Shown here in pieces: positions 1-64,000 of a DNA stretch of 64,000 nt. The translations under genes were made by a program, and so were the position numbers. This DNA is from Subdoligranulum variabile (GTDB lineage Bacteria; Bacillota; Clostridia; Oscillospirales; Ruminococcaceae): NCBI RefSeq assembly GCF_025152575.1, contig NZ_CP102293.1, positions 744,001-808,000 on the forward strand. Reading direction: 5' to 3'. The notes beneath the pieces were generated by a model. It ran no database searches, had not been told where the DNA came from, and saw only the letters and a program-made list of their open reading frames with translations. Positions within the stretch are counted from its first letter, which is position 1. Each line of letters starts with the position of its first letter.

Positions 1-2
1 TG

Positions 3-758
3 GGCGGCTTGCTGGGACGCTGGTATGAACACCTGGCCTGCGGCATCATCCGGCACTGCGGATTCCCGTTCTACGGTGTTTCCGGCGATGTCTGCCGGTG
101 GCTGGGGACCTTCGGCATCACGGCGGCGGGCACGCTGCCCAATGCCGTGGACCCGGAGGAGCTGACTTCTCTGGCGCAGGCCGAGCCGCATACCGACTGG
201 CGGCAAAAGCTGGCGGTTCCGGCAGAAGGCCACCTGATTGCTTTTGTGGGACGGCTGATTCCCGAAAAAGGAGCATTCCAGCTGGCCCAGGCCGTGCAGC
301 AGCTGCCGGGATGTGTGCTGGCCGTGGCCGGCACCGGTCCCGAGGAGGAAAAACTGCGGGCGCTGGGCGGTTCTGTTCAGGTGCTGGGCGCGCTGCCTCA
401 CCCGCAGATCATTCAGCTGCTGGACCAGGCGGACTGCTACTGCCTGCCCACCGAATACGCCGAGGGGTTTCCCACCACACTGCTGGAAGCCGCGGCCTGC
501 CGCTGCCCCATTGTATGCACCCACACCGCCGGCACCGGCGAACTGCTGCCTGACGAGGACTATGCCGTCTATCTGGAAGACACCCGCCCCGACACCCTGG
601 CAGCCGCGCTGCGCACCGTTCTGGCAGACCCGGAGGCAGCCCGGACCCGCGCAGCGCGCACCTTTGAAAACCTGACGGCCCGCTTTACATGGCAGGCGGT
701 CTTTGCTACAATGATGAAAACGGCGCAGGACGCCCGGACGAGCGCAAAAAGGAGTTAA
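3..758 (+). CDS. Glycosyltransferase family 4, C-terminal part (gene cut by window edge)
   Basis: The frame is open from base 3 and ends at TAA 756-758, so the start lies outside the window. About 251 residues are visible. They include the GT-B nucleotide-sugar domain signature FVGRLIPEKG and the EX7E-type motif EGFPTTLLEAAA, both typical of GT4 retaining glycosyltransferases that use UDP- or GDP-sugars on the inner membrane face. The start codon of the GT2 gene follows one base after the stop, so the two are probably translated from one mRNA. The sugar and acceptor cannot be told from sequence. Confidence 0.9.
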   Translation, partial: GGLLGRWYEHLACGIIRHCGFPFYGVSGDVCRWLGTFGITAAGTLPNAVDPEELTSLAQAEPHTDWRQKLAVPAEGHLIAFVGRLIPEKGAFQLAQAVQQLPGCVLAVAGTGPEEEKLRALGGSVQVLGALPHPQIIQLLDQADCYCLPTEYAEGFPTTLLEAAACRCPIVCTHTAGTGELLPDEDYAVYLEDTRPDTLAAALRTVLADPEAARTRAARTFENLTARFTWQAVFATMMKTAQDARTSAKRS

Positions 759-759
759 G

Positions 760-1479
760 ATGTCGAAATTGCTCATCGTGATCCCCGCTCACAACGAGGA
801 GGACAACATCGTACAGGTGGTGGAAAACCTGACGAGCCGGTACCCCGAATACGATTACGTGGTGGTCAACGACGGCAGCCGGGACAAAACGGCTGCCATC
901 TGCCGGGCCCACGGCTACCGGCTGATCGACCTGCCCATCAATCTGGGTCTGGCAGGCGCCTTCCAGACCGGGCTGCGCTATGCGGCGGACAACGGCTACG
1001 ACTGCGCCATGCAGATGGACGCCGACGGCCAGCACAAACCGGAATACATCGGTCCCATGCTGGAAGCACTGGAGGAAGGCAACGACATCGTCATCGGCAG
1101 CCGGTTCCTGACCGTGAAAAAGCCCAAGACGCTGCGGATGCTGGGCAGCTACATCATCAGCTGGTCCATCCGGCTCACCACCGGCCGGGCCATCTGCGAC
1201 CCCACCAGCGGCATGCGAATGTTCAACCGCGCCATGGTGGAGGAATTTGCCCAGAATCTCAACTACGGACCGGAGCCTGATACCATCAGCTACCTGATCA
1301 AGAACGGTGCCACCGTCAAGGAGGTCCAGGTGGAGATGGGCGAACGCACCGCCGGGCAAAGCTACCTGAATCTCTGGAACAGCATCCAGTATATGGTCAA
1401 GATGTCCATTTCCATTTTGCTGATCCAGTGGTTCCGCAAGCGCGACACTGAGACCCCCTACCCCGAAAGGAGCCTGTGA
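760..1479 (+). CDS. Glycosyltransferase family 2 (DPM1/DPG-synthase-like)
   Basis: 239 residues with a GT-A fold. The N-terminus VIPAHNEEDNI, the VVNDGSRDKT motif and the metal-binding MDADGQHK motif are classical GT2 features. A later SRFL and a DPTSGMRMF segment resemble polyprenyl-phosphate sugar synthases. It probably moves a sugar from a nucleotide donor to a lipid carrier or a nascent polysaccharide. A clear site (AAAAGGAG) precedes the ATG. It sits between a GT4 gene and a DUF2304 gene, a common trio in rhamnan or teichoic-like polysaccharide clusters of Bacillota. Confidence 0.92.
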   Translation: MSKLLIVIPAHNEEDNIVQVVENLTSRYPEYDYVVVNDGSRDKTAAICRAHGYRLIDLPINLGLAGAFQTGLRYAADNGYDCAMQMDADGQHKPEYIGPMLEALEEGNDIVIGSRFLTVKKPKTLRMLGSYIISWSIRLTTGRAICDPTSGMRMFNRAMVEEFAQNLNYGPEPDTISYLIKNGATVKEVQVEMGERTAGQSYLNLWNSIQYMVKMSISILLIQWFRKRDTETPYPERSL

Positions 1480-1480
1480 T

Positions 1481-1840
1481 ATGTTCGATCAAACGATCAT
1501 CCGCATCTGCCTGATCGTGGGCAGCCTCTTTACGGCAGGCTTCATCCTGCGCCGGGTGCGGCTGGCCAAGGTCCAGATCGAGGACACCATCTTCTGGCTG
1601 GTGTTCAGCGCGGCGCTGCTGATTCTGGCCATCTTCCCCGGTATCGCCTACTGGGCGGCCGATCTGCTGGGCTTCATGAGTCCCATCAACTTCGTCTATG
1701 TGGTCATCATCTTTTTGCTGCTGGCCAAGCAGTTCTTCATGTCCATCCGTCTCAGCCAGCTGGACAGCAAGGTCCGGATGCTCACCGAACAGGTCGCCCT
1801 GAACCAGGAAAAAGTGGAGCGCGACAAATTAGATTTGTAA
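1481..1840 (+). CDS. DUF2304 family small membrane protein
   Basis: 119 residues with three hydrophobic segments, near residues 5-22, 35-55 and 66-86, and a charged coiled-coil-like tail (QLDSKVRMLTEQVALNQEKV). The layout matches DUF2304 proteins, which are regularly encoded beside GT2 enzymes and are thought to anchor or assist them. The ATG follows one base after the GT2 stop with AAAGGAG upstream, so it is the last gene of this operon. No catalytic motif is visible. The biochemical role is unknown. Confidence 0.85.
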   Translation: MFDQTIIRICLIVGSLFTAGFILRRVRLAKVQIEDTIFWLVFSAALLILAIFPGIAYWAADLLGFMSPINFVYVVIIFLLLAKQFFMSIRLSQLDSKVRMLTEQVALNQEKVERDKLDL

Positions 1841-1863
1841 TATATGCCTAACTGTGGTATAAT
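1835..1863 (+). promoter_or_regulatory. Sigma-A-type promoter for the small gene at 1901
   Basis: TTGTAA (1835-1840) and TATAAT (1858-1863) are separated by 17 nt. The -35 overlaps the stop codon of the DUF2304 gene. A second TATAAT lies eight bases further on. Predicted from hexamer match and position only. Confidence 0.7.
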
Positions 1864-1900
1864 GGTATAATAGTAATATGAGCGAAAGAAGGTTTCCGCT

Positions 1901-2188
1901 ATGGCATTCACGCCCAAACTGACCTATAAAGGCCGTCCGCTGGTGCGCTGCGGCAATGACATCTATTATGGTTCCATGACCGATCCCTACATCGTCTACC
2001 TGCAGGTGCTGAGCAACCGCCAGGAGAACGGCGTGGAAGTGGCCGACAAAGTCCATCTGGTACTGCTGTCCACCGACGCTTCCAAGCCGCTGCCCGAGCG
2101 CATCGTCCGCCAGGCCAACCGTGTGGGGCTGTTCAACGCGCTGTCCTTCGGTGACATCATGCTGCAGGGCGCACTGCAGAAAAAATAA
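1901..2188 (+). CDS. Conserved hypothetical protein, 95 aa
   Basis: A basic, soluble 95-residue protein with no signal peptide or membrane segment. Its start, MAFTPKLTYKGRPLVRCGND, is followed by a predicted beta-rich middle part. A GAAAGAAGG site lies before the ATG. The gene has its own promoter at 1835 and a terminator at 2203, so it is expressed as a single short mRNA, perhaps with readthrough into the next gene. I do not recognise a characterised family. Codon use matches its neighbours, so it is a real resident gene. Confidence 0.75.
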   Translation: MAFTPKLTYKGRPLVRCGNDIYYGSMTDPYIVYLQVLSNRQENGVEVADKVHLVLLSTDASKPLPERIVRQANRVGLFNALSFGDIMLQGALQKK

Positions 2189-2202
2189 GGCAGACAAAAA
2201 AT

Positions 2203-2232
2203 TCCCGGCACTGATTTGCCGGGATTTTTTTG
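2203..2232 (+). terminator. Intrinsic terminator after the 95-aa gene
   Basis: An 8-bp stem, TCCCGGCA/TGCCGGGA, with a 6-nt loop and seven T. The next gene's ribosome site begins only about 13 nt after the T-run. Confidence 0.85.
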
Positions 2233-2257
2233 CTTTCAGGACAAAGGAGGGATTATT

Positions 2258-3475
2258 ATGCGCAGCCGGGACCATGCCGCAGCGCTGGGCGGTATTCTTG
2301 CCTGTCTGGGGCTGGCACTGCTGCTCTACCATTCCCTGGCAGGCGGCACACTGCTGAGTTCCAACCCCTACGACAGTTATTCCCTCCAGGCAGAGAACTG
2401 GCTGGCCGGGCGCAACTATATCGCCAATGGAGAAAACTATCCCTGGCTGGAACTGGCAGTCTATGAGGGACGGTATTACCACTCTTTCCCGCCGGTGCCG
2501 GTGCTCTGGATGCTGCCCTGGGTAGTAGCTTTCGGCAGCGCGGCGGCTGTTCCCTCCAATTTGGCGATGGCGCTGCTGGCCCTGCTCTGCGCAGCGGGCT
2601 GCTACGCCTGCTGCGCCCGGGCCGGGCTGCTGCCCGAAACCGCTGCCTGCCTGACGCTCTTTGTCAGCTTTGGCTCCAATGCGTTCTGGCTCGCCACCAG
2701 CGGCGGCGTCTGGTTCCTGGCCCAGATGCTGGGGCTTTGTCTTGCGCTGTGGGGGTTGTTCTTTGCCCAGCAAGAGACGGCGCTTTCCACCGCGGCCGCC
2801 TCCCTGTGCATGGCCCTGGCGGTGGGCTGCCGGCCCTTCTACGCGGCACTTCTGGCCGTCTGGTTTCTCTGCCGGGTCGTACGGAACCGCCGGGCCTTGA
2901 CCGCCCGGATACTGTTGCCTGCCCTGTTGCCGGCGGCGCTGGTGGCCTGCGGCCTGATGGGATACAATGTCGCCCGCTTTGGCAATCCCCTGGAGTTCGG
3001 CCGAATGTATCTTCCGGAATTTGCCCGCGGCGGAGATCCCCAATTTTCTCTTTCCTATCTGCCGGGCAATCTTGCCAATCTGCTGCGCCCTGTCACACTG
3101 GACGGGAGCCTCCAGCTGCATTTTGAGGTTTTCAACGGCTTTCTGTTTTTTGTAGCCAATCCCCTCTTCCTGCTCTGGGCTCTGCGCGGAGCGTCCTGCG
3201 TTATGCACAAAGAGCCTCGGACCGGGAAACTGCCCCTGCCCACCCAGGGATGGTTTCTTGCCGCCGCCGGCACAGGCACAGCGCTGCTGTATTGCCTGCA
3301 CCGCACGCTGGGCGGCTGGCAGTTCGGGGCAAGGTATCTGGTGGATCTTTTCCCCTGGGTGATCCTCTGGTTCCTGGCCCGGCCCGCCTGGCGTCCCCGC
3401 TCCGGGGCCTGGACCTTGTGCGGTGCCGCCATCCTCTTCAACCTTTACGGTGCACTGTATATGCTGCAGACATAA
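2258..3475 (+). CDS. Polytopic membrane protein, GT-C-like, 405 aa
   Basis: About nine to eleven hydrophobic helices. The first outer loop after TM1 carries NPYDSYSLQAENWLAGRNY and later YYHSFPPVPVLWMLPW. This acidic/aromatic loop-1 layout with a proline pair resembles GT-C glycosyltransferases of the GT39/GT83 type, but no full family motif is certain. The start at 2258 is chosen because ACAAAGGAGG lies 7 nt upstream; an earlier in-frame ATG at 2216 falls inside the terminator and lacks a site. It lies just after the terminator at 2203 and ends at a bidirectional terminator. Role in surface glycan assembly is inferred. Confidence 0.75.
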   Translation: MRSRDHAAALGGILACLGLALLLYHSLAGGTLLSSNPYDSYSLQAENWLAGRNYIANGENYPWLELAVYEGRYYHSFPPVPVLWMLPWVVAFGSAAAVPSNLAMALLALLCAAGCYACCARAGLLPETAACLTLFVSFGSNAFWLATSGGVWFLAQMLGLCLALWGLFFAQQETALSTAAASLCMALAVGCRPFYAALLAVWFLCRVVRNRRALTARILLPALLPAALVACGLMGYNVARFGNPLEFGRMYLPEFARGGDPQFSLSYLPGNLANLLRPVTLDGSLQLHFEVFNGFLFFVANPLFLLWALRGASCVMHKEPRTGKLPLPTQGWFLAAAGTGTALLYCLHRTLGGWQFGARYLVDLFPWVILWFLARPAWRPRSGAWTLCGAAILFNLYGALYMLQT

Positions 3476-3507
3476 AAAGTCCCCGGCAGAGATCTGCCGG
3501 GGACTTT
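3476..3507. terminator. Bidirectional terminator between convergent genes
   Basis: A near-perfect inverted repeat AGTCCCCGGCA/TGCCGGGGACT with A-rich and T-rich flanks. It can serve the membrane protein gene (+) and the CD1247-domain gene (-). Confidence 0.85.
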
Positions 3508-3520
3508 GCTGTTTATTGAA

Positions 3521-3958
3521 TTACTGATCCTGCTGATCGGTCTCCGCCGGAGTTTCCTCCTCGGTACCCTCCAGCTCGATGTCAAAGGCCGCACCGCAGT
3601 TGGGGCAGACCAACTCGGACTCCTGATCCAGCAAGGTCTCCTCGTCCACAGTGGAAACAGCGCCGCAGTTGGGGCAGGTCACCTCATAGAGGTCCTCACT
3701 GTCCTCGTCGTCGCCTTCCTCGTCCTCCTCGTCACCGTACAGGTCGGCCACCACATCGTCCAGATCCTGGTCCAGCGTCTCCAGCTCATCGTAGACCTGG
3801 TCCAGGGCGTTGTCGTGCTCGGTCACGCTGGCTGCCATCTCCTCCAGCAGGTCCATCATCGCTGCAATGACCTTGCCGTTCTTGGATGCGGGGTCAAATT
3901 CCATGCCAGTCATCAGGCCGCGGATGTAGGCGGCTTTTGCATTCAGATCCATAGCCAT
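3521..3958 (-). CDS. CD1247 N-terminal domain protein with zinc-ribbon pairs
   Basis: 145 residues. The N-terminal part (KAAYIRGLMTGMEF... KVIAAMMDLLEEMA) is the helical domain found in the CD1247 family of Bacillota. A strongly acidic linker follows (about residues 60-95). Two CPNC knuckles (YEVTCPNCGAV and LVCPNCGAAF) probably form one zinc ribbon. The start at 3958 is set by GGAGG about 10 nt upstream. It follows efp across a terminator. A regulatory or nucleic-acid-binding role is possible but not shown. Confidence 0.82.
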   Translation of the reverse strand: MAMDLNAKAAYIRGLMTGMEFDPASKNGKVIAAMMDLLEEMAASVTEHDNALDQVYDELETLDQDLDDVVADLYGDEEDEEGDDEDSEDLYEVTCPNCGAVSTVDEETLLDQESELVCPNCGAAFDIELEGTEEETPAETDQQDQ

Positions 3959-3984
3959 AGTGCTTTTCCTCCGTTTGCTTGTGT

Positions 3985-4021
3985 CAAAAAGAGCCGGGCG
4001 CGGCGGTATGCCATGCCCGGC
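3985..4021 (-). terminator. Terminator after efp
   Basis: On the minus strand GCCGGGC (4021-4015) pairs with GCCCGGC (3999-3993), followed by TCTTTTTG. The next start codon (3958) is only 27 nt beyond. Confidence 0.75.
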
Positions 4022-4028
4022 AGAGAAA

Positions 4029-4589
4029 TCAGTTGACGCGCTCCATATACTCGCCGGTGCGGGTATCGATGCGGACCTTGTCGCCCTCGTTGATGAACAG
4101 CGGCACACGAATCTCGGCACCGGTCTCCACGGTGGCGGGCTTCAGGGTGTTGGTCGCGGTGTTGCCCTTGATGCCGGGCTCGGTGGCGGTGATCTCCAGC
4201 TCGACGAAGTTGGGGATTTCCACGCTGAAGACCTTGCCCTTGTAGCTCAGCAGCTTGCAGGTGTCATTCTCCTTGCAGAACTTGAAGTTCTCGGGCACGT
4301 CGGAGGCGCTGACGGGAATGTCGTCGTAGGTCTCCACGTCCATGAAGTGGTACAGGCCGCCGTCCTCGTAGGAGTAGGTGACCTCTTTACGCTCGATAAA
4401 GGCCTGCGGGAACTTGGCGGTGGGGTTGTAGCTGGTCTCAACCACGGAACCGGTGATGACGTTCTTGGTCTTGGTGCGCACGAACGCGGCGCCCTTGCCG
4501 GGCTTGACGTGCTGGAACTCAACGACCTGAAGGACCTGGCCGTCCTGTTCGAAGGTAACGCCGTTGCGGAATTCGCCTGCAGAAATCAT
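4029..4589 (-). CDS. efp: Elongation factor P
   Basis: 186 residues, the usual EF-P length, with a KOW-like N-domain and two OB domains. The tip loop [10 protein letters not shown] places the modified lysine at K32, as in Bacillus-type EF-P. EF-P enters the ribosomal E-site and relieves stalling at polyproline stretches. The C-terminus carries the conserved [18 protein letters not shown] site (TTGGAGGAA) precedes the ATG, and a clear promoter is at 4635-4663. No lysyl-modification genes such as epmA or epmB are in the window. Confidence 0.98.
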
Positions 4590-4634
4590 ATAAAAATTCC
4601 TCCAATAATAGAATGGTACTACATAGCTGTATCT

Positions 4635-4663
4635 ATTTTACAGGATACTGCGTCGTTTTGCAA
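4635..4663 (-). promoter_or_regulatory. Promoter of efp
   Basis: Minus strand TTGCAA (4663-4658), 17-nt spacer, TAAAAT (4640-4635). It lies in the 126-base gap between efp and the endonuclease IV-like gene. I see no other feature in that gap. Confidence 0.75.
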
Positions 4664-4715
4664 GACCCGGGCTGCTTTTTTTGGGTCCTTTTCGCTAATT
4701 TTTTGCCCCGGACCT

Positions 4716-5576
4716 TCACAAAGCGGCGTAGGTGCGCCCCAGCACGGCGGCATCCTCGGCCTGGGTGCCCGCCGATTCACAGATGATGGTGGGTGCCAGT
4801 CCCCGCTCCTTCAGCAGCGCCAGCAGCGGCGCATGGGGCGGGCCGTATTCCGTATCAGCAAAGGTCAGATGGCATTTTTCGCCGCCCTTGGTGTAGGCAA
4901 TGCGGGAAAAATGAGCATGGAAACGAGATGCACGTTCCGGCCCCAGCACCTGCAGTTTGTCCAGCAGCGCGGCATAGTCCTCCGTGGCTGTTGCTTCGGC
5001 AAACTGCACGCCCTGGCTGCGGGCATACAGATGGCCGAAATCAATGCAGGGGGTGATGCGCTCATCCACCTGGCACAGCGCCAGCACCTCGTCCAGCGTC
5101 CCCAGCTGATTGACCTTGCCCATCGTCTCGGGACAGAGGATGCAGTCTGCGAACCCGGCGGCATCGCAGGCCTCCACGGCGCGGCGCATGGTATCCAGCG
5201 CCTTTTCCAGGGCCTCCTCCCGGCTCTGCTTGCCGCAGGAACCGGTGTGGAAGATCACCCGCCGGCCCCCCAGCGCCTTGACAAGGGCACAGCTCTGCAG
5301 CAGATAGTCAATGCTGTGCAGACGCTTGTCCTCCTCGAGGCTGGACATACTGATATAGTAGGGCGCATGCACCGACAGCGAGATATTTTTCTCGGCGCAG
5401 GCTTTGCCCAGCGCCTCCGCTTTGTCCAGCGCCAGCCGCACGCCGCGGCCGCACTGGTATTCGAAGGCCGTAAGCCCGAACCCCGCCGTGTAGGACGCAA
5501 TGCCCTCCGGGTCAAACTTCTTGCCGGGGTAGCTGTCCGACAGGCCTGCCGACCCGAAACGCGGTGTCTCACTCAT
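4716..5576 (-). CDS. Endonuclease IV-like TIM-barrel protein (AP endonuclease family 2)
   Basis: 286 residues. The metal-ligand pattern of the Nfo family is visible in order: LSVHAPYY, VIFHTGS, CPETMGK, CIDFGHLYAR, RFHAHFSR and a terminal ICESAG. These supply the His, Glu and Asp residues for the trinuclear zinc site of apurinic endonuclease IV. A repair role (5' cleavage at AP sites) is likely, though related sugar isomerases share the fold. Start 5576 is set by GGGAGG upstream and overlaps the end of yqeG by 8 bases, indicating coupled translation. Confidence 0.85.
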   Translation of the reverse strand: MSETPRFGSAGLSDSYPGKKFDPEGIASYTAGFGLTAFEYQCGRGVRLALDKAEALGKACAEKNISLSVHAPYYISMSSLEEDKRLHSIDYLLQSCALVKALGGRRVIFHTGSCGKQSREEALEKALDTMRRAVEACDAAGFADCILCPETMGKVNQLGTLDEVLALCQVDERITPCIDFGHLYARSQGVQFAEATATEDYAALLDKLQVLGPERASRFHAHFSRIAYTKGGEKCHLTFADTEYGPPHAPLLALLKERGLAPTIICESAGTQAEDAAVLGRTYAAL

Positions 5577-6078
5577 AGAGTTTGCCTCCCTTTTCGTAAT
5601 ACCGCCGGATCCAATGGGGTTCATACTTCCGCTTGATCTGTACGCTGCGGGCTTTATCGTGGGGTGTGCGGGGCAGCAGGAACAGACAAGGGATGCCGTA
5701 CAGGCCCGCCGCCATCCGGTCGGCGTAGATCTGATCCCCTACCATGGCCATCTGGGATTTTTTGACACCCAGCCGGTGACGCGCCACCATCAATCCCAGG
5801 GGCAGCGGCTTGCAGGCCATGGACACCCAGGCCAGACCGATGCGCTCCGCAAAGGGACGCACCCGCTTGGCCGTGTTGTTGGAAACGATGGTCAGGCTTA
5901 TGCCGGCCTCCCGCATCTCCTGCAGCCAGGCCTGCACGCTGTCCTCCAGCACCTGGCTGCCGTCGCCGGTCAGGGTGTTGTCCACATCCAGCACCAGCGC
6001 CTGGATTCCCTTTTGAGCCAGAAACTCCGGGCGGATGGCCTCCACCCTGCGAAAGATATATTCCGGGGTCAGGATCAT
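5569..6078 (-). CDS. YqeG family HAD-IIIA phosphatase
   Basis: 169 residues. HAD motif I is LVLDVDNTLTGDG, motif II the SNN in TIVSNNTAKR, and motif III/IV K-K-S-Q-M-A-M-V-G-D-Q-I-Y-A-D. The length and the C-terminal helix fit the YqeG / PGP-phosphatase-like subgroup (phosphatidylglycerophosphate phosphatase GEP4 relatives). pgsA is elsewhere in this window (17501), so a PGP phosphatase role is plausible but inferred. A ribosome site, AAGGAG, precedes the ATG and begins about 10 nt after the T-run of the rpsU terminator. Confidence 0.88.
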   Translation of the reverse strand: MILTPEYIFRRVEAIRPEFLAQKGIQALVLDVDNTLTGDGSQVLEDSVQAWLQEMREAGISLTIVSNNTAKRVRPFAERIGLAWVSMACKPLPLGLMVARHRLGVKKSQMAMVGDQIYADRMAAGLYGIPCLFLLPRTPHDKARSVQIKRKYEPHWIRRYYEKGGKLYE

Positions 6079-6094
6079 GGTTATGCTCCTTATA

Positions 6095-6131
6095 CAAAAA
6101 GTGCAGGCCCGCGCAAAACGCGGGCCTGCAC
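6095..6131 (-). terminator. Terminator after rpsU
   Basis: A 13-bp perfect stem, GTGCAGGCCCGCG / CGCGGGCCTGCAC, with TTTTTG on the minus strand. The yqeG start is only 22 nt beyond. A perfect palindrome GTAAGCTAGCTTAC (6142-6155) overlaps the rpsU stop. Confidence 0.92.
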
Positions 6132-6152
6132 AGTCGTTCTTTGTAAGCTAGC

Positions 6153-6329
6153 TTACTTAAACTTGCGCTTGCGGGCAGCCTCGGACTTCTTCTTACGGCG
6201 CACGGACGGCTTCTCATAAGCCTCACGCTTGCGCACCTCGGCCAACACGCCGCTGCGGGCGGTGCTGCGCTTGAAACGGCGCAGAGCGCTCTCGAGGGAC
6301 TCGCCCTCTTTGACACGGATCTCCGACAT
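6153..6329 (-). CDS. rpsU: 30S ribosomal protein S21
   Basis: 58 residues, highly basic, starting [20 protein letters not shown] and ending with a [13 protein letters not shown] tail, the canonical bS21 layout. It binds the small subunit near the anti-Shine-Dalgarno end of 16S rRNA. The start is fixed by GGAGGGAAGAAG directly upstream; an in-frame ATG at 6377 has no site. A consensus promoter is at 6394-6423 and a strong terminator follows. Confidence 0.97.
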
Positions 6330-6393
6330 CTTCTTCCCTCCCTTGACCTGAGACAGGAGTTTGCCGGTCAAATACAATCAACCAGTAAACAAG

Positions 6394-6423
6394 ATTATAC
6401 TATACTTACCCCTCCGATGTCAA
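6394..6423 (-). promoter_or_regulatory. Promoter of rpsU
   Basis: Minus strand TTGACA (6423-6418), 18-nt spacer, TATAAT (6399-6394): one of only two promoters in the window with a perfect TTGACA. Confidence 0.8.
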
Positions 6424-6494
6424 CCGGGAAAGGGGACATAGAACGTCGAATTTTTAATTTTTTAACATTTTTTCCGCTTTTCCACGAGGCGGCT

Positions 6495-7235
6495 TCAGCA
6501 CACTGCATGCCAGAGCCACAAAGCTCCATAGATGACCGGCTGATGGAGCATATAGACCAGCAGCGTATGCCGTCCCACAAAGGCCAGCGGCCGCACCACG
6601 GCGGGCGCCTGCCCGGCCCGCGGCCGCCACAGACGGGCCAGGAACAGCCCGCACCAGAACAGGAACAGCCACGGGATCAGCGGGAAATAATCCGCCGAGG
6701 AAAACCTCGTCAGATCCGGCAGCCCCAGCCAGAACCAGTTGGGGCGGTACCAGGCATCGGGCAGCGCCCACAGGCGCAGGGTCTCAAATCCCAGGTACCC
6801 CTTGGGAACCTGATTGGTCAGCGCAAAGAGTACAGCACAGGCTGCCAGGCCCACGCCCGCAGGGCATTTTTCCAGCAAGGGGCGCACCAGCCAGCTCAGC
6901 AGCACCGCCGCCCCATTGAGATGCAACACGCCGAACCAGATTGATTCCGACGGCATGAATCCCACCGTGACCGCCGTCAGGATCACCGCACAACCTGCCA
7001 CCAGCAGACCGTTTTTCCAGGGCTTGCGCGCCAGGGTGAAGCTGTACCCTGACACCAGGATGAAACTCCAGCAGATATACTGCTGCCATACGTGGCATCC
7101 CGCCCCGTTGATATCGTACCAGCTGCTGGCATGGCCGAATACATAGACCCAGTCGTACAATGCATGGTAGGCCAGCATATTGACCAGCGCCGCACCGCGC
7201 ACCACATCCAGCAGCCAAAGCCGTTTTGCCGTCAT
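6495..7235 (-). CDS. Heparan-alpha-glucosaminide N-acetyltransferase-like membrane protein (DUF1624 type)
   Basis: 246 residues with about seven membrane helices. The N-terminal LLDVVRGAALVNMLAYHALY contains the D-x-x-RG and a following His, typical of the DUF1624/YeiB-like acyltransferase family. The C-terminus FVGRHTLLVYMLHQPVIY is the matching last helix signature. Such proteins carry acetyl groups across the membrane to sugars or other acceptors; the substrate here is unknown. A divergent promoter at 7273-7301 drives it. It is followed by the separately promoted rpsU. Confidence 0.82.
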   Translation of the reverse strand: MTAKRLWLLDVVRGAALVNMLAYHALYDWVYVFGHASSWYDINGAGCHVWQQYICWSFILVSGYSFTLARKPWKNGLLVAGCAVILTAVTVGFMPSESIWFGVLHLNGAAVLLSWLVRPLLEKCPAGVGLAACAVLFALTNQVPKGYLGFETLRLWALPDAWYRPNWFWLGLPDLTRFSSADYFPLIPWLFLFWCGLFLARLWRPRAGQAPAVVRPLAFVGRHTLLVYMLHQPVIYGALWLWHAVC

Positions 7236-7272
7236 GCTCCCCCTGCCCTTTCCGAAATTTTACAGTTTATTC

Positions 7273-7301
7273 ATTGTAGCACAGCTCGCCTCAGGTTGCA
7301 A
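7273..7301 (-). promoter_or_regulatory. Promoter of the acyltransferase gene, sharing its -35 with a divergent promoter
   Basis: Minus strand TTGCAA (7301-7296), 17-nt spacer, TACAAT (7278-7273). The palindromic hexamer TTGCAA is also the -35 of the plus-strand promoter at 7296-7324. Confidence 0.7.
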
Positions 7302-7324
7302 TCAACGGCGTTTTGCGGTAAAAT
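7296..7324 (+). promoter_or_regulatory. Promoter of the HAD phosphatase / PFK operon
   Basis: TTGCAA (7296-7301), 17-nt spacer, TAAAAT (7319-7324), 34 nt before the ATG at 7359. Confidence 0.75.
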
Positions 7325-7358
7325 TTAGCTTGGATTACAAGGATTGGGGAGAAAGTAT

Positions 7359-8183
7359 ATGAGCAAGATACGTCTGGTCGCCCTGGACCTGGACGGGACG
7401 GTATTCAACGACGAAAAGCAGATCAGCCCGCGCACGCTGGACGCTATCCGCGCCGCGCTGGCCAAAGGCGTGGATGTGCTGCCCGCCACCGGTCGCACGG
7501 TGACAGGCGTTCCCCGCCAGTTTGCCGAGATTCCCGGTGTACGGTATGCCCTGACCTCCAACGGCGCGTCGGTGGTGGATCTGCAGACGGGGGAAAAACT
7601 GGTCTGTCTTCCCTTTGACGCCGCCCTGGCGGAGCGGGCTTTCGACGTGGTCCGTCCCTTTGGTGGGATGCTGAGCGTCTTCATCAACGGCGAAAGCTAT
7701 ACGGCCGCTTCCACCTCGGGGGACGGGCTGGAGATGGTGCCGGAAAATCTGCGGGAATACTTCCGCACCACCCGCAATGTGGTGCCCGACATGCACCGCA
7801 TGATGGAGGAGCATCCCCACGAAATTGAGAAATTCAGCATCCTCTACCCCACCGAGGCCCAGCGCGACGCCGCCTGGCAGGCGGTGGCCGCAGCCTGCCC
7901 TACCCTGGAGATCACCTCCAGCATTGAGCGCAATATGGAACTCAATGCACCCGGTGTGAGCAAGGGACCCGGTCTGATGGCCCTGGCCAAACGGCTGGGC
8001 CTTGCCCGGGAACAGGTGATGGCCGTGGGAGATTCCGGCAACGACCGCACCATGGTGGAGCTGGCGGGCCTGGGGGTTGCCATGGGCAACGCTACGGAAG
8101 AAATCCGCCAGGCCGCCGACGTCATCACTGCCGACAACAACCACGATGGCGTGGCAGAAGCGATTGAAAAATACGTATTGTAA
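7359..8183 (+). CDS. Cof-type HAD-IIB family hydrolase
   Basis: 274 residues. HAD motif I is LVALDLDGTVF (nucleophile D10, acid D12). The late motif GDSGNDRTMVELAGLGVAMG completes the active site, with the IIB cap in the middle. These enzymes remove phosphate from sugar phosphates, nucleotides or FMN/PLP; the substrate is not predictable. The start at 7359 has GGGGAG upstream; a TTG at 7344 is in frame but lacks a site. The first PFK gene follows after 33 nt, so a link to sugar-phosphate metabolism is reasonable. Confidence 0.9.
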   Translation: MSKIRLVALDLDGTVFNDEKQISPRTLDAIRAALAKGVDVLPATGRTVTGVPRQFAEIPGVRYALTSNGASVVDLQTGEKLVCLPFDAALAERAFDVVRPFGGMLSVFINGESYTAASTSGDGLEMVPENLREYFRTTRNVVPDMHRMMEEHPHEIEKFSILYPTEAQRDAAWQAVAAACPTLEITSSIERNMELNAPGVSKGPGLMALAKRLGLAREQVMAVGDSGNDRTMVELAGLGVAMGNATEEIRQAADVITADNNHDGVAEAIEKYVL

Positions 8184-8216
8184 TATTCAAAATAAATAGT
8201 ACAAGAGGTATATAAG

Positions 8217-9440
8217 ATGAAAAATGTATTGGTAGGCCAATCCGGCGGCCCGACTGCCGTTATCAACTCCAGCCTGGCCGGCGTCTACGAGACCGCCAAA
8301 GCCTGCGGCGCCCCCCACGTATACGGCATGCAGTACGGCATTGAGGGTGTACTGGAGGGCAAGATCGTCGACCTGGACACCGTCCTGTGCGACAAGATGG
8401 ACATCGAGCTGCTCAAGCGTACGCCCTCCAGCTTCCTGGGCAGCTGCCGCCACAAGCTGCCTGACCCCACCGTGGACGATCGTCCCTATCACACCCTGTT
8501 CGATCTGTTTGCCCGGTACGACATCGGTGCCGTGTTCTACATCGGCGGCAACGATTCCATGGACACCATCGCCAAGCTGTCTGCCTACGGCAAGGCGGTG
8601 AACAGCGAGATCCGCTTCATCGGCGTGCCCAAGACCATCGACAATGACCTGATGCTCACCGACCACACCCCCGGCTATGGCAGTGCGGCCAAATACATCG
8701 CCACCATCCTGAAAGAAGTTATCTGCGACTCCAGCGTCTACGACATCCGCAGCGTTACGGTGGCCGAGATCATGGGCCGCCACACCGGCTGGCTGGCTGC
8801 CGCTTCCAGCCTGGCCACCGGTCCCGACTGCAACGGTCCCGACCTGATCCTGCTGCCTGAGCGCACCTTCAACGAGGATGCTTTCCTGGAGCGGGTCGCC
8901 AAACTGGAAAAGGAGCGTCACAACGTCATCATTGCCGTCAGCGAGGGTGTCAAGAATGCCGAGGGTGTCTTCCTTTGCGATCTGGTCTCCACGGCCGGAC
9001 AGCTGGATGCCTTCGGACACAAGGCGATTCTCAGCGGCACCAGCCGCTACCTGGCCGATCTGATCCGGGTCCGCCTGGGCTGCAAGACCCGGGCCATCGA
9101 GTTCTCCACCCTGCAGCGCTGCGCCAGCCATCTGGCCAGCCGCACCGACATCACCGAGGCCTATCAGGTGGGTGGTGCCTCGGTGGAAGCTGCCGTGCGC
9201 GGGGAGACCGCCGAGATGTGCGCCATCAAGCGGCTGAGCGACCAGCCCTACCGCGTGGAGACCGAGATGGTGGACGTGACCCAGGTAGCCAACTTTGAGA
9301 AGAAGGTCCCCGACGAGTGGATCACCGCCGACGGCATGCATGTCAACGAGAACTTCGAGCGCTATGCCCGTCCCCTGATCCAGGCGGAGCTGACGCCCAT
9401 CTACATCAACGGCGTGCCCCGCCACATCCATCTGGATTGA
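8217..9440 (+). CDS. 6-phosphofructokinase, PPi-type clade (copy 1)
   Basis: 407 residues. It begins VLVGQSGGPTAVINSSLAG, and the active site shows IGGNDSMDT and PKTIDNDL. The Asp in GGND and the Lys in PKTIDND occupy the two positions that separate PPi-dependent (Asp, Lys) from ATP-dependent (Gly, Gly) enzymes. MGRHTGWLAA is the substrate-binding MGR motif. It is expected to phosphorylate fructose 6-phosphate, and perhaps sedoheptulose 7-phosphate, using pyrophosphate. GGND, where most relatives have GGDD or GGDG, is a further variation. An AGAGG site lies upstream. It is co-transcribed with the HAD gene. Confidence 0.93.
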   Translation: MKNVLVGQSGGPTAVINSSLAGVYETAKACGAPHVYGMQYGIEGVLEGKIVDLDTVLCDKMDIELLKRTPSSFLGSCRHKLPDPTVDDRPYHTLFDLFARYDIGAVFYIGGNDSMDTIAKLSAYGKAVNSEIRFIGVPKTIDNDLMLTDHTPGYGSAAKYIATILKEVICDSSVYDIRSVTVAEIMGRHTGWLAAASSLATGPDCNGPDLILLPERTFNEDAFLERVAKLEKERHNVIIAVSEGVKNAEGVFLCDLVSTAGQLDAFGHKAILSGTSRYLADLIRVRLGCKTRAIEFSTLQRCASHLASRTDITEAYQVGGASVEAAVRGETAEMCAIKRLSDQPYRVETEMVDVTQVANFEKKVPDEWITADGMHVNENFERYARPLIQAELTPIYINGVPRHIHLD

Positions 9441-9520
9441 TGGTTTTTGTGCATTCCGCCTTGTCCTTCGCAATTTTTGCAAGGTAATACTGGGGATTTT
9501 GTCCGCTGAATAGCCCGCAT

Positions 9521-9590
9521 CGTTCCGTATAGTGGAACAGCTCTTGTGTGCCACTTGATCCGACGTTTTTCGCGTTCCGTATAGTGGAAC
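9521..9590. repeat. Pair of 18-bp direct repeats, each containing an inverted repeat
   Basis: CGTTCCGTATAGTGGAAC occurs at 9521-9538 and again at 9573-9590, identical in 18 bases. Each copy holds the dyad GTTCC-N7-GGAAC. The 34 bases between include GTGCCACTTGATCCG. It lies in the 296-base gap between the two PFK genes, which I find otherwise empty apart from the terminator at 9648. It may be an operator pair or a copy of a dispersed intergenic element. Confidence 0.7.
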
Positions 9591-9647
9591 ACAAAATTCC
9601 CAACACAGCGTCTTTTTTTCAGCAACCCCTGCAATAGAAAAACAAGC

Positions 9648-9702
9648 CGCCCCATGGTACACTGAATACAACAAATTCAGTGCCCCGTGGGGCGTTTTTT
9701 TG
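9648..9702 (+). terminator. Long terminator/attenuator hairpin between the PFK genes
   Basis: CGCCCCATGG (9648-9657) pairs with CCGTGGGGCG (9685-9694), one GU pair. An inner stem ACTGAAT/ATTCAGT stacks inside, and a run of T follows. An alternative short GCCCC/GGGGC hairpin (9682-9693) competes. The second PFK starts 36 nt after the T-run. Confidence 0.78.
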
Positions 9703-9736
9703 GTGAAAGATCACGGAATCAGGCAGGAGGTTCCTT

Positions 9737-10972
9737 ATGGCAAAAAATGCAATCGTCGGCCAGTCCGGCGGCCCGACCTCGGTCATCAACGCCAGTCTGG
9801 CGGGCGTCTTTGAAAGCTGCAAGAGCCGCGGTGCCGGCAAGGTCTACGGCATGCTGCACGGCGTGGCCGGTCTGCTGGAACGGCGCGTCTGCGTACTGGA
9901 CGACAAACTCCATGGTGCCTTGGACATTGAACTGCTCAAGCGCACGCCGTCCAGCTATCTGGGCAGCTGCCGCTACAAGCTGCCCGACTGGCACACTCCC
10001 GAGGGAGAGGCCGTTTACCAGAAGCTGTTCGCCATCCTGCAGGAACTGGAAATCGGGTATTTCTTCTATATCGGCGGCAACGACTCCATGGACACCATCG
10101 GCAAACTGGCGGACTACGGCGCCCATATCGGCAGTGAGATCCGTTTTATGGGCGTGCCCAAGACCATTGACAACGACCTGATGGTCACCGATCACACCCC
10201 GGGCTACGGCAGTGCTGCCAAGTACATTGGCGTTGTGATGAAGGAGATCATCCGGGATGCCACCGTCTACGGCACCAAGTATGTGACCATCGTGGAGATC
10301 ATGGGCCGCAACGCCGGCTGGCTTACTTCCGCCGCAGCGCTGGCCAAGGCCGAGGACTGCGAGGGCGTGGACATGATCTGCCTGCCGGAAGTTCCCTTCA
10401 ACGTGGACCACTTTGTGGAGAAGGTAGAGCGGATGCAGAAGGCCAAGCCGTCCATCGTGATTGCGGTATCCGAAGGCGTCAAGCTGGAGGATGGCCGCTA
10501 CGTCTGTGAGCTGGCCGACGATGTGCACGCGGTGGACGCCTTCGGCCACAAGGCCCTGACCGGTACGGCCCGTTTCCTGGCCAACACAGTGGCCCGCCGC
10601 CTGGACACCAAGACCCGCTGCATCGAGCTTTCCACCCTGCAGCGCTGCGCCGGTCATCTGACCAGCCGCACCGATATTACCGAGGCGTATCAGGTGGGCG
10701 GTGCCGCCGCCAAGGCCGCTTTTGAGGGCCACACCGGCGAGATGGTGGCACTGGACCGCATCTCCAACGCTCCCTACCAGTGCGGCACCAGTCTGCATCC
10801 CATCTGCGAGGTCGCCAACCTCGAAAAGAAGGTCCCCTTGGAATGGGTCAACGCCGATCATACGGCCATGACCCAGGACTTTATCGACTACGCTATGCCG
10901 TTGATCCAGGCCGAACTGACCCCCATTTATGTGGAAGGCCTGCCTCATCATATTTACCTCCCAGAAGCCTGA
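9737..10972 (+). CDS. 6-phosphofructokinase, PPi-type clade (copy 2)
   Basis: 411 residues and clearly paralogous to the preceding gene over its whole length. It has the same signatures: VGQSGGPTSVINASLAG, YIGGNDSMDTIGKL, PKTIDNDLMVTDHTPGYGS and MGRNAGWL. The MGR motif reads MGRNAGW here and MGRHTGW in copy 1, so the copies may differ in substrate or regulation. A strong AGGAGG site is 6 nt upstream. The gap before it contains the repeat pair and a terminator but no convincing promoter close to the start. A bidirectional terminator follows. Confidence 0.93.
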   Translation: MAKNAIVGQSGGPTSVINASLAGVFESCKSRGAGKVYGMLHGVAGLLERRVCVLDDKLHGALDIELLKRTPSSYLGSCRYKLPDWHTPEGEAVYQKLFAILQELEIGYFFYIGGNDSMDTIGKLADYGAHIGSEIRFMGVPKTIDNDLMVTDHTPGYGSAAKYIGVVMKEIIRDATVYGTKYVTIVEIMGRNAGWLTSAAALAKAEDCEGVDMICLPEVPFNVDHFVEKVERMQKAKPSIVIAVSEGVKLEDGRYVCELADDVHAVDAFGHKALTGTARFLANTVARRLDTKTRCIELSTLQRCAGHLTSRTDITEAYQVGGAAAKAAFEGHTGEMVALDRISNAPYQCGTSLHPICEVANLEKKVPLEWVNADHTAMTQDFIDYAMPLIQAELTPIYVEGLPHHIYLPEA

Positions 10973-10986
10973 GTAACGCCAGGCGC

Positions 10987-11031
10987 AAAAAGACCCTCGC
11001 AGGACTTGAACTCCCCTGCGAGGGTCTTTTT
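10987..11031. terminator. Bidirectional terminator
   Basis: AAAAAGACCCTCGCAGG pairs perfectly with CCTGCGAGGGTCTTTTT (17 bp). It serves PFK copy 2 (+) and the GT-C gene (-). Confidence 0.92.
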
Positions 11032-11035
11032 CTGT

Positions 11036-13981
11036 TTAATAGAAGCCGAAACTGGGCAGGCATTCCAGCGCCTCGGCCCACCAGGTCGGGATGGGCAGAC
11101 CGGACAGGGCCGGATAGTAGCAGATGAACAGCACCAGCGATACCACACACAGTCCGATGCCTATGCGGCGGGCCAGCGACTCCCTATGAATATGGGAGAG
11201 TACCAGCGCAATGGCCGCCAGGCAGAACATGGAACTGGGGAAATAGTGGTAGAGGAAGGTGCAGCGGGTGACCAGCATCCAGGGGATCAGCTGGGTGCCG
11301 TAGAGGATCAATACCCCGGCGCCGGCCCGGCTGCCCCGATGGCTGACCTGATGCCAGAGCAATGCCACAAGGCAGGCCAGCCCCGCCAGCCAGATCACCG
11401 GACCGCCCAGCCCTGCAATGCTGGCCCTGAGGCCATCGGGCAGATGGGTGTTCTGATAATACCACACAGGGCGCAGCCCCAGCAGCCAGGTGTACCAGCG
11501 GCTCTCAAAGGGATGGGTGGCCTCCAGGTTGGAATGGTATTCGTACATAGAGACCTGGCAGTTCCACCAGTCGCCGAGACTGAAATCCGGATTCCGCCAC
11601 CAGTAAGGCAGATAAGACGCGATATAAATGCAGAGCGGCAGCAGTACATAGAACACCACACCGCCCAAGGCCGCCGTGCGGAACTCCGAGGAAAAGCCTG
11701 GTTTTTTCTGACGCCAGCGGGCATAGAGCACGCCCAGGTAGAGGATGGCCAGCCCTGCCCCGGCATAGATACCGGTCCATTTGGCCGCACATCCCAGCCC
11801 GAAGGCCACACCGCCCAGGGCCATGGGCAGCAGAGACCGGGTAACCCCCTTCTGCAGCACGCTCTGGCAGTACCACAGCATGAAGTAGGCGCCCAGCAAA
11901 ATGAAGAAGGTGCCATAGATGTCGATGGTGGCAATGCGGCTTTGCACGAACCGCATGAAATCCAGCGCCAGCAGTACCCCGGCCACCGCTCCGATCCACC
12001 GTTTGCGGGTCAGGCGACGGGCAAAGCACCAGGCCAGCGGCACCAGCAGCACACCGAACAACGTGCCGGAAAACCGCCATCCGAATCCGGTCATGCCGAA
12101 CAGAGCGATGCCCGCCATGATCAGGTCCTTGCCCAACGGCGGGTGGGTGGTCTCGTATACCGGCATCTTGTGCAGCTGTTCATAGCCGGTGCGGCCGTGG
12201 TAGATCTCGTCAAAGTACATGCTGTTGAGCTGGCTGATGGTGTCCGGCACCGACGTCTGCTCATCGAAAAGCGCCCCGCCGCCGGTGACCGGCACCGGGT
12301 TGCCGTCCCCGTCCCGGAAGGAAAGCTCAAAGACCTGGGCATTTTCCACCGTGACGGTCAGCGTCTGGCCGGCTGAGACCGGCAGACGGTTTTCACTCCA
12401 GCTGAAACAGGTACTGTACCCCAGTTCCTGCACCAGCAGCACATTCCCCTCTGCGTCCGATACCTTCAGGCTGCCGCCGAAGGACACGCCCGGATACACC
12501 CAGAGATTGATAGCCGTTCCCTCCACAGTAACGGTCTCGGACAGGATCGTGTCGGTGGCATCCAGCGGATTCTGGGGCGCCGTGGTATCACCCAGATAGG
12601 TGAAACTCAGCACCGCCGTGGCCAGCGTAAGCCCCGCAAGGCCCAGCACTTCCCGGCGCTGCCATCGGGGCTGTCCGGCCGGGACAGGATCCTCGGGCCG
12701 GGGGCGCTCCGGCAGGGACAGGGCATGGCCGTGGAGCGCCAGGTCCCACACTGCAAAGAGCAGCATCACAAAACAGACGGTCTCGGCCAGGCCTACCAGC
12801 ACCGCCACGGTGGAGCTGGTGGCGCTGCTGAGCCACTCGTCCTCAGAGCCGGCCAGGGAGTAGACCGTTGCCAGGTTGATAAAGCCGGTCAGTGACAGCC
12901 CGAACCCGGCGGCATAGAGCCGGATATCATTCCAGCGGGCGGCCGCCAGCAGAGTCAGCAGCACACCGGGCACCATGTACCGCTCGTGCATGCAATGACC
13001 GAAGGTGAAAACACCCAGCCCGTAGTAAGCGGCCAGCAACAACGGCGAAAAATGGCCGCACTGGACGCTGCGCACCGCAAAAAACACCAGCCCGCCGGTG
13101 ACCGCCAGAATCAGGAACCAGCCCAGCGTATGCCAGCTGATGCCGAAGAGCGCCGTATTTTCCAGCGGCTGCCAGTTGCCCCCCAGAGCCGTAAGCCAGT
13201 TGAAGGCATTGATGGAGGCATAGGGATACCCCGAAACGGTACCCGCGTATTTTTCCAGCAAGGAGGGCAGCAGGTCCCGGATCCCATAGAAAGGAACCCC
13301 CGCCGCCAGCGGCGGCACCAGCGCCACCGCTGCGCCGCCAAAGCAGCGGCCGAACGCGCGGAAGCGGTTCTCCTCCTGGGCAATGGCGGCCAGAAAGCAG
13401 GCGGCCAGAGCCGGGCCGAAAAGCAGCGCCTGGGGTTTGATGGCCAGCGCCACACCGTACCAGAAGGCCGCCGGCAGATAACGCGGCTTTTCCAGCAGCC
13501 AGAAACAGCCCAGCAAGGGCAGCGCAAAGGCACCGTCGATCTGCTTCCATACCCCGGTATCAAACAGAAGCAGCGGATTGAAGGCTGTGAAGGCCGCCAG
13601 CAGCAGTGGCACCCGGCTGGCGGGTCGGAACTCGCTGCCCACATGCCAGACCAGCCAGGCCGCCGCACAGTCGCAGAGGCTGGGCACCAGTGCCAGAAGG
13701 AAATAGGTCAGCGGAGACTCGTAGGGAATGGAGAACATCCCGCGGACCAGCCCCACCAGCCCCAGTACAAAGAGATAACCGGGCGGGTAGTCGGCAAAAT
13801 AGCCTTCGCTGTAGAAAGCCGCAGGGCCCTGAGAGGCCAGCTTGTCTCCCCAGGCCACAAAGCAGCTCATATCATAGGGGTAACCTTCGGTCACCAGCGC
13901 CAGCAGCAGCCGCAGCGCCAGGGCTGCCCCCAGCACCAGCCAGAGGGTCCTGGCATCGGATTGTCGTTTCTGTATCGTCAT
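11036..13981 (-). CDS. Two-module GT-C glycosyltransferase, C-terminal PMT (GT39) domain
   Basis: 981 residues and about 20 membrane helices. The N-terminal half (about 1-430) is a GT-C-like unit with loop-1 residues GYPYDMSCFVAWGDKL and ADYPPGYLFVLG. The C-terminal half (about 465-981) starts with a new helix. It has a beta-rich outer insert (about 495-590), then MYFDEIYHGRTGYEQL and ETTHPPLGK, the loop-1 Asp-Glu and His of protein O-mannosyltransferases, and SRIATIDIYGTFF. Donor is probably a polyprenyl-phosphate sugar. Start 13981 is chosen because upstream codons fall in the cysS terminator; its ribosome site is weak. Confidence 0.85.
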   Translation of the reverse strand: MTIQKRQSDARTLWLVLGAALALRLLLALVTEGYPYDMSCFVAWGDKLASQGPAAFYSEGYFADYPPGYLFVLGLVGLVRGMFSIPYESPLTYFLLALVPSLCDCAAAWLVWHVGSEFRPASRVPLLLAAFTAFNPLLLFDTGVWKQIDGAFALPLLGCFWLLEKPRYLPAAFWYGVALAIKPQALLFGPALAACFLAAIAQEENRFRAFGRCFGGAAVALVPPLAAGVPFYGIRDLLPSLLEKYAGTVSGYPYASINAFNWLTALGGNWQPLENTALFGISWHTLGWFLILAVTGGLVFFAVRSVQCGHFSPLLLAAYYGLGVFTFGHCMHERYMVPGVLLTLLAAARWNDIRLYAAGFGLSLTGFINLATVYSLAGSEDEWLSSATSSTVAVLVGLAETVCFVMLLFAVWDLALHGHALSLPERPRPEDPVPAGQPRWQRREVLGLAGLTLATAVLSFTYLGDTTAPQNPLDATDTILSETVTVEGTAINLWVYPGVSFGGSLKVSDAEGNVLLVQELGYSTCFSWSENRLPVSAGQTLTVTVENAQVFELSFRDGDGNPVPVTGGGALFDEQTSVPDTISQLNSMYFDEIYHGRTGYEQLHKMPVYETTHPPLGKDLIMAGIALFGMTGFGWRFSGTLFGVLLVPLAWCFARRLTRKRWIGAVAGVLLALDFMRFVQSRIATIDIYGTFFILLGAYFMLWYCQSVLQKGVTRSLLPMALGGVAFGLGCAAKWTGIYAGAGLAILYLGVLYARWRQKKPGFSSEFRTAALGGVVFYVLLPLCIYIASYLPYWWRNPDFSLGDWWNCQVSMYEYHSNLEATHPFESRWYTWLLGLRPVWYYQNTHLPDGLRASIAGLGGPVIWLAGLACLVALLWHQVSHRGSRAGAGVLILYGTQLIPWMLVTRCTFLYHYFPSSMFCLAAIALVLSHIHRESLARRIGIGLCVVSLVLFICYYPALSGLPIPTWWAEALECLPSFGFY

Positions 13982-13987
13982 ACTCTC

Positions 13988-14044
13988 AAAAAGGGGGCCT
14001 GCCCGCGCGCGTCCGCCGTGTTGGACACAGGCGGGCACGCAGGC
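13988..14044 (-). terminator. Terminator after cysS
   Basis: On the minus strand GCCTGC...GCCCGC pairs with GCGGGCAGGC, with a small bulge, and CCCCCTTTTTG follows. The GT-C start codon is less than 20 nt beyond. Confidence 0.75.
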
Positions 14045-14063
14045 ATGCCCCTGCGTTGTTGGT

Positions 14064-15458
14064 TTACAGTTTTGCGATCTTGGGGCCCTGGGCGGTGTCG
14101 GTCACGCTCCAGCCCATCTCGGTGAGCTGTGCACGGATGGCATCGGCCTTGGCCCAGTCCTTCGCCTTCTTGGCAGCAGCGCGCTCCTCCACCAGAGCCG
14201 TCACATCCGCCGGGACCTCGTCCTTCTTGCGGTTGTACAGCAGGCCCAGCACGCCGGTCAGCTCGTCAAAGGTTTTGGCGGCCAGTTCCAGCGTGGCTTT
14301 GTCGGAAGCGTCGGACAGGGTGTTGATCTCCTTGACGAAATCAAACACCGCGGCCAGCGCGTCGGGGGTGTTCAGATCGTCGTCCATGGCGGTCTTGAAC
14401 TTGGTGCGCGCTTCCTCGCACTTGGCGGCCAGCGCCGTGTCAGTGCCGTGGGCATGCTCGATGGCAAAGTCCAGATTGTCGCGGCAGGTGTACAGACGCT
14501 CCAGGCTGTTCTTGCAGCTCTCGATAAGGTCTACCGTGTAGTTCAGCGGCATGCGGTACCCCGCCGTCAGCATGAAGTAACGGATAGGCTCATAGCCGTA
14601 TTTCTCGGCGATCTCCCGCACCGTGAAGAAGTTGCCTGCGCTCTTGGACATCTTCTCGTTGTTGATGTTCAAAAAGCCGTTGTGCATCCAGTAGCGGCTG
14701 AAAGTGCAGCCGTTGGCGCACTCACTCTGGGCGATCTCGTTCTCATGGTGGGGGAAGATCAGATCCTGGCCGCCGGCATGCAGGTCAATGGTGTTGCCCA
14801 GGTGCTTGCGTGCCATGGCACTGCACTCGATGTGCCAGCCGGGACGGCCGTGGCCCCAGGGGCTCTCCCAGTAGGGTTCGCCGGGTTTGGCCGCCTTCCA
14901 GACCGCGAAGTCCGCGGGATCTTCCTTCAGATCATCGTCCATCTGGCTGCGCAGCGTGCGGTTACCGCTCTCCAGATCGTCCAGGTTCAGATGGCTCAGC
15001 TTGCCGTAGCCGGGATCGGACTTGACCCGGAAATAGACATCGCCGTTGCGGGCCACATAGGCGTGCCCGGAATCCACCAGATCCTTGACGATCTTGATGA
15101 TCTCCCCGATGTGCTCGGTGGCGCGGGGACGCACGGTGGGTTCCTCCACGTTCAGCCCCTCAGAATCCTTGATGTACTCGGCCTCGAACTTGCGGGCCAC
15201 CTCCTGCATGGAGATGCCCTCCTGCTGGCCTTTCTGGATCAGCTTGTCGTCAATGTCGGTGATGTTGGAAACATAGTAGACCTTGTTGCCGCAGTATTCC
15301 AGATAGCGGCGCAGGGTGTCAAACACGATCATCGGCCGGGCATTGCCGATGTGAATATAGTTATAGACCGTCGGGCCGCAGACATAGATGCGGTACTCGC
15401 CCTCTTTCTGCGGGACGAATTCCTCCTTCTGGCGGGTCATGGTGTTGAAAATCTGCAT
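14064..15458 (-). CDS. cysS: Cysteinyl-tRNA synthetase
   Basis: 464 residues, normal length. The class I HIGH motif is YIHIGNARPM and the KMSKS loop is EKMSKSAGNFF. Zinc ligands are seen in YVCGPTVYN, WHIECSAM and PHHENEIAQSE. It charges tRNA-Cys in the cytoplasm. The start at 15458 has GGGAAAGGA upstream; a TTG at 15479 is in frame but less likely. It has its own promoter at 15503-15531 and terminator, so it is monocistronic. The leader is only about 40 nt, too short for a T-box. Confidence 0.97.
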   Translation of the reverse strand: MQIFNTMTRQKEEFVPQKEGEYRIYVCGPTVYNYIHIGNARPMIVFDTLRRYLEYCGNKVYYVSNITDIDDKLIQKGQQEGISMQEVARKFEAEYIKDSEGLNVEEPTVRPRATEHIGEIIKIVKDLVDSGHAYVARNGDVYFRVKSDPGYGKLSHLNLDDLESGNRTLRSQMDDDLKEDPADFAVWKAAKPGEPYWESPWGHGRPGWHIECSAMARKHLGNTIDLHAGGQDLIFPHHENEIAQSECANGCTFSRYWMHNGFLNINNEKMSKSAGNFFTVREIAEKYGYEPIRYFMLTAGYRMPLNYTVDLIESCKNSLERLYTCRDNLDFAIEHAHGTDTALAAKCEEARTKFKTAMDDDLNTPDALAAVFDFVKEINTLSDASDKATLELAAKTFDELTGVLGLLYNRKKDEVPADVTALVEERAAAKKAKDWAKADAIRAQLTEMGWSVTDTAQGPKIAKL

Positions 15459-15502
15459 GGTGGCACAATCCTTTCCCAATTCAATGGTCTCCGATGGTTT
15501 CT

Positions 15503-15531
15503 ATTATAGCCGCCGCAAGGCCCTGTTGCAA
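15503..15531 (-). promoter_or_regulatory. Promoter of cysS
   Basis: Minus strand TTGCAA (15531-15526), 17-nt spacer, TATAAT (15508-15503), immediately after the stop codon of the upstream gene at 15536. Confidence 0.8.
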
Positions 15532-15535
15532 GCCT

Positions 15536-17482
15536 TCAGCCATTATTTGCAAACTCCGTTTCCAGCTGATCCCACACGGCGCTGAAATTGTAGGGGAACT
15601 GGGCGTCTTCCTCTGCCAGCCAGCGGCGGTAGGTGTCCAGCTCCTCCACCGTAGGCGCCTTGATGCGGCGGTAGGCCGTGATCGTATACCCGTTGCCCAT
15701 ATCGAAGGTAGCCGCCACCTCGAAGGGCTGATACTTGTCCTGGTTTTCCAGGAAAGCACTGTTGATCTTCTCGGTATGGTTGTTGGGGTCAAAGGGGGTG
15801 CAGGTCAGCACCGCCTGCGCGGTGAACAGTTCCTTCGGGAACGCATCATTACCGGGATTCACCGCCCCGTAGGCGAGGATCGAACGGATACTCTCGTCCG
15901 GCAGGGCTGCCGCCCGGAAAACATCTGCGCTATACTTGCTGCCATGGCAGATCATATAGGCGGAATTGGTTCCGCTGCAGTTTTCCCGCAGCCAGTCGTT
16001 GACCGCTGCAATTCCTTCCATATCGTCGCGTATGTCGTCCACAAAGAAATAGAGTCCGCTGTAAACCTCCGTAGGAATATACCGCGGCGGCAGCAGTTGG
16101 CTGCAGGCCCCGAAGTTGAGCACGCACATGCCCCCCAGCACCGCAGCCGGTACGGCCCGCAGCGGCCAGGGGCGCAGATTGGCCACCGCCAGCGCGCAGA
16201 GGAAAAAGCCCAAAAGATAGAAGGGTGCCACCGCCAGCGACTGATGGTCGTCCATGTTCTGTACCCGGGTCACCAGCAGAATCGTGAGAACTGCACCAGC
16301 AATTGAAAGTACAGAAAGAAATTTTGTTCCTTTTTTATACAGTCCGTATAATACGCCAACCACCAGCACCGCCAGCAGAAAATACCCCAGATAGACCCGC
16401 TGGTTGTTCAGCTCCGAAAGGAAACCGCCGGTCTGATAAGTGGCATAGCGGTCGCTGTAGTCGGCACGGACAATGCGCCAGAACATGGGTGCCAGCGGCA
16501 GGCCGACACAGAGCACCGATACCACGGCAAACCGCACAAAGCGCAGCAAAGCTTGGCGGTTCCGGCCACGGAGAGCCTGCACCAACGCACGAACGCCATA
16601 AAACAGGAAAATCGTAACCACCGTGAACATATAGCTGCGGCGGGTCAGGATCAGAAGGCCGGTAAAGGTGGTCAGGCTGACCAGGCGGGCAGGCGCTGGA
16701 CGATCGAAGTCATACCCGGTGAGCAGGGCCATGAGCATGAAGGCGAAAGCCACGCCCAGCAGGTCAGGCATACCGCGGTAAAGGGCCACATGCATCAGCG
16801 GCATGAGCAGCACAAACGCCATGCCCAGCACTGTGAACAGCCGCGGGGCCCGGGGGGCCAGCTGACGGCGCAGGGCCATGAGGAACACCAGTGCGCTGAA
16901 ATACACCAGCGACGGAATCAGCAGGGCGCAAAGGATGGCAAAGGTATTGGCCGTCCGTGCCGTGAACATAAAGAAGGGTTCCAGCAGAATGTTGATGACA
17001 AAAGGCGCGTAGTCGTTGAACCAGGTCTTGTAGATCGTAGATCCCACGCCCATGAAGACGCCGTCTGCAAAATTGGATTCCAGACGGATCTGCAGATTAT
17101 AGTAGGTAGCATTGTCCCAGAGGTACAGGCTCTGGCGGCCCACCATGGCGTGCAGGTAGAAAGCCGCGCTGAGCAGGCAGCAAACCGCCAGCACAACGCC
17201 GTCGAAGCGGGTCAGGCGAGCCCCCACCGCATGCAGGGCGCGGCGGTAGAGGCAGAAGGTGCCCAGCACCGCCGTACAGCAGAGCAGGAGCAGCCAGAGA
17301 TCCACCGGATGACGGCCGCTGCCCAGGCTGTCCACCCACTGCAGCACCGGCAGAAACCGGGCCGCGGTACTGAAAAGAAATTTAACGGCAAAAACACACA
17401 GCAAAGCCAGAACGGCCCGCTCGGCGCGGGTCATTCTGGCAAAATACTGCTGTACTTTTGCGCGGGGCGAAAAGTTCGGCAA
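15536..17482 (-). CDS. Large polytopic membrane protein, GT-C-like, 648 aa
   Basis: About eleven helices in the first 430 residues, then a soluble extracellular domain of about 200 residues. The first outer loop contains SLYLWDNATYYNLQIRLES, with Asp and aromatic residues placed as in GT-C enzymes. The C-terminal part (DDIRDDMEGIAAVNDWLREN, MICHGSKYSADVF) resembles tails of other Bacillota glycosyltransferase-like membrane proteins. The start is TTG at 17482 with CGGGGGA upstream; ATG at MTRAERAV is an alternative. It follows pgsA by 18 nt. No family is certain. Confidence 0.72.
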   Translation of the reverse strand: MPNFSPRAKVQQYFARMTRAERAVLALLCVFAVKFLFSTAARFLPVLQWVDSLGSGRHPVDLWLLLLCCTAVLGTFCLYRRALHAVGARLTRFDGVVLAVCCLLSAAFYLHAMVGRQSLYLWDNATYYNLQIRLESNFADGVFMGVGSTIYKTWFNDYAPFVINILLEPFFMFTARTANTFAILCALLIPSLVYFSALVFLMALRRQLAPRAPRLFTVLGMAFVLLMPLMHVALYRGMPDLLGVAFAFMLMALLTGYDFDRPAPARLVSLTTFTGLLILTRRSYMFTVVTIFLFYGVRALVQALRGRNRQALLRFVRFAVVSVLCVGLPLAPMFWRIVRADYSDRYATYQTGGFLSELNNQRVYLGYFLLAVLVVGVLYGLYKKGTKFLSVLSIAGAVLTILLVTRVQNMDDHQSLAVAPFYLLGFFLCALAVANLRPWPLRAVPAAVLGGMCVLNFGACSQLLPPRYIPTEVYSGLYFFVDDIRDDMEGIAAVNDWLRENCSGTNSAYMICHGSKYSADVFRAAALPDESIRSILAYGAVNPGNDAFPKELFTAQAVLTCTPFDPNNHTEKINSAFLENQDKYQPFEVAATFDMGNGYTITAYRRIKAPTVEELDTYRRWLAEEDAQFPYNFSAVWDQLETEFANNG

Positions 17483-17500
17483 AGCAGTAGTCCCCCGTTT

Positions 17501-18076
17501 TTATTTGGCCTGCATGAAGCAGGCGCGGTTCTGCCACAGGTAGATGCCGCCGGAGATCACCGTGGCGGCAGCCACCAGCCAGCACAACACCTGGGTGATG
17601 AGACCCACGCCCATGACATCGGTGGGGCCGCCCAGCGCCGCGGCAAAGTAGTAGAACAGGATGGTCAGCATCTGAAGCACCGTCTTGACCTTGCCCCACA
17701 TGTTGGCAGCGATGACGGTGCCGGACTCAGCGGCGATCATCCGCACACCGGCCACAGCAAATTCCCGGAACAGAATCACGGCCAGCACCACCGGCGAGCA
17801 GATGCCGTCGGCCACCATGTAAATAAACGCAGCGGTGGTCAGGCATTTGTCGGCCAGGGGATCCATAAACTTGCCGAAATCAGTGACCAGATGGTATTTG
17901 CGGGCCAGGTAGCCGTCCAGAAAATCCGTGATGCTGGCCACTGCGAAGACGATGCCCGCCACCAGCATGAAAGTCTGATTGTAATCGGAGGTGCCATAGC
18001 GGCTGAATGCCGCGAACACCATAAATACCGGCACCAGGATCACACGCAGCATCGTCAGTTTATTGGGCAAATTCAT
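17501..18076 (-). CDS. pgsA: CDP-diacylglycerol--glycerol-3-phosphate 3-phosphatidyltransferase
   Basis: 191 residues with about five helices. The CDP-alcohol phosphotransferase motif is complete: DFLDGYLARKYHLVTDFG followed by KFMDPLADK (D-G-x2-A-R-x8-G-x3-D-x3-D). It makes phosphatidylglycerophosphate at the membrane, the first step to phosphatidylglycerol and cardiolipin. It lies 3 nt after rimO, a pair often linked in Bacillota together with recA, and precedes the large membrane protein. Confidence 0.96.
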   Translation of the reverse strand: MNLPNKLTMLRVILVPVFMVFAAFSRYGTSDYNQTFMLVAGIVFAVASITDFLDGYLARKYHLVTDFGKFMDPLADKCLTTAAFIYMVADGICSPVVLAVILFREFAVAGVRMIAAESGTVIAANMWGKVKTVLQMLTILFYYFAAALGGPTDVMGVGLITQVLCWLVAAATVISGGIYLWQNRACFMQAK

Positions 18077-18079
18077 GAC

Positions 18080-19420
18080 TCAGTCCTCCAGTTTTTCCTC
18101 CACATAGCCGTAGAGGTCGTAGGTATCGGCATCGGTGATGGTCACGTTGTAGAAGGCGCCGGTCTCCAGCAGAGTGTCGGCCGGAGTCAGCACATTGCCG
18201 TCGATCTCGGGGCAATCCGCCTTGGAACGCAGCAGATACATGCCGGTCTCATCGTCCACGCCATCGCAGATGCATTCCAGCGTCTGCCCCACCTTTTCCT
18301 TTTCCCGGTCGGCGCTGACTTCCGCCTGCAGTTCCATGATATGGTCAGCGCGGCGCTGCTTGGTTTCCTCGTCCAGCTGGCCATCCATTTTGGCAGCCAC
18401 GGTGTTTTCCTCCGCCGAGTAGGCAAAGCAGCCCAGCCGGTCAAACCGCATGGTCTTGACGAAGTCACAGAGTTCAGCGTACTGTTCCTCGGTCTCGCCG
18501 GGGAAGCCAGCGATCAGCGTAGTGCGCAGCGTGATACCGGGAATGGCCGCCCGCAGCCGGGCGATGGCGTCCTCAATATCGGCACGGCCGCCGCGGCGGT
18601 TCATTGCCTTGAGCACGGCATCGTCGCAGTGCTGGATGGGCAGATCCAGGTAGGGCACCACCTTGGTGTTGCGCACCATGGCGGCAATGAAAGCGTCGCT
18701 GATGCGCTCGGGATAGGCATACAGGATGCGGATCCAGCGGATGCCATCGATCTGCTGCAGACGGTCCAGCAGCTCACAGACGGCACCGGGCTTGCCCCAG
18801 TCCTCGCCGTAGGCGGTGGGATCCTGGGCCACGAGAATCAGTTCCCGTACCCCCTCCCCTGCCAGCCAGCGGGCTTCGGCGACGCAGTCCTCGATGGGAC
18901 GGCTGCGCAGCGGACCGCGGATCAGCGGAATGGCACAATAATGGCAGCGGTTGTTGCAGCCCTCGGCAATTTTCAGGTAGGCGTAGTGCCGCGGCGTGGA
19001 GATCACCCGGGCACCGCCCAGAGGCATGTCGCTCTTGGGGCCGTAGCTTTCTACCTGACCGGCCCCCGCCGCGCAGACCCGGGCCACAATGGCGGGGATC
19101 GCCGCGTTGGAACCGATACCGATGACAGCGTCCACCTCGGGGATTTCCTGCACGATCTGCTGCTTGTAGCGCTCCGCCAGGCAGCCCGTCACAATGACTT
19201 TCAGGTCAGGGTTCTGCTGCTTGTACTGGCAGGCCATGAGGATATTCTCGATGGCCTCCGCCTTGGCGGACTCGATGAAGCCGCAGGTGTTGACAATGAT
19301 GACATCGGCTTCTGCCGGATCGGCTACCGTGGTATGCCCTTCCTTGAGCAGAGCATGGCAAAAAACGTCGGCGTCCACCTGGTTTTTCGGGCAGCCGAGA
19401 GAAATGATGGCAATGTTCAT
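18080..19420 (-). CDS. rimO: Ribosomal protein S12 methylthiotransferase
   Basis: 446 residues. The N-terminal UPF0004 domain carries cluster cysteines in SLGCPKNQVD, VNTCGFIE and VTGCLAERY. The radical SAM CX3CX2C motif is CNNRCHYC. The C-terminal TRAM domain begins near VGQTLECICDG. The SLGCPKN start separates RimO from MiaB. It methylthiolates the conserved Asp of ribosomal protein uS12. It forms an operon with pgsA downstream; recX and recA lie upstream. Confidence 0.96.
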   Translation of the reverse strand: MNIAIISLGCPKNQVDADVFCHALLKEGHTTVADPAEADVIIVNTCGFIESAKAEAIENILMACQYKQQNPDLKVIVTGCLAERYKQQIVQEIPEVDAVIGIGSNAAIPAIVARVCAAGAGQVESYGPKSDMPLGGARVISTPRHYAYLKIAEGCNNRCHYCAIPLIRGPLRSRPIEDCVAEARWLAGEGVRELILVAQDPTAYGEDWGKPGAVCELLDRLQQIDGIRWIRILYAYPERISDAFIAAMVRNTKVVPYLDLPIQHCDDAVLKAMNRRGGRADIEDAIARLRAAIPGITLRTTLIAGFPGETEEQYAELCDFVKTMRFDRLGCFAYSAEENTVAAKMDGQLDEETKQRRADHIMELQAEVSADREKEKVGQTLECICDGVDDETGMYLLRSKADCPEIDGNVLTPADTLLETGAFYNVTITDADTYDLYGYVEEKLED

Positions 19421-19477
19421 AGGTACGTCCTTATGCGTATAGAGTCTGGTGTCTGCCGGAGGGCAGACGCGTTCGGG

Positions 19478-20098
19478 TCAGTCTTCGTCCTCCGCGAGCA
19501 CTTCGCGGATAATGGCGTGGGAAAACCCACGCCGGGCCAGCGCAGCCGCCACCTGGTCCCGCTTGCCGGCAGCCAGCTTGGCAGCATACTGCCGCTCCAC
19601 CAGCGCCCGGGCGGCGGTCAGCTCGGGATTCTCACCGTCCTCGTCCGTGTCGTACAGGGCCTCCACGGCGTCGGCGGCGGTGTCGCGGTCAATGCCTTTG
19701 GCCGCCAGATCCCGCAGGATCTCCCGCCGGGACTTGCGTTTGCGCAGCAGTTCGGCTGCCCGGCGCCGGGCAAAGCCCGCATCGTCCAGCAAGCCCAGTT
19801 CTCCCGCACGGGCCACCGCGTAGGCGGCACTGTGTTCATCGAATTTACGGCAGAGCTTCTGGTACAGTTCCCCCGCGGCATGGTCCCGCAGCGACAGATA
19901 ATCCATCGCCTTGTCCAACGCACGGCGGGTGTCGCTCTGCTTGCGCAGGTCCTCCACCTGCCAGGGTTCCAGGTCGTCTCCCTCGTGCAGGTTGGCCCGC
20001 GCGAAGGTATCCTCATCCAGGGAAAAGACGAACTCCCCGTCCAGAAAGAGGGCGAGCCGTCCTTTTTTTGTCTCCTTGATCTGGGTCAGCCGGGGCAT
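19478..20098 (-). CDS. recX: Recombination regulator RecX
   Basis: 206 residues rich in Arg, Leu and Glu, made of repeated three-helix RecX modules (for example RALDKAMDYLSLRDHAAGEL and DDAGFARRRAAELL). It binds RecA filaments and tunes recombinase activity. Its ATG overlaps the recA stop in a TAATG junction, the usual coupling of the pair. Confidence 0.95.
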   Translation of the reverse strand: MPRLTQIKETKKGRLALFLDGEFVFSLDEDTFARANLHEGDDLEPWQVEDLRKQSDTRRALDKAMDYLSLRDHAAGELYQKLCRKFDEHSAAYAVARAGELGLLDDAGFARRRAAELLRKRKSRREILRDLAAKGIDRDTAADAVEALYDTDEDGENPELTAARALVERQYAAKLAAGKRDQVAAALARRGFSHAIIREVLAEDED

Positions 20099-21276
20099 TA
20101 TTCGTCAACCATAATGTCGAGATCCACTTCGCTGCCGGTGGTCTTGGCAGCCGGGGCGGACGCAGCAGGTGCTTCGGCCGCCGTCACCGGCTTGACCAGC
20201 TCACTGGGATCCAGCGGCTTGACGGTGCCCTTCTTGCCGGCCGCCAGCAAACGGTCGGCATTGGCGCGGACGATCTTCTCGATCTCGTCGGAGACCTCGG
20301 GGTGCTCCTTCAGGAACTGCTTGGCGTTGTCGCGGCCCTGGCCCAGGCGCATCTCGCCGTAGTTGAACCAGGCGCCGCTCTTCTGGACGATGCCCAGCTT
20401 GACGCCCAGATCCAGGATCTCGCCGATCTTGGAGATGCCCTCGCCGAACATGATGTCGAACTCCGCCTCACGGAAGGGCGGTGCCACCTTGTTCTTGACG
20501 ATCTTGGCGCGGGTACGGTTGCCGATGAAGGCGCCGGTGGAATCCTTCAGGCCTTCAATGCGGCGCACATCGATCCGCACACTGGAATAGTACTTCAGCG
20601 CGCGGCCGCCGGTGGTGACTTCGGGGTTGCCATAGACAATACCCACCTTCTCACGCAGCTGGTTGATGAAGATACAGACGGTGTTGGTCTTGCCGATGAC
20701 GCCGGTAAGCTTGCGCAGCGCCTGGCTCATCAGACGGGCCTGCAGACCCACATGGCTGTCGCCCATCTCACCCTCGATTTCGGCCCGGGGCACCATGGCT
20801 GCCACAGAGTCCACGACCACAGCGTCGATGGCGCCGGAACGCACCAGCGCTTCGCAGATCTCCATGGCCTGCTCGCCGGTGTCGGGCTGGCTGACCAGCA
20901 GGCTGTCAATGTCCACGCCCAGTGCGCTGGCGTAAGCCGGGTCCAGGGCGTGCTCCACGTCGATGAAAGCCACTTCGCCGCCCATCTTCTGGGCTTCCGC
21001 CAGCACCTGGAGGGCCAGCGTCGTCTTACCGGAAGATTCCGGTCCATAGATCTCGATGATACGGCCGCGGGGCAGACCGCCAATGCCCAGGGCCAGGTCC
21101 AGGCCCAGGCTTCCGGTGGGGATCGCATCCACCTGCATGGTGACATTGGCGCCCAGCTTCATGACGGCGCCCTTGCCGAACTGCTTTTCGATCTGAGCCA
21201 GGGCGGTCTCCAGCGCGGCCTTCTTGTCGGTGGCCGGACCGCTGCTCTTAGGGGTTGTATCTTTTTTAGCTGCCAT
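20098..21276 (-). CDS. recA: Recombinase A
   Basis: 392 residues. Walker A is GPESSGKTT, the MAW motif region is intact ([20 protein letters not shown]), and the DNA-binding loops include [12 protein letters not shown]. The C-terminal tail after residue 330 is Ala/Pro rich and ends acidic (DLDIMVDE). It forms the ATP-dependent strand-exchange filament and triggers LexA cleavage. AAAGGAG lies upstream of the ATG and a good promoter is at 21331-21359. I looked for a LexA box near the promoter and found no convincing palindrome. Confidence 0.98.
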
Positions 21277-21330
21277 CTTGCGTTTCTCCTTTATCTGTTA
21301 CAATCGCTCTTATCCTTTGCGTTTGGGTCT

Positions 21331-21359
21331 ATTATATACGATTCGCGCAAAAATTACAA
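21331..21359 (-). promoter_or_regulatory. Promoter of recA-recX
   Basis: Minus strand TTGTAA (21359-21354), 17-nt spacer, TATAAT (21336-21331). Confidence 0.78.
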
Positions 21360-21397
21360 CCTTATGTTGTGTGTTAATTATCCTATAGACGGGACTT

Positions 21398-22228
21398 TCA
21401 GCCATCTTTTTCCGGTTTCTGCAGTACCACGACCCGGTCGTTGCCGCCGTAATCTTTCCGGCAGCGTCCGTTCTGCCAGCCGTACTGCCCGCCCAGCGCC
21501 AGCACCTGGGCGGCCTGGGCGCAGCCGATCTCCAGGACCAGCCAGCCGCCGGGACGCAAAGCCGCCTTGTACCGGGCACAGAGCAGCCGGTAAAAATCCA
21601 GGCCGTCGGTGCCGCCATCCAGCGCCATGGCCGGTTCATGGGAGGTCTCCGGCATCAGCGCCCGCATCTCCCCTGCCGTCAGATAGGGCGGGTTGGAGAG
21701 GATCAGGTCCACGCTCTCCGGGGCCAGGGTGCGATACCAGCTGAATACATCCGCCCGGACCGTCTCCACCCCGGTATCCATGGTATTGGCCTGCAGATAT
21801 GGCCAGGCATCCCCGCTTTTTTCCACGCAGGTGACCCGGGCATCAGGATAGGCCCGGGCAACGCCCAAGCCCAGACAGCCGGTACCGGCACAGAGGTCCA
21901 GCACGGTCGGATGCGGGACATTCCGAAGCAGCTCGATGGCCGTTTCACAGACCACTTCGCTGTCCGCCCGGGGACAAAGGACTCCGGGGCCCACCTTGAG
22001 GGTGAAATCCAGAAAATCCCACTCTCCCAAGAGATACTGCAGCGGTTCCCGCGCGGCACGCCGTGTGGCCAGCACATCCAGACGGGCGGCCTCGGCGTCG
22101 GTGGGACCATCGTCCAGGCGGGGGTCCCGCCGGGTGACAAAACGGTAGAGCTGGGCCGCATCGAACCGGGCGTCGGGCACACCGGCGGCCTGCAGCCGGG
22201 CACAGAGGGACTGAAATGCAGCGTTCAC
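21398..22228 (-). CDS. prmC: Peptide chain release factor N5-glutamine methyltransferase
   Basis: 276 residues. The SAM motif is VLDLCAGTGCLGLGVA and the substrate motif is LILSNPPYL. The helical N-terminal domain contains the family's PLQYLLGEWDF. It methylates the GGQ glutamine of RF1 and RF2. The ATG overlaps the DUF1385 gene stop by 4 bases. The PrmC-DUF1385 pairing is common in Clostridia. Confidence 0.95.
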   Translation of the reverse strand: MNAAFQSLCARLQAAGVPDARFDAAQLYRFVTRRDPRLDDGPTDAEAARLDVLATRRAAREPLQYLLGEWDFLDFTLKVGPGVLCPRADSEVVCETAIELLRNVPHPTVLDLCAGTGCLGLGVARAYPDARVTCVEKSGDAWPYLQANTMDTGVETVRADVFSWYRTLAPESVDLILSNPPYLTAGEMRALMPETSHEPAMALDGGTDGLDFYRLLCARYKAALRPGGWLVLEIGCAQAAQVLALGGQYGWQNGRCRKDYGGNDRVVVLQKPEKDG

Positions 22229-23151
22229 CAGCGACCATCCTCCCGGTTTTCCGGCAGAACGGGGGTGACAGCGGCGATGGCGACCTCGATCATGGAGTCA
22301 TCCGGTTCAAAAGTCGTCAGCCGCTGCATCCAAAGCCCCGGCTGGGAAACAATGTGGGACAGCAGGCTGTCCGACCGTCCGGCCCACTTGAGCACCTCAT
22401 AGGAGATGCCCACCAGCAGCGGGAACATGCACAGCTTGTACACGATGCGCAGGCCAGTGCTGGTCCAGGGCAGTACCGCGTAGAGGAAGATGCTGATGAT
22501 AATGACCAGGATCATGAAGCTGGTACCACAGCGGGGGTGGAAGCGGCTCTGCTTGCGGATATTTTCCACCGTCAGCGGCAGCCCCGCCTCATAGCAGGCG
22601 ATGGTTTTATGCTCGGCACCGTGATATTCAAAGACGCGGTGCATCTCCTTGTAGCGGGTGCACAGGAACATGTAGACCAGGAAGATGGCCATCTTGAGCA
22701 CCCCCTCCAGGATGACCCGCGGCCAGCGCCCCATGGGGACGACCTGGCTGATCACTCCCGTGAGGAAGGTAGGCAGAAAGGTGAACAGGAAGAGGGCCAG
22801 CGCCACGCCGGCCACCACCGCCACCCCCATGAGAACGTTCTGCACAGCCGGGCCCATATGATCCTCCAGCCATTTGTCGAACTTGGATTCAGCGGGTTCG
22901 GTCTCCCCCTCCATGGCGATATCGGCGGCGCGCATGAGATACTGGTACCCCTTGTAGAGGTTTTCCACCATATTGCAGACGCCGCGTACCAGCGGCACCT
23001 TATTGTACCAGTGGGTATGCACCGTGTCGTAGCTCAGGTCGATGGTCCCGTCGGGACGGCGTACCGCGCAGCAGATTTTTTCGGGGCCGCGCATCATGAT
23101 GCCTTCCATCAGGGCCTGGCCGCCGACGGAGGTGCGGAATTCCTTGGGCAT
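22225..23151 (-). CDS. DUF1385 family membrane protein
   Basis: 308 residues. It starts SVGGQALMEGIMMRGPEK, the signature of DUF1385, followed by four or so membrane helices and the conserved FEYHGAEHKTIACYEAG. The His/Glu/Cys cluster in that motif suggests metal binding. The biochemical function is unknown. It sits between a histidine kinase gene and prmC with short spacing or overlap, in a probable five-gene operon starting at 26692. Confidence 0.92.
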   Translation of the reverse strand: MPKEFRTSVGGQALMEGIMMRGPEKICCAVRRPDGTIDLSYDTVHTHWYNKVPLVRGVCNMVENLYKGYQYLMRAADIAMEGETEPAESKFDKWLEDHMGPAVQNVLMGVAVVAGVALALFLFTFLPTFLTGVISQVVPMGRWPRVILEGVLKMAIFLVYMFLCTRYKEMHRVFEYHGAEHKTIACYEAGLPLTVENIRKQSRFHPRCGTSFMILVIIISIFLYAVLPWTSTGLRIVYKLCMFPLLVGISYEVLKWAGRSDSLLSHIVSQPGLWMQRLTTFEPDDSMIEVAIAAVTPVLPENREDGRW

Positions 23152-23173
23152 AATGTCTCCTTTTGGCTGCGGA

Positions 23174-24622
23174 TCAGATGGTCTCGTGCAGGTGTTCCTG
23201 CCCCGGATGGTAGACCGGCAGCGTGATGCTGACCGTCGTTCCCTGGCCCAGAGCGGAGGCGATCTCCACCTTGCCGCCCAGGGCCTGGACGATCTCGTCC
23301 ACCACCGCCAGACCGATGCCCGATCCGCGCACCGAGTTTTTGGCTTTGAAGAATTTTTGTTTGACCTTGTCCAGATCCTCCGGGGCGATACCCCGGCCCT
23401 GGTCCCGCACCGCCGCCGTTACGGTTTCGGGCGTGCGGGTGATGGTCAGGAAGATGGTGCCGCCGGGGTCGGAGTATTTGATGGCATTGTCGAAGATGTT
23501 CACAAAGACCTGCCGCAGCCGCGCCGGATCCGCCCAGACCGGGTAGGGTTCGGGCGGTTCCTCGTAGACAAAGTGCAGTCCCTCCTGCCGGATGCGGGCC
23601 TCCACAAACAGCGCCGCGTCGGTGGCCTCCGCCACCAGGTCCAGCACCTCGCAGTGGAGCTGGATGCCGTTCTGCAGCCGCGAGAAATCCAGCAGTTCCT
23701 CCACCATGGTATACAGCCGGTCGGTCTCGGTACCGATGATGGCAAGGCCCCGGCGATAGTTTTCATTGGTGGGATCATCGATGTTCTTGATGGTTTCCAC
23801 CCAGCCCTTGATGGAGGTCAGCGGCGTGCGCAGCTCATGGCTCACCGAGGAGATAAACTCGTTTTTCAGCCGGTCGGTCTCGGCCAGGTCCTCCGCCATC
23901 TGGTTGATAGTGCCGCACAGGCGGCCGATCTCATCGTTGTATTTGGTGTCCGGCAGCCGGGCCTGAAGATCGCCCCGGGCAATGCGGGTGGCTGTAGCCT
24001 CCACTTCGCCCAGCGGGCGCACGATGGAACGCACAAAAAACAGCCCGCTCCAGAGCATGAGCAGGAACGCCAGCACGCCAATGCCTGCCGACAGCGCCAC
24101 ATACTGTCCCCATTGCCGGTCCACCAGGGTCAGGCTGGTGACCATCCGCATGGCGGCGATGTTGCCCGCCGCGTAGGGCACCAGCGAGGTCACCGCCATG
24201 ACCCGCTCCCCCTGGGGCGTGGTGAAGATGGCATGTCCCATGCCACTGGCCGAGGTAAGGGCCTGGGCAAAATCGGTGCCGTCCGTCAGATCCCGGGTCA
24301 TGGTGCCGCTGCTGGTGGTCAGGATGACGCCCTGGGCGTCCAGCAGCATGAATTCAAACTTGTCCTTTTCGTCAAACTGTTCCACCGTGCGCCGCAGTGC
24401 CTGACCCCGGCTTTCGGCGGTTTCCAGGCTATCCCCCGCCGTGCCGGTGGCCTGCAGGCGGCCCGCAATGGTGGAGAACCGGTTTTCGATGGCATGCTGT
24501 ACACCGCCATACAGTTCCCGATAACTGTTGTAGAGGAAGATTGCTTCGGCCGCGAACAGCACCAGCACCATAATGAGCAGGCTGCCCTTGATCCAGCGCT
24601 GGATGATGCTGGTCTTTGCCAT
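23174..24622 (-). CDS. Sensor histidine kinase (HAMP, HisKA, HATPase)
   Basis: 482 residues. TM1 is near 11-32, an extracellular sensor spans about 33-172, TM2 is near 173-197, and HAMP runs to about 250. The phosphoacceptor is His262 in SSVSHELRTPLTS. The ATPase has the N box (VNIFDNAIKYS), DQGRGIAPED and GSGIGLAVVDEIV. It pairs with the response regulator 50 nt upstream. The lipoprotein before the regulator may belong to the same sensing system. Start 24622 has GGGGAAAGGG upstream. The signal is not predictable. Confidence 0.93.
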   Translation of the reverse strand: MAKTSIIQRWIKGSLLIMVLVLFAAEAIFLYNSYRELYGGVQHAIENRFSTIAGRLQATGTAGDSLETAESRGQALRRTVEQFDEKDKFEFMLLDAQGVILTTSSGTMTRDLTDGTDFAQALTSASGMGHAIFTTPQGERVMAVTSLVPYAAGNIAAMRMVTSLTLVDRQWGQYVALSAGIGVLAFLLMLWSGLFFVRSIVRPLGEVEATATRIARGDLQARLPDTKYNDEIGRLCGTINQMAEDLAETDRLKNEFISSVSHELRTPLTSIKGWVETIKNIDDPTNENYRRGLAIIGTETDRLYTMVEELLDFSRLQNGIQLHCEVLDLVAEATDAALFVEARIRQEGLHFVYEEPPEPYPVWADPARLRQVFVNIFDNAIKYSDPGGTIFLTITRTPETVTAAVRDQGRGIAPEDLDKVKQKFFKAKNSVRGSGIGLAVVDEIVQALGGKVEIASALGQGTTVSITLPVYHPGQEHLHETI

Positions 24623-24672
24623 CGCCCTTTCCCCTTTCCGGCACCGCGGTGCCCCTTGTGATGTGCCGACGC

Positions 24673-25374
24673 TCAGGCGTTCCAGCGGTAGCCGTAGCCC
24701 CATACGGTGAGAATGTGCTGCGGATTGCTGGGTTCATCCTCGATCTTCATCCGCAGGCGGCGGATGTTGACGTCCACGATCTTGACGTCGCCGAAGTAGT
24801 TTTCACCCCAGACACCCTCCAGGATCTTTTCCCGCACCAGGGCGGTGGCCGGGTTGCGGAAGAACAATTCCATGATCTGGAACTCCACCTGGGTCAGGTC
24901 GATGGGTTTGCCGGCCTTGTAGAGCACCCGGCTCTTCTCGTCCAGCACAAAGGGACCACTGACCAGCTGTTCGGGTTCCTCCGCCGCCTTGGGAGAGGAG
25001 GAGCCACGCTTGATGCGGCGGGTCAGTGCCTCCAGCCGCGCCACCAGTTCCGACACCGAGAAGGGTTTGGTGATATAGTCGTCGGCGCCGATGGAAAGGC
25101 CGCGGATCTTGTCGCTCTCCTGTCCCTTGGCCGACACGATGATGATGCCGATGTCGTTGTCGTCGCGGCGGATGGTCTCACAGAGGCTCAATCCGTCCAT
25201 GCCGGGCAGCATGATGTCCAGCAGCGCCGCATCGCAGGGCTCGCTCTTGTGCATCAGTTCCAGCGCCCGCTCGGCACTGGGCGCTTCCAGCACTTCCCAG
25301 CCCGCCATCTTGAGGTTCAGGGCCACCATCTCCCGGATGCTGGCCTCGTCTTCCACGACCAAAACTCGTTTCAT
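24673..25374 (-). CDS. OmpR-family response regulator
   Basis: 233 residues. The receiver domain has acidic residues E8/D9, phosphoacceptor D53 in LLDIMLPGMDG, and K in ITKPFSVSEL. The winged-helix effector domain occupies about 135-233 and ends DVNIRRLRMKIEDE...GYGYRWNA. It is a DNA-binding transcription factor activated by the downstream kinase. Start 25374 has GGGAG upstream; the longer frame to 25434 runs into the lipoprotein gene. Confidence 0.95.
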   Translation of the reverse strand: MKRVLVVEDEASIREMVALNLKMAGWEVLEAPSAERALELMHKSEPCDAALLDIMLPGMDGLSLCETIRRDDNDIGIIIVSAKGQESDKIRGLSIGADDYITKPFSVSELVARLEALTRRIKRGSSSPKAAEEPEQLVSGPFVLDEKSRVLYKAGKPIDLTQVEFQIMELFFRNPATALVREKILEGVWGENYFGDVKIVDVNIRRLRMKIEDEPSNPQHILTVWGYGYRWNA

Positions 25375-25390
25375 ACTGCGCTCCCTTTCC

Positions 25391-26692
25391 TCATTCCAGT
25401 CCCAGCAGCACTGTGCTGCCGGTGATGGAGTCAATACTGAGTCCGTAATAGGGTGTCACGATCCGCGCCTGCAACTGCTGGCTGCCGATGTTGGCGATCC
25501 GCTCGTAGCTTGCCGCACCGCTGTCGGTCTCCTCCGCCGGGTCCACCACCCGCATCTCGCAGTAGACGGTGGTGCCGTCACTGTTGCAGATCATCCAGCC
25601 ATTGCCCGCGGGATTGCTGCGGATCAGGATGCTGCCGTGCATGGATTCCGGCAGGGACATATAAAAATTGTTTTTGCTGTCATAGATGCCGAAATGACTG
25701 TGTCCCCCGTCGGCACCGGCATAGTCCTTCCACAGCAAGAAAACCAGACTCTTGTCCATGGGCGACTGCAGATTCCCGCCGTCATCCACCTCCACGGGGA
25801 TGTCCACCGTGCCGTTGCCGTCGATGTCCCGGCTGAGCAGCTCGGTGTGGTAGCGCAGGGTGCTGCGCTGGGGGTCTGTCAGGCCCGGAGGATGATAGGG
25901 CTGCAGGAAGCCTGTCTCCTCATCGTAGAGGATGATGTCCGACACCAGGCTGTTGTTGCCCGACCAGGCATCCATCACGAGATACATGGCATCATCCCGC
26001 CCCTGCCCGGCACTCAGCGCCGCGCAGCCGCTGTAGGATCCCTCCCCCAGATTCAGCGTCTGGTAGGAACGGAATTCCCCGTCCACGTTGGTCAGCAGCT
26101 GCAGGGTCACACCGCCGTACTCGGTATCGGTGGGCAGCGCCAGCACCAGATCCTGGGTATCTCCCTTGCCGGTGAAATCCCCCAACACCATCTCGCTGTA
26201 GCGATTGCTGATGATGGTGGAAAGCTCGGTACCGTTGTATTCATACACCACCAGGTAGCGGTCCCCCTGGGCGCTGCCGTACCCCGCCAGAATCTGCTGG
26301 CTCTGGGCATCCCGCAGGTGGGCGGCCGAGAAGGTTTCCACCTCGCTGGAAAGTCCCTCCACCGTGCGGCTGACCTGCCAGCTGTCCTCCCCGTTGGGTT
26401 CCAGCACCGCCAGAAAGACGTTGGAGCCTGTGGTGTCGGCGGTATACAGCACCGCCGCTTCCTGGGTGCCGTCACCATCCCAGTCGCCGAAGGCAAAGGG
26501 AGAAAGGAAGTCGCCGCTGGCGGGATACTTCAGCGTGGCACTGCCCCCCAGATAGCTGTTGAGGGCTTTCTGCACGGCAGCCGACTCGCCGGAAAGCTGC
26601 GGTGCCCGCAGCAGCGTCTCCACGTCATTGGAGGTGCTGCAACCGCTGAGCAGCACAACGCCCAGCGCAAGGGCGATGATTCGGCTCTTCAC
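25391..26692 (-). CDS. Lipoprotein with FG-GAP/VCBS-like repeats
   Basis: 433 residues. A GTG start at 26692 with GGGAGG 8 nt upstream gives the signal peptide VKSRIIALALGVVLLSGC with lipobox LSGC. Asp-rich loops such as FGDWDGDGTQEAAV and SRDIDGNGTVDIPVE are typical of FG-GAP/VCBS beta-propeller blades that bind calcium. The protein is anchored outside the membrane. It is the first gene of the two-component operon (16 nt before the regulator), so it may help sense or may be a target of the system. Function unknown. Confidence 0.82.
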   Translation of the reverse strand: MKSRIIALALGVVLLSGCSTSNDVETLLRAPQLSGESAAVQKALNSYLGGSATLKYPASGDFLSPFAFGDWDGDGTQEAAVLYTADTTGSNVFLAVLEPNGEDSWQVSRTVEGLSSEVETFSAAHLRDAQSQQILAGYGSAQGDRYLVVYEYNGTELSTIISNRYSEMVLGDFTGKGDTQDLVLALPTDTEYGGVTLQLLTNVDGEFRSYQTLNLGEGSYSGCAALSAGQGRDDAMYLVMDAWSGNNSLVSDIILYDEETGFLQPYHPPGLTDPQRSTLRYHTELLSRDIDGNGTVDIPVEVDDGGNLQSPMDKSLVFLLWKDYAGADGGHSHFGIYDSKNNFYMSLPESMHGSILIRSNPAGNGWMICNSDGTTVYCEMRVVDPAEETDSGAASYERIANIGSQQLQARIVTPYYGLSIDSITGSTVLLGLE

Positions 26693-26735
26693 GCGGCATC
26701 CCTCCCGGCATTTTTTCAACATTGATACAGGGTAT

Positions 26736-26764
26736 AGTATAACACATTCAGGGCAAAGCCGCAA
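26736..26764 (-). promoter_or_regulatory. Promoter of the lipoprotein/two-component operon
   Basis: Minus strand TTGCGG (26764-26759), 17-nt spacer, TATACT (26741-26736). It overlaps the end of the ZIP transporter gene. Confidence 0.62.
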
Positions 26765-27515
26765 TGCCCAGCAGCATCAGCAGGATGCCCGCCGCCGCAC
26801 CGGGAAGTCCGACGATCCGGTTCCGTCCGGTCAGCGCCGCAGGCAGCAGCTGTCCCAAAGCCACCCACAGCATGACCCCCGCCACCAGCACCACCGTACC
26901 GTTGAGGAACCCCGGGGTAAACCACCGCTGCAGAAAAAGAAGAGCCAGCACCGCTCCCGCCGGTTCGGCCAATCCCGAGAGGAAGGCCGCCAGGGCTCCC
27001 AGCGTCCGGCTGTGCAGGGCAAAGACAAAGGGCACCGCCACAGCCAGTCCTTCGGGAATGTTGTGCAGGGCGATGGCCAGGGTGGTGCGCCATCCCAGGG
27101 CCGGGTCCGCCGTTCCGGCAAAGAGGGTCAGCACGCCTTCGGGAAAATTGTGCAGCAGCAGGGCCGTGCCGGTGAGCAGCGCGGTGCGCAGGGCCGCCGT
27201 GCGGGCGCTGTCCCCCGCCAGGCGCAACGCCAGTTCGGCCTCGTCGGGCAACAGCCGTCCCAGCAGGGCCGCCACCACCATGCCAGCCAGCAGCAACAGA
27301 ACCAGCGCCGCTCCGCAGCCCAGCGGTGGCAGATAGGCACTGTAAAAGGTCAGCGCCCCGGGCACCAGATCAGCCAGCGAGGCTGCCAGCATAACGCCTC
27401 CCGCAAAACCGGCGCTGACGGTGAGCAGCTTTTCGCCGGGGCGGAAGAGCAGGGCGATGAGGCCGCCCAGGCCGGTGGACAGCCCGGCCAGGGTGGTGAG
27501 CAGCAATGGATGCAT
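26748..27515 (-). CDS. ZIP family divalent metal transporter
   Basis: 255 residues with about eight helices. The metal-site helices carry LLLHNFPEGVL and IALHNIPEGLAVA, the paired HNxPEG motifs of the ZupT/ZIP family. It imports zinc and possibly iron or manganese across the cytoplasmic membrane. The start at 27515 uses AAGGGGG about 9 nt upstream; an in-frame ATG at 27554 would add 13 residues but falls inside a hairpin. The ribosome site is in the 3' arm of that hairpin. No metal regulator gene is adjacent. Confidence 0.9.
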   Translation of the reverse strand: MHPLLLTTLAGLSTGLGGLIALLFRPGEKLLTVSAGFAGGVMLAASLADLVPGALTFYSAYLPPLGCGAALVLLLLAGMVVAALLGRLLPDEAELALRLAGDSARTAALRTALLTGTALLLHNFPEGVLTLFAGTADPALGWRTTLAIALHNIPEGLAVAVPFVFALHSRTLGALAAFLSGLAEPAGAVLALLFLQRWFTPGFLNGTVVLVAGVMLWVALGQLLPAALTGRNRIVGLPGAAAGILLMLLGIAALP

Positions 27516-27523
27516 AGACAAAA

Positions 27524-27560
27524 GCCCCCTTGTGGTTTTTTCAAACCTATGCAAAGGGGC
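27524..27560 (-). promoter_or_regulatory. Leader hairpin that could mask the ZIP gene's ribosome site
   Basis: On the minus strand GCCCCTTTG (27560-27552) pairs with CAAGGGGGC (27532-27524), with an inner GGTTT/AAACC stem. The AAGGGGG ribosome site is in the 3' arm and TTTTG follows. It could act as a translational switch or a second terminator. No known riboswitch class is recognised. Confidence 0.45.
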
Positions 27561-27571
27561 CGGGCTCTATA

Positions 27572-27599
27572 CAAAAAGCGCCCGCTGGGCAGCGGGCGC
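27572..27599 (-). terminator. Terminator after deoC
   Basis: Minus strand GCGCCCGCTG/CAGCGGGCGC-type stem (9-10 bp) with a 3-nt loop and CTTTTTG. Confidence 0.88.
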
Positions 27600-27622
27600 A
27601 GAAGTGATGGCTTGGTTCCGGA

Positions 27623-28297
27623 TCAGTAGCCGCTGCCGGACTCGCCGGTGGTCAGCAGCTTGACGGCACGGGAGGTACCCAGGCGGTCAGCGCCCAGGTC
27701 GAGGAACTTTTCGATGTCCTCCACGGTGGAGATGCCGCCCGCCGCCTTGATCTTGCAGCGACCCTTGACGTGCTCGGCAAAAAGTTCCACGTCATGGAAG
27801 GTGGCGCCGCCGGTGGAGAAACCGGTGGAAGTCTTGATGAAGTCGGCACCGGCTTCGGGCACGATGTCGCACATCTTGATCTTTTCCTCATCGGTGAGCA
27901 GGCAGGTCTCGATGATGACCTTGAGCACCTTGTCTCCCACAGCCGCCTTGACGGCGGCGATGTCGGCACGGACGTCATCGTACTGCTTGTTCTTCAGCCA
28001 GCCGATGTTGATGACCATATCCACTTCCGAGGCGCCGTTTTCCACCGCCGTCTTGGCCTCAAAGGCCTTGCTCCGGGTGTCCATGGCACCCAGAGGGAAA
28101 CCGACGACGCAGCACACCGGCACCCGACCGGCCATATATTCCACCGCCTGCTTGACATAGCAGGTGTTGATGCAGACCGAAGCACAGTGGTTGGCGATGG
28201 CCTCATCGCAGAGAGTCTGGATCTGGGGCCAGGTGGCCTCCGGCTTGAGCAGGGTGTGATCCACCTTGCTCAGCATATATTCCTTGGTGTATTTCAA
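27623..28297 (-). CDS. deoC: Deoxyribose-phosphate aldolase
   Basis: 224 residues. The Schiff-base lysine is K155 in ADFIKTSTGFS, with K126 in VLKVIIET as the proton-relay partner and VDHTLLKPE at the start. It splits 2-deoxyribose 5-phosphate to acetaldehyde and glyceraldehyde 3-phosphate. The start is TTG at 28297 with AAAGGAGA upstream. It overlaps the stop of a 52-residue ORF in a TTGA junction, so the two are translationally coupled. No other deoxynucleoside genes are beside it. Confidence 0.96.
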   Translation of the reverse strand: MKYTKEYMLSKVDHTLLKPEATWPQIQTLCDEAIANHCASVCINTCYVKQAVEYMAGRVPVCCVVGFPLGAMDTRSKAFEAKTAVENGASEVDMVINIGWLKNKQYDDVRADIAAVKAAVGDKVLKVIIETCLLTDEEKIKMCDIVPEAGADFIKTSTGFSTGGATFHDVELFAEHVKGRCKIKAAGGISTVEDIEKFLDLGADRLGTSRAVKLLTTGESGSGY

Positions 28298-28452
28298 CGG
28301 AAATTATCTCCTTTCGTACAGTGTTTGCACAGACGTGCCTGGTGCAGGCCCAGTGCCGAGAAGACGATGGACGTGATGCTGATCGTGGCACCGACAATGC
28401 CCAGGATCAGACCGACCAGGCGAAAACCGTGACCGCGGACTTTCTTGTTCAT
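28294..28452 (-). CDS. Small membrane protein, 52 aa, coupled to deoC
   Basis: I translated this ORF by hand: it starts MNKKVRGHGFRLVGLILG, has one or two hydrophobic stretches over residues 11-35, and ends with LCKHCTKGDNFR, giving a CxxC pair. A strong GAAGGAGGCAACTCTC site precedes the ATG. Its TGA stop overlaps the TTG start of deoC (TTGA). The basic N-terminus followed by a hydrophobic run predicts membrane insertion. I do not recognise the family. The site and the coupling make it likely to be a real gene. Confidence 0.72.
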   Translation of the reverse strand: MNKKVRGHGFRLVGLILGIVGATISITSIVFSALGLHQARLCKHCTKGDNFR

Positions 28453-28520
28453 GAGAGTTGCCTCCTTCGGGAATCAGAAAATCGTACAAACCGACCGTAG
28501 ATACCACGGCGGCTGAAGCC

Positions 28521-28970
28521 TTATTTCTTTTTAAAAATGAACAGTTTGCTGAACACGTAGTTGGAGAGGATGACCATGACCTGGCTGAACAGCTTGACGC
28601 CCATGGCCCACAGTTCGCCGTTGGCCGCGGCAAACGCCACATGGGGCCCGATGAGGGAGACCCCCAGCCAGATGATGCACTGGTCCATGATCATCGTGGC
28701 AATGCGGCAGGACACAAACTGCCCGAACTCCGCCAGGGCCGCCTTGCCCTTGTTCTCGCTGCGGAAAACGAAGGTGTGGTTGGTCCAATAGGCGAAGAGG
28801 ATACAGATGATGTTGTCGATGACGTTGCCGATGCCGGCGGCAAAGTCCGTGCCGAAGGCTGCCTGGAACGCCGCGAACAGCACCAGGTTCAACAGGGTGG
28901 CCACCCCGCCGAAGAACAGGTAGGCCAGGCCCTCGTAATATTTTACGATGAAATCTTTGATTTTTTGCAT
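28521..28970 (-). CDS. GtrA family membrane protein
   Basis: 149 residues with four helices. The GtrA signatures FFGGVATLLNLVLFA near the start, AYWTNHTFVFRS and the final LSNYVFSKLFIFKKK are present. GtrA-like proteins are thought to move lipid-linked sugars or assist glycosyltransferases in surface polysaccharide synthesis. The start codon follows the ispH-S1 terminator by about 18 nt, and its ribosome site (AGTGGAA) is weak. A partner GT2 is not adjacent, but GT2 genes lie at 35333 and 37450. Confidence 0.92.
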   Translation of the reverse strand: MQKIKDFIVKYYEGLAYLFFGGVATLLNLVLFAAFQAAFGTDFAAGIGNVIDNIICILFAYWTNHTFVFRSENKGKAALAEFGQFVSCRIATMIMDQCIIWLGVSLIGPHVAFAAANGELWAMGVKLFSQVMVILSNYVFSKLFIFKKK

Positions 28971-28987
28971 AATTCCACTTTTTTCAA

Positions 28988-29021
28988 CAAAAAGGGCCTG
29001 CCTGTACTGACAGGCAGGCCC
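28988..29021 (-). terminator. Terminator after the ispH-S1 fusion gene
   Basis: A 12-bp perfect stem, GGGCCTGCCTGT/ACAGGCAGGCCC, with loop of 4 and TTTTTG on the minus strand. It ends the long operon that begins at 39966. Confidence 0.92.
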
Positions 29022-29042
29022 CCTTACGGTTGCGAAGAAAAA

Positions 29043-30962
29043 TTATTCGGCGCTCTCGTCCTCGTTCAGGCAAGCCTTCATGGACAGGCTGATGCGCTTG
29101 CGGTCGAAGTCGACGTTGGTCAGCTTGACGCGGACCTCGTCGCCCACCTTCAGCACATCGGACACCTTGTTGACGCGCTCGTTGCTGATCTCGCTGATGT
29201 GAACGAGACCGTCGATGCCCGGCATGATGCGGACAAAGGCGCCAAACTTGGTGATGGAGACCACCGGAGCGGTGAACTCGGTGCCCACGGGCACTTCATT
29301 CTCCAGCTTGACCCAGGGGTTGTCCTCTTCCTTCTTGTAGCCCAGGGAGACCTTCTGGTTCTCGGGATCGTAGCTCTTGACGTAGACTTCGATCTCATCG
29401 CCCACGTTGACGACCTCAGAGGGATGCTTGATGTTGGACCAGCTCAGCTCGCTGATGTGGCACAGACCGTCCACACCGCCGATGTCCACGAAAGCACCGT
29501 AAGAAGTCAGGCTCTTCACGACGCCCTGGTACTTCTTGCCGACCTCGACATTGGCCCAGAACTCCTCGCGCTTGGCCTTGTTGGCCTCGGCGGTCACCTT
29601 GTTGATGCTGCCGACGATCTTGCGGCCGGCGCACTCGGTGATGACCAGCTTGACATGCTGACCCACCAGCTTGGTGTAGTCCTCGTCACGGCGCATGGTG
29701 GCCTGAGAACGGGGCACGAAGACGCGCACGCCCTTCACATTGACGACCACACCGCCCTTGTTGGCTTCCATGACATCGCCTTCCATGACGGTGCCGTTTT
29801 CGGCAGCCTCAGCGACGTCCTTCATGCCCTTCTGGGCCTCGAAACGGACACGGGAAAGGGTATCCACGCCTTCCTGGTCGTTGGTCTTCACAACCACCAG
29901 ATCCAGCTCGTCATCTACCTTAACAAGGTCTTCCATCTTGGCGTTGGGGTCATGGCTCATCTCACGCAGCGTCACAACGCCGGTGTGCTTGGAGCCATCG
30001 ATGCCGACGACACATTCCGTCGGGGAAACGCTGATGACCTTGGCTTTTACGATCTTGCCTGCATACAGGGGTTTTGCTTCAGATGCTGCGAGCATCTCCT
30101 CAAAACTCATGTCGTCACGGATCTCTTCACTCATACTGTTAAGTACCTCCTCAATTATAGACGAAGGCGTTGAAGCCCCGGCCGTCACGCCCACCGTTTC
30201 GGCACCAGCCAGCCATGCAGGGTCGAGTTCATCAGCAGTCTCGACGTTGATGGCGGTGGTATGCCTGGCGGCGACCTGTAACAGCTTTTGGGTATTGGAA
30301 GAATGATGACCACCAATGACGACCATACGATCACATTTTTGGCTGAGGTCTTCCGCTTCCTGTTGCCTCGCCCACGTTGCGTTACATATTGTATCAAAAA
30401 TTTCGGCTTTTGTACACTCTTTTTTTAAAAAAGCTTTGCAGCTTTCCCAACTTTCTACACGAAAAGTCGTCTGCGCCACCACATGAATGGACTCTTGTTG
30501 CAAAAGCTCCGGCAGCAAATTCTGCAGCTCTTCCAGATCGGCAAAAACCCGCACCGGGCCCGTCGCATGGCCCACAATTCCCTGTACTTCGGGGTGGTTC
30601 GCATCCCCTGCCACCAGCAGAAGCGCACCTTTTTTGCCCGCTTCTGCGGCCAATTTATGGATTTTTGCTACAAACGGGCAGGTGGCGTCATGATACGCCA
30701 GGCCACGTGTGCTTATTTTCTCATACACATTTTGCGGCACACCGTGACTTCGGATAATCACCTCGTACCCGTCGGGCACATCCTCCACCCCGTCACAGGT
30801 CAGCGCACCCTTGGCTTCCAGGTCCTGCACCACCTGCGGGTTGTGGATCAGGGGCCCCAGCGTCGCTACGCGGCGCCCCTGCCCCAAAAGATCATAGGTC
30901 AGCTTGACGGCCCGGTCCACGCCGAAGCAGAAACCGGCGGTCTTGGCTCGGATGACTTTCAT
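29043..30962 (-). CDS. ispH: Fused 4-hydroxy-3-methylbut-2-enyl diphosphate reductase and S1 RNA-binding protein
   Basis: 639 residues in one frame. Residues 1-285 are IspH, with iron-sulfur ligands C12 ([10 protein letters not shown]), C95 (ATCPFVAK) and C193 (TICNATW). It makes IPP and DMAPP in the last MEP step. Residues about 300-630 hold four S1 OB-fold repeats (for example [20 protein letters not shown] and [19 protein letters not shown]), like ribosomal protein S1. This fusion is known in several Clostridia. Start 30962 has AAGGAG upstream. It lies after plsC and cmk in the same operon. Confidence 0.96.
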
Positions 30963-30984
30963 AAACGGACTCCTTGTGAAATGT

Positions 30985-31695
30985 TCAGGTTTGGGACGGG
31001 GTATCCCCCTGGGGCAGCGGCGGGGCCACAGAACCGGCCGACGCCTCCTCCTGCACGGGATAGGGTTCAAAGGCGTTCTCCTCCAGCAGGGTTTCCAGCG
31101 CAGTCTTGAGCTTGTTCTTCATATGACGCAGTGCCGTGACCTTATGCCCTGCATCGGCGATCTGCAATTCCGAAGCGGGGATAGCCGGACCGAAAACGAT
31201 GCGGATACGGCAGAACAGGTGCAGCTTGCCGTCCTTGGTATGGTAGATGATGCGGCAGGGCAGCATGTCGGCCCCCGCCGCCGCAGCAATGACAAAAGCA
31301 CCGCTTTTCAGGACCCCCAGTTTGCCGTTCTTGGTGCGGGTGCCTTCGGGGAAGATCAGCACGCCGGTGCCCTTGCGGCAGGCCGAAGTGACCCTGTCGA
31401 TGGTGGCGGTGTCCCCCTTGCCGCGCTCGATGGAGACTGCCCCCATGCAGCGCAGGAACCAGCCGATGAAAGGATTCTTGAAAAGTTCCTCTTTGGCAAG
31501 CACGCACATGCGGCGCCAGTCCATGACGGCAATGGCGATGAACACGGGGTCCAGGTTGGCGATGTGGTTGGACGCGATCACATAGGCACGGCCGTCGCGC
31601 ACGGCCTTATAGTGTTCCAGGCCGACGACCTCGATGCGCCAGACGAGCCGCGCGAGAACCCAGACGATGGGCAGAATGATCCAATACAGCAGCAT
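30985..31695 (-). CDS. plsC: 1-acyl-sn-glycerol-3-phosphate acyltransferase
   Basis: 236 residues. The catalytic HX4D motif is SNHIANLDP and the glycerophosphate-binding motif is [10 protein letters not shown]. An N-terminal helix anchors it to the membrane. It acylates lysophosphatidic acid to phosphatidic acid. The last 25 residues form a Pro/Glu-rich tail. cmk, plsC and ispH-S1 occur in this order in many Clostridia; here all are on one mRNA with short gaps. Confidence 0.94.
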
Positions 31696-31709
31696 GTGCG
31701 GCCTCCCTG

Positions 31710-32372
31710 TCAGATGTGTTCCAGGATCGTGCGCTTGAGCAGCGCAAAACTCTGGTCGAAATCAATGTCGCTGGTGTCCACCAGAACAGCGTCCTCCGCC
31801 TGCTTCAGCGGCGCAATCTCCCGGTGGGTGTCCTGATAGTCCCGCTGGCGGATGTCCGCCAGTACCGTCTCATAGGCTGCATTCTGCCCTTTTTCCTGCA
31901 GTTCCTTGCAGCGGCGCTGTGCGCGGGCCTCAGGGCTGGCGGTCAGGAAGATCTTGACGGTGGCATGGGGCAGCACCACGGTGCCGATATCCCGGCCGTC
32001 CATCAGCACATTCTGGTTGGCAGCCAGGCTGCGCTGGGTATCCAGCAGGAAGTTCCGCACCGGCGGATGGGCCGACACGGCCGATGCCGCCATGCCGATG
32101 GCCTCGGCACGGATGGCTTCGCTCACGTCCTCCCCGTTCAGGTAGACATGCTGAGTGCCGTCCTCCAGACGGATGTCCAGCCGGATCTGGGGCAGCAGTG
32201 CCGCCACGGCATCGGCATTGTGCAGATCGGCGCCCTGCCGCGCAGCATAGAGCCCGATAGTCCGGTACATGGCACCGGTATCCACATAGACATAGCCCAG
32301 GTCTGCCGCCAGCCGCTTGGCCAGGCTGGACTTACCGGCCCCGGAAGGGCCGTCGATGGCAACAGAAATCAT
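31710..32372 (-). CDS. cmk: Cytidylate kinase
   Basis: 220 residues. The P-loop is IDGPSGAGKSS and the family motif YVDTGAMYRTI and MDGRDIGTVV are present. It phosphorylates CMP and dCMP with ATP. A GAGGTG site lies upstream. It starts the conserved cmk-plsC-ispH-S1 block and follows the flavoprotein gene by 46 nt. Confidence 0.97.
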   Translation of the reverse strand: MISVAIDGPSGAGKSSLAKRLAADLGYVYVDTGAMYRTIGLYAARQGADLHNADAVAALLPQIRLDIRLEDGTQHVYLNGEDVSEAIRAEAIGMAASAVSAHPPVRNFLLDTQRSLAANQNVLMDGRDIGTVVLPHATVKIFLTASPEARAQRRCKELQEKGQNAAYETVLADIRQRDYQDTHREIAPLKQAEDAVLVDTSDIDFDQSFALLKRTILEHI

Positions 32373-32418
32373 GGAAAAACACCTCGTATCCTATTGTTGA
32401 CGGGCAGAGCGCCCGGAT

Positions 32419-33651
32419 TCATCCTTGGTTTTCTGCAACGGCACGCACCGCCGCCTGGGCCGTGGACCAGGCGATCTGCAGATTGTAGCCGCCGGTGCGG
32501 GCATCCACATCCAACACTTCCCCGGCGAAATACAGTCCCCCACAGCATTTGCTGGCCATGGTCTTGGGGTCCACCTCCCGCACATCCACGCCGCCTGCCG
32601 TGACCACCGCATGTTCCCGGTCGCCCAGGGCGGTGATGGGGACCTGCCAGTGTTTGCACAGCCGGACCAGCGCCTGCTTCTGCTCTTTGGTGATCTGCGC
32701 AGCCCGGGTGGCGGGGTCCACACCCCATTTTTCCACCGCCACGGGGCGCATGGAGTGAGGCAGCAGCTTTTCCAGCGCCCCCTGGGCACTGTGCCCGCCA
32801 AGGGCGGCAAAATCCCGGGTCAGCCGGTCATAGAGGGTCTTCTCGTCCAGGGCCGGCTTGAGGTCAAACTCACAGACATACCGGTGACGGGCCAGATCCT
32901 CGATGTAGGTACTGGCCGACAGCACCAGCGGTCCCGACAGGCCGAAGTGGGTGAACAGCGCCTCGCCCTGCTCCGAGAACAGCGGTTTGCCGTCACAAAG
33001 CAGCGTCAGTTTCACGTTGCGCAGTGAGAGCCCCATCATTTTGCGGCAGGCCGGGTCGGGGCTGACCAGGCTGCAGAGGCTGGGCTGCGGCGGCACAATG
33101 GCGTGTCCCGCCTGTTCAGCCAGTTTGTAGCCGCTGCCGTCGCTGCCGGTGACCGGGTAGCTGATGCCGCCGGTGGCGATCAGGGTGGCCGACGCCCGCA
33201 AAGTCTGACCGCGGTCGGTCACGGCGCCCCGGCAGACGCCTTCCTCCAGGAGCAGCTTCCTGGCGCTGCCGCGCACAAACTCTGCCTCCCGGGCATAGCT
33301 GCGCAGCGCGGCCAGCACATCCGCCGCCCGGTCACTCCGGGGAAAGACCCGGCGGCCCCGCTCGGTTTTCAGCGGCACACCGAGGGATTCAAACAGTTCC
33401 ATCGCTGCCGAAGGCGGAAAGGCATACAGGCTGGAATAAAGAAACCGGCCGTTGTGGCGCACAAAGGGCAGGAATTCCCGCACATCGCTGTCGCTGGTGA
33501 CGTTGCATCGTCCTTTTCCGGTGATGAGCAGTTTCTGTCCCGGGCCCTTGGGGTTGTGTTCCAGCACCGTGACCCGCAGCCCGCGGGCGCAGGCAGCCCC
33601 CGCCGCCATCAGGCCGGCGGCACCGCCCCCGATGATCAGAAGATCGGTCAT
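32419..33651 (-). CDS. NAD(P)/FAD-dependent oxidoreductase of the HI0933/YhiN family
   Basis: 410 residues. The FAD-binding GXGXXG motif is IIGGGAAGLMAA, followed by the family's GQKLLITGKGRCNVT and a C-terminal GGLYFAGEVLDVDARTGGYN. The substrate of this family is not well established. In Clostridia it often precedes cmk, as here. Its ATG overlaps the stop of the preceding membrane-protein gene (ATGA), so translation is coupled across the border between the glycan genes and the housekeeping genes. Confidence 0.93.
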   Translation of the reverse strand: MTDLLIIGGGAAGLMAAGAACARGLRVTVLEHNPKGPGQKLLITGKGRCNVTSDSDVREFLPFVRHNGRFLYSSLYAFPPSAAMELFESLGVPLKTERGRRVFPRSDRAADVLAALRSYAREAEFVRGSARKLLLEEGVCRGAVTDRGQTLRASATLIATGGISYPVTGSDGSGYKLAEQAGHAIVPPQPSLCSLVSPDPACRKMMGLSLRNVKLTLLCDGKPLFSEQGEALFTHFGLSGPLVLSASTYIEDLARHRYVCEFDLKPALDEKTLYDRLTRDFAALGGHSAQGALEKLLPHSMRPVAVEKWGVDPATRAAQITKEQKQALVRLCKHWQVPITALGDREHAVVTAGGVDVREVDPKTMASKCCGGLYFAGEVLDVDARTGGYNLQIAWSTAQAAVRAVAENQG

Positions 33652-35336
33652 GCAGCGTTCTCCTTTCCTTTTTTCGGTCTGCCGAACGCTGCGGCCGACA
33701 CAAACGCATAGAGCAAAAACAGCGGATGCACCGTAGCCAGGTACATGGTACTGGTGCCGATGCCAAAGCTGGACACTTCCACAAAGGCGATCATGGCACA
33801 GCGCAGCAGCGCCATGCCCAGAACTCCGAAGAGCAGCAGCCAGGGCACCACCTCGCCGGCGGTGCGGCGGCGCAGCACCCGCGGCAGCGCTGCGAAATGG
33901 CAGACCAACCCCGCCAGCAGCCCCAGCCACAACAGGGCACGATAGACCCAGGCGATGGCTTCCATCACGCCGAAGGCCATCTTCTGCCAGGGGCTGTAAT
34001 AGGGCGTATCCTTGCCCGCCTCAGCGGCGTTGTTGAGGCCGCAGTGCAGATAGGAGGACCACTGTGCAATATCCTCCTCGGTGCCGATGGAGCGCAGCGT
34101 TTCATAGGGCGCACAGTCCGCAAAGGTCACTACATGGACGATCCCCCGCACCGTCTCGGCCAGGGTAGGCGCCACATAGGATGCCTTGATGGGCTGGCTG
34201 GTGGCCGCCCGCTCCCCCGTGCGGCTGGGCAGGGTACCGTCATCGCAGGCTGCGTTGATAGCATCGGCCACACGCTGCCAGTAGGCGTCCGCCTTCTGGG
34301 GGGTATCGTAGATGCCCTCATACTGGGCGGCACGGCGGATGGCCCAGTAGAAACTGCCTGCCCGGTAATCGTCCAGCTGCGGGTCCCGGAAATCATTCTG
34401 CATCTGGAGGTCTTCCTCCAGCCAGTAGGCCAGCGGTTCCAGTTCGGGTACCGCCTCGTAGATACGGGCGCGGGCGTCGGCAGGTACCGAGAGCAGCGGT
34501 TCCTCGCTGTCGGTATCCACCCGCATCATGGCGCCCATGGCCGCGGCAAAGGAACCTTCCGAAAAATCCGACAGGGCAAACACGCCGTAATGGCTGTAAT
34601 TGAGGCCGCAGAAAGTCAGCACGGCTGCCGCCAGCACACCGTAGGGCAGGAGCTGGGCGGCGCAGCTGCGCCAGCGTCGGCCACGGACCAGCACCACCAC
34701 CATAACGACGGTGGCCACCGCCGCAAAGGGCAGCAGGAACAGCCCTGCGTCCTCGCGGTCAAGGTAGGCGCAGCTCAGACCAATGCCGGCCGCCAGCACC
34801 CAGGGCCAGCGGCGCGTTCCGGCGGCAGGTGCGCGCACGATCCGGAGCGCCGCGCCGGCCATACCGGCGAAAAAAATCAGGCAGAGCGCCGGAAAGATGT
34901 TATCCCGATAAAAGCGCAAAGTGTAGGACGCCCAGCTGGAGGGCAGAAAGGCCAGCAAGGCAAACAGCGCCAGAGTACAGATTCGGCTTGTGTTTTTTTG
35001 CCGCCACAACGGAGAAAACGCAAAGGCCGCCAGCAGCGAAGCAGCGCACCACAAGGCTGCCCCCGCCACGAGATAGGGCAGATGCAGTAGATGGAGCAGC
35101 GCCGCCCACACCGGAAAAAACATGGCCTTGGAGAGGGTCAGGTAGTCATAGGCCCCCAGCCACTCCCCTGCCGAGACGGCGTTGGCCGCGCGGAACATCA
35201 GTTCATCGTCCAGCGGCGCGCCGCCCACCCAAGTATATGCCTGCTGAAAGCCGGTGAGTGCGCAGCGCAAACACACCAGCAGTGCGACGCACAGCCAGAA
35301 GGCGCGGGAGCTCAGTTGCAGGCGGGATTTTTTCAT
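33648..35336 (-). CDS. Large polytopic membrane protein, glycan-cluster GT-C-like, 562 aa
   Basis: About ten helices in two blocks with a soluble insert (about residues 275-420). The first outer loop, TWVGGAPLDDELMFRAANAV, carries an Asp-Asp-Glu cluster placed as in GT-C glycosyltransferases. The family is not certain. It is coupled by ATGA overlaps to the GT2 gene before it and the flavoprotein gene after it. The likely role is sugar transfer at the outer membrane face. Confidence 0.75.
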   Translation of the reverse strand: MKKSRLQLSSRAFWLCVALLVCLRCALTGFQQAYTWVGGAPLDDELMFRAANAVSAGEWLGAYDYLTLSKAMFFPVWAALLHLLHLPYLVAGAALWCAASLLAAFAFSPLWRQKNTSRICTLALFALLAFLPSSWASYTLRFYRDNIFPALCLIFFAGMAGAALRIVRAPAAGTRRWPWVLAAGIGLSCAYLDREDAGLFLLPFAAVATVVMVVVLVRGRRWRSCAAQLLPYGVLAAAVLTFCGLNYSHYGVFALSDFSEGSFAAAMGAMMRVDTDSEEPLLSVPADARARIYEAVPELEPLAYWLEEDLQMQNDFRDPQLDDYRAGSFYWAIRRAAQYEGIYDTPQKADAYWQRVADAINAACDDGTLPSRTGERAATSQPIKASYVAPTLAETVRGIVHVVTFADCAPYETLRSIGTEEDIAQWSSYLHCGLNNAAEAGKDTPYYSPWQKMAFGVMEAIAWVYRALLWLGLLAGLVCHFAALPRVLRRRTAGEVVPWLLLFGVLGMALLRCAMIAFVEVSSFGIGTSTMYLATVHPLFLLYAFVSAAAFGRPKKGKENAA

Positions 35337-36247
35337 TTTTGCAGTTTCTCGATGCTTTCCACAAGATATTTCTGCTGTTTGAAGGTCAGATCCAGCAGCA
35401 GGGACAGATATTTGACCACAATGGTCAGCACGGCAAACAGACCGGCAAAGCCCACGGTGATGACGAACATCGTGGTCGTCCACCCGGCCACCGGATGTCC
35501 GGTAAAGAAAATCACAAGGGTGTACAGCAATTCGGCCAGGGCCAGCACCAGCATGCAGAGGGTGATGCCCATGCTGGTCTTGAAGCCGGCGTCGGTGTAG
35601 AGCGCCAGGCTGTCCACCGCCAGATTGAAGCGTCCCGCCTGCTTTTCGATCATCCGGCCGTCAAACACCAGGTCGGTCATTTTGAGGCCGGAGGCCGCGT
35701 AGGCAGCCTTCCGGTAGGGCAGATGGGCACTGGAAGCGTGTACCCGGTTGATGGCCCGCCGGGTGACAAGCCGGAAGGCATCGGTGCGCAGCCGGTAGGG
35801 CGAATGGGAATTGGCGTTGAAGATCTTGTAAAAAAGTTTGCTGGCGCCGCTGCGGGTGGTACGCGGGCAGACCGAGACAATGTCGTTGCCCTGGAGCGCC
35901 GTGCGGTAAGCCTCGAAAATGCAGCTTACCGGATAGGGCATCCCGGTGGAATCGAACTCGTAGACGTAATCGCCGATGGAGGCATCCAGCCCGGCGTTCA
36001 TGGCGTTTTCCAGCCCGTGGTAGAGGCTCATGTGCAGGATGGTCAGCGGGGCAGACTGCTCTTTGCCCCAGGCGCGCAGGGCTTCCACCGTGTCGTCGCT
36101 GCAGGCGTCGTCCACCGCGATGAGCTCGTACTGGGCAAAATGGGCATCCAGCTCGGCCGCGATGGTCCGGCAGAATTCCGCCGCCCGGGGGCCGTCATTG
36201 TGGAGATAGACGACCGCCGAAATAAAGTTTTTCTCTTTGGTATTCAC
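35333..36247 (-). CDS. Glycosyltransferase family 2 with C-terminal membrane helices
   Basis: 304 residues. The GT-A core has SAVVYLHNDGPRAAEF and ELIAVDDACSDDTVEAL. The metal motif is atypical: YEFDSTGMPYP, in place of a classical DxD. Two helices (about 225-280) place it at the membrane, as in ArnC/GtrB-like polyprenyl-phosphate sugar synthases. The missing second Asp could mean altered donor binding. Its ATG overlaps the stop of the FAD oxidoreductase gene by 4 bases. Confidence 0.88.
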   Translation of the reverse strand: MNTKEKNFISAVVYLHNDGPRAAEFCRTIAAELDAHFAQYELIAVDDACSDDTVEALRAWGKEQSAPLTILHMSLYHGLENAMNAGLDASIGDYVYEFDSTGMPYPVSCIFEAYRTALQGNDIVSVCPRTTRSGASKLFYKIFNANSHSPYRLRTDAFRLVTRRAINRVHASSAHLPYRKAAYAASGLKMTDLVFDGRMIEKQAGRFNLAVDSLALYTDAGFKTSMGITLCMLVLALAELLYTLVIFFTGHPVAGWTTTMFVITVGFAGLFAVLTIVVKYLSLLLDLTFKQQKYLVESIEKLQK

Positions 36248-37362
36248 AGTTCCAGCACCTCGTCCAAATCGTATACCGTGTTGATCTTGCCCGACAATAC
36301 GCTCACCAGCTTGGGTTCCTCACACATCACCCGGATCACCGTAGGCCGGGAGTCATCGATCTCGCTGGCTTTCAGGATGGGCTTCATGCTGAACAGGCTG
36401 CTGTGGTAGGCAAAGCCGTATTCCTCTTTCAGATACTTCCGGGCCAGTCGGCTCATGTAGGGCCAGGCGCTCACCGGCTTGGCCGGGCACTCGTTGCAGT
36501 TATAAAGGCTGCCCGGCGCACAGCGGCCGCCGCTCTCCTGCTGGCAAGGGAAGGTTGCCACGCTGTCGTAACTGGTTTCGTGGGGGGTGAAGGTCACGCT
36601 GGTCAGGCTGTGCAGCCCGGTCTGTCCGAAAGGCATCAGACTGAAAAACGGCCCGTCCATCACCGTGATGCCGGTGTTTTTCAGCCGCTCGTCCACTGTA
36701 CAAAGAATCAGTTCACACTTTTCGTACTTGATCTGGAAAGGCGGCAGTCCCAGCAGGGCGTGCACATCATTCACACCCGCATAGGTGGCATTGAGCAGGT
36801 AAGGCGCTTCGGCGGTGATCTCCCCCGCCGTCACCCGCCATGCTCTGCCCACGCGCTCGATGCGTTCCGGCTTATGGTTGTACTGTACCGTTACGTTGGG
36901 CTGTTTTGCCAGCTGTTCCAGGAACCACTTCTTCAGCACCTGGGCGTCATAGGTATATTCTGTCGTCAGGAAAGCGCCGTCACACAGGCCGGGATTGAAA
37001 TACTTGGTGGGGGCCACGTCGTCGCAGCGGATCCCCGCTGCCCCACAAAAGCGGCGGAATTCCGCCGCGTTGGTCCAGGAAAAATGGGCGCTGGTGGCGT
37101 AGATCTGGTCGAATTCGGTGTACAGGCAGAAACCGTAATCCCGGCAGAACCGTTCAAAATAATGGGCGCTCTTGATGGCCGTGGAGTAGCTGCGCGGGTA
37201 ATGATACCCCATATGCACCCGCGCCTGGTTGATATAGGTGGCCCGCATGAAAGGCGCCGGGTCCCGTTCCAGCACCAGGACGCGCTGGCCCGCCGCACCG
37301 CATTTCTGCGCCGCATACAGGCCGTACAGTCCGGCTCCCAGGATGATTTTGTCGTAGTTCAT
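36244..37362 (-). CDS. FAD-dependent oxidoreductase (DAO-like) of the glycan cluster
   Basis: 372 residues. The dinucleotide motif IILGAGLYGLYAAQKCG is at the N-terminus and a late SVLSGKINTVYDLDEV closes the FAD site. QARVHMGYHYPRS after the FAD domain resembles proteins found in surface-polysaccharide clusters. It may oxidise a sugar or an amine; the substrate is unknown. Four cysteines lie close together near GGRCAPGSLYNCNECPAKP and could bind a metal. Start 37362 has AAAGGA upstream. Confidence 0.82.
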   Translation of the reverse strand: MNYDKIILGAGLYGLYAAQKCGAAGQRVLVLERDPAPFMRATYINQARVHMGYHYPRSYSTAIKSAHYFERFCRDYGFCLYTEFDQIYATSAHFSWTNAAEFRRFCGAAGIRCDDVAPTKYFNPGLCDGAFLTTEYTYDAQVLKKWFLEQLAKQPNVTVQYNHKPERIERVGRAWRVTAGEITAEAPYLLNATYAGVNDVHALLGLPPFQIKYEKCELILCTVDERLKNTGITVMDGPFFSLMPFGQTGLHSLTSVTFTPHETSYDSVATFPCQQESGGRCAPGSLYNCNECPAKPVSAWPYMSRLARKYLKEEYGFAYHSSLFSMKPILKASEIDDSRPTVIRVMCEEPKLVSVLSGKINTVYDLDEVLEL

Positions 37363-37449
37363 GAAAGATCCTTTCTGCTGCGCAGACCGGCCCGGACAGA
37401 ACACAGCGCTCTTCCCTGTGCGGCGGTTTTCTGCCGCCTGCCCAAAGTG

Positions 37450-38250
37450 TCACGGATTGTACTTGCCCGCCATGGCAGCCAGCAGGACTTTCAGCAGATC
37501 GCTGTTGCCCTTGAAGCCGGTTATCTTGGTGGGCGTTTTGCCGGTGGCCGGGTAGGCCCGGGTAACCGGGACCTCACAGGCGCGCATTCCCAGCTGGGTG
37601 GCGCGGATGCTCAGGTAGGCCAGCAGCTCATACCCCTGGAAGACGTCCCGCAGCGGGCGCACTTCGGGATGGGTCAGGTATTCCCGGCTGTAGGCACGGT
37701 AAGCATTGGTGGTGTCCGTAAACCACTGGTGAGCCGCCAGGCTGACCAGCGGCGCATGGATGAGGCGCACTGCCGCATAGCGGATGGGCGGCGTATTGAT
37801 GGCGTGGCCGCCGCTGCGGAACCGGCTGCCCTGGACCAGGTCGTACCCGGCCTGCAGCTTCTCGATAAAGCGGGGCACATCCTCGATGGAATCCTTGTTG
37901 TTGCCGTCGATGGTCAGAATTCCCTTGTAGCCCCGGTCCAGCGCGAAATAGATGCCCATGCGCAGCTGGGCCCCCTGCTTGCCGGGGCCAGTCTTGGTGA
38001 GCAGCGTATTGACGCCGTAGAGGGCCAGAGTTTCGGGGTTCATGCTGCCGTCGGTGGAACCGCCGTCACAGATCACAATATCGCACAGCTTGTCCACCCC
38101 GGCCCGCTGGGCACGGCCCAGTTCGGTCAGGATGCGGGCGCCCTCGTTGATGACGGGGATCAGCAGGCAGTAATCGCTCAGCCGGGCTTCCAGTTCGGCG
38201 GCACGGTAATCCGGCACACCGGAGAGGTCATGGCGTTCATATTCGATCAT
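37450..38250 (-). CDS. Glycosyltransferase family 2
   Basis: 266 residues with the GT-A motifs LLIPVINEGARILTELG, DIVICDGGSTDGS and the metal site LTIDGNNKDSIED. No membrane helix is evident, so it probably works peripherally on the inner face. YCLLIPVINEG resembles dolichyl-phosphate mannose synthase-like enzymes. Its ATG overlaps the stop of the isomerase gene by 4 bases, and an 87-base gap separates it from the oxidoreductase that follows. Confidence 0.88.
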   Translation of the reverse strand: MIEYERHDLSGVPDYRAAELEARLSDYCLLIPVINEGARILTELGRAQRAGVDKLCDIVICDGGSTDGSMNPETLALYGVNTLLTKTGPGKQGAQLRMGIYFALDRGYKGILTIDGNNKDSIEDVPRFIEKLQAGYDLVQGSRFRSGGHAINTPPIRYAAVRLIHAPLVSLAAHQWFTDTTNAYRAYSREYLTHPEVRPLRDVFQGYELLAYLSIRATQLGMRACEVPVTRAYPATGKTPTKITGFKGNSDLLKVLLAAMAGKYNP

Positions 38251-39035
38251 GCAAAAACCTCCGCAACGTAGTCCAGCGTCCGCCGGACAGTGTCCAGATC
38301 GGTGTTGGCCATCTCCACCGAGACATAGCCGCGATACCCCACAGCCCCCAGCAGCAGCGCCAGTTCCTTGTGTTCCGGGCGCTTCTGGATGGGCGCAAGG
38401 CCCGGCTCACTGATATGCACATGGCTGACGTACTGCAGGTCATCCACAAAATCCTGCAGCCGTTCTCCCTGGGCCAGCATGGTGGAAAGATCCAGATTCA
38501 CCGCCAGACCGGGATTGTCCAGCCGTTTGACCAGGGCAAAGGCTTCCGCGGTGCCGTTGAGATAGTTGGTATACACCGGCGGGTTGGCCTCGATGGCCAG
38601 CCGCACGCCGTACCGCGCCGCCAGATTGCCGGCCTGCATGAAGAAGGATTCCGCCAGAGCATCCTCGGCCCCCAGCGGCCGCATCCGGTTCTTGGGGCAG
38701 CCGAAGACCAGCGACGGGCAGTTCAGACTGTGGGCAAACTGAAAAGCCCCCGCCGTATAATCCAGCAGTTCCTCACTCTGGGCCGCATCAAAAATATTGC
38801 CCTTCTGGCCGTACCAGATACTCTGCAGGCTGGGCACTTCAAAGCCCCAGCGGTTTTTCAGGTAGCCGCCGAAGAGAGCGGCGGAGGTCAGATTCTCATA
38901 GGGCTCCGCCGGAAAGATCCGGGTGGGGGCGATCTCCAGGCCGGTGAATCCGGCCTGCTGCATCGCGGTGTAGACCGCTTCGTCGTCATTTTTATGCCAT
39001 GCAATGTTGGAGATGGCCAGCTTACATACGGGCAT
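38247..39035 (-). CDS. Sugar phosphate isomerase/epimerase (xylose isomerase-like TIM barrel)
   Basis: 262 residues. Metal ligands of the AP-endonuclease-2/IolE-like superfamily appear in LAIEANPPVYT (Glu), VNLDLSTML (Asp), VSHVHISEPG (His) and VSVEMANTD (Glu). It probably interconverts keto and aldo or C3/C4 epimers of a sugar used in the glycan. Start 39035 has AAAGGAG upstream and overlaps the end of the SDR gene by 14 bases. It is not similar in length or motifs to the repair enzyme at 4716. Confidence 0.85.
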   Translation of the reverse strand: MPVCKLAISNIAWHKNDDEAVYTAMQQAGFTGLEIAPTRIFPAEPYENLTSAALFGGYLKNRWGFEVPSLQSIWYGQKGNIFDAAQSEELLDYTAGAFQFAHSLNCPSLVFGCPKNRMRPLGAEDALAESFFMQAGNLAARYGVRLAIEANPPVYTNYLNGTAEAFALVKRLDNPGLAVNLDLSTMLAQGERLQDFVDDLQYVSHVHISEPGLAPIQKRPEHKELALLLGAVGYRGYVSVEMANTDLDTVRRTLDYVAEVFA

Positions 39036-39966
39036 CGTCCCGCTCCTTTCCCGGCTGCAAAAAATTCCGTATATCGTCCAGTTCTTCCTGTTCGGTGCAG
39101 AGATAGGCCCCGCTGCCGCCCAGAAGCCGCGCGTACTTGCTGCGCAGGTCGTAATCAAAGGGAGGCTTGGGCAGTTCGTTATGCCAGTCGGTTTTGCCGG
39201 TCACCGCGGTATACACCCTTTCCGCCGAGAGGGGCGGTGTGCAGAGGTGAAGCAGATGCAGCCCCGCCGCCCGCGCGGTACCAATATCATTCCACAGGCG
39301 GCCCAGGTTGTAGAACTGGTAGCGGCTGCGGGAATCGGTGAAAGCCAGGGCGTTGAAGTCATTGCCGGCAAAGAAGTCCCGCAGTGCGGCAGCATTTACG
39401 GCGCCGTTGAGCTTGTAAAAACCGTTGTCCGCCAGGGTATAGCCGTCCCGCACCAGCGCCGATTTCCGGGAAAGTTCGTCGTATTTTTCCGGCTTGAGCA
39501 TGGACGGCGTGATGGTGCGCAGATCGTACAGGAAGTTTTTCTTGAGTCCCTTGCCATACAGCGCCGGCAGACGCACAATAAGGGCATCGGGGAAATCCTC
39601 CCGCACCCAATGCTCCAGCTGCAGCCGGTTGCGGCCGTAAGCCGAAAGGTTTCCGGTATCGGGTTGGTCGTCCTCATCCTTGCCGCGGCTGTCGCCATAG
39701 ACGGCAATGCTGGAGATCAGTACCAGCGCTTTGGGGGCGATTTTGCGCAGATTTTCCCGGGCGGCCGCCATGACCGCCAGGTCCGCCTCGGGGTCGGCGT
39801 TGGCCAGGAACATAGCCGCCGGCACCCCCGCGTACACACAAAGATCGGGGCGGCTGCCATACTGTACCGCCACGTCCTTGCTGTGGCAGACCGCCGCAAA
39901 ATCGTGGGCGGCCATCAGATTGCCGCCCACAAATCCGGTGGATCCTACCAGAAGATCATTGTGCAC
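39022..39966 (-). CDS. NAD-dependent epimerase/dehydratase-like protein with altered active site
   Basis: 314 residues from a GTG at 39966, which starts directly before the Rossmann motif LLVGSTGFVGGN. An ATG at 39990 is in frame but lies only about 8 nt from the predicted transcript start and has no site. The SDR strand is ALVLISSIAVYGDS. The expected YxxxK reads SAYGRNRLQLE, so the catalytic Lys appears replaced by Arg. It is the first gene of the long glycan/housekeeping operon. Substrate unknown. Confidence 0.8.
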   Translation of the reverse strand: MHNDLLVGSTGFVGGNLMAAHDFAAVCHSKDVAVQYGSRPDLCVYAGVPAAMFLANADPEADLAVMAAARENLRKIAPKALVLISSIAVYGDSRGKDEDDQPDTGNLSAYGRNRLQLEHWVREDFPDALIVRLPALYGKGLKKNFLYDLRTITPSMLKPEKYDELSRKSALVRDGYTLADNGFYKLNGAVNAAALRDFFAGNDFNALAFTDSRSRYQFYNLGRLWNDIGTARAAGLHLLHLCTPPLSAERVYTAVTGKTDWHNELPKPPFDYDLRSKYARLLGGSGAYLCTEQEELDDIRNFLQPGKERDDARM

Positions 39967-40003
39967 ACGCTTCGCCCCATTTCTACACATTCATACAGAA
40001 TAC

Positions 40004-40032
40004 ATTATAGCCGATTGCCATATAAAAAGCAA
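40004..40032 (-). promoter_or_regulatory. Promoter of the long glycan/housekeeping operon
   Basis: Minus strand TTGCTT (40032-40027), 17-nt spacer, TATAAT (40009-40004). The -35 lies in the U-tract of the HisH terminator. Confidence 0.68.
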
Positions 40033-40060
40033 CGCCCCGCGTCGGGCTGGACGCGGGGCG
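40024..40060 (-). terminator. Terminator after the HisH-like gene
   Basis: An 11-bp perfect stem, CGCCCCGCGTC/GACGCGGGGCG, with a 6-nt loop and TTGCTTTTT on the minus strand. Confidence 0.88.
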
Positions 40061-40065
40061 AAGGC

Positions 40066-40713
40066 TTATTTTTGACAAATGTTTATAAATTGACTGATGA
40101 TCGACAATCCCACCGGACCGGATTTTTCGGGATGGAACTGACAGCCCACCACCGGCCCATGGGCAGCGACCGCACAGACGCTGCGTCCGCCGTAGCGGGT
40201 ATCGGCCAGGCGGTCTGCCTCATCGGCGGGCTTGGCCTCGTAGCTGTGGATGAAGTAGCACTCCTGGCCGGGGGTCACCTCCGCCAGCACGGTACCGGCA
40301 AAGTCGGCATGGCCGCCCGCCGGAAACAGCGGATCCCAGCTGATGTGGGGCACCTTCTGGGGATGGCCCTGCACATCGGTATCGGGAATTTTTACCACCC
40401 GGCCGGGGATCAGACCCAGACCCGGGTAGGTGCCGAATTCCTCCGATTCATCAAAGAGCATCTGCATTCCCAGACAGATGCCCAGCAAAGGGGTTCCCTC
40501 CGCGGCCTTTTGCCGGATAACATCCACGAGGCCCAGCCGCTCCAGGCCGGCCATGCCGTCCCGGAAAGCGCCCACGCCCGGCAGTACCAGCGCTTCGGCG
40601 GCTCGCACATCCGCCGGGCTGCTGGTCAGCAATGTCTCGGCCCCGCAGTGGGCAAAGGCATTCTGCACGCTGCGCAGGTTGGACAGTCCGTAGTCAATTA
40701 CCGTGACCTTCAT
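40066..40713 (-). CDS. hisH: HisH-like glutamine amidotransferase of a sugar-amidination module
   Basis: 215 residues. The class I amidotransferase triad is visible: Cys in LLGICLGMQMLF, His in GCQFHPEKSG and its partner Glu. It releases ammonia from glutamine and channels it to the HisF-like subunit. The gene neighbours are a HisF2-type synthase and WbpG-type amidotransferases, not histidine genes. So it is best read as the HisH2 subunit that serves acetamidino-sugar synthesis. Its start overlaps the HisF stop by 4 bases. Confidence 0.88.
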   Translation of the reverse strand: MKVTVIDYGLSNLRSVQNAFAHCGAETLLTSSPADVRAAEALVLPGVGAFRDGMAGLERLGLVDVIRQKAAEGTPLLGICLGMQMLFDESEEFGTYPGLGLIPGRVVKIPDTDVQGHPQKVPHISWDPLFPAGGHADFAGTVLAEVTPGQECYFIHSYEAKPADEADRLADTRYGGRSVCAVAAHGPVVGCQFHPEKSGPVGLSIISQFINICQK

Positions 40714-41477
40714 ACGCTGCGCACCTCCACGCCTCCGGCCCGGATCTCCTCTTTCAGCTCCGGGACCGTTTCCTTTTCATAATGCAGCACCGCCGCACAC
40801 GCCACTGCATCGGCCCCTGCCCGGGCCGCCTCCACGATGTCATCGCCGCAGCCCACACCGCCGCCGCAGATCACCGGGATATGCACCGCACTGGTCACCG
40901 CCTGGATCAGCTCCAGGTCCATGCCGCGCTGGAGTCCTTCGTTGTCCACGCTCATGAGCAGGATCTCCCCTGCCCCCAGTGCTTCGCCACGCTTGGCCCA
41001 CTCCACCACATCGTACCCGGAATGGGCACGGCCGTTGTCGTAGTAGGCCTCCCACTTGCCGGGCCAGGTCCGGCTGCGCTTGGCCTGGATGGACAGCACC
41101 ATGCACTGGCTGCCGAAGGCCTCGGCGATCTCGGTGATGAGCTCGGGGCGCTTGATGGCCGCCGTATTCACCGCCACCTTGTCAGCGCCCATGGAGAGCA
41201 GGTGGCGCACATCTTCCACACTGCGCACGCCGCCGCCCACACAGACCGGGATGAATACGTCATCCACCGTCTTGCGCACGATGTCGCTGAGGTTGTTGCG
41301 GTTATACAGGCTGGCTACAATGTCGATATACAACAGCTCGTCGATGCCCTGCTCATAGTAGCGCCTGGCGAACTGGTTGGGGTCGCCCAGTTTGCGCAGC
41401 CCCTCCATCTGGATGCCCTTGACGAGGTTGGTGTCCTTGACATCCAGCCGCGCGATCAGGCGTATTTTGTCTGCCAT
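40710..41477 (-). CDS. HisF-like synthase subunit (WbpI/HisF2/WbuZ type)
   Basis: 255 residues, a (beta/alpha)8 barrel. The N-terminal RLDVKDTNLVKGIQMEGLRK is typical of the HisF2 group of surface-glycan clusters rather than histidine HisF. D12 is kept. The position of the second catalytic Asp of HisF (normally in IDAKR) reads SIQAKR, so it is Q131. The later phosphate-binding loop CGGGVGCGDD is intact. The family partner forms ammonia with HisH for amidotransferase reactions. A role in histidine synthesis is unlikely. Confidence 0.88.
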   Translation of the reverse strand: MADKIRLIARLDVKDTNLVKGIQMEGLRKLGDPNQFARRYYEQGIDELLYIDIVASLYNRNNLSDIVRKTVDDVFIPVCVGGGVRSVEDVRHLLSMGADKVAVNTAAIKRPELITEIAEAFGSQCMVLSIQAKRSRTWPGKWEAYYDNGRAHSGYDVVEWAKRGEALGAGEILLMSVDNEGLQRGMDLELIQAVTSAVHIPVICGGGVGCGDDIVEAARAGADAVACAAVLHYEKETVPELKEEIRAGGVEVRSV

Positions 41478-41501
41478 GTGTTTGCCTCCGATTCAACGGG
41501 A

Positions 41502-42875
41502 TCAGATCTCGTGGTGGGTACCCTTGGGATCGCCCCAGAGCACCTCGCTGTCGCCCTCGTAGGGGGTGTGACGCAGCTTCCACATGTTGTCCTCCCACTT
41601 CCACAGGTGGGGCGAACGGAACCGGTCGGCCAGATGCATGAAGTAGGCCCGGTCCATCTTGGGCTGCTCGAACAGCTGGGACGCATGGGGGAAATGCTGC
41701 TTGTCGATGGAGAGATACTGCATGATCTCCTTCTCGAAACGATCGGGATACTCGCCGTCGAATTTCTTGCAGAGCGCCTTGCCTTCCTCCAGGGTGATCT
41801 CCTCGTTGCGGATCTCCTGGGCAGCGTCGTAGGTAGTGCGGCCGATGCCGTACTTGATGTAGGTGGTGTAATAGAAGAAATCGTCGATCTTGTCGTCGAT
41901 GGAGTTGTACTTGGAGTAGGTGCCCTGGGTACGCTCCGGTGCCGGACGGAAGCCACCGTGCTCCACCGAGTAGTAGTAGGCACCCTGGGGATGCCATTTC
42001 TCGTAGTAGCCCAGGTAGCGCACCTGGATGTGGTTTTTCTCCAGATTGGAGGTCTCGGAGGGCAGATAGATGGCCAGATCGGCCTTGTCGATCTTGTAGT
42101 CCTCCTCCAGCTGGCGCAGACTCACGCCGCCCAGATAGATGTGATCGTAATCGTTCACCGCGAAGAAATGCTCATCCCGCAGTGCCGAGTTGTTGTCGGC
42201 GATGGGATTGCCGAACTCGGCCTCGTTCTCGCCGTAGAAGACCAGAGGAATGCCGAACTTGGCCGCCATCTTGGGCGCCAGCTGCTTCTGGCCCAGGATA
42301 AAGGGCTGGAAGGGATGGAACAGGTTCTCGGTGGCCAGGCGGGTCAGCAGGCGGTGGGTCATGCCGTTGGGCGTGCACAGATAGTTGTCAAAGCCCGCAT
42401 GGATCCAGGCCTGCATATTTTCCCAGCCCCAGGGGGTGTAGATATGGGGTGCCCAGGTGACGGTCAGCGGATGCATGCCGTACTTGTACTTGAGCAGGTG
42501 CGCGGCATAGAAGCTGTCCTTGCCGCCGGAGCCCGGCACCAGGCAGTCGTAGGAGCCGTCGTTCTTGCGGTACTCGTCGCAGAGTTCCCGCAGTTCCTTC
42601 TCCCGCAGCGCCCAGTCGATATGACCGTTGGCCTTGTTGTGGCAGGCGTGGCAGGCATCGCAGACGCCGTCCTCCTGGATGACCATCGTCTTCTTGATGG
42701 AATGGATGGTGTGCTCGAACTCATAGCAGGAGTTGGGCTTCTGGTTGCTCATGACGCATTCCTTGCAGAACTGCACATGCTTGGGCAGGCCGTAGTAGGC
42801 CTCCAGCTGATCCTCCGGGATATCCGGGGCGTATTTGCTGTAATCAATGTCCACGTAACGGGGTAATTTTTCCAT
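41502..42875 (-). CDS. N-acetyl sugar amidotransferase (WbpG/WbuX-like), copy 2
   Basis: 457 residues. The PP-loop is VPGSGGKDSFYAA, which adenylates the acetamido carbonyl. Two cysteine pairs (FCKECVMS and CDACHACH) form a zinc site. Together with the HisF/HisH proteins encoded next it should turn an N-acetyl into an acetamidino group on a nucleotide or lipid-linked sugar. Start 42875 has a GGAG site; a TTG at 42890 is less likely. A promoter at 42968 and a hairpin at 42908 precede it. Confidence 0.92.
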   Translation of the reverse strand: MEKLPRYVDIDYSKYAPDIPEDQLEAYYGLPKHVQFCKECVMSNQKPNSCYEFEHTIHSIKKTMVIQEDGVCDACHACHNKANGHIDWALREKELRELCDEYRKNDGSYDCLVPGSGGKDSFYAAHLLKYKYGMHPLTVTWAPHIYTPWGWENMQAWIHAGFDNYLCTPNGMTHRLLTRLATENLFHPFQPFILGQKQLAPKMAAKFGIPLVFYGENEAEFGNPIADNNSALRDEHFFAVNDYDHIYLGGVSLRQLEEDYKIDKADLAIYLPSETSNLEKNHIQVRYLGYYEKWHPQGAYYYSVEHGGFRPAPERTQGTYSKYNSIDDKIDDFFYYTTYIKYGIGRTTYDAAQEIRNEEITLEEGKALCKKFDGEYPDRFEKEIMQYLSIDKQHFPHASQLFEQPKMDRAYFMHLADRFRSPHLWKWEDNMWKLRHTPYEGDSEVLWGDPKGTHHEI

Positions 42876-42907
42876 ATTTCTGCACTCCAATCCGGCGTTT
42901 CCAAATA

Positions 42908-42953
42908 CAAAAAAGGCGCCGTCCGTATGGCGATGCCAAACGGACGGCGCCTT
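42908..42953 (-). terminator. Terminator or attenuator before amidotransferase copy 2
   Basis: A 12-bp perfect stem, GGCGCCGTCCGT/ACGGACGGCGCC, with a 13-nt loop and TTTTTTT on the minus strand. It lies between the promoter at 42968-42996 and the start codon at 42875. Confidence 0.88.
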
Positions 42954-42967
42954 TGCCGTTCCAGCGT

Positions 42968-42996
42968 ATTATAGCACAACTTGCCCCGTTGTGCAA
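42968..42996 (-). promoter_or_regulatory. Promoter of the amidotransferase copy 2-HisF-HisH operon
   Basis: Minus strand TTGCAC (42996-42991), 17-nt spacer, TATAAT (42973-42968), inside the gap after the Dabb gene. The predicted start (about 42961) leads straight into the hairpin. Confidence 0.72.
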
Positions 42997-43014
42997 GAGG
43001 GGCGGCATTTTTTG

Positions 43015-43317
43015 TCAGATCGTAAAATCCAGGCAGCTGCGCACCTTGGTGTAGGGGCGCACCTTGCTGTCGGCCACCGCCACATGGGCGGGATGCACCG
43101 AGTAGGCCTTGAGGGCCTCCTCATCGGTGAAGGTGCAGTCCAGCATCAGGTCTGCGGTGGAGCTGGCCAGGCAGTCAGCCTGCACGTAGATGGACTCCAG
43201 TCCCGGGATCTTGCCGGCGAGGCCTTCCAGTCCCTCCTTGATGCCTGCCTTGACGGCGGCTTTTTCCTCAGCGCTCAGTTCATCCTTCAGCGTCCAGAGA
43301 ATAATGTGTTTGGTCAT
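43015..43317 (-). CDS. Dabb-family stress-responsive A/B barrel protein
   Basis: 100 residues. It starts MTKHIILWTLKDELSAEEKA, the Dabb signature (KHIVLFKLK...), and contains LMLDCTFTDEEALKAY and a HPAHVAVA stretch. These small dimeric alpha+beta barrel proteins have unclear functions. Its ATG overlaps the stop of the preceding 72-aa gene by 4 bases, and it lies in the operon of amidotransferase copy 1. A link to sugar amidination is only contextual. Confidence 0.88.
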   Translation of the reverse strand: MTKHIILWTLKDELSAEEKAAVKAGIKEGLEGLAGKIPGLESIYVQADCLASSTADLMLDCTFTDEEALKAYSVHPAHVAVADSKVRPYTKVRSCLDFTI

Positions 43318-43532
43318 ACGTTGCTTTCCCCTTTCTGTGTCAGCCCGTAGGTCTTGTACCAGGACAGCAGTTCGCTCAAGGTAAGTTTGCGGGCAAACAG
43401 CTGGCGATAGGTGGCAGTCTTCTCCTTGCCCTGGGCTTTGAGCGCTGCCATCTTGTCCGCCGTGCGGGTGTACTCCGTCTCTACCGCCGCCTGCATGGCG
43501 CGATAGGCGGTCAGTTGTTCCTGATCATTCAT
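43314..43532 (-). CDS. Small hypothetical protein, 72 aa
   Basis: A soluble, charged, mainly helical protein (MNDQEQLTAYRAMQAAVETE) with a central TRTADKMAALKAQGKEK coiled-coil-like stretch. It is coupled by a 4-base overlap to the Dabb gene after it and follows amidotransferase copy 1 by 3 nt. The end of the amidotransferase gene supplies its ribosome site. No family is recognised. Tight coupling argues that it is real. Confidence 0.7.
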   Translation of the reverse strand: MNDQEQLTAYRAMQAAVETEYTRTADKMAALKAQGKEKTATYRQLFARKLTLSELLSWYKTYGLTQKGESNV

Positions 43533-43535
43533 GCT

Positions 43536-44654
43536 TTACTTCTGCTCCCAGATGGGATCTTTCAGGACCCACTCGCCGCACTCGTTCTTTTCGAACAGGT
43601 CGCGGTTGTAGAACTTGTCCATAATGGCCCAGAACTCGCTCTCGGTGTAGCCGCAGAACTCACAGAAATCCCGCACACAGAGGGGATCCAGCTTGCCGTC
43701 CCGCTCCTTGATGATGGGAATGGCTTCCTCACGGGTCATCATGCCGTAGCGGATATAGCGGGCGGTGTAGTCGGTGGCAGCCGCATGGCCGAACTTGGGA
43801 TACTTCAGCCAGGAATGCACCAGGTAGGCGCGGGAATCGATCTGGTCGAAGTTTTCGGCGTGATGGGTGCGGTCCCACTCATGAGTCAGATCGTGGAAAC
43901 CGTGGGCCTTGGCGATCTGGTAGTTCTTGTAGCTGTTCCAGGGTACAAAGTAGCTCATATAGAAGGGATCCAGCTTGGCACGCTCCTCGGCACTGGGAGC
44001 TAGGGTCAGGCTCAGGTCATTCTCGGTGACGCCGTCGCCCACCAGCTCCTCCATGGGGAAGCCCACGGCCACGCCGTTCTCGATCTGGTCCATGGCAGAG
44101 TAGGTTTCCTTGTCGGCATTGCCGCCGTACTCAAAGCTGACGTTCTCGCCGTAGCAGAGCATAGGGGTGTTGAACTTGGCCGCCATGTGCAGCGGGAAGG
44201 TGTAGATCAGGCGGTCCACATACCAGGTGGGCTTGCCGTACTTTTCAAAGAACTTGCGCATGAGGATCTTCTGCGCCTTGATGTTGGGTTTGCAGGAGAT
44301 GATCGTGCAGCCGAACTCCTCGCTGATGTTCTTCAGGTTGTGGATACCCGCCTGGGTCATGGGGAAGTTGTCCTCCACGCTGAAGAGGATGGGGTTCATA
44401 TGCATGACTTCCTTGAGCATCCAGACCTGGAAGTGGCTGTCCTTGCCGCCGGACACCGCCACGGCACAGTCATAGCCGCCGGGGCCGTTCATGCCGCGGT
44501 ATTTGTTGCAGTAAGCCTCGAACTCCTTGAAACGGGCGTCCCAGTCCACATTCTTGCGGTTTTCGTAGTGGCGGCAGGCGCTGCACACCCCCTCGGCGTC
44601 AAAGGTAATGCCGGGACGGGTGTCGGGCATCGTACATTTTTTGCAGTAACGCAT
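43536..44654 (-). CDS. N-acetyl sugar amidotransferase (WbpG/PseA-like), copy 1
   Basis: 372 residues. The N-terminus RYCKKCTMPDTRPGI and GVCSACRHYE give the CxxC-CxxC zinc ribbon. The PP-loop is AVSGGKDSHFQVW. Length and motifs match WbpG/PseA-type enzymes that convert acetamido to acetamidino groups in surface sugars, with ammonia from HisH/HisF partners. It is about 85 residues shorter than copy 2 and diverged from it, so the two probably act on different sugars or positions. It has its own promoter at 44729. Confidence 0.93.
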   Translation of the reverse strand: MRYCKKCTMPDTRPGITFDAEGVCSACRHYENRKNVDWDARFKEFEAYCNKYRGMNGPGGYDCAVAVSGGKDSHFQVWMLKEVMHMNPILFSVEDNFPMTQAGIHNLKNISEEFGCTIISCKPNIKAQKILMRKFFEKYGKPTWYVDRLIYTFPLHMAAKFNTPMLCYGENVSFEYGGNADKETYSAMDQIENGVAVGFPMEELVGDGVTENDLSLTLAPSAEERAKLDPFYMSYFVPWNSYKNYQIAKAHGFHDLTHEWDRTHHAENFDQIDSRAYLVHSWLKYPKFGHAAATDYTARYIRYGMMTREEAIPIIKERDGKLDPLCVRDFCEFCGYTESEFWAIMDKFYNRDLFEKNECGEWVLKDPIWEQK

Positions 44655-44728
44655 AGTTGTTCTCCTTTATCGTGCAGTCCGCCGCCGGGCGGCGGGTACA
44701 AGGGCCGGACGGCCTGAATTCTCCTTGT

Positions 44729-44757
44729 ATTGTACCCCATTTGCCGCAGCGGCGCAA
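44729..44757 (-). promoter_or_regulatory. Promoter of amidotransferase copy 1
   Basis: Minus strand TTGCGC (44757-44752), 17-nt spacer, TACAAT (44734-44729). The leader includes a GC-rich hairpin at about 44682-44698. Confidence 0.65.
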
Positions 44758-44799
44758 GGGCACCGGCGTAAAATCTGTATTTTGCCCGGTGGAGCGCTA

Positions 44800-44828
44800 T
44801 TGCATTTTCGGCCCGTGTATTTTACAAT
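44800..44828 (+). promoter_or_regulatory. Promoter of the DUF362 ferredoxin gene
   Basis: TTGCAT (44800-44805), 17-nt spacer, TACAAT (44823-44828), 38 nt before the ATG. It is divergent from the amidotransferase promoter. Confidence 0.75.
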
Positions 44829-44866
44829 AAAAAAGAGCAAGACGACATCAAACAGGAGGCGTATCC

Positions 44867-45973
44867 ATGTCTGCATCGAAAGTTTATTTCACCGACCTGC
44901 GCACTTCGTTCAATGAAAACCTGCCCCAGAAGCTGGAACGGCTCATCAAGACCGCCGGCATCGGCCAGATTGATTTCACCAACAAGTACGTCGCCATCAA
45001 GATCCATTTCGGCGAGCCCGGCAACCTGGCCTATCTGCGGCCCAACTACGCCGCCGTGGTGGTCAAGGTGATCAAGGAACTGGGCGGCAAGCCTTTCCTC
45101 ACCGACTGCAACACCCTGTATGTGGGCGGCCGCAAGAACGCCCTGGACCATCTGGACACCGCGTATGTGAACGGTTTTTCCCCCTTCTCCACCGGCTGCC
45201 ACGTCATCATTGCCGATGGCCTGAAAGGCACCGATGAGGAGCTCGTCCCCGTGGAGGGTGGCACCTACGTGAAGGAGGCCAAGATTGGCCGTGCCATCAT
45301 GGACGCCGATGTGTTCATCACGCTGTCCCACTTCAAGGGCCATGAATCTACCGGTTTCGGCGGGGCGCTGAAAAACATCGGCATGGGCTGCGGTTCCCGC
45401 GCCGGCAAGATGGAGATGCACAGCGCCGGCAAACCTTACGTGAAGCAGGAACTCTGCGTGGGCTGCGGCCGCTGCGTCAAGATCTGCGCCCACGATGCCC
45501 CCCACATCGTGGACCGCAAGTCCAGCATCGACCAGAACAAGTGCGTGGGCTGCGGCCGCTGCATCGGCGTCTGCCCCACCGACGCCGTCCGCGCCGCCGA
45601 GGACGAGAGCAACGACATTCTGAACTGCAAGATTGCCGAATACAGCAAGGCTGTTGTCAGCGGCCGTCCCCAGTTCCACATCAGCCTGGTCATCGATGTG
45701 TCCCCCTACTGCGACTGCCATGCCGAAAACGATGTGCCCATCGTCCCCGATGTGGGCATGTTCGCCAGCTTCGACCCGGTGGCCCTGGACCAGGCCTGTG
45801 TGGATGCTGTCAATCAGCAGCCGGTCATGCCGGGCAGCCATCTGGCCGAGATGCCTCAGGAGCACCACGACCACTTCACCGACTCCAGCCCCGCCACCAA
45901 CTGGAAGAGCTGCCTGGAACACGCGGAGAAGATCGGCGTGGGCACCCGCGAGTATGAACTGATCAAGATCTGA
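44867..45973 (+). CDS. DUF362 domain protein with two 4Fe-4S clusters
   Basis: 368 residues. The DUF362 domain spans most of the protein; VYFTDLRTSF and HFGEPGNLAYLRPNY are visible. A ferredoxin insert near residues 190-245 has CVGCGRCVKICAHDAPH and CVGCGRCIGVCPTDAV, giving two CX2CX2CX3C sites. The arrangement is widespread in anaerobes; it is a cytoplasmic redox protein of unknown partner. AACAGGAGG lies upstream. It has its own promoter and terminator, so it is monocistronic. Confidence 0.95.
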   Translation: MSASKVYFTDLRTSFNENLPQKLERLIKTAGIGQIDFTNKYVAIKIHFGEPGNLAYLRPNYAAVVVKVIKELGGKPFLTDCNTLYVGGRKNALDHLDTAYVNGFSPFSTGCHVIIADGLKGTDEELVPVEGGTYVKEAKIGRAIMDADVFITLSHFKGHESTGFGGALKNIGMGCGSRAGKMEMHSAGKPYVKQELCVGCGRCVKICAHDAPHIVDRKSSIDQNKCVGCGRCIGVCPTDAVRAAEDESNDILNCKIAEYSKAVVSGRPQFHISLVIDVSPYCDCHAENDVPIVPDVGMFASFDPVALDQACVDAVNQQPVMPGSHLAEMPQEHHDHFTDSSPATNWKSCLEHAEKIGVGTREYELIKI

Positions 45974-45986
45974 GTTTTTCCTCCAT

Positions 45987-46035
45987 AAAAAAGCTCCTGT
46001 GTACCGGAAGTATTCCGGATACACAGGAGTTTTTT
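45987..46035. terminator. Bidirectional terminator
   Basis: CTCCTGTGTA/TACACAGGAG outer stem (10 bp) with an inner CCGGA/TCCGG stem, A-run on the left and T-run on the right, between convergent genes. Confidence 0.9.
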
Positions 46036-46038
46036 CTT

Positions 46039-46806
46039 TCACAGGCTTTGGCTATAGGCGGCTGCCGCCTGTCCGGCGGCGGTGCCCACCTCGTTGTAGG
46101 CCTGCTGGTAATAGTGGTAGGAATCTTTCATCAGACCGCGGGCGCGCATCGACCAGAAGCCGTCGCTGACCAGCACCACCCCGGGGCAGGTCCGGGCCAG
46201 GTCCAGCTGGGCCTGATGGATGGCGGTATAGTCATAGCCTTTGACGCCGTTGTACTGACCGATGGCGATGAGGAAGCATGTCTCGATGCCGTGCGCCTGC
46301 ATTCCGGCCAGCATGCTGCGGAATTCCGTTGCATAGTGTTCCGGCGTCGTACCATGATCGCCGTCGGTCTCCCCCTGGCACCAGAGGACAAACCGGTGCC
46401 GTATGGCAAGATCGTGGTCCGCCGCATATTGCTGTGCCCGGTCCCACCGCCGCAAAGCGTCACTGAGCAAATCCTGTTTTCCCTGCCACAGTTCCATGCC
46501 GGAACCGCCCCGGCTGGCGGAGACTCCCAGCACCGGTATCCCCGTTTCCGTGTAATAGGCATTGACGAAGGCCGTCACGAGAGAGCCGGTCTTTCTGCCC
46601 GGCTCGTCGATGCCGCCAGGTTCATTTTCCGCCGCACCGAACGGTTCCGCAATGGGGTACAGGTGCATAGGGTCGGACACTGCCCGGTATTCCATCCCGG
46701 CTCCCGGCACCAGCTTCGGGGCCGGTTGCGGCCACTGCGGGCTGGTGGTGCCCCGCCCCGCCATATTGGACTGACCGGCAAACAAAAAGAGATCATACTG
46801 CTGCAT
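46039..46806 (-). CDS. SGNH-type sialate O-acetylesterase-like protein (SASA domain)
   Basis: 255 residues. The nucleophile motif is LFLFAGQSNMAGRG, followed by GVSASRGGSGMELW and LWCQGETDGD. A late His in DSYHYYQQAYNEVG completes the triad. These enzymes remove acetyl groups from sialic acid or xylan sugars. There is no signal peptide from the chosen start, so it is probably cytoplasmic. It may trim acetylated sugars taken up from host or plant glycans. The ribosome site is weak and the start is not certain. Confidence 0.85.
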   Translation of the reverse strand: MQQYDLFLFAGQSNMAGRGTTSPQWPQPAPKLVPGAGMEYRAVSDPMHLYPIAEPFGAAENEPGGIDEPGRKTGSLVTAFVNAYYTETGIPVLGVSASRGGSGMELWQGKQDLLSDALRRWDRAQQYAADHDLAIRHRFVLWCQGETDGDHGTTPEHYATEFRSMLAGMQAHGIETCFLIAIGQYNGVKGYDYTAIHQAQLDLARTCPGVVLVSDGFWSMRARGLMKDSYHYYQQAYNEVGTAAGQAAAAYSQSL

Positions 46807-46864
46807 AGCGGTATCCACCGTTCCTTTGCTGTTTCCTGTAGGGCCGGAAGATCCCGGCAGCCCT

Positions 46865-46892
46865 ATTATATCACCTGACGGCCGGACTGCAA
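46865..46892 (-). promoter_or_regulatory. Promoter of the esterase gene
   Basis: Minus strand TTGCAG (46892-46887), 16-nt spacer, TATAAT (46870-46865), just after the gapA terminator. Confidence 0.62.
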
Positions 46893-46912
46893 CGCCGGGC
46901 AAGTCCTGTCCA

Positions 46913-46954
46913 CAAAAAAGCGCCGCCGCGCTCCGTGAGGAGTGCGGCGGCACC
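46913..46954 (-). terminator. Terminator after gapA
   Basis: GCCGCCGC/GCGGCGGC stem with an inner CTCC/GGAG stem and TTTTTTG on the minus strand. Confidence 0.88.
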
Positions 46955-46974
46955 TTTATGCGGGAAGATTTGGA

Positions 46975-48003
46975 TTACAGCTCAGCGAAGTACTTAATGG
47001 TGCGGACCATCTGGCTGGTGTAGCTGTTCTCGTTGTCGTACCAGGACACGACCTGAACCTGATAGGTGTCGTCGTCGATCTTGGTGACCATGGTCTGGGT
47101 GGCGTCGAACAGGCTGCCGTAACGCATGCCGATGACGTCAGAAGAGACGATCTGATCCTCGTTGTAGCCGAAGCTCTCGGAGGCAGCAGCCTTCATAGCG
47201 GCGTTGATGGACTCCTTGGTGACGTCCTTGCCCTTGACAACGGCAACCAGGATGGTGGTAGAACCGGTGGGAACGGGCACACGCTGGGCAGAGCCGATCA
47301 GCTTGCCGTTCAGCTCGGGGATGACCAGGCCGATGGCCTTGGCAGCGCCGGTGGAGTTGGGAACGATGTTCTGAGCACCAGCACGAGCGCGGCGCAGGTC
47401 GCCCTTACGCTGCGGGCCGTCCAGGATCATCTGGTCGCCGGTGTAAGCATGAACGGTGGTCATGATGCCGGAAACGATGGGGTAGGTCTTGTTCAGAGTG
47501 TCGGCCATCGGAGCCAGGCAGTTGGTGGTGCAGGAAGCAGCGGAGATGACCTGATCTTCCTTGGTCAGGGTCTTCTCGTTGACGGAGTAGACGATGGTCT
47601 TCAGGTCATTGCCGGCAGGAGCGGAGATAACGACCTTCTTGGCGCCAGCAGCGATGTGAGCCATGCTCTTCTCCTTGCTGGTGTAGAAGCCGGTGCACTC
47701 CAGAACGACATCGATGCCCAGCTCGCCCCAGGGGCAATCCTTGGCGTCCTTGATGGCGTAGATGGTGATCTTCTTGCCGTCGACGATGATGCAGTCATCG
47801 CCAGCCTCGACGGTGTGCTTGTTCTCGCCGATCTTGCCCAGGAAAGAGCCCTGAGCGGTGTCGTACTTCAGCAGGTGAGCCAGCATAGCGGGGCTGGTCA
47901 GGTCGTTGATGGCGACGACTTCGTAGCCTTCCGCCTCAAACATCTGACGGAAAGCCAGACGGCCGATACGGCCAAAACCATTGATAGCAACTTTAACAGC
48001 CAT
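46975..48003 (-). CDS. gapA: Glyceraldehyde-3-phosphate dehydrogenase, type I
   Basis: 342 residues. The NAD motif is [12 protein letters not shown]. The catalytic cysteine is C158 in [12 protein letters not shown] and the catalytic His follows in [10 protein letters not shown]. It oxidises glyceraldehyde 3-phosphate to 1,3-bisphosphoglycerate. Asp at ND in AINDLT indicates NAD preference. Its strong ribosome site (GGGAGGA), own promoter and 5' hairpin suggest high expression. It is not clustered with pgk or tpi, unlike many Bacillota. Confidence 0.98.
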
Positions 48004-48040
48004 AGTAAAATCCTCCCAAGATTTTATTGTATAACCTTGC

Positions 48041-48056
48041 GAGCGGAATCCCGCTC
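48041..48056 (-). other. 5' leader hairpin of gapA
   Basis: Minus strand GAGCGG-GATT-CCGCTC, lying between the promoter and start of gapA. A perfect 6-bp stem of this kind may stabilise the mRNA end. Confidence 0.45.
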
Positions 48057-48070
48057 TGTGGTATGCTACT

Positions 48071-48099
48071 ATTGTACCCTATTCTTACACAATCTGCAA
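48071..48099 (-). promoter_or_regulatory. Promoter of gapA
   Basis: Minus strand TTGCAG (48099-48094), 17-nt spacer, TACAAT (48076-48071). Confidence 0.78.
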
Positions 48100-48228
48100 G
48101 AGGGTTGTTATTCTTTTAACGCAAATTTTTCAAAAAAAATGAAATTTCCCCGGGCGTGGAAGCATTTTCCACCGCGGTTGCGGCGTAAACTGCGCAGACT
48201 AGGCTGTGACCAAGAAGGAGGTGATGCC

Positions 48229-48828
48229 ATGCTGCCCGAGAATCCGGCCCGCGCCGCGCTGGCCGAGGAAGCCGCCCGGGGCGTATCGGTGCAGCCGCAG
48301 CTGCGGCTGCTGTACACCGCCGAGGCCCTGGCCGCCCCGGCTCCGGCCCAGGCGCTGGATCTGAACGAGGAACTGGAGACGCTCTGTGCCGCCCTGCGGG
48401 AGGGTGTGCTCTGCCGCGCAGGGTGGCTGTATTATGCACCGGCATCCGGCCCGGTGCCGGTGGCACTGCCCCGTGCTCTGCTGCAGGCAGCTCTGCTGTG
48501 CTGGGTAGAAGGAACGCTGACCGCCCCCGAGCGGCGTGCCGTGCTGCATCTGGAAATGACTGCCGGAGCCGCCGTACTGGTGCTGCGGGGCGGAACCGGC
48601 CGCAGTCTGCCCGCCGACGCCCGGGCCCTGCTGCTGCGCACCGCCGCCGTCTGCGGCGGTGCCGTGGTGCAAAGCGGCGGCAACGGCCCCTTCACCGCGG
48701 CGCTGCGGCTGCCTTTGCGGGCCGCACTGCCGCTGCGAACCCCGCCGGAACCGGCGGAACTGCTTCTGGACCGTTACAGTCCCCTGCAGATTTTTCTGCC
48801 GGGTTTCTGTGCAGGGCCAAACGAATGA
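48229..48828 (+). CDS. Hypothetical protein, possibly a degenerate HATPase-like domain, 199 aa
   Basis: The start at 48229 is set by AAGGAGGTGATGCC; an in-frame ATG at 48139 would add a basic N-terminus (MKFPRAWKHFPPRLRRKLRR) but has a poorer site. It is very Ala/Leu rich, with PRALLQAALLCWVEGTL then VLHLEMTAGAAVLVLRG. This helix-strand order vaguely resembles the N-box and later strands of GHKL ATPases, but the Asn and Gly boxes are not clear. No family is recognised. A terminator follows at 48827. It diverges from gapA. Confidence 0.6.
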   Translation: MLPENPARAALAEEAARGVSVQPQLRLLYTAEALAAPAPAQALDLNEELETLCAALREGVLCRAGWLYYAPASGPVPVALPRALLQAALLCWVEGTLTAPERRAVLHLEMTAGAAVLVLRGGTGRSLPADARALLLRTAAVCGGAVVQSGGNGPFTAALRLPLRAALPLRTPPEPAELLLDRYSPLQIFLPGFCAGPNE

Positions 48829-48858
48829 CCGGGGCCGCAAGGCCCCGGTCTTGTTTCT
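48827..48858 (+). terminator. Terminator overlapping the stop codon of the preceding gene
   Basis: A 10-bp perfect stem, GACCGGGGCC/GGCCCCGGTC, with a GCAA loop and TTGTTTCTT. Confidence 0.75.
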
Positions 48859-48860
48859 TG

Positions 48861-49691
48861 TTATTCTTCTTCAGCCGCATCCGGACCGCAGGCCGCCCAG
48901 GCGCACACCAGTCCGCAGAGCCCCAGCAGGCCGATGCCCAGCCCCGTCAGAAGGTCGGGCAAAATCAGCATCCCGCGGAAAGCCTCAAACAGCGTCTGGA
49001 CCAGTTCCAGACAGGTGCAGAGCAGGAAGCAGCCGCTGCCCGCCGCGAACAGGGTATGCCCGCAGGGCAGGCCCGGCACCAGGAACACCTTGAGCAGTAC
49101 CACGGCGAAAAGCAGGGCCGCCACAGCGCTGAGCACCCGCAGGGTGCAGGGCATCCGCTGCAGGGAGGCCGGCACGAACTGGAACCGCCAGACCAGCCGC
49201 CACAACAGGCACAACGGCAGAACCACCCCGGCCAGCGCATGCCCCAGGTGTCCCCGCCGCAGGCCGAAGCCCAGACAGGCCCGTACACCGTAGACAACCA
49301 GCCACACACCACCCAACAGCGGCGTCACCACGTCAGCCCAGGCAGCAGGCAGCGGATAGACCGTGAAGAGATAGGGATTCTGGGTCACGACCCAGGCACT
49401 GGGGAAGGTCACCAGGCCGCTGGCCGCCAGCAGTACCCCGGCAAACACCATACAGATACCCAGCGGCAGATTGGTATCACTGAGGGCCGCCGGCTGCGGT
49501 GCGGCCCGACGGGCGGGCAGATAGGGCAGCAGCAGGGCGGCCAGCCAGACAGCATAACGCCACCAGACCGACCCGCTGCGGGCAAAGCCGGTGGAGGCGT
49601 CAGCCCACAGCAGCAGGTCCGCGCCGTGCACCACGGCCAGAGCCAGCCCCAAAAGCAGCAGCAGAATGCCGTGCGGTCGTTTTTGTTTCAT
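48861..49691 (-). CDS. Hypothetical polytopic membrane protein, 276 aa
   Basis: About eight hydrophobic helices, starting MKQKRPHGILLLLLGLALAV. The C-terminal tail is acidic (CGPDAAEEE). The ATG at 49691 has GAGGAAA upstream; longer in-frame starts fall in the promoter region. A strong promoter is at 49775-49803. I do not recognise a family. The absence of charged residues inside the helices argues against a transporter and leaves an assembly or sensor role open. Confidence 0.7.
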   Translation of the reverse strand: MKQKRPHGILLLLLGLALAVVHGADLLLWADASTGFARSGSVWWRYAVWLAALLLPYLPARRAAPQPAALSDTNLPLGICMVFAGVLLAASGLVTFPSAWVVTQNPYLFTVYPLPAAWADVVTPLLGGVWLVVYGVRACLGFGLRRGHLGHALAGVVLPLCLLWRLVWRFQFVPASLQRMPCTLRVLSAVAALLFAVVLLKVFLVPGLPCGHTLFAAGSGCFLLCTCLELVQTLFEAFRGMLILPDLLTGLGIGLLGLCGLVCAWAACGPDAAEEE

Positions 49692-49774
49692 ACAGGTTTC
49701 CTCATTCCGGGATTGGTATACTGCGCCGGGCCGGCCGCATACCCATAGGACAGGCCCGCGCAGAGTCTGAGAGT

Positions 49775-49803
49775 ATTGTACCGCCGCGCCGGGCAAATTG
49801 CAA
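49775..49803 (-). promoter_or_regulatory. Promoter of the 276-aa membrane protein gene
   Basis: Minus strand TTGCAA (49803-49798), 17-nt spacer, TACAAT (49780-49775). It lies just before the divergent SpoIID gene. Confidence 0.72.
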
Positions 49804-49821
49804 GCGTGAGGGAATCGAGCC

Positions 49822-50817
49822 TTGAAAAAGACATTGCTGTACGCCGTATTGCTGGGGGTGCTGGCCGCTCTGGCCCCCTTTTCCGTTTTGCTGCTGCCGT
49901 CCGGATCATCGACCTCTCAGGTCCCGCAGGCCACCCCCGCCCCTACAGCGGAGATCCCGGCACTGACGCCCCCTCCCCTGGCCGAGACCCCCGTGACCGA
50001 TGCCGACGCCGGGGCGGACTTAGCCTTATACGACGCCGCCGTCGGGCAGACGATCACGGTGCCGGTGGAGGAATTTCTCATCGGGGCCGCCGCCTGCGAA
50101 CTGCCGCCGGACTGGCCCGACGACGCCATCCAGGCCCAGATGGTGGCCAGCCACAGCTATGCCCTCTCACTGGGAGAGGAACCCATGCAGGTAAACAGCG
50201 CCCTGTGCGCCGGCTGGACCGACGCCGATGTCCTGCGGGCGCGCTGGGGCGACGCCTATGAGGAAAACCAGGCCCGGTTCGCTGCCCTGGCCGAAGAAGT
50301 CTGCGGGGCACTGCTCTGCTACGACGGCGCCCCGGCAGCGGCCTGCTACCACAGCATCAGCGCCGGCAAAACCGAAGCCAGCCAGAACGTCTGGCTGACG
50401 GCCCTGCCCTATCTCCAGGGGGTGGATTCCCCCTGGGACAAGACGGTGTCCGACTACGAAGTTTCCATCACCTACAGTACCGAACAGATGGCCACCCTGC
50501 TGCAGGGCCTGGGCCTGACCCCCGGTGACGATCCGGCCGCCTGGTTCGGAGAGACGCAATGGGACGACGCCGGGTATGTGGACACCATGGAAGTCTGCGG
50601 CGAGACGTTCCGGGGCACCACGCTGCGCAGCGCCCTGGCGCTGCGGTCGGCCTGCTTTACGGTAGCTTATGAGGGTGATGCCTTTACGGTGACTACCCGC
50701 GGCTACGGTCACGGCGTGGGACTGAGCCAGTACGGTGCCAAGGCCATGGCCGAGGGCGGCGCTGACTGGCGGGAGATCCTGACCTACTACTTTCCCGGCT
50801 GCGAAGTGGCGGAATAA
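49822..50817 (+). CDS. SpoIID/LytB-domain protein
   Basis: 331 residues. The start is TTG at 49822 with GAGGGA upstream. A signal anchor (LLYAVLLGVLAALAPFSVLL) is followed by a Pro/Thr-rich linker to about residue 60. The SpoIID domain then runs to the end. EFLIGAAACELPPDWP contains the catalytic Glu region, and GYGHGVGLSQYGAKAMAEGG is the C-terminal signature. SpoIID is a lytic transglycosylase that thins peptidoglycan during engulfment; this could also be a vegetative cell-wall enzyme. No other sporulation gene is near. Confidence 0.9.
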   Translation: MKKTLLYAVLLGVLAALAPFSVLLLPSGSSTSQVPQATPAPTAEIPALTPPPLAETPVTDADAGADLALYDAAVGQTITVPVEEFLIGAAACELPPDWPDDAIQAQMVASHSYALSLGEEPMQVNSALCAGWTDADVLRARWGDAYEENQARFAALAEEVCGALLCYDGAPAAACYHSISAGKTEASQNVWLTALPYLQGVDSPWDKTVSDYEVSITYSTEQMATLLQGLGLTPGDDPAAWFGETQWDDAGYVDTMEVCGETFRGTTLRSALALRSACFTVAYEGDAFTVTTRGYGHGVGLSQYGAKAMAEGGADWREILTYYFPGCEVAE

Positions 50818-50845
50818 AAAACAAGCCTCCGTAAAGGAGGCTTGT
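50818..50845. terminator. Bidirectional terminator
   Basis: ACAAGCCTCC/GGAGGCTTGT stem (10 bp) with A- and T-runs, between the SpoIID gene (+) and the PTS gene (-). Confidence 0.88.
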
Positions 50846-50850
50846 GGATT

Positions 50851-52728
50851 TTATCCGCGCAGCGGTTTTTTCAGCAGGGCCAGCAGAACCGCCCCCAGCA
50901 GGGAGCCCGCCGCCAGAGCCAGCAGAAAGCCCGGCGGGTTGCGGATGACGGCGATGAGGAAGATGCCGCCGTGGGGGGCGGGACAGCCGCAGTTCTGCAG
51001 CACGCTCAGGAATCCCGCCAGGCCGCTGCCGATGATGCAGGCAGGCCCCACCCGCAGAGGATCCCGCAGCGCAAAGGAGAGAGCGCCTTCCGTCACAAAG
51101 GAGGCTCCCATCAGCAGGTTCTGAGGGGCCGTGCGGCGCTCAGCGGGGGTGAACCGGTTGGGGAAAAGCAGGCAGGACAGTCCCACCGCCAGAGGCGGTA
51201 CCATCCCCCCCACCATGACGGCGGCCATGATATCGTACTGGTTGCTGACCAACGCCAGCGTACCGGTGAGGTAGGCTGCCTTGTTGATGGGGCCGCCGTA
51301 ATCGGTGGCCATCAGAGCCCCCAGGAGAGCTCCCAGAGCCAGCCGGCTGCCCCCCTGCATGGTGTCCAGCAGATCACAAAGCCAGAGATTGAAATGCCCC
51401 AGGGGCGGGTTGACGATAAGCACCATCAGCGCACCAACGCCCAGCAGACTCAGAACCGGCGTCAGCAGCCCGGTGCGTACCTGTTCCAGTTCGGAGGGCA
51501 GCTTCCGGCCGATCCAGTTGAGCAGCCGGATCAGCAGTCCCGCCGCAAAGCCCGCCACCAGAGCCCCCCAGAATCCGCTGGAAACCCAGTTTTCCTCGGG
51601 GCCGATGGTGGTGCCCAGCTGGGCCAGGTAGCCGCCCATCAGGCCCGGCATGAAAGCCGGCATATCGCTGATGCTGTAAGCGATGAAAGCTGCCAGCACC
51701 GGATAGATCAGCACAAAAGCCGCCCGGCCCACAGTGTCCATCATATCGGTCACCGGGCTGGGAGCTCCCAGCTGGGCGAAGAGCAGTGCCAGGGCGATGA
51801 GCACACCGCCCGCCACCACAAAGGGCAGCATATGGGAGATACCGCTCATCAGGTGGCGGTAAGCTTCCCGGCACTGTTCTCTCCAGTCATTGGCACGGAA
51901 ACCGTCGCCGCCGCGGTAGACCGGCACATTGCTCTCCGCCGCGCGGTCCAGCACCGCGCCGGGATTCCGGATGGCCTCCCGCGCCGAGACCGATACCATC
52001 CGTTTGCCCACAAACCGCGCTGTGGAGACCGCACGGTCGGCGGCCACGATGATACAGTCTGCCCCGGCGATGTCATCGGGGGTCAGAGGGTTGCTGACCC
52101 CCGCCGCGCCGTCCGTTTCCACCTTCAGCCGCACGCCCCGGTCCTGGGCGGCTTTCTGGAGTGCCTCGGCGGCCAGATAGGTATGGGCCAGCCCTGTAGG
52201 GCAGGCGGTCACCGCCACAAAGCGCCAGGCTTCCGGTTTTGTGTGCTTTTTATGCTTCGCTTTCGGCTCGTCGGCCGCCTCCTGCTCGGCGATCAGGTCG
52301 CAGAACGCCTGGGGCGATTCTGCTCCGATGAGCCGCTCACACAGGTCCTTGTCCAGCATCAGGGTGGCCAGTTCCGCCAGCACCTGCACATGCAGATCGT
52401 TGGCATCTGCCGGAGCGGCGATGAGGAACATCATCCGCAGCGGTTCCCCGTCCGGCGTGTCACAGGCCAGCGGAGGGTCCAGCGTCAGTGCCGCCAGGCC
52501 CGGCTCCCGCACCGCCGCACTCTTGGCGTGGGGAATGGCCAGACCGCCGCCCACGCAGGTGCCGCCCAGCGCTTCCCGCGCCTGCACATCCGCCGCAAAT
52601 GCCTGCGTATCGGTCAGATTCCCGCCGGCAGCCATCAGCTCCACGAGAATCTGCAGCGCCGCCTGCAGGGAATCGGCCTGCCGGTTCAGCGCGACGCTGC
52701 CGGGCTGCAGATGATCCGTTATGTGCAT
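50851..52728 (-). CDS. Fructose-type PTS transporter, subunits IIABC fused
   Basis: 625 residues. The IIA domain has phospho-His H67 in GLAIPHAKSA. The IIB domain has phospho-Cys C176 in VAVTACPTGLAHTYLA. IIC follows from about residue 290 with eight or so helices. It takes up and phosphorylates fructose or a related sugar. No fruK or fruR is adjacent; the MsmX-like ATPase lies before it and a PFK pair is elsewhere. CAGGAGGG lies upstream. The gap to the preceding gene holds a terminator only 30 nt from its start. Confidence 0.93.
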   Translation of the reverse strand: MHITDHLQPGSVALNRQADSLQAALQILVELMAAGGNLTDTQAFAADVQAREALGGTCVGGGLAIPHAKSAAVREPGLAALTLDPPLACDTPDGEPLRMMFLIAAPADANDLHVQVLAELATLMLDKDLCERLIGAESPQAFCDLIAEQEAADEPKAKHKKHTKPEAWRFVAVTACPTGLAHTYLAAEALQKAAQDRGVRLKVETDGAAGVSNPLTPDDIAGADCIIVAADRAVSTARFVGKRMVSVSAREAIRNPGAVLDRAAESNVPVYRGGDGFRANDWREQCREAYRHLMSGISHMLPFVVAGGVLIALALLFAQLGAPSPVTDMMDTVGRAAFVLIYPVLAAFIAYSISDMPAFMPGLMGGYLAQLGTTIGPEENWVSSGFWGALVAGFAAGLLIRLLNWIGRKLPSELEQVRTGLLTPVLSLLGVGALMVLIVNPPLGHFNLWLCDLLDTMQGGSRLALGALLGALMATDYGGPINKAAYLTGTLALVSNQYDIMAAVMVGGMVPPLAVGLSCLLFPNRFTPAERRTAPQNLLMGASFVTEGALSFALRDPLRVGPACIIGSGLAGFLSVLQNCGCPAPHGGIFLIAVIRNPPGFLLALAAGSLLGAVLLALLKKPLRG

Positions 52729-52754
52729 GGGGGAATCCCTCCTGTGTCTTGTGT

Positions 52755-52788
52755 AAAAAAGGCGGCCCCGCCGCAGCGGAGCCGCCTT
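52755..52788 (-). terminator. Terminator after the MsmX-like gene
   Basis: AAGGCGGC/GCCGCCTT outer stem with an inner CCGC/GCGG stem and TTTTTT on the minus strand. The next start codon is about 27 nt beyond. Confidence 0.85.
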
Positions 52789-52806
52789 GTAAAATCCGAC
52801 CGGAAA

Positions 52807-53919
52807 TCAGTTGAGCAGCGTCTTCTCGGTCTCGGGATCGAACAGATGGATCTTGTTGGTATCCATAGCAACCACAACCTTGTCGCCGCGGCGGGACTTG
52901 GAGGTGGGCGCCACACGAGCCATCAGGTTCTGGCCCTTGTAGGTCAGGTAGAGGTAGATCTCGGCGCCCATCAGCTCGGAGACTTCCACTTCGGTGTCCA
53001 GATGGCTGTTGGGATGCTTGGCCAGGAATTCCTCATCGTCCTTGATGTCCTCGGGACGGATGCCGACCTTCAGCGTCTTGCCGACGTAGGCGTCCAGCTT
53101 GCCGTCCGCAGTCTTCTCGGTGGGCAGCGGGATGATGGTGCCGGCCAGGTCGATGGTGTACTGGTTGCCGTTCTTGTCCAGCTTGCCGTCCAGGAAGTTC
53201 ATCTGGGGGCTGCCGATGAAGCCGGCAACGAAGATGTTGCAGGGATAATCGTACAGGTTCTGCGGGGTATCCACCTGCTGGATCAGGCCGTCCTTCATGA
53301 CGACGATGCGGTCGCCCATCGTCATGGCCTCGGTCTGGTCATGGGTAACATAGATGAAGGTGGTGGCCAGCTTCTTGTGCAGCTTGATGATCTCGGTGCG
53401 CATGCTGGTACGGAGCTTGGCGTCCAGGTTGGACAGAGGCTCGTCGAGCAGGAAGACCGCCGGGTTACGGACCATGGCGCGGCCCAGGGCAACACGCTGG
53501 CGCTGACCACCGGACAGGGCCTTCGGCTTACGGTCGAGCAGGTGCTCGATCTCCAGGATCTTGGCGGCTTCACGGACGCGCTTGTCGATCTCGTCCTTGG
53601 GCATCTTGCGCAGCTCCAGGCCGAACGCCATGTTCTTGTACACGGTCATGTGCGGGTACAGAGCGTAGTTCTGGAACACCATCGCGATGTCACGGTCTTT
53701 CGGCGGGACGTCGTTGATCAGGCGGTCGCCGATGTACATCTCACCGCCGGAGATCTCCTCCAGGCCGGCGATCATACGCAGGGTGGTGGACTTACCGCAG
53801 CCGGAAGGACCGACGAAGACGATAAATTCCTTATCAGCGATCTCAAGGCTGAAATCGGGAACGGCAACAACGTTACCGGGGTAAACCTTTTTCACGTGAC
53901 GGCAGCTGATAGAAGCCAT
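52807..53919 (-). CDS. Sugar ABC transporter ATP-binding protein (MsmX/UgpC/MalK type)
   Basis: 370 residues. Walker A is GPSGCGKSTT, the signature is LSGGQRQRVALGRA, Walker B is AVFLLDEPLSNLDA, and the switch His is in VTHDQTEA. The C-terminal TOBE/OB domain (about 240-370) is typical of carbohydrate importers. No permease or binding-protein genes are beside it, so it is probably a shared ATPase for several sugar importers, as MsmX is. The start at 53919 has GGAGGG upstream. A GC-rich hairpin at 53946-53962 is in its leader. Confidence 0.95.
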   Translation of the reverse strand: MASISCRHVKKVYPGNVVAVPDFSLEIADKEFIVFVGPSGCGKSTTLRMIAGLEEISGGEMYIGDRLINDVPPKDRDIAMVFQNYALYPHMTVYKNMAFGLELRKMPKDEIDKRVREAAKILEIEHLLDRKPKALSGGQRQRVALGRAMVRNPAVFLLDEPLSNLDAKLRTSMRTEIIKLHKKLATTFIYVTHDQTEAMTMGDRIVVMKDGLIQQVDTPQNLYDYPCNIFVAGFIGSPQMNFLDGKLDKNGNQYTIDLAGTIIPLPTEKTADGKLDAYVGKTLKVGIRPEDIKDDEEFLAKHPNSHLDTEVEVSELMGAEIYLYLTYKGQNLMARVAPTSKSRRGDKVVVAMDTNKIHLFDPETEKTLLN

Positions 53920-53970
53920 GACAAAACCCTCCAATTGGTATTTGTGCCCCCGTGGCGGGGGCTGATTTAC

Positions 53971-53999
53971 TTGACACGACTATAATAACAGGTTAAAAT
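53971..53999 (+). promoter_or_regulatory. Promoter of the AraC-type regulator gene at 54041
   Basis: TTGACA (53971-53976), 17-nt spacer, TAAAAT (53994-53999). A minus-strand TATTAT overlaps it and may be the -10 of the divergent MsmX-like gene. Confidence 0.75.
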
Positions 54000-54040
54000 G
54001 AGTTTGGAAATAGCATTTTATTGATATTGGAGTGTCGAAA

Positions 54041-54814
54041 TTGATATTTGAGCCGGAAATTTACTGCGCCTGTTCCAAAACCGCAGAACTGGACGGCACC
54101 GCCCCACTGAAACTGGACGGTGCCGGGCTGTGGGTGGGGGTTCTTTCCCGGGGGGACTGTCTGCTGGAGGGCTGCGAGCAGCCCGGGCAGAGCGGCGATG
54201 TGCTGCTGGGGACCTCTCCCCTGACGCTGACGCCCCGCAGCGACTGCCATCTGGTGGCGGTGCGGCTGACCGGCTACTGTGCTGACGCCTATCTGCTGCG
54301 GCTGGGTGCAGCCCGCTGGGCGGACGGTGCCTCCTGCCCGGGTGCCGCCGAACTGGTGGCACAGCTCCTGGGCAGCAGCACACCGGCCATGGCCTACGCC
54401 CTGCTGTGTGCGGTGGGCAAGGCTGACGAGACCGCCCGACCGCTGCCCGCCCTGGTGGCGGAGGCGGTGGAGGCCATCCGTCAGAATTACATGGCCCTGT
54501 ACGGGGTGGAGGAACTGAGCGAGCAGCTGGGGGTGACCAAAAGCCACCTGGTCCGCGCCTTCAAGCAGGCGCTGGGAGTCCCCCCGGGCAAATATCTGAC
54601 CTCCATGCGCATCGAGGCGGTCAAGACGCTGCTGCTCAGCGACGAGTACAATCTGGAGATGATCGCCGGGCTTACCGGTTTTTCCGGCGCCAACTATCTG
54701 TGCCGGGTCTTCAAGCGGGAGGTAGGGGTCTCCCCTGCGGCCTGGCGTGCCGCCGCGGCGCCGCCCCCCGCCGTGCCCAAGCTGCCGCCCCGCAGCGAGG
54801 AAATGTTCGTCTGA
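54041..54814 (+). CDS. AraC-family transcriptional regulator (1)
   Basis: 257 residues from a TTG at 54041, preferred because GGAG lies 8 nt upstream; GTG at 54032 is in frame but overlaps the site. The N-terminal sensor is beta-rich. The C-terminal pair of helix-turn-helix motifs is YGVEELSEQLGVTKSHLVRAF and NLEMIAGLTGFSGANYLCRVF. It diverges from the MsmX-like and PTS genes and probably controls them and itself in response to a sugar. Confidence 0.93.
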   Translation: MIFEPEIYCACSKTAELDGTAPLKLDGAGLWVGVLSRGDCLLEGCEQPGQSGDVLLGTSPLTLTPRSDCHLVAVRLTGYCADAYLLRLGAARWADGASCPGAAELVAQLLGSSTPAMAYALLCAVGKADETARPLPALVAEAVEAIRQNYMALYGVEELSEQLGVTKSHLVRAFKQALGVPPGKYLTSMRIEAVKTLLLSDEYNLEMIAGLTGFSGANYLCRVFKREVGVSPAAWRAAAAPPPAVPKLPPRSEEMFV

Positions 54815-54820
54815 TACAGC

Positions 54821-54856
54821 AAAACAGGCGCAGCCTTACGGCTGCGCCTGTTTTTA
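54821..54856. terminator. Bidirectional terminator between convergent genes
   Basis: AAAACAGGCGCAGCC/GGCTGCGCCTGTTTTT, a 15-bp stem with TTAC loop, between the AraC gene and galE. Confidence 0.92.
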
Positions 54857-54870
54857 TCTTATACGGGGAA

Positions 54871-55896
54871 TTACTGCTGAGTCTTGTAGCCGTCGGGGTT
54901 GTGGCTCTGCCAGTTCCAGCTGTGAGCGCACATCTCCTCGATGCCATACTGGGCTTCCCAGCCCAGTTCCTTCTTGGCCTTGCTGGGATCGCACCAGCAC
55001 TCGGCGATGTCGCCGGGACGGCGCGGGTCGATGACGTAGGGGATCTCCTTGCCGCAGGCCTTGCTGAAAGCATGGATCACATCCAGCACGCTGTAGCCGT
55101 GGCCGGTGCCCAGGTTGCAGATGAAGAGGCCGGGCTTTTCTTCCAGCTTCTTGATGGCTGCCACATGGCCGCGGGCCAGATCCACCACGTGGATGTAGTC
55201 ACGCACGCCGGTTCCGTCGGGGGTGGGGTAATCGTTGCCGAAGACATGGACCTTCTCCAGCTTGCCCACGGCCACCTTGGCGATGTAGGGCACCAGGTTG
55301 TTGGGAATGCCGTTGGGATCCTCGCCGATGAGGCCGGAGGGATGGGCACCAATGGGGTTGAAGTAGCGCAGCAGGGCCACGTTCAGCTCGGGATCGGCGT
55401 GGCAGCAATCGGTGAGGATGCGCTCGGTGAAGACCTTGGTGGTACCGTAGGGGTTGGTGGTGCCGCCCACAGGGAAGTCCTCCCGGATGGGCACGCTGGC
55501 GGGGTCACCGTAGACGGTGGCCGAGGAGGAGAAGATAATGTTATGGCAGTTGTGGCGGCGCATAACATCCAGGATGTTCAGCGTGCAGGCCAGGTTGTTG
55601 GAATAGTACTCGATGGGCTTGGAGACGCTCTCGCCCACCGCCTTGTAGGCTGCGAACTGGATCACGCAGTCGATGTCGGGGTTGTCCGCAAAGATCTTTT
55701 CCACAGTCTCTTTGTCGGTCATATCCGCCTCGACGAAACGGAAGTCTTTACCGGAGATCTTTTTCACGCGGGCCAGTGCCTCGGGGCAGGAATTGTAGAA
55801 GTTGTCCGCGACGACGATGTCGTAACCCGCGGCCAGAAGTTCCACGCAGGTGTGGCTGCCGATATAGCCGGCGCCACCGCTAACCAAAATTGCCAT
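54871..55896 (-). CDS. galE: UDP-glucose 4-epimerase
   Basis: 341 residues. The NAD motif is VSGGAGYIGSHTC, the catalytic site has SSSATVYGDP and NPYGTTKVFTE (YxxxK), and RRPGDIAECWCD is the GalE C-terminal signature. It interconverts UDP-glucose and UDP-galactose for sugar use and glycan synthesis. Start 55896 has AAAGGAG upstream. It follows an AraC regulator on the same strand by about 70 nt and could be under its control. Confidence 0.96.
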   Translation of the reverse strand: MAILVSGGAGYIGSHTCVELLAAGYDIVVADNFYNSCPEALARVKKISGKDFRFVEADMTDKETVEKIFADNPDIDCVIQFAAYKAVGESVSKPIEYYSNNLACTLNILDVMRRHNCHNIIFSSSATVYGDPASVPIREDFPVGGTTNPYGTTKVFTERILTDCCHADPELNVALLRYFNPIGAHPSGLIGEDPNGIPNNLVPYIAKVAVGKLEKVHVFGNDYPTPDGTGVRDYIHVVDLARGHVAAIKKLEEKPGLFICNLGTGHGYSVLDVIHAFSKACGKEIPYVIDPRRPGDIAECWCDPSKAKKELGWEAQYGIEEMCAHSWNWQSHNPDGYKTQQ

Positions 55897-55967
55897 ACCA
55901 ATCGTCTCCTTTATGTTTTCTTGTTGCTTTTTCACGGGCGGCGAGCACCCGTTCCTTACTTCCTATT

Positions 55968-56903
55968 CTACTTTTTCGGGTCAGTTTCGGGAATAGACGT
56001 TTTCGGTGCCTCTTTGTCTTTTTGTTGCCTGTTTTGACGCCGCGCCGGCAGGCCCTGCTGCATGCGCCGGTAGGCGCTGGGGGTGTTGCCGGTGGCCGCA
56101 TGGAACTTCTGGCTGAAGTAGGCGCCCGAACAGTAGCCCAGCTGGGCCGCCACCTCGCCGGGGGTGGCCCCCCGGGCCAGCAGCTGCGCCGCGTATTCCA
56201 GCCGCATGGCGGCAAATTCCTCCATGGCGGTATGACGCAGCCGGGCACGGAAAGCCTGCTGCAGCTGGGTGCGGGTGCACCCCACCGCCGTGCAGACCTC
56301 CTCCACCTTCACTTCGTGGGTCAGGTTCTGGGCAAAGTAGGCCCGGGCCGCCTCCACCAGCGCCGCCTGGCGGCGCTCTCGCCGTACACGCAGGGTGGGT
56401 TTGCGGGGCCGCTTGCACCGCCGTGCCAGCAAAATGAGCAGATTCTCCAGATGGATGGCCAGCTGCTGCCGCGCCCCGAAGGGTACTTCCTCCTTGGGCA
56501 CAGGCTGCACGCCGGGTTCCGCCGGCGGATCGTACAGTTCGGCCACTTCCTTCATGAGCCAGTTCAGGTCATGCTGTTCCGCCGGCTCCGCATGGAACAC
56601 CATGCCCCGGAACCGGTCCATGGCCGCACCGGAGCAGTAGAAATCCATCCGCAGCACCTCGGGCGGGATCTCCCCCATGCTGCGCATGGCAAAGATCTCC
56701 TCGGGCTGATGCAGCAGAATGCCTCCCGCCCGCAGCACCACCCGTTTGTCGTTGCAGCGTTCCTCCACCGTGCCGGTGCGCACATAGACCAGCTGCCATC
56801 CCTGGGTGGGGGTTGCCGCAATCCTGTCCTCGACGCGGCGCTCACCGGCCGATGCCGTCGTCACCGCCTCGATCCGGAGGGGAAAATCCTCTTGGAACGC
56901 CAT
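55968..56903 (-). CDS. AraC-family transcriptional regulator (2)
   Basis: 311 residues. An N-terminal cupin-like sensor (LVYVRTGTVEERCN; GGILLHQPEEIFAM) is followed by the AraC DNA-binding domain near residues 195-285, with VEEVCTAVGCTRTQLQQAF and GEVAAQLGYCSGAYFSQKFH. The C-terminal tail is very basic. It lies 13 nt after the metzincin-like lipoprotein gene, with AAGGAGG upstream, so it probably shares the ClpE-like operon. galE follows and may be a target. Confidence 0.93.
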   Translation of the reverse strand: MAFQEDFPLRIEAVTTASAGERRVEDRIAATPTQGWQLVYVRTGTVEERCNDKRVVLRAGGILLHQPEEIFAMRSMGEIPPEVLRMDFYCSGAAMDRFRGMVFHAEPAEQHDLNWLMKEVAELYDPPAEPGVQPVPKEEVPFGARQQLAIHLENLLILLARRCKRPRKPTLRVRRERRQAALVEAARAYFAQNLTHEVKVEEVCTAVGCTRTQLQQAFRARLRHTAMEEFAAMRLEYAAQLLARGATPGEVAAQLGYCSGAYFSQKFHAATGNTPSAYRRMQQGLPARRQNRQQKDKEAPKTSIPETDPKK

Positions 56904-56916
56904 AGTGCCTCCTTGC

Positions 56917-57909
56917 TCAGACGGTCACCACGCCGCTGTCCGGCCCGAGATCCTGGGGACCGCTGTCTCCGTAATGGAAGATCCCCGGGTCCACCTGCTC
57001 CAGCTGCGGGAATCGCGCAAGCTCGGGACAGGTATCGGTCAGGCCGATGCAGTAGGCCGTCAGCGGACTGATGACCTTGTCAATGGATGTATACAGGTTG
57101 CTGCCGTCCTCGGCATAGGTGCTGAGCATGATGTCGTCGGGATAGGTCTGTTCCACATAGGCGGTCAGCTCTCCATCCACATAGGGATCGCTGCTGCCCT
57201 CATAGAGATCCGGTGCACCGAACAGATGGAGGATCTCGTGGGCGTAGGTCGCCGGGGATTCCGGCTCGGCCTGCGCCGCATAGGGATCGTAGCGGTAGAG
57301 GCAGCAATACTCATAATAGAAATTGGTGCCGTCCTCGGCGTAGTGGGCCATGGTGAAGGAGGTCCCCGACACCGGCAGGAACAGCAGGAGGCCTACCCGG
57401 GCAGTGCCGTACCGCGCCTCCAGTTCCGCCGTGTCCAGCGTGGCGCACAGGGCGTCCATCTCATCCAGGAAGTCGTTGCTCTCCTGGGAGTCCACGCCCC
57501 CGCGCAGCCGGGCATGCAGCGAATAGGTGTAGCACAGCGGGCTGGTGTCGGTGCCGTCATCGTAATAGATTTCGGTTTCGACACCGTAGCCGGCAGCCTG
57601 CCGGGTCAGCCAGTCCACCGCCATAGCCACGCTCTGCTGGGAGGCTGCCCGGGCCTCCCGGGTCCAGATGCTGCCGGTGGCGGCATCGTTGAGATAGACG
57701 CTAACCAGCACGGTGGGGTCTTCCAGCAGACGCACACTGCCGTACAGTTGATCCTCCTGCCCGACGGGTGAGGGCTCCTGGGTCGGTTCCGGCGTGGGAG
57801 CCGGATCCTCCACCGAGGGCATATCCGGTACCACCTGCCGGCTGGGCCGGGGCATGCAGCCGCAGAGCAGCAGGAGGGCCAGCAGCAGGACCGCAAGGCG
57901 TTTTTTCAT
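56917..57909 (-). CDS. Lipoprotein with metzincin-like zinc site
   Basis: 330 residues. The signal peptide ends in LLLLCGC (Cys18 as lipid site). A Pro/Glu linker follows to about residue 52. The domain carries TYAHEILHLFGAPDLYEG, an HEXXHXXGXXD site (H224, E225, H228, D234), and a downstream DDIMLST that could be the Met-turn (M261). The layout resembles snapalysin-like metzincins, in which Asp replaces the third His. It would be a secreted, membrane-anchored protease. AAGGATAG lies upstream. It follows the ClpE-like gene by 18 nt. Confidence 0.8.
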   Translation of the reverse strand: MKKRLAVLLLALLLLCGCMPRPSRQVVPDMPSVEDPAPTPEPTQEPSPVGQEDQLYGSVRLLEDPTVLVSVYLNDAATGSIWTREARAASQQSVAMAVDWLTRQAAGYGVETEIYYDDGTDTSPLCYTYSLHARLRGGVDSQESNDFLDEMDALCATLDTAELEARYGTARVGLLLFLPVSGTSFTMAHYAEDGTNFYYEYCCLYRYDPYAAQAEPESPATYAHEILHLFGAPDLYEGSSDPYVDGELTAYVEQTYPDDIMLSTYAEDGSNLYTSIDKVISPLTAYCIGLTDTCPELARFPQLEQVDPGIFHYGDSGPQDLGPDSGVVTV

Positions 57910-57927
57910 ACTCTATCCTTGTGTGTT

Positions 57928-60231
57928 TTACAGTTTGAGCACGGGTTTGCCGTCCTCGGCCACCAGCTGCACCGTGGCGGGCGCGGTGCCAAGGCAGCCT
58001 TCCACCAGCGCTTCGGCGACGGGATCCTCCACCGCCTTGCGGATGGTGCGGCGCAGTTCGCGGGCACCATACTTGGTGGAACTCTGGGCCACGATGGCTG
58101 CCAGCGCGGGCTGGTCGTAGGTCAGCGTGATGCCGTGGTTGGTCAGGCCGGGCTTGTATTCGTCCAGCATGAGGGCGGCGATCTTCTCCAGATTTTCCTG
58201 GCTCAGGGGATGGAAGGTGATGATCTCATCCACGCGGCCGATAAACTCGGGGCGCAGGAACTCCTGCAGGGCCTTCAGGCTCTTGTCGGCACTGGCCACC
58301 TCCAGCTTCTTGCCGAAGCCGGTGGCGCCGCTCTGGTCGGTGGAGCCCGCATTGGAGGTCATGCAGATGACGGTGTTGGAGAAATCCACCGTGCGGCCCT
58401 GGGCGTCGTTGATCTTGCCTTCGTCCAGGATCTGCAGCAGGATGTTCATCACATCGGGATGAGCCTTCTCGATCTCGTCAAAGAGCACCACACTGTAAGG
58501 ATGGCGGCGCACTTTCTCGGTGAGCTGACCGGCCTCGTCGTAGCCCACGTAGCCCGGGGGCGAACCGATGAGACGGGAGACCGCGTATTTTTCCATATAC
58601 TCGCTCATGTCGATGGAGATCAGCGGATCCACCGTGTCGAAGAGCTGATTGGCCAGCTGTTTGACCAGTTCGGTCTTGCCCACACCGGTGGGGCCCACAA
58701 AGATGAAGCTGGCCGGACGATGACGGCCGGACAGATCGGCACGGGCCCGCTTGATGGCACCCGCCACCGCATGGACGGCCTCATCCTGGCCGATGATGTG
58801 GGCCTTGAGGGCTTCCTCCAGACCCTGCAGACGGCCGTATTCCGTCTCCTGGATCTTGACGGCCGGAATGCCGGTCCAGAGTTCCACCACCTGGGCCACA
58901 TCGTCCATGGTCACCTGGATCTCGGCCACACGCAGCTGGAGCGCGGGCAGCTTTTCCCGCTGCTGGGCCAGCTCCGTCTTAACCGCCGCCAGGGCTTCGT
59001 AGTCGATGGCTGCATCCTGGCCGTTCTCCGGTTCGGGATTTTCCAGATCATGCTCCTGATTTTCCAGTTCCGCCACCTTGCGCTGGGTCGCGATCAGCTC
59101 GGTGATCTCGGGATGACGCAGGTTGCAGCAGGCGCAGGATTCATCCAGCAGGTCGATGGCCTTGTCGGGCAGGAAGCGGTCGGTAATATAGCGTTCCGAC
59201 AGCTTGACGATCTGAGTGACGATGGGATCGGGGACCCGGACACAGTGGTGTTTCTCGTAGTAGACACGGATGCCCTTGAGCACCTCGATGGTGTCCTGGA
59301 TGGAGGGTTCCTCCACCTTGACGGGCTGGAAGCGCCGTTCCAGGGCGGAGTCCTTCTCAATATATTTGCGGTATTCCGCAAACGTCGTGGCGCCGATGAC
59401 CTGCATCTGTCCGCGGGAGAGGGCCGGTTTCATGATGTTGGCGGCGTTCATGGCGCCGTCCGAGTCACCGGCCCCCACAATGGAATGGATCTCGTCGATG
59501 AACAGGATGATGTTGCCGGCCGCCTTCACCTCGCTGATGAGTCCCTTGACCCGCTGCTCGAACTGGCCGCGGAACTGGGTGCCGGCGATGAGGGCCGTCA
59601 TGTCCAGCAGGTAGATCTCCTTGTCCTGCAGCCGCGCCGGGACCTTGCCTTCCGCGATGCGCTGGGCGATGCCTTCGGCGATGGCCGTCTTGCCCACGCC
59701 CGCCTCACCGATGAGGCAGGGGTTGTTCTTCTGGCGGCGGCAGAGGATCTGGATGGTGCGGTAGATCTCCCGGTCGCGGCCGATGATCCGGTCGGTCTTG
59801 CCGTCCCGGGCCTTCTGGGTCAGGTTCTCGCAGTAGGTGTCCAGGAACTTGCGGCGGGGCGTTTTGTCCTTTTTGCCGTTCTTGCCGCCCTTGCCCTGGT
59901 CCCCGTTCTGGCGCTGGGCGCCGAACCCGAAGGGGAAGACCGGCGAACCGCCGGGCACAAAATCGTCCTGGGCGCCTTCTTCGGGGGCGTCCTCCCCGGT
60001 GGGGGTCAGCGCGCCGGACTCGGCGGCTTCCTGCAGGAAGGAACTCATCCGTTCCTCCATATTTTCCAGATCCTGGTCGGACATACCAAATTGTTTCATC
60101 AGATCATCCACCGGCTGGATATGCATGGCCCGGGCGCAGGTCAGGCAGTAGCCTTCCTGCACCGGTTTGCCGTTTTCCATCCGCTGGACAAAGACCACAG
60201 CGGGACGCTTTTTGCAGCGTACACAAAGCAT
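57928..60231 (-). CDS. ClpE-like AAA+ unfoldase with N-terminal zinc finger
   Basis: 767 residues. The N-terminus [10 protein letters not shown]...YCLTCARAM gives a four-Cys zinc finger as in ClpE, not the double Clp-N domain of ClpC. The two AAA+ modules have Walker A GEAGVGKT (175-182) and GPTGVGKT, with [11 protein letters not shown] and FDEIEKAH. The middle coiled coil (about 400-470) is short. A TGF near the ClpP-contact loop (SGATGFGKK) suggests it feeds ClpP. Start 60231 has GAGAGG upstream; GTG at 60240 is less likely. No CtsR or CIRCE box is seen. Confidence 0.93.
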
Positions 60232-60284
60232 AGGTTTCACCTCTCTATAAGAAAAAGCATTCGCTTGTAAATTCCGATGGTTCT

Positions 60285-60313
60285 ATTATCGGGCGAACCT
60301 ACGGTTTTTGCAA
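60285..60313 (-). promoter_or_regulatory. Promoter of the ClpE-like operon
   Basis: Minus strand TTGCAA (60313-60308), 17-nt spacer, GATAAT (60290-60285). Confidence 0.72.
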
Positions 60314-60345
60314 GCGATGGCTGGGATTGTTTAGAATTTTTTCAT

Positions 60346-61008
60346 TTAATAATGTGTCAGAAACGGATTGAAGGCGCCGAAAATGCTGTACCCCACGCTC
60401 TGGTCCAGAATGTGCAGCGTGAAGAATTCCACCGAGCCGGCGGTCACACTGGCCAGGAACCACAAAAGCAGCGCCAGCAGCCAGCAGTCCAGTGCACCGG
60501 TGGCAAGGCCCAGCACAAGGCCCAGCAGCCGGTTGAGGCCGCCCACCAGCGGTATGGCGTTGACACCACGGAACAGCCCCACCAGCAGCCGGAAGATCCA
60601 CCGCACCGCCATGCAGAGCACCACAAAAAGCAGCACCTGCACGAAGGGCAGCAGGATGGGTTCCAGCGCCGTGGTGATCTGACCGGGCAGGGTATCCCCC
60701 GCCCCCTGGACCAGCTGGGCCAGGGTGGTACGCACCGTTTCCGGCAGGAAATCCAGTCCCTGGACGGCGGCTGCCAGATCCCCGCCCGACTGGGCCACGG
60801 CGGTCTCCACCTTTTCCGAGACCGAACCGCTGAGGAACTGGTCATAGATGGGTCCCGCCAGGGTGCGGCTGGCCCACACCGCCACCCCGACGCCCACCAC
60901 GGCGCCGATGAGCTCGGTCAGGCCGGCCAGAAAGCCCTTGCGCCAGCTGGCCACCGCCGCAAAGGCGAACACAACCAAAAAAATCAGATCATAGATCCAT
61001 GCTATCAT
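60346..61008 (-). CDS. CvpA-family membrane protein
   Basis: 220 residues with four helices. It starts MIAWIYDLIFLVVFAFAAVA and has WRKGFLAGLTELIGAVVGV, the CvpA signature helix pair. A soluble loop lies at about 60-105. The role is not settled (colicin V production, biofilm and envelope homeostasis in relatives). The start at 61008 has AAAGGA 11 nt upstream; 61038 is a longer alternative that would overlap the DUF5711 gene. Confidence 0.82.
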   Translation of the reverse strand: MIAWIYDLIFLVVFAFAAVASWRKGFLAGLTELIGAVVGVGVAVWASRTLAGPIYDQFLSGSVSEKVETAVAQSGGDLAAAVQGLDFLPETVRTTLAQLVQGAGDTLPGQITTALEPILLPFVQVLLFVVLCMAVRWIFRLLVGLFRGVNAIPLVGGLNRLLGLVLGLATGALDCWLLALLLWFLASVTAGSVEFFTLHILDQSVGYSIFGAFNPFLTHY

Positions 61009-61030
61009 ACAATACAGAGTCCTTTCCCTA

Positions 61031-62374
61031 TCATTCATCGGGCGGCGTCAGCACGTCCGCCTGGCTGCCGGAGAAGACCAGCAGCTTGTCGGCTTCCAGC
61101 ACCGCCACCGGATGAGCTGCCAGATCGTCCTGCAGCCAGTTCTGCACACCGTCGTAGCTGTAGCATTCCACGGCGTTGGGGCAGAGCAGATAGACGTCGG
61201 TGTCGGTGGCCGTCACGCCGTAGGCCTGGCGGGCGGGGATCTCGGCCAGGACGGTCAGATCCTCGTCAAAGGTCACCAGGCTGTTGCCGCCGCGGATGTT
61301 CAGCAGCAGCGCTGTCTGCCGGGTGCCGGGTGCGGCACTCTGCAGTGTGGCACCGCCGAAGTCATAGCGCGCGGTCTCGGTGGCCGTGCGCGGGTCCAGC
61401 ACCGCAATGTAGGTGTCGAACACAGCTACCACACGGTTATCGGTCTGCCAGTCCAGGCGCAGCAGCATGCTTCCCTGGCTTGCCTGGTAGACCGGTCCCT
61501 CCTCGGTGTCTGCGGTATCCATGAAGTAGACATTGCAGCTGAGCTGCCCGTCCCGCGCCGCCAGCGTACCAGCCGCAAAGCGGCGGTTGTCCGGAGCAAA
61601 ATCCAGCGCGATGGGCGTGCCCTCGCTCTGGGTCATCTGCCAGCTGTAGGTGGGATTGAAGGATGGATCGAAGATCTGCAGCTGGGCGGTATAGCGTCCC
61701 GATTCGGTAACCACCGCCAGCGTATTGTTGTTGGACATGGCACACAGCAGGATGCCTTCGTCGAAGGTGCGGGTAAAGAGGCTGCGGGTCCGGCTGGACA
61801 CCTGCAATTCGTTGCCGGCGCGGTTGTAAACCACGAACCGGGTACCTCCCACCGCCAGCACCGGGCGGGCGTAGGAGGGCTGGAATTCATACACCTGGCT
61901 GCCGTAGGCGGAATAGACCACCACGTCCTCGCTGCCCAGCTCCACGAATCCGCCGGCCAGTTCTTCGATCTGCAGCGGTTCGGTGATACCGGTGTTCACC
62001 GGCCAGCTGCCGCTGCCCCGGTTGAGGTAGAGTGTCAGGCTGTCCACACCGTCGGCCAGCAGGGCAATGGAGGCCGACATGGCCCCCGTAAAGATGGCGA
62101 TGAACAGCGCAATGATGAGCACCACCACCCCCAGCGCGATGGTGCGGCGGCGCTGCCGCTGTTTGAACAGCGGCGTCAGGGATTTGAGGTTGGTGGTCTG
62201 GGTTTTGTCGGGCGTCGGGGGCGTTGCGGAAGGTTCACCGCGCCGTACCGGCTGCGGTGTGCGCAGCCCGATGTCTCCGCTGGTACCGGGGATGGGTTTG
62301 GTGGAGGTATGCCCCTGTTCCCGCGCCAGCATCCGCTGCCGGCGTTCCTGGCGTTCCTTTTCGGCTTTGTTCAC
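61031..62374 (-). CDS. DUF5711 family single-pass membrane protein
   Basis: 447 residues. A basic cytoplasmic head (1-80) is followed by TM helix TIALGVVVLIIALFIAIFT, then an extracellular part of about 340 residues with six or seven beta-propeller-like repeats (for example TRFVVYNRAGNELQV; DTYIAVLDPRTATETARY). DUF5711 proteins of Clostridia have this layout; function is unknown. The start is GTG at 62374 with AAAGGAGGG upstream. It lies 30 nt after truA in an operon with ecfT and the CvpA-like gene. Confidence 0.85.
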   Translation of the reverse strand: MNKAEKERQERRQRMLAREQGHTSTKPIPGTSGDIGLRTPQPVRRGEPSATPPTPDKTQTTNLKSLTPLFKQRQRRRTIALGVVVLIIALFIAIFTGAMSASIALLADGVDSLTLYLNRGSGSWPVNTGITEPLQIEELAGGFVELGSEDVVVYSAYGSQVYEFQPSYARPVLAVGGTRFVVYNRAGNELQVSSRTRSLFTRTFDEGILLCAMSNNNTLAVVTESGRYTAQLQIFDPSFNPTYSWQMTQSEGTPIALDFAPDNRRFAAGTLAARDGQLSCNVYFMDTADTEEGPVYQASQGSMLLRLDWQTDNRVVAVFDTYIAVLDPRTATETARYDFGGATLQSAAPGTRQTALLLNIRGGNSLVTFDEDLTVLAEIPARQAYGVTATDTDVYLLCPNAVECYSYDGVQNWLQDDLAAHPVAVLEADKLLVFSGSQADVLTPPDE

Positions 62375-62404
62375 GAGGGGCTTCCCTCCTTTCCGGGTAG
62401 TGCG

Positions 62405-63154
62405 TTACAGGTCCGGGTAGGCCACATCTTCGAGAAACAGCCCCTTGGCAGGCAGCGTCGGGCCGGCCTGGCGGCGGTCCCGGCTCTGCAGCAGGGCGGG
62501 GATGGAATCCGGCGTGCGCTTGTGCAGCCCGGCTTCCACCAGCGTTCCCGCCAGGATACGGACCATATTGTACAGGTAACCGTCGGCAGTGACGGTAATG
62601 ACAAAACGGTCACCGCAGCGGGACACCGTGCACCGGGAGATGGTACGCACGGTATCACCGTGGGCAGCGACCGAAGAACCCGACGCACACAGCGCCAGGA
62701 AGTCATGGGTACCGACGAACTGCGCGGCCGCCGCCTGCATGGCGGCAAGGTCCAGCGGCTGGGCTACCCGGTGACAGGTGTCCAGCGTAAAGGGGTCGTC
62801 GATACGTGCATTGAGGATGTGGTAGCAGTAGGTTTTTTCGTGGGCGGCGTAGCGGGCGTGGAAACCCTCCGGCACCGCCTGCACCGCCAGGGCACGGATG
62901 TCCGGCGGCAGATGGGCGTTGAGCGCCGGCACGATCTTTTCTGCCGGAACTCTGCCAGTATAGCAGAAACTGAGCGCGAAACGCCGCGCATGAACGCCTG
63001 CATCGGTGCGGGAGCAGCCTTTTACGTCGGGGCGGCTGCCCAGGACCGCCTGCATGGCGTCCTGCAGCACGGCGCAGACGGTGGGGGCGTTGGGCTGCAC
63101 CTGAAATCCCGCATAGTTTGTCCCCTTATAGGTGATCCACAAAAGATACGTCAT
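62405..63154 (-). CDS. truA: tRNA pseudouridine synthase A
   Basis: 249 residues. The catalytic Asp is in GCSRTDAGVHARRF, and YKGTNYAGFQVQP is the N-terminal signature. It converts U38-40 in tRNA anticodon stems to pseudouridine. The ATG overlaps the ecfT stop by 4 bases. The ecfA-ecfT-truA order is conserved in many Bacillota. Confidence 0.97.
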   Translation of the reverse strand: MTYLLWITYKGTNYAGFQVQPNAPTVCAVLQDAMQAVLGSRPDVKGCSRTDAGVHARRFALSFCYTGRVPAEKIVPALNAHLPPDIRALAVQAVPEGFHARYAAHEKTYCYHILNARIDDPFTLDTCHRVAQPLDLAAMQAAAAQFVGTHDFLALCASGSSVAAHGDTVRTISRCTVSRCGDRFVITVTADGYLYNMVRILAGTLVEAGLHKRTPDSIPALLQSRDRRQAGPTLPAKGLFLEDVAYPDL

Positions 63155-63972
63155 CCTACCAGCCCCGGCACAAAAAAGCGTGTGGAAACGATGACCGCCA
63201 GCGCAACGGCCAGCACCACGGCGCAGCGGGCGTCGGCGGCGGTGAACCGCAGCTGCTTGAGGCGGGTACGGCCCTCACCGCCGTGGTAGCAGCGGCATTC
63301 CATGGCCATGGCCAGCTCGTCGGCCCGACGGAAGGCCGAGATGAACAGCGGAATAAGGATGGGCACCAGCGCCTTGATGCGCTGGGTGAACTTGCCGGTG
63401 TCCAGCATGGCGCCGCGGGCCTTCTGGGCGTTCATGATCTTCTCGGTCTCCTCGATAAGGGTGGGGATGAACCGCAGGGCAATGGTCATCATCATGGCCA
63501 GCTCATGCACCGGGAAGTGCACCTTTTCCAGCGGCCGGAGCAGATTTTCGATGGCATCCGTCAGGACGATGGGGCTGGTGGTGTAGGTCAGCAGGCTGGT
63601 GCCCGCAATGAGGGCGCAGACCCGCACCGCCAGCAGGATGGCATAGCGCACACCCTCGGCGTAGATTTTGAAGACCCAGAAATGCATCAGCGGTTCCCCC
63701 TGCCCCGTGACGAAGAAGAGGTTGAGCACCGCCGTGAAGATGACGATGGGCACGATGGGTTTGAGGCTGCGCAGGATCAGTTTGCCGGGGATCCGGGCTA
63801 CCCGGTAGAGCACGGCCAGCAGCAGCAGGGACAGGGCAATGCCCAGGGGATTGGCCGCCACGAAGAGCACCACGATATAGGCGATGGTGGCGATGAGTTT
63901 GAGCCGCGGGTCACATTGATGGATGACCGAACGTCCGGGATAGTATTGCCCGATGGTAATGTCTTTGAGCAT
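63151..63972 (-). CDS. ecfT: Energy-coupling factor transporter transmembrane subunit
   Basis: 273 residues with about five or six helices. The C-terminal ARKARGAMLDTGKF and ELAMAMECRCYHG segments contain the Ala-Arg-Gly coupling motifs that dock the EcfA ATPases. It is the scaffold of a vitamin/cofactor importer shared by several S components. N-terminal DPRLKLIATI is a family hallmark. The ATG overlaps or abuts the upstream gene stop (TAAATG). Confidence 0.95.
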   Translation of the reverse strand: MLKDITIGQYYPGRSVIHQCDPRLKLIATIAYIVVLFVAANPLGIALSLLLLAVLYRVARIPGKLILRSLKPIVPIVIFTAVLNLFFVTGQGEPLMHFWVFKIYAEGVRYAILLAVRVCALIAGTSLLTYTTSPIVLTDAIENLLRPLEKVHFPVHELAMMMTIALRFIPTLIEETEKIMNAQKARGAMLDTGKFTQRIKALVPILIPLFISAFRRADELAMAMECRCYHGGEGRTRLKQLRFTAADARCAVVLAVALAVIVSTRFFVPGLVG

Positions 63973-64000
63973 TTACTCCACCCCCTTGTTCTGTCTGGCG
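63973..64000 (-). CDS. C-terminal tail of an upstream gene, probably an EcfA ATPase
   Basis: Reading from 64000 gives ARQNKGVE followed by TAA (63975-63973). The stop touches the ecfT ATG, as in ecfA2-ecfT junctions. Only eight codons are visible, so the product rests on the usual gene order alone. Confidence 0.45.

Follow-up and report, generated by a model that had tools for sequence, protein, structure and literature searches.

Two apparently legionaminic acid-linked sugar amidotransferase units at one locus and a candidate nitrogen-responsive leader ahead of one of them

Genes and signals at the locus

An open reading frame check of the window (the whole 64-kb stretch of Subdoligranulum variabile DNA that was analysed) places four genes on its minus strand: SHORT (43536..44654), LONG (41502..42875), HISF (40710..41477) and HISH (40066..40713). 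SHORT and LONG encode N-acetyl sugar amidotransferases of 372 and 457 aa, which an earlier note on this DNA had described as WbpG/PseA-type enzymes; an NCBIfam profile search confirms membership of the amidotransferase family, with TIGR03573 scores of 346.5 and 340.2 bits, respectively, against a cut-off of 203.2. They are the only TIGR03573 matches in the one-contig genome (E up to 0.01) and share 25.5% identity. The PP-loop SGGKDS and a CxxC...CxxC tetracysteine are present in both enzymes and in their aligned relatives, and are invariant across 16 aligned sequences. LONG was assigned the 8wex fold by sequence only (650.9 bits to PDB 8wex), and the AlphaFold model of SHORT (pLDDT 86.1) has 8wex as its best PDB match in Foldseek (TM 0.84/0.82). 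One branch (100/99) separates LONG (24 rows) from SHORT in the NASAT tree. Because three plasmid rows and L142 sit on long branches, and because the SHORTs of L153, L165 and L166 were missed by the gene caller (trained on 16 window genes), this tree is used for the LONG/SHORT split only; one plasmid row lies within SHORT.

The adjoining HisH-like and HisF2-like genes of the earlier note are present as well. HISH, a HisH2 glutaminase with a Cys nucleophile and an HPE motif, scores 191.8 bits on TIGR01855 (cut-off 105.4), and these motifs are kept in 84 of 88 HisH2 rows. HISF, a HisF2/WbuZ-type barrel, scores 274.3 bits on both the WbuZ (TIGR03572) and HisF profiles, slightly under their cut-offs of 299.7 and 294.55. 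At the position of HisF Asp130, which we take to be a catalytic residue of imidazole glycerol phosphate synthase, the window HisF2 has Gln and the genome's own HisF has Asp. Of 85 HisF2 rows, 68 have Q here and 17 have E (57 Q and 16 E among 73 distinct rows). A histidine role for HisF2 and HisH2, the test that the earlier note had set for the pair, was ruled out, since the genome has a separate hisH-hisA-hisF cluster at another site and HisF2 is altered at the Asp130 position.

SHORT and LONG are separated by two minus-strand genes that the earlier note did not mention: a Dabb (stress-responsive A/B barrel) gene (43015..43317; PF07876, 73.6 bits) and a 72-codon ORF (43314..43532) that overlaps it by 4 bases. 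Among the fetched loci, the Dabb gene is seen only at Gemmiger-type loci. Two loci, L042 of G. gallinarum and L041 of an uncultured Gemmiger, have other genes inserted in the stretch from SHORT to LONG, and L042 has a further insertion between HISH and the SDR gene. On the 3' side of HISH, the terminator scan found a terminator-like hairpin (40060-40033, minus strand) that would close the LONG triad; a similar hairpin is seen in 16 of the 27 Gemmiger-type stretches, which include overlapping loci. Beyond it lies a separate minus-strand block (33648..39990) encoding an SDR, a sugar isomerase-like protein, a GT2, an FAD oxidoreductase, a second GT2 and a membrane protein. These are likely glycan genes, and the block is retained in many Gemmiger-type loci. 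Single promoter-like sites (3 found, 3.3 in shuffles) and terminator-like sites (16 found, 9.5 in shuffles) say little when taken singly, and conservation is needed to read them. Three observations make a single operon running from SHORT through T611 unlikely: HISH is followed by a terminator-like site, LONG is preceded by a promoter-like one, and the block borders carry gene insertions.

Partner genes and pathway of the two amidotransferases

HisF immediately follows LONG at 73 of 80 fetched loci. Four of the seven exceptions lie at or near a contig edge, one has a cut LONG with HisF present, one carries HisF-HisH ahead of LONG, and in the last, L099, none was found, making it the one clear exception. 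The loci were selected around LONG and SHORT, and counts are not independent because the genomes are related. All 24 SHORT loci from genera other than the window's lack HisF and HisH in the fetched stretch, whereas both are present at 15 of 15 LONG loci. Among 17 SHORT-only genomes, 8 lack a full-length HisF-type match, none has more than two, and 10 lack a HisH match (E up to 1e-20); four near-complete SHORT genomes lack full-length matches to either protein. Since SHORT occurs in such genomes, it probably does not use the HisF2/HisH2 pair. The single sugar-amidination module of the earlier note, with one HisHF pair serving both enzymes, thus gives way to two units, a candidate glutamine-fed LONG-HisF2-HisH2 triad and SHORT. 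A sugar amidotransferase working without HisHF would raise the question of the ammonia source for the entire NASAT family.

The genome, which belongs to the genus Gemmiger, appears to hold most of a legionaminic acid (Leg) pathway. In a profile search of the genome, LegB (500 bits, cut-off 475), LegC (447.5, 420), NeuB_NnaB (459.3, 399.65) and NeuC (377.9, 235.9) all exceed their family cut-offs, and the cytidylyltransferase is no more than a weak PseF match (61.8, below its cut-off of 205.7). The nonulosonate genes that the earlier note had proposed to look for are therefore present, and the absence of other surface-sugar genes, which it had named as counter-evidence, is not the case. The genome has one strong NeuB, which falls below the PseI cut-off; two further NeuB-family matches are weak (43.5 and 38 bits).

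Both amidotransferases track this pathway. In a survey of 247 genomes, a NeuB match, which is not Leg-specific, was found in 44 of 45 SHORT genomes versus 25 of 202 others; match length (1035-1038 or 1083-1095 bases) was the basis for manual assignment to SHORT or LONG, with two partial SHORTs counted and the classes backed by sequence identity for fetched loci. NeuB is absent from one SHORT genome (G095), and another (G183) has only NeuBs that are 34-37% like that of the window. In 19 genomes SHORT shares a contig with NeuB at a distance of 3.6-21.9 kb (tabulated by hand from match positions). SHORT is the first gene of Leg-type operons in L066 and L069, and in other taxa (L153, L165 and an Alistipes plasmid) it lies downstream of Leg genes, consistent with a separate enzyme that follows the Leg pathway. 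For LONG, at least three of five Leg genes were matched within the fetched flanks at 12 of 23 distant loci. Phylum-wide samples (SHORT in 4 of 398 genomes, LONG in 1 of 398, own genome counted in each) are too sparse for use.

In light of this shared association, two different amidinated sugars, as first suggested, are not the simplest reading; both enzymes probably modify one and the same sialic-acid-like sugar of the cell surface with a charged group. We consider it improbable that one HisHF pair feeds both enzymes for two different sugars of the adjacent glycan cluster. The two genes are close in Gemmiger, where SHORT lies within the fetched stretch at 16 of 28 Gemmiger-type LONG loci, but SHORT occurs elsewhere without HisHF, the insertions in L042 and L041 and the terminator-like site after HISH break up the arrangement, and SHORT and LONG alike track Leg genes.

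A reading that we hold tentatively, as a possibility short of an even chance, is that the N-acyl groups of Leg at C5 and C7 are divided between SHORT and LONG, one each, to yield 5,7-bis-acetamidino Leg with a nitrogen-gated LONG step. Leg carries N-linked groups at both C5 and C7 in the portion of PMC7371886 available to us. Within the family LONG is nested in SHORT, with all 28 LONG genomes also holding SHORT (one as a partial match), and Peptococcaceae BICA1-7 (L153) has Leg genes, SHORT, LONG, HisF and HisH in one consecutive row; the low identity of SHORT and LONG is also in keeping with two positions. Against this, 16 of 23 genomes with a distant LONG have no NASAT match besides LONG (E up to 1e-40; genome completeness uncertain), no bis-acetamidino nonulosonate was found in the literature searched, although some of the papers listed hold the term 'diacetimido', and the sequences give no sign of position choice. 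The same 16 of 23 genomes rule out a general need of LONG for SHORT in distant relatives.

A leader element common to LONG and nitrogen genes

Three minus-strand features precede LONG. A promoter-like site (42968..42995) has TATAAT at 42973-42968 with TGTGC before it. A leader hairpin with an ANTAR-type hexaloop (42944..42959) has the stem ACGGC/GCCGT and the loop AAAGGC, which fits a hexaloop with A1 and G4. A terminator hairpin with a T-run (42909..42954), a candidate leader attenuator, overlaps the hexaloop hairpin in its 3' arm. The hexaloop hairpin begins ~10-20 nt from the -10 box and, in predicted folding of the nascent RNA, forms first, with the terminator second. A -10-like site followed by a hexaloop hairpin occurs in 22 of 24 Gemmiger-type leaders, and all 17 of these 24 that were aligned have an AANGNN loop. 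Nine of 14 consensus pairs show a both-side change that keeps pairing in at least one sequence. A combined scan for the -10 box, hexaloop hairpin and terminator gave a single match in the window, at 42954, and nothing in a further 40 kb of this genome or in five block-shuffled windows. Taken by itself, the hexaloop stem is not unusual, with GGCAANGNNGCC occurring 5 times in the window versus 2.27 expected. An Rfam scan of 33000-46000 gave no match up to E 1.

Among 1516 gene upstreams from loci of the window's family, 86 carry the strict element: 36 of 60 LONG, 15 of 24 GlnA, 8 of 20 GSIII, 12 of 21 PyrG and 15 of 869 others. All carriers are LONG or nitrogen-related (glutamine synthetases, glutamate synthase, AmtB and CTP synthase), where the 15 others were judged nitrogen-related by sequence and 7 of them verified by Pfam. 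The strict element was found at 0 of 43 SHORT genes, 0 of 138 Leg-type genes, none of the neighbouring glycan genes among the scanned upstreams, and 0 of 1516 shuffled upstreams (one single-letter shuffle each). A looser scan for the -10 box and hexaloop without the terminator picks up 102 of 1463 genes; SHORT accounts for one of these (1 of 42), and some others have no link to nitrogen. Of 53 family LONG leaders, 19 fail the strict criterion, and the element is absent from 17 of 17 distant LONG leaders examined.

An ANTAR gene lies immediately before LONG at 21 of 29 family loci whose LONG is 78-86% identical. In glnA leaders of GlnA-ANTAR-LONG loci, all three parts are present in 8 of 22, and the -10 box plus hexaloop in 18 of 22. 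In a separately fetched S. variabile record, where LONG is apart from glnA-ANTAR, the element lies ahead of LONG; it is absent at glnA of the glnA-ANTAR pairs in S. variabile and Monoglobus, and the pyrG leader of the window's genome is without it. A strict either/or rule, own element versus membership of a glnA operon, held for the promoter only, as several LONGs in glnA operons carry the hairpin-terminator directly upstream. Since LONG and nitrogen genes have this element in common, sugar amidination looks wired into a nitrogen regulon, with the LONG triad apparently under the control of an RNA signal that is, in relatives, a mark of nitrogen genes.

Canonical ANTAR targets consist of two tandem hexaloop hairpins. 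Here a second tandem hairpin was found in 4 of 101 cases, versus 3.15 expected by chance, and a single stem-loop is described, in the part of PMC3369931 available to us, as binding far more weakly to the ANTAR domain of EutV. The one visible hairpin and its start so near the -10 box would suit a mere promoter-proximal terminator or RNA-stability hairpin, with incidental sharing of the hexaloop and no nitrogen switch. We regard this as quite unlikely, because the overlap of an AANGNN hexaloop with a terminator recurs on nitrogen genes and LONG and is missing from SHORT, Leg-type and neighbouring glycan genes and from the shuffles. If the ANTAR-type reading is right, a leader with one hairpin would broaden a well-studied type of RNA switch.

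The gene set also bears on a rather doubtful alternative, a nitrogen-source switch in which an ammonia-fed SHORT and a glutamine-fed LONG-HisHF make the same acetamidino group under different nitrogen supply, much like ammonia- and glutamine-dependent asparagine synthetases. It would account for SHORT without HisHF and for an element common to LONG, GS, GOGAT and AmtB genes, and the much weaker Foldseek matches of SHORT include an NH3-dependent NAD synthetase, but also asparagine synthetase B. The same set, however, includes glutamine consumers such as CTP synthase, making the sign of the nitrogen response ambiguous, and the deep SHORT/LONG divergence is also compatible with different substrates.

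Proposed mechanism and comparison with known systems

The reading that we favour, with somewhat better than even confidence, is that two separate Leg acetamidino units are joined here, the LONG triad nitrogen-gated by an ANTAR-type leader and SHORT independent of HisHF and outside that control. HisH2 would release ammonia from glutamine, and the HisF2 barrel, minus a HisF catalytic residue, would channel it onward. LONG would then use ATP to activate an N-acetyl oxygen on (CMP-)Leg and exchange it for NH to give the acetamidino group. Triad transcription would begin immediately upstream of the hexaloop hairpin. We infer that a putative nitrogen-responsive ANTAR antiterminator binds this hairpin and lets RNA polymerase read through; with the hairpin unbound, the overlapping terminator would form and the triad would be off. 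SHORT, as a second Leg-pathway amidotransferase, would draw on a donor that is probably free ammonia or another source, and would escape the nitrogen leader. With LONG gated and SHORT not, LONG would add to or substitute for the amidination of the same sugar by SHORT.

The acetamidino group turns a neutral N-acetyl into a cation. In its fullest form, which is unlikely as a whole, the model has gut Ruminococcaceae tuning the positive charge of Leg to nitrogen, with a basal acetamidino form from SHORT and a second, glutamine-fed amidination by the LONG triad (5,7-bis-acetamidino), through a one-hairpin ANTAR-type antiterminator common to nitrogen-assimilation genes. If true, both the surface charge of a common gut genus and its recognition by the host would depend on nitrogen supply; among the matches listed from open-licence literature, no link of surface charge to a nitrogen regulon was found.

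The leader resembles known ANTAR targets (EutV, NasR, AmiR) in its A1/G4 hexaloop, its hairpin overlapping a leader terminator and its association with nitrogen genes, and relatives of the window genome have an ANTAR gene in the glnA operon. It differs in having one hairpin instead of two and in including a sugar-amidination triad, which the available part of PMC3369931 does not name among known targets.

Both enzymes have the NASAT family, tetracysteine and PP-loop in common with WbpG of the WbpG-HisH2-HisF2 set (Pseudomonas aeruginosa O5) and WbuX (E. coli O145). HisH2 and HisF2 are the partner genes of WbpG in that set, and genes of both kinds, HisH and HisF-like, adjoin LONG as well. WbpG makes ManNAc3NAmA and WbuX makes FucNAm, according to the accessible text of PMC10607449, whereas the linked pathway here is that of Leg and a second NASAT, SHORT, has no tie to HisHF. 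LONG resembles LpNASAT (PDB 8wex, Legionella pneumophila LPS) and has, at the place where the LpNASAT paper says that other members lack a segment, an insert separating the cysteine pairs; SHORT is without this insert and reaches only 99 bits. Legionella ORF 28, which may or may not be 8wex, is described in the portion of PMC3766260 at hand as homologous to ptmG, the maker of CMP-Leg5Am7Ac. In Campylobacter jejuni, PseA and PtmG provide two acetamidino synthases in one organism, for Pse and Leg (as described in part of PMC13317340), a precedent for the presence of two such enzymes here. The C. jejuni enzymes serve two different nonulosonates, whereas the window's genome has one strong NeuB, under the PseI cut-off.

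The two amidotransferases and their surroundings

As the earlier note had it, a pair of sugar amidotransferase genes sits beside HisH- and HisF-type genes: SHORT (372 aa; 44654-43536) and LONG (457 aa; 42875-41502) both pass the cut-off of the N-acetyl sugar amidotransferase family (NASAT, TIGR03573), and they are the only NASAT matches in the genome, a single contig of 3,244,954 bases in which the window covers bases 744001-808000. On the minus strand, SHORT comes first in reading order and is followed by a 72-codon ORF (43314-43532), which overlaps a Dabb gene (43015-43317) by 4 bases, and then by LONG, itself preceded by a promoter-like site. HISF (41477-40710) and HISH (40713-40066), of the HisF2 and HisH2 type, directly follow LONG. 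After a terminator-like site (40060-40033), genes for an SDR, an isomerase-like protein, a GT2, an FAD oxidoreductase, another GT2 and a membrane protein continue in this order to 33648. Among the fetched loci, the Dabb gene is present only in Gemmiger-type ones. Also on the minus strand, a long ORF (29043-31070) was judged by eye to join an IspH/LytB-like portion to S1-type repeats downstream of it.

The SHORT block, the LONG triad (LONG-HisF2-HisH2) and the block from the SDR gene onward appear to be separate units. The SHORT-LONG gap holds other genes in G. gallinarum (L042) and in an uncultured Gemmiger (L041), and L042 has extra genes between HISH and the SDR gene as well; most named loci whose LONG proteins are 94-100% identical carry the label Gemmiger, and the window is assigned to this genus. 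SHORT and LONG never fall within one 20-kb stretch in the other genera fetched. Outside the window's genus, SHORT frequently neighbours MBOAT, SGNH-like, Wzx-like and LegB genes (the SGNH and Wzx labels were given by eye, a Pfam search returning no match for them), and frequent neighbours of LONG are a glutamine synthetase and an ANTAR gene. In the family there are 29 loci whose LONG is 78-86% identical; 22 of these have GlnA upstream of LONG, and 21 have the ANTAR gene directly upstream.

SHORT remains a NASAT by its predicted-fold match to the Legionella structure 8wex and by its PP-loop and metal-binding cysteines, invariant in the aligned sequences. Its AlphaFold model (pLDDT 86.1) matches 8wex with TM scores of 0.84/0.82, all other fold matches being far behind, and conservation is strong (72-97% identity to the window copy across fetched loci). 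LONG is near 8wex in sequence (650.9 bits). According to PMC10607449, segment 55-69 of the 8wex protein is absent from other NASATs; an insert at this position is present in LONG and lacking in SHORT. A further paper describes Legionella ORF 28, not equated here with the 8wex protein, as homologous to the CMP-Leg5Am7Ac-forming ptmG of Campylobacter (PMC3766260).

HisF2, HisH2 and the legionaminic acid pathway

The HisHF pair of the window is judged not to serve histidine synthesis, a point on which the earlier note stands. A separate histidine set, with hisH, hisA and hisF together, lies at 2.588-2.590 Mb. Asp130 of the genome's own HisF, a catalytic residue in HisF, is replaced by Gln in the window HisF2, and Q or E occupies this position in 85/85 HisF2 rows from LONG loci (73 distinct). 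The Cys nucleophile and the HPE motif are both present in 84/88 HisH2 rows. By gene order, LONG, HisF and HisH appear as one unit, with HisF directly after LONG in 73 of 80 LONG loci from named genomes. Of the seven exceptions, four stop on or close to a contig edge, one has a LONG truncated by the contig start, with HisF present, one (L142) places HisF-HisH before LONG, and in one (L099) no HisF or HisH was found.

Nonulosonate genes, as the earlier note envisaged, occur elsewhere in the genome: LegB, LegC, NeuB and NeuC score above NCBIfam cut-offs, NeuB passing the NeuB_NnaB model and failing the PseI model, and these legionaminic acid (Leg) genes are spread over three sites outside the window, around 0.57-0.58 and 1.05 Mb. 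Of 23 distant LONG loci (LONG under 78% identical), 12 also have matches to three or more of five Leg-type genes in their fetched flanks, including those of Geotalea, Acetobacterium paludosum and Azospirillum halopraeferens.

SHORT appears to track the Leg pathway and not HisFH. In a survey of 247 genomes of the family (E up to 1e-40 for NASAT and 1e-60 for NeuB), NASAT matches occurred in 46; assigned by match length, 45 carry SHORT (2 partial) and 28 LONG, none of the latter without SHORT, and the 46th genome carries neither type. NeuB was matched in 69 genomes, comprising 44/45 with SHORT (all but G095) versus 25/202 others (Fisher p 1.4e-29, a guide only, as the species are related). The NeuB match is not Leg-specific, the NeuBs of G183 being 34-37% like that of the window genome; other Leg clusters fetched from the family show 63% or more likeness to it. 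In 19 genomes a single contig holds both SHORT and NeuB, at a distance of 3.6-21.9 kb; in two Gemmiger genomes that consist of one contig the distances are 170 and 213 kb. SHORT heads a LegC-PtmE-NeuB-NeuC-...-NeuA row in L066 and L069 and follows the Leg genes in L165 and L153 (PtmE, Gfo and NeuA labels rest on position and similarity).

The earlier note's proposal that one HisHF pair serves both amidotransferases was not supported, since SHORT occurs without HisHF in other loci and in near-complete genomes. HisF/HisH were found in 0/24 fetched SHORT stretches outside the window's genus, and each of the 15 LONG loci in this set has both. In 17 SHORT-only genomes, full-length HisF-type matches never exceed two and are absent in 8, and HisH (E up to 1e-20) was not found in 10. 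Four genomes (G081, G101, G183 and G242; 96-100% complete) gave neither a full-length HisF-type nor a HisH match. The last three have partial HisA/HisF-model matches of 33 bits or less, some over Pfam's cut-off of 23.6, of a kind that also occurs in genomes with true his genes; G081 has none. SHORT-only genome G017 matches HisA and HisF and has no match to HisH with an E value of 1e-20 or lower.

Two plasmids carry a NASAT near NeuB-family genes. On human Alistipes indistinctus plasmid p2BBH45 (L185, NZ_AP023050.1), genes for a cytidylyltransferase, a NeuB-family protein, NeuC, a SHORT-like NASAT (48% identical) and a flippase stand in a row, and the 16 kb displayed carry no HisH/HisF annotation; this suggests plasmid-borne nonulosonate genes in this human gut member of the Bacteroidota. 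On Azospirillum brasilense plasmid p5 (L187), a NASAT comes directly after a NeuB-family gene and a glutamine-hydrolysing asnB, and annotations of HisF/HisH are absent from the stretch; the asnB product might be another ammonia source.

A leader element before LONG

Upstream of LONG on the minus strand, a -10-like TATAAT (42973-42968) is followed by a hexaloop hairpin, ACGGC[AAAGGC]GCCGT (42959-42944). The 3' half of this hairpin doubles as the 5' arm of a terminator that ends near 42909. Folded in silico, the first 30-40 nt give the hexaloop hairpin, and lengths from 50 nt upward give the terminator. The loop AANGNN is kept in 17/17 aligned leaders (from 24 Gemmiger-type loci), and in 9/14 consensus pairs both sides have changed at least once with pairing retained. 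A combined scan for -10 box, hairpin and terminator gave a single match in the 64-kb window, at 42954, whereas another 40 kb from this genome and 5 block-shuffled windows gave no match; the hexaloop stem alone is no rarity (5 copies in the window versus 2.27 expected). As PMC3369931 describes them, ANTAR targets carry hexaloops with A1 and G4 as well as a second hairpin that overlaps the terminator, and nitrogen genes are their main control targets. The LONG-type leader, in contrast, has one visible hairpin and is therefore not a canonical ANTAR target; a second hairpin was seen in 4/101 elements versus 3.15 expected.

A strict element (AANGNN hexaloop hairpin with a C-G closing pair and a stem of 4 or more, in overlap with a terminator; promoter not required) was sought upstream of all called genes in family loci, which were chosen around LONG and SHORT in related genomes, and occurred in 86/1516 upstreams versus 0/1516 shuffled. 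It precedes LONG (36/60), GlnA (15/24), PyrG (12/21), GSIII (8/20) and 15/869 remaining unclassed genes, and is absent from SHORT (0/43), AsnA (0/10) and the pooled LegB-type SDR, LegC, PtmE, NeuB, NeuC, Gfo1, Gfo2 and NeuA genes (0/138). The 15, identified by Pfam for 7 and by likeness to those for the rest, comprise 1 asparagine synthase, 1 SAICAR synthetase, 5 GATase-II proteins, 3 glutamate synthases, 3 AmtB-PII fusions and 2 aminotransferases. The element set as a whole mixes nitrogen-assimilating and glutamine-consuming genes. Two AmtB genes with this element upstream (L103:4446-6098 and L110:9411-11141) encode a fused C-terminal P-II domain. A looser scan, which asked for a -10 box and the hexaloop but not for a terminator, found 102/1463 genes (among them SHORT 1/42, DUF362 1/6, SGNH-like 1/20, other 23/829), and some of these have no tie to nitrogen.

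At LONG in the named loci and the window, the strict element occurs in 19/24 Gemmiger-type and 15/29 other family loci, and in 0/17 distant leaders. A -10 box with hexaloop precedes 28/31 LONGs without upstream GlnA versus 1/22 with it; 18 of 22 glnA leaders have this pair, 8 of them also with a terminator. In a Subdoligranulum variabile record fetched after this rule was seen, glnA-ANTAR lies ~40 kb from LONG, and LONG has the element and glnA lacks it. The element is likewise absent from glnA of the Monoglobus glnA-ANTAR pair and from pyrG of the window genome. Two S. variabile records (OY725857.1 and OY725868.1; L200-L202) are labelled plasmids 23 and 34, the former with pyrG, glnA and LONG and the latter with Leg-type genes and SHORT; both appear to be chromosomal fragments deposited under a plasmid label.

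Relation to known systems

Taken as a whole, the observation behind the earlier note was sound and its interpretation only partly right. As far as we searched, two features would be new: a second NASAT, in the same pathway and apparently independent of HisHF, and the position of a putatively glutamine-fed triad behind a leader element of nitrogen genes. The nearest known system is the NASAT-HisH-HisF acetamidino set, of which the window probably holds a version of the legionaminic kind.
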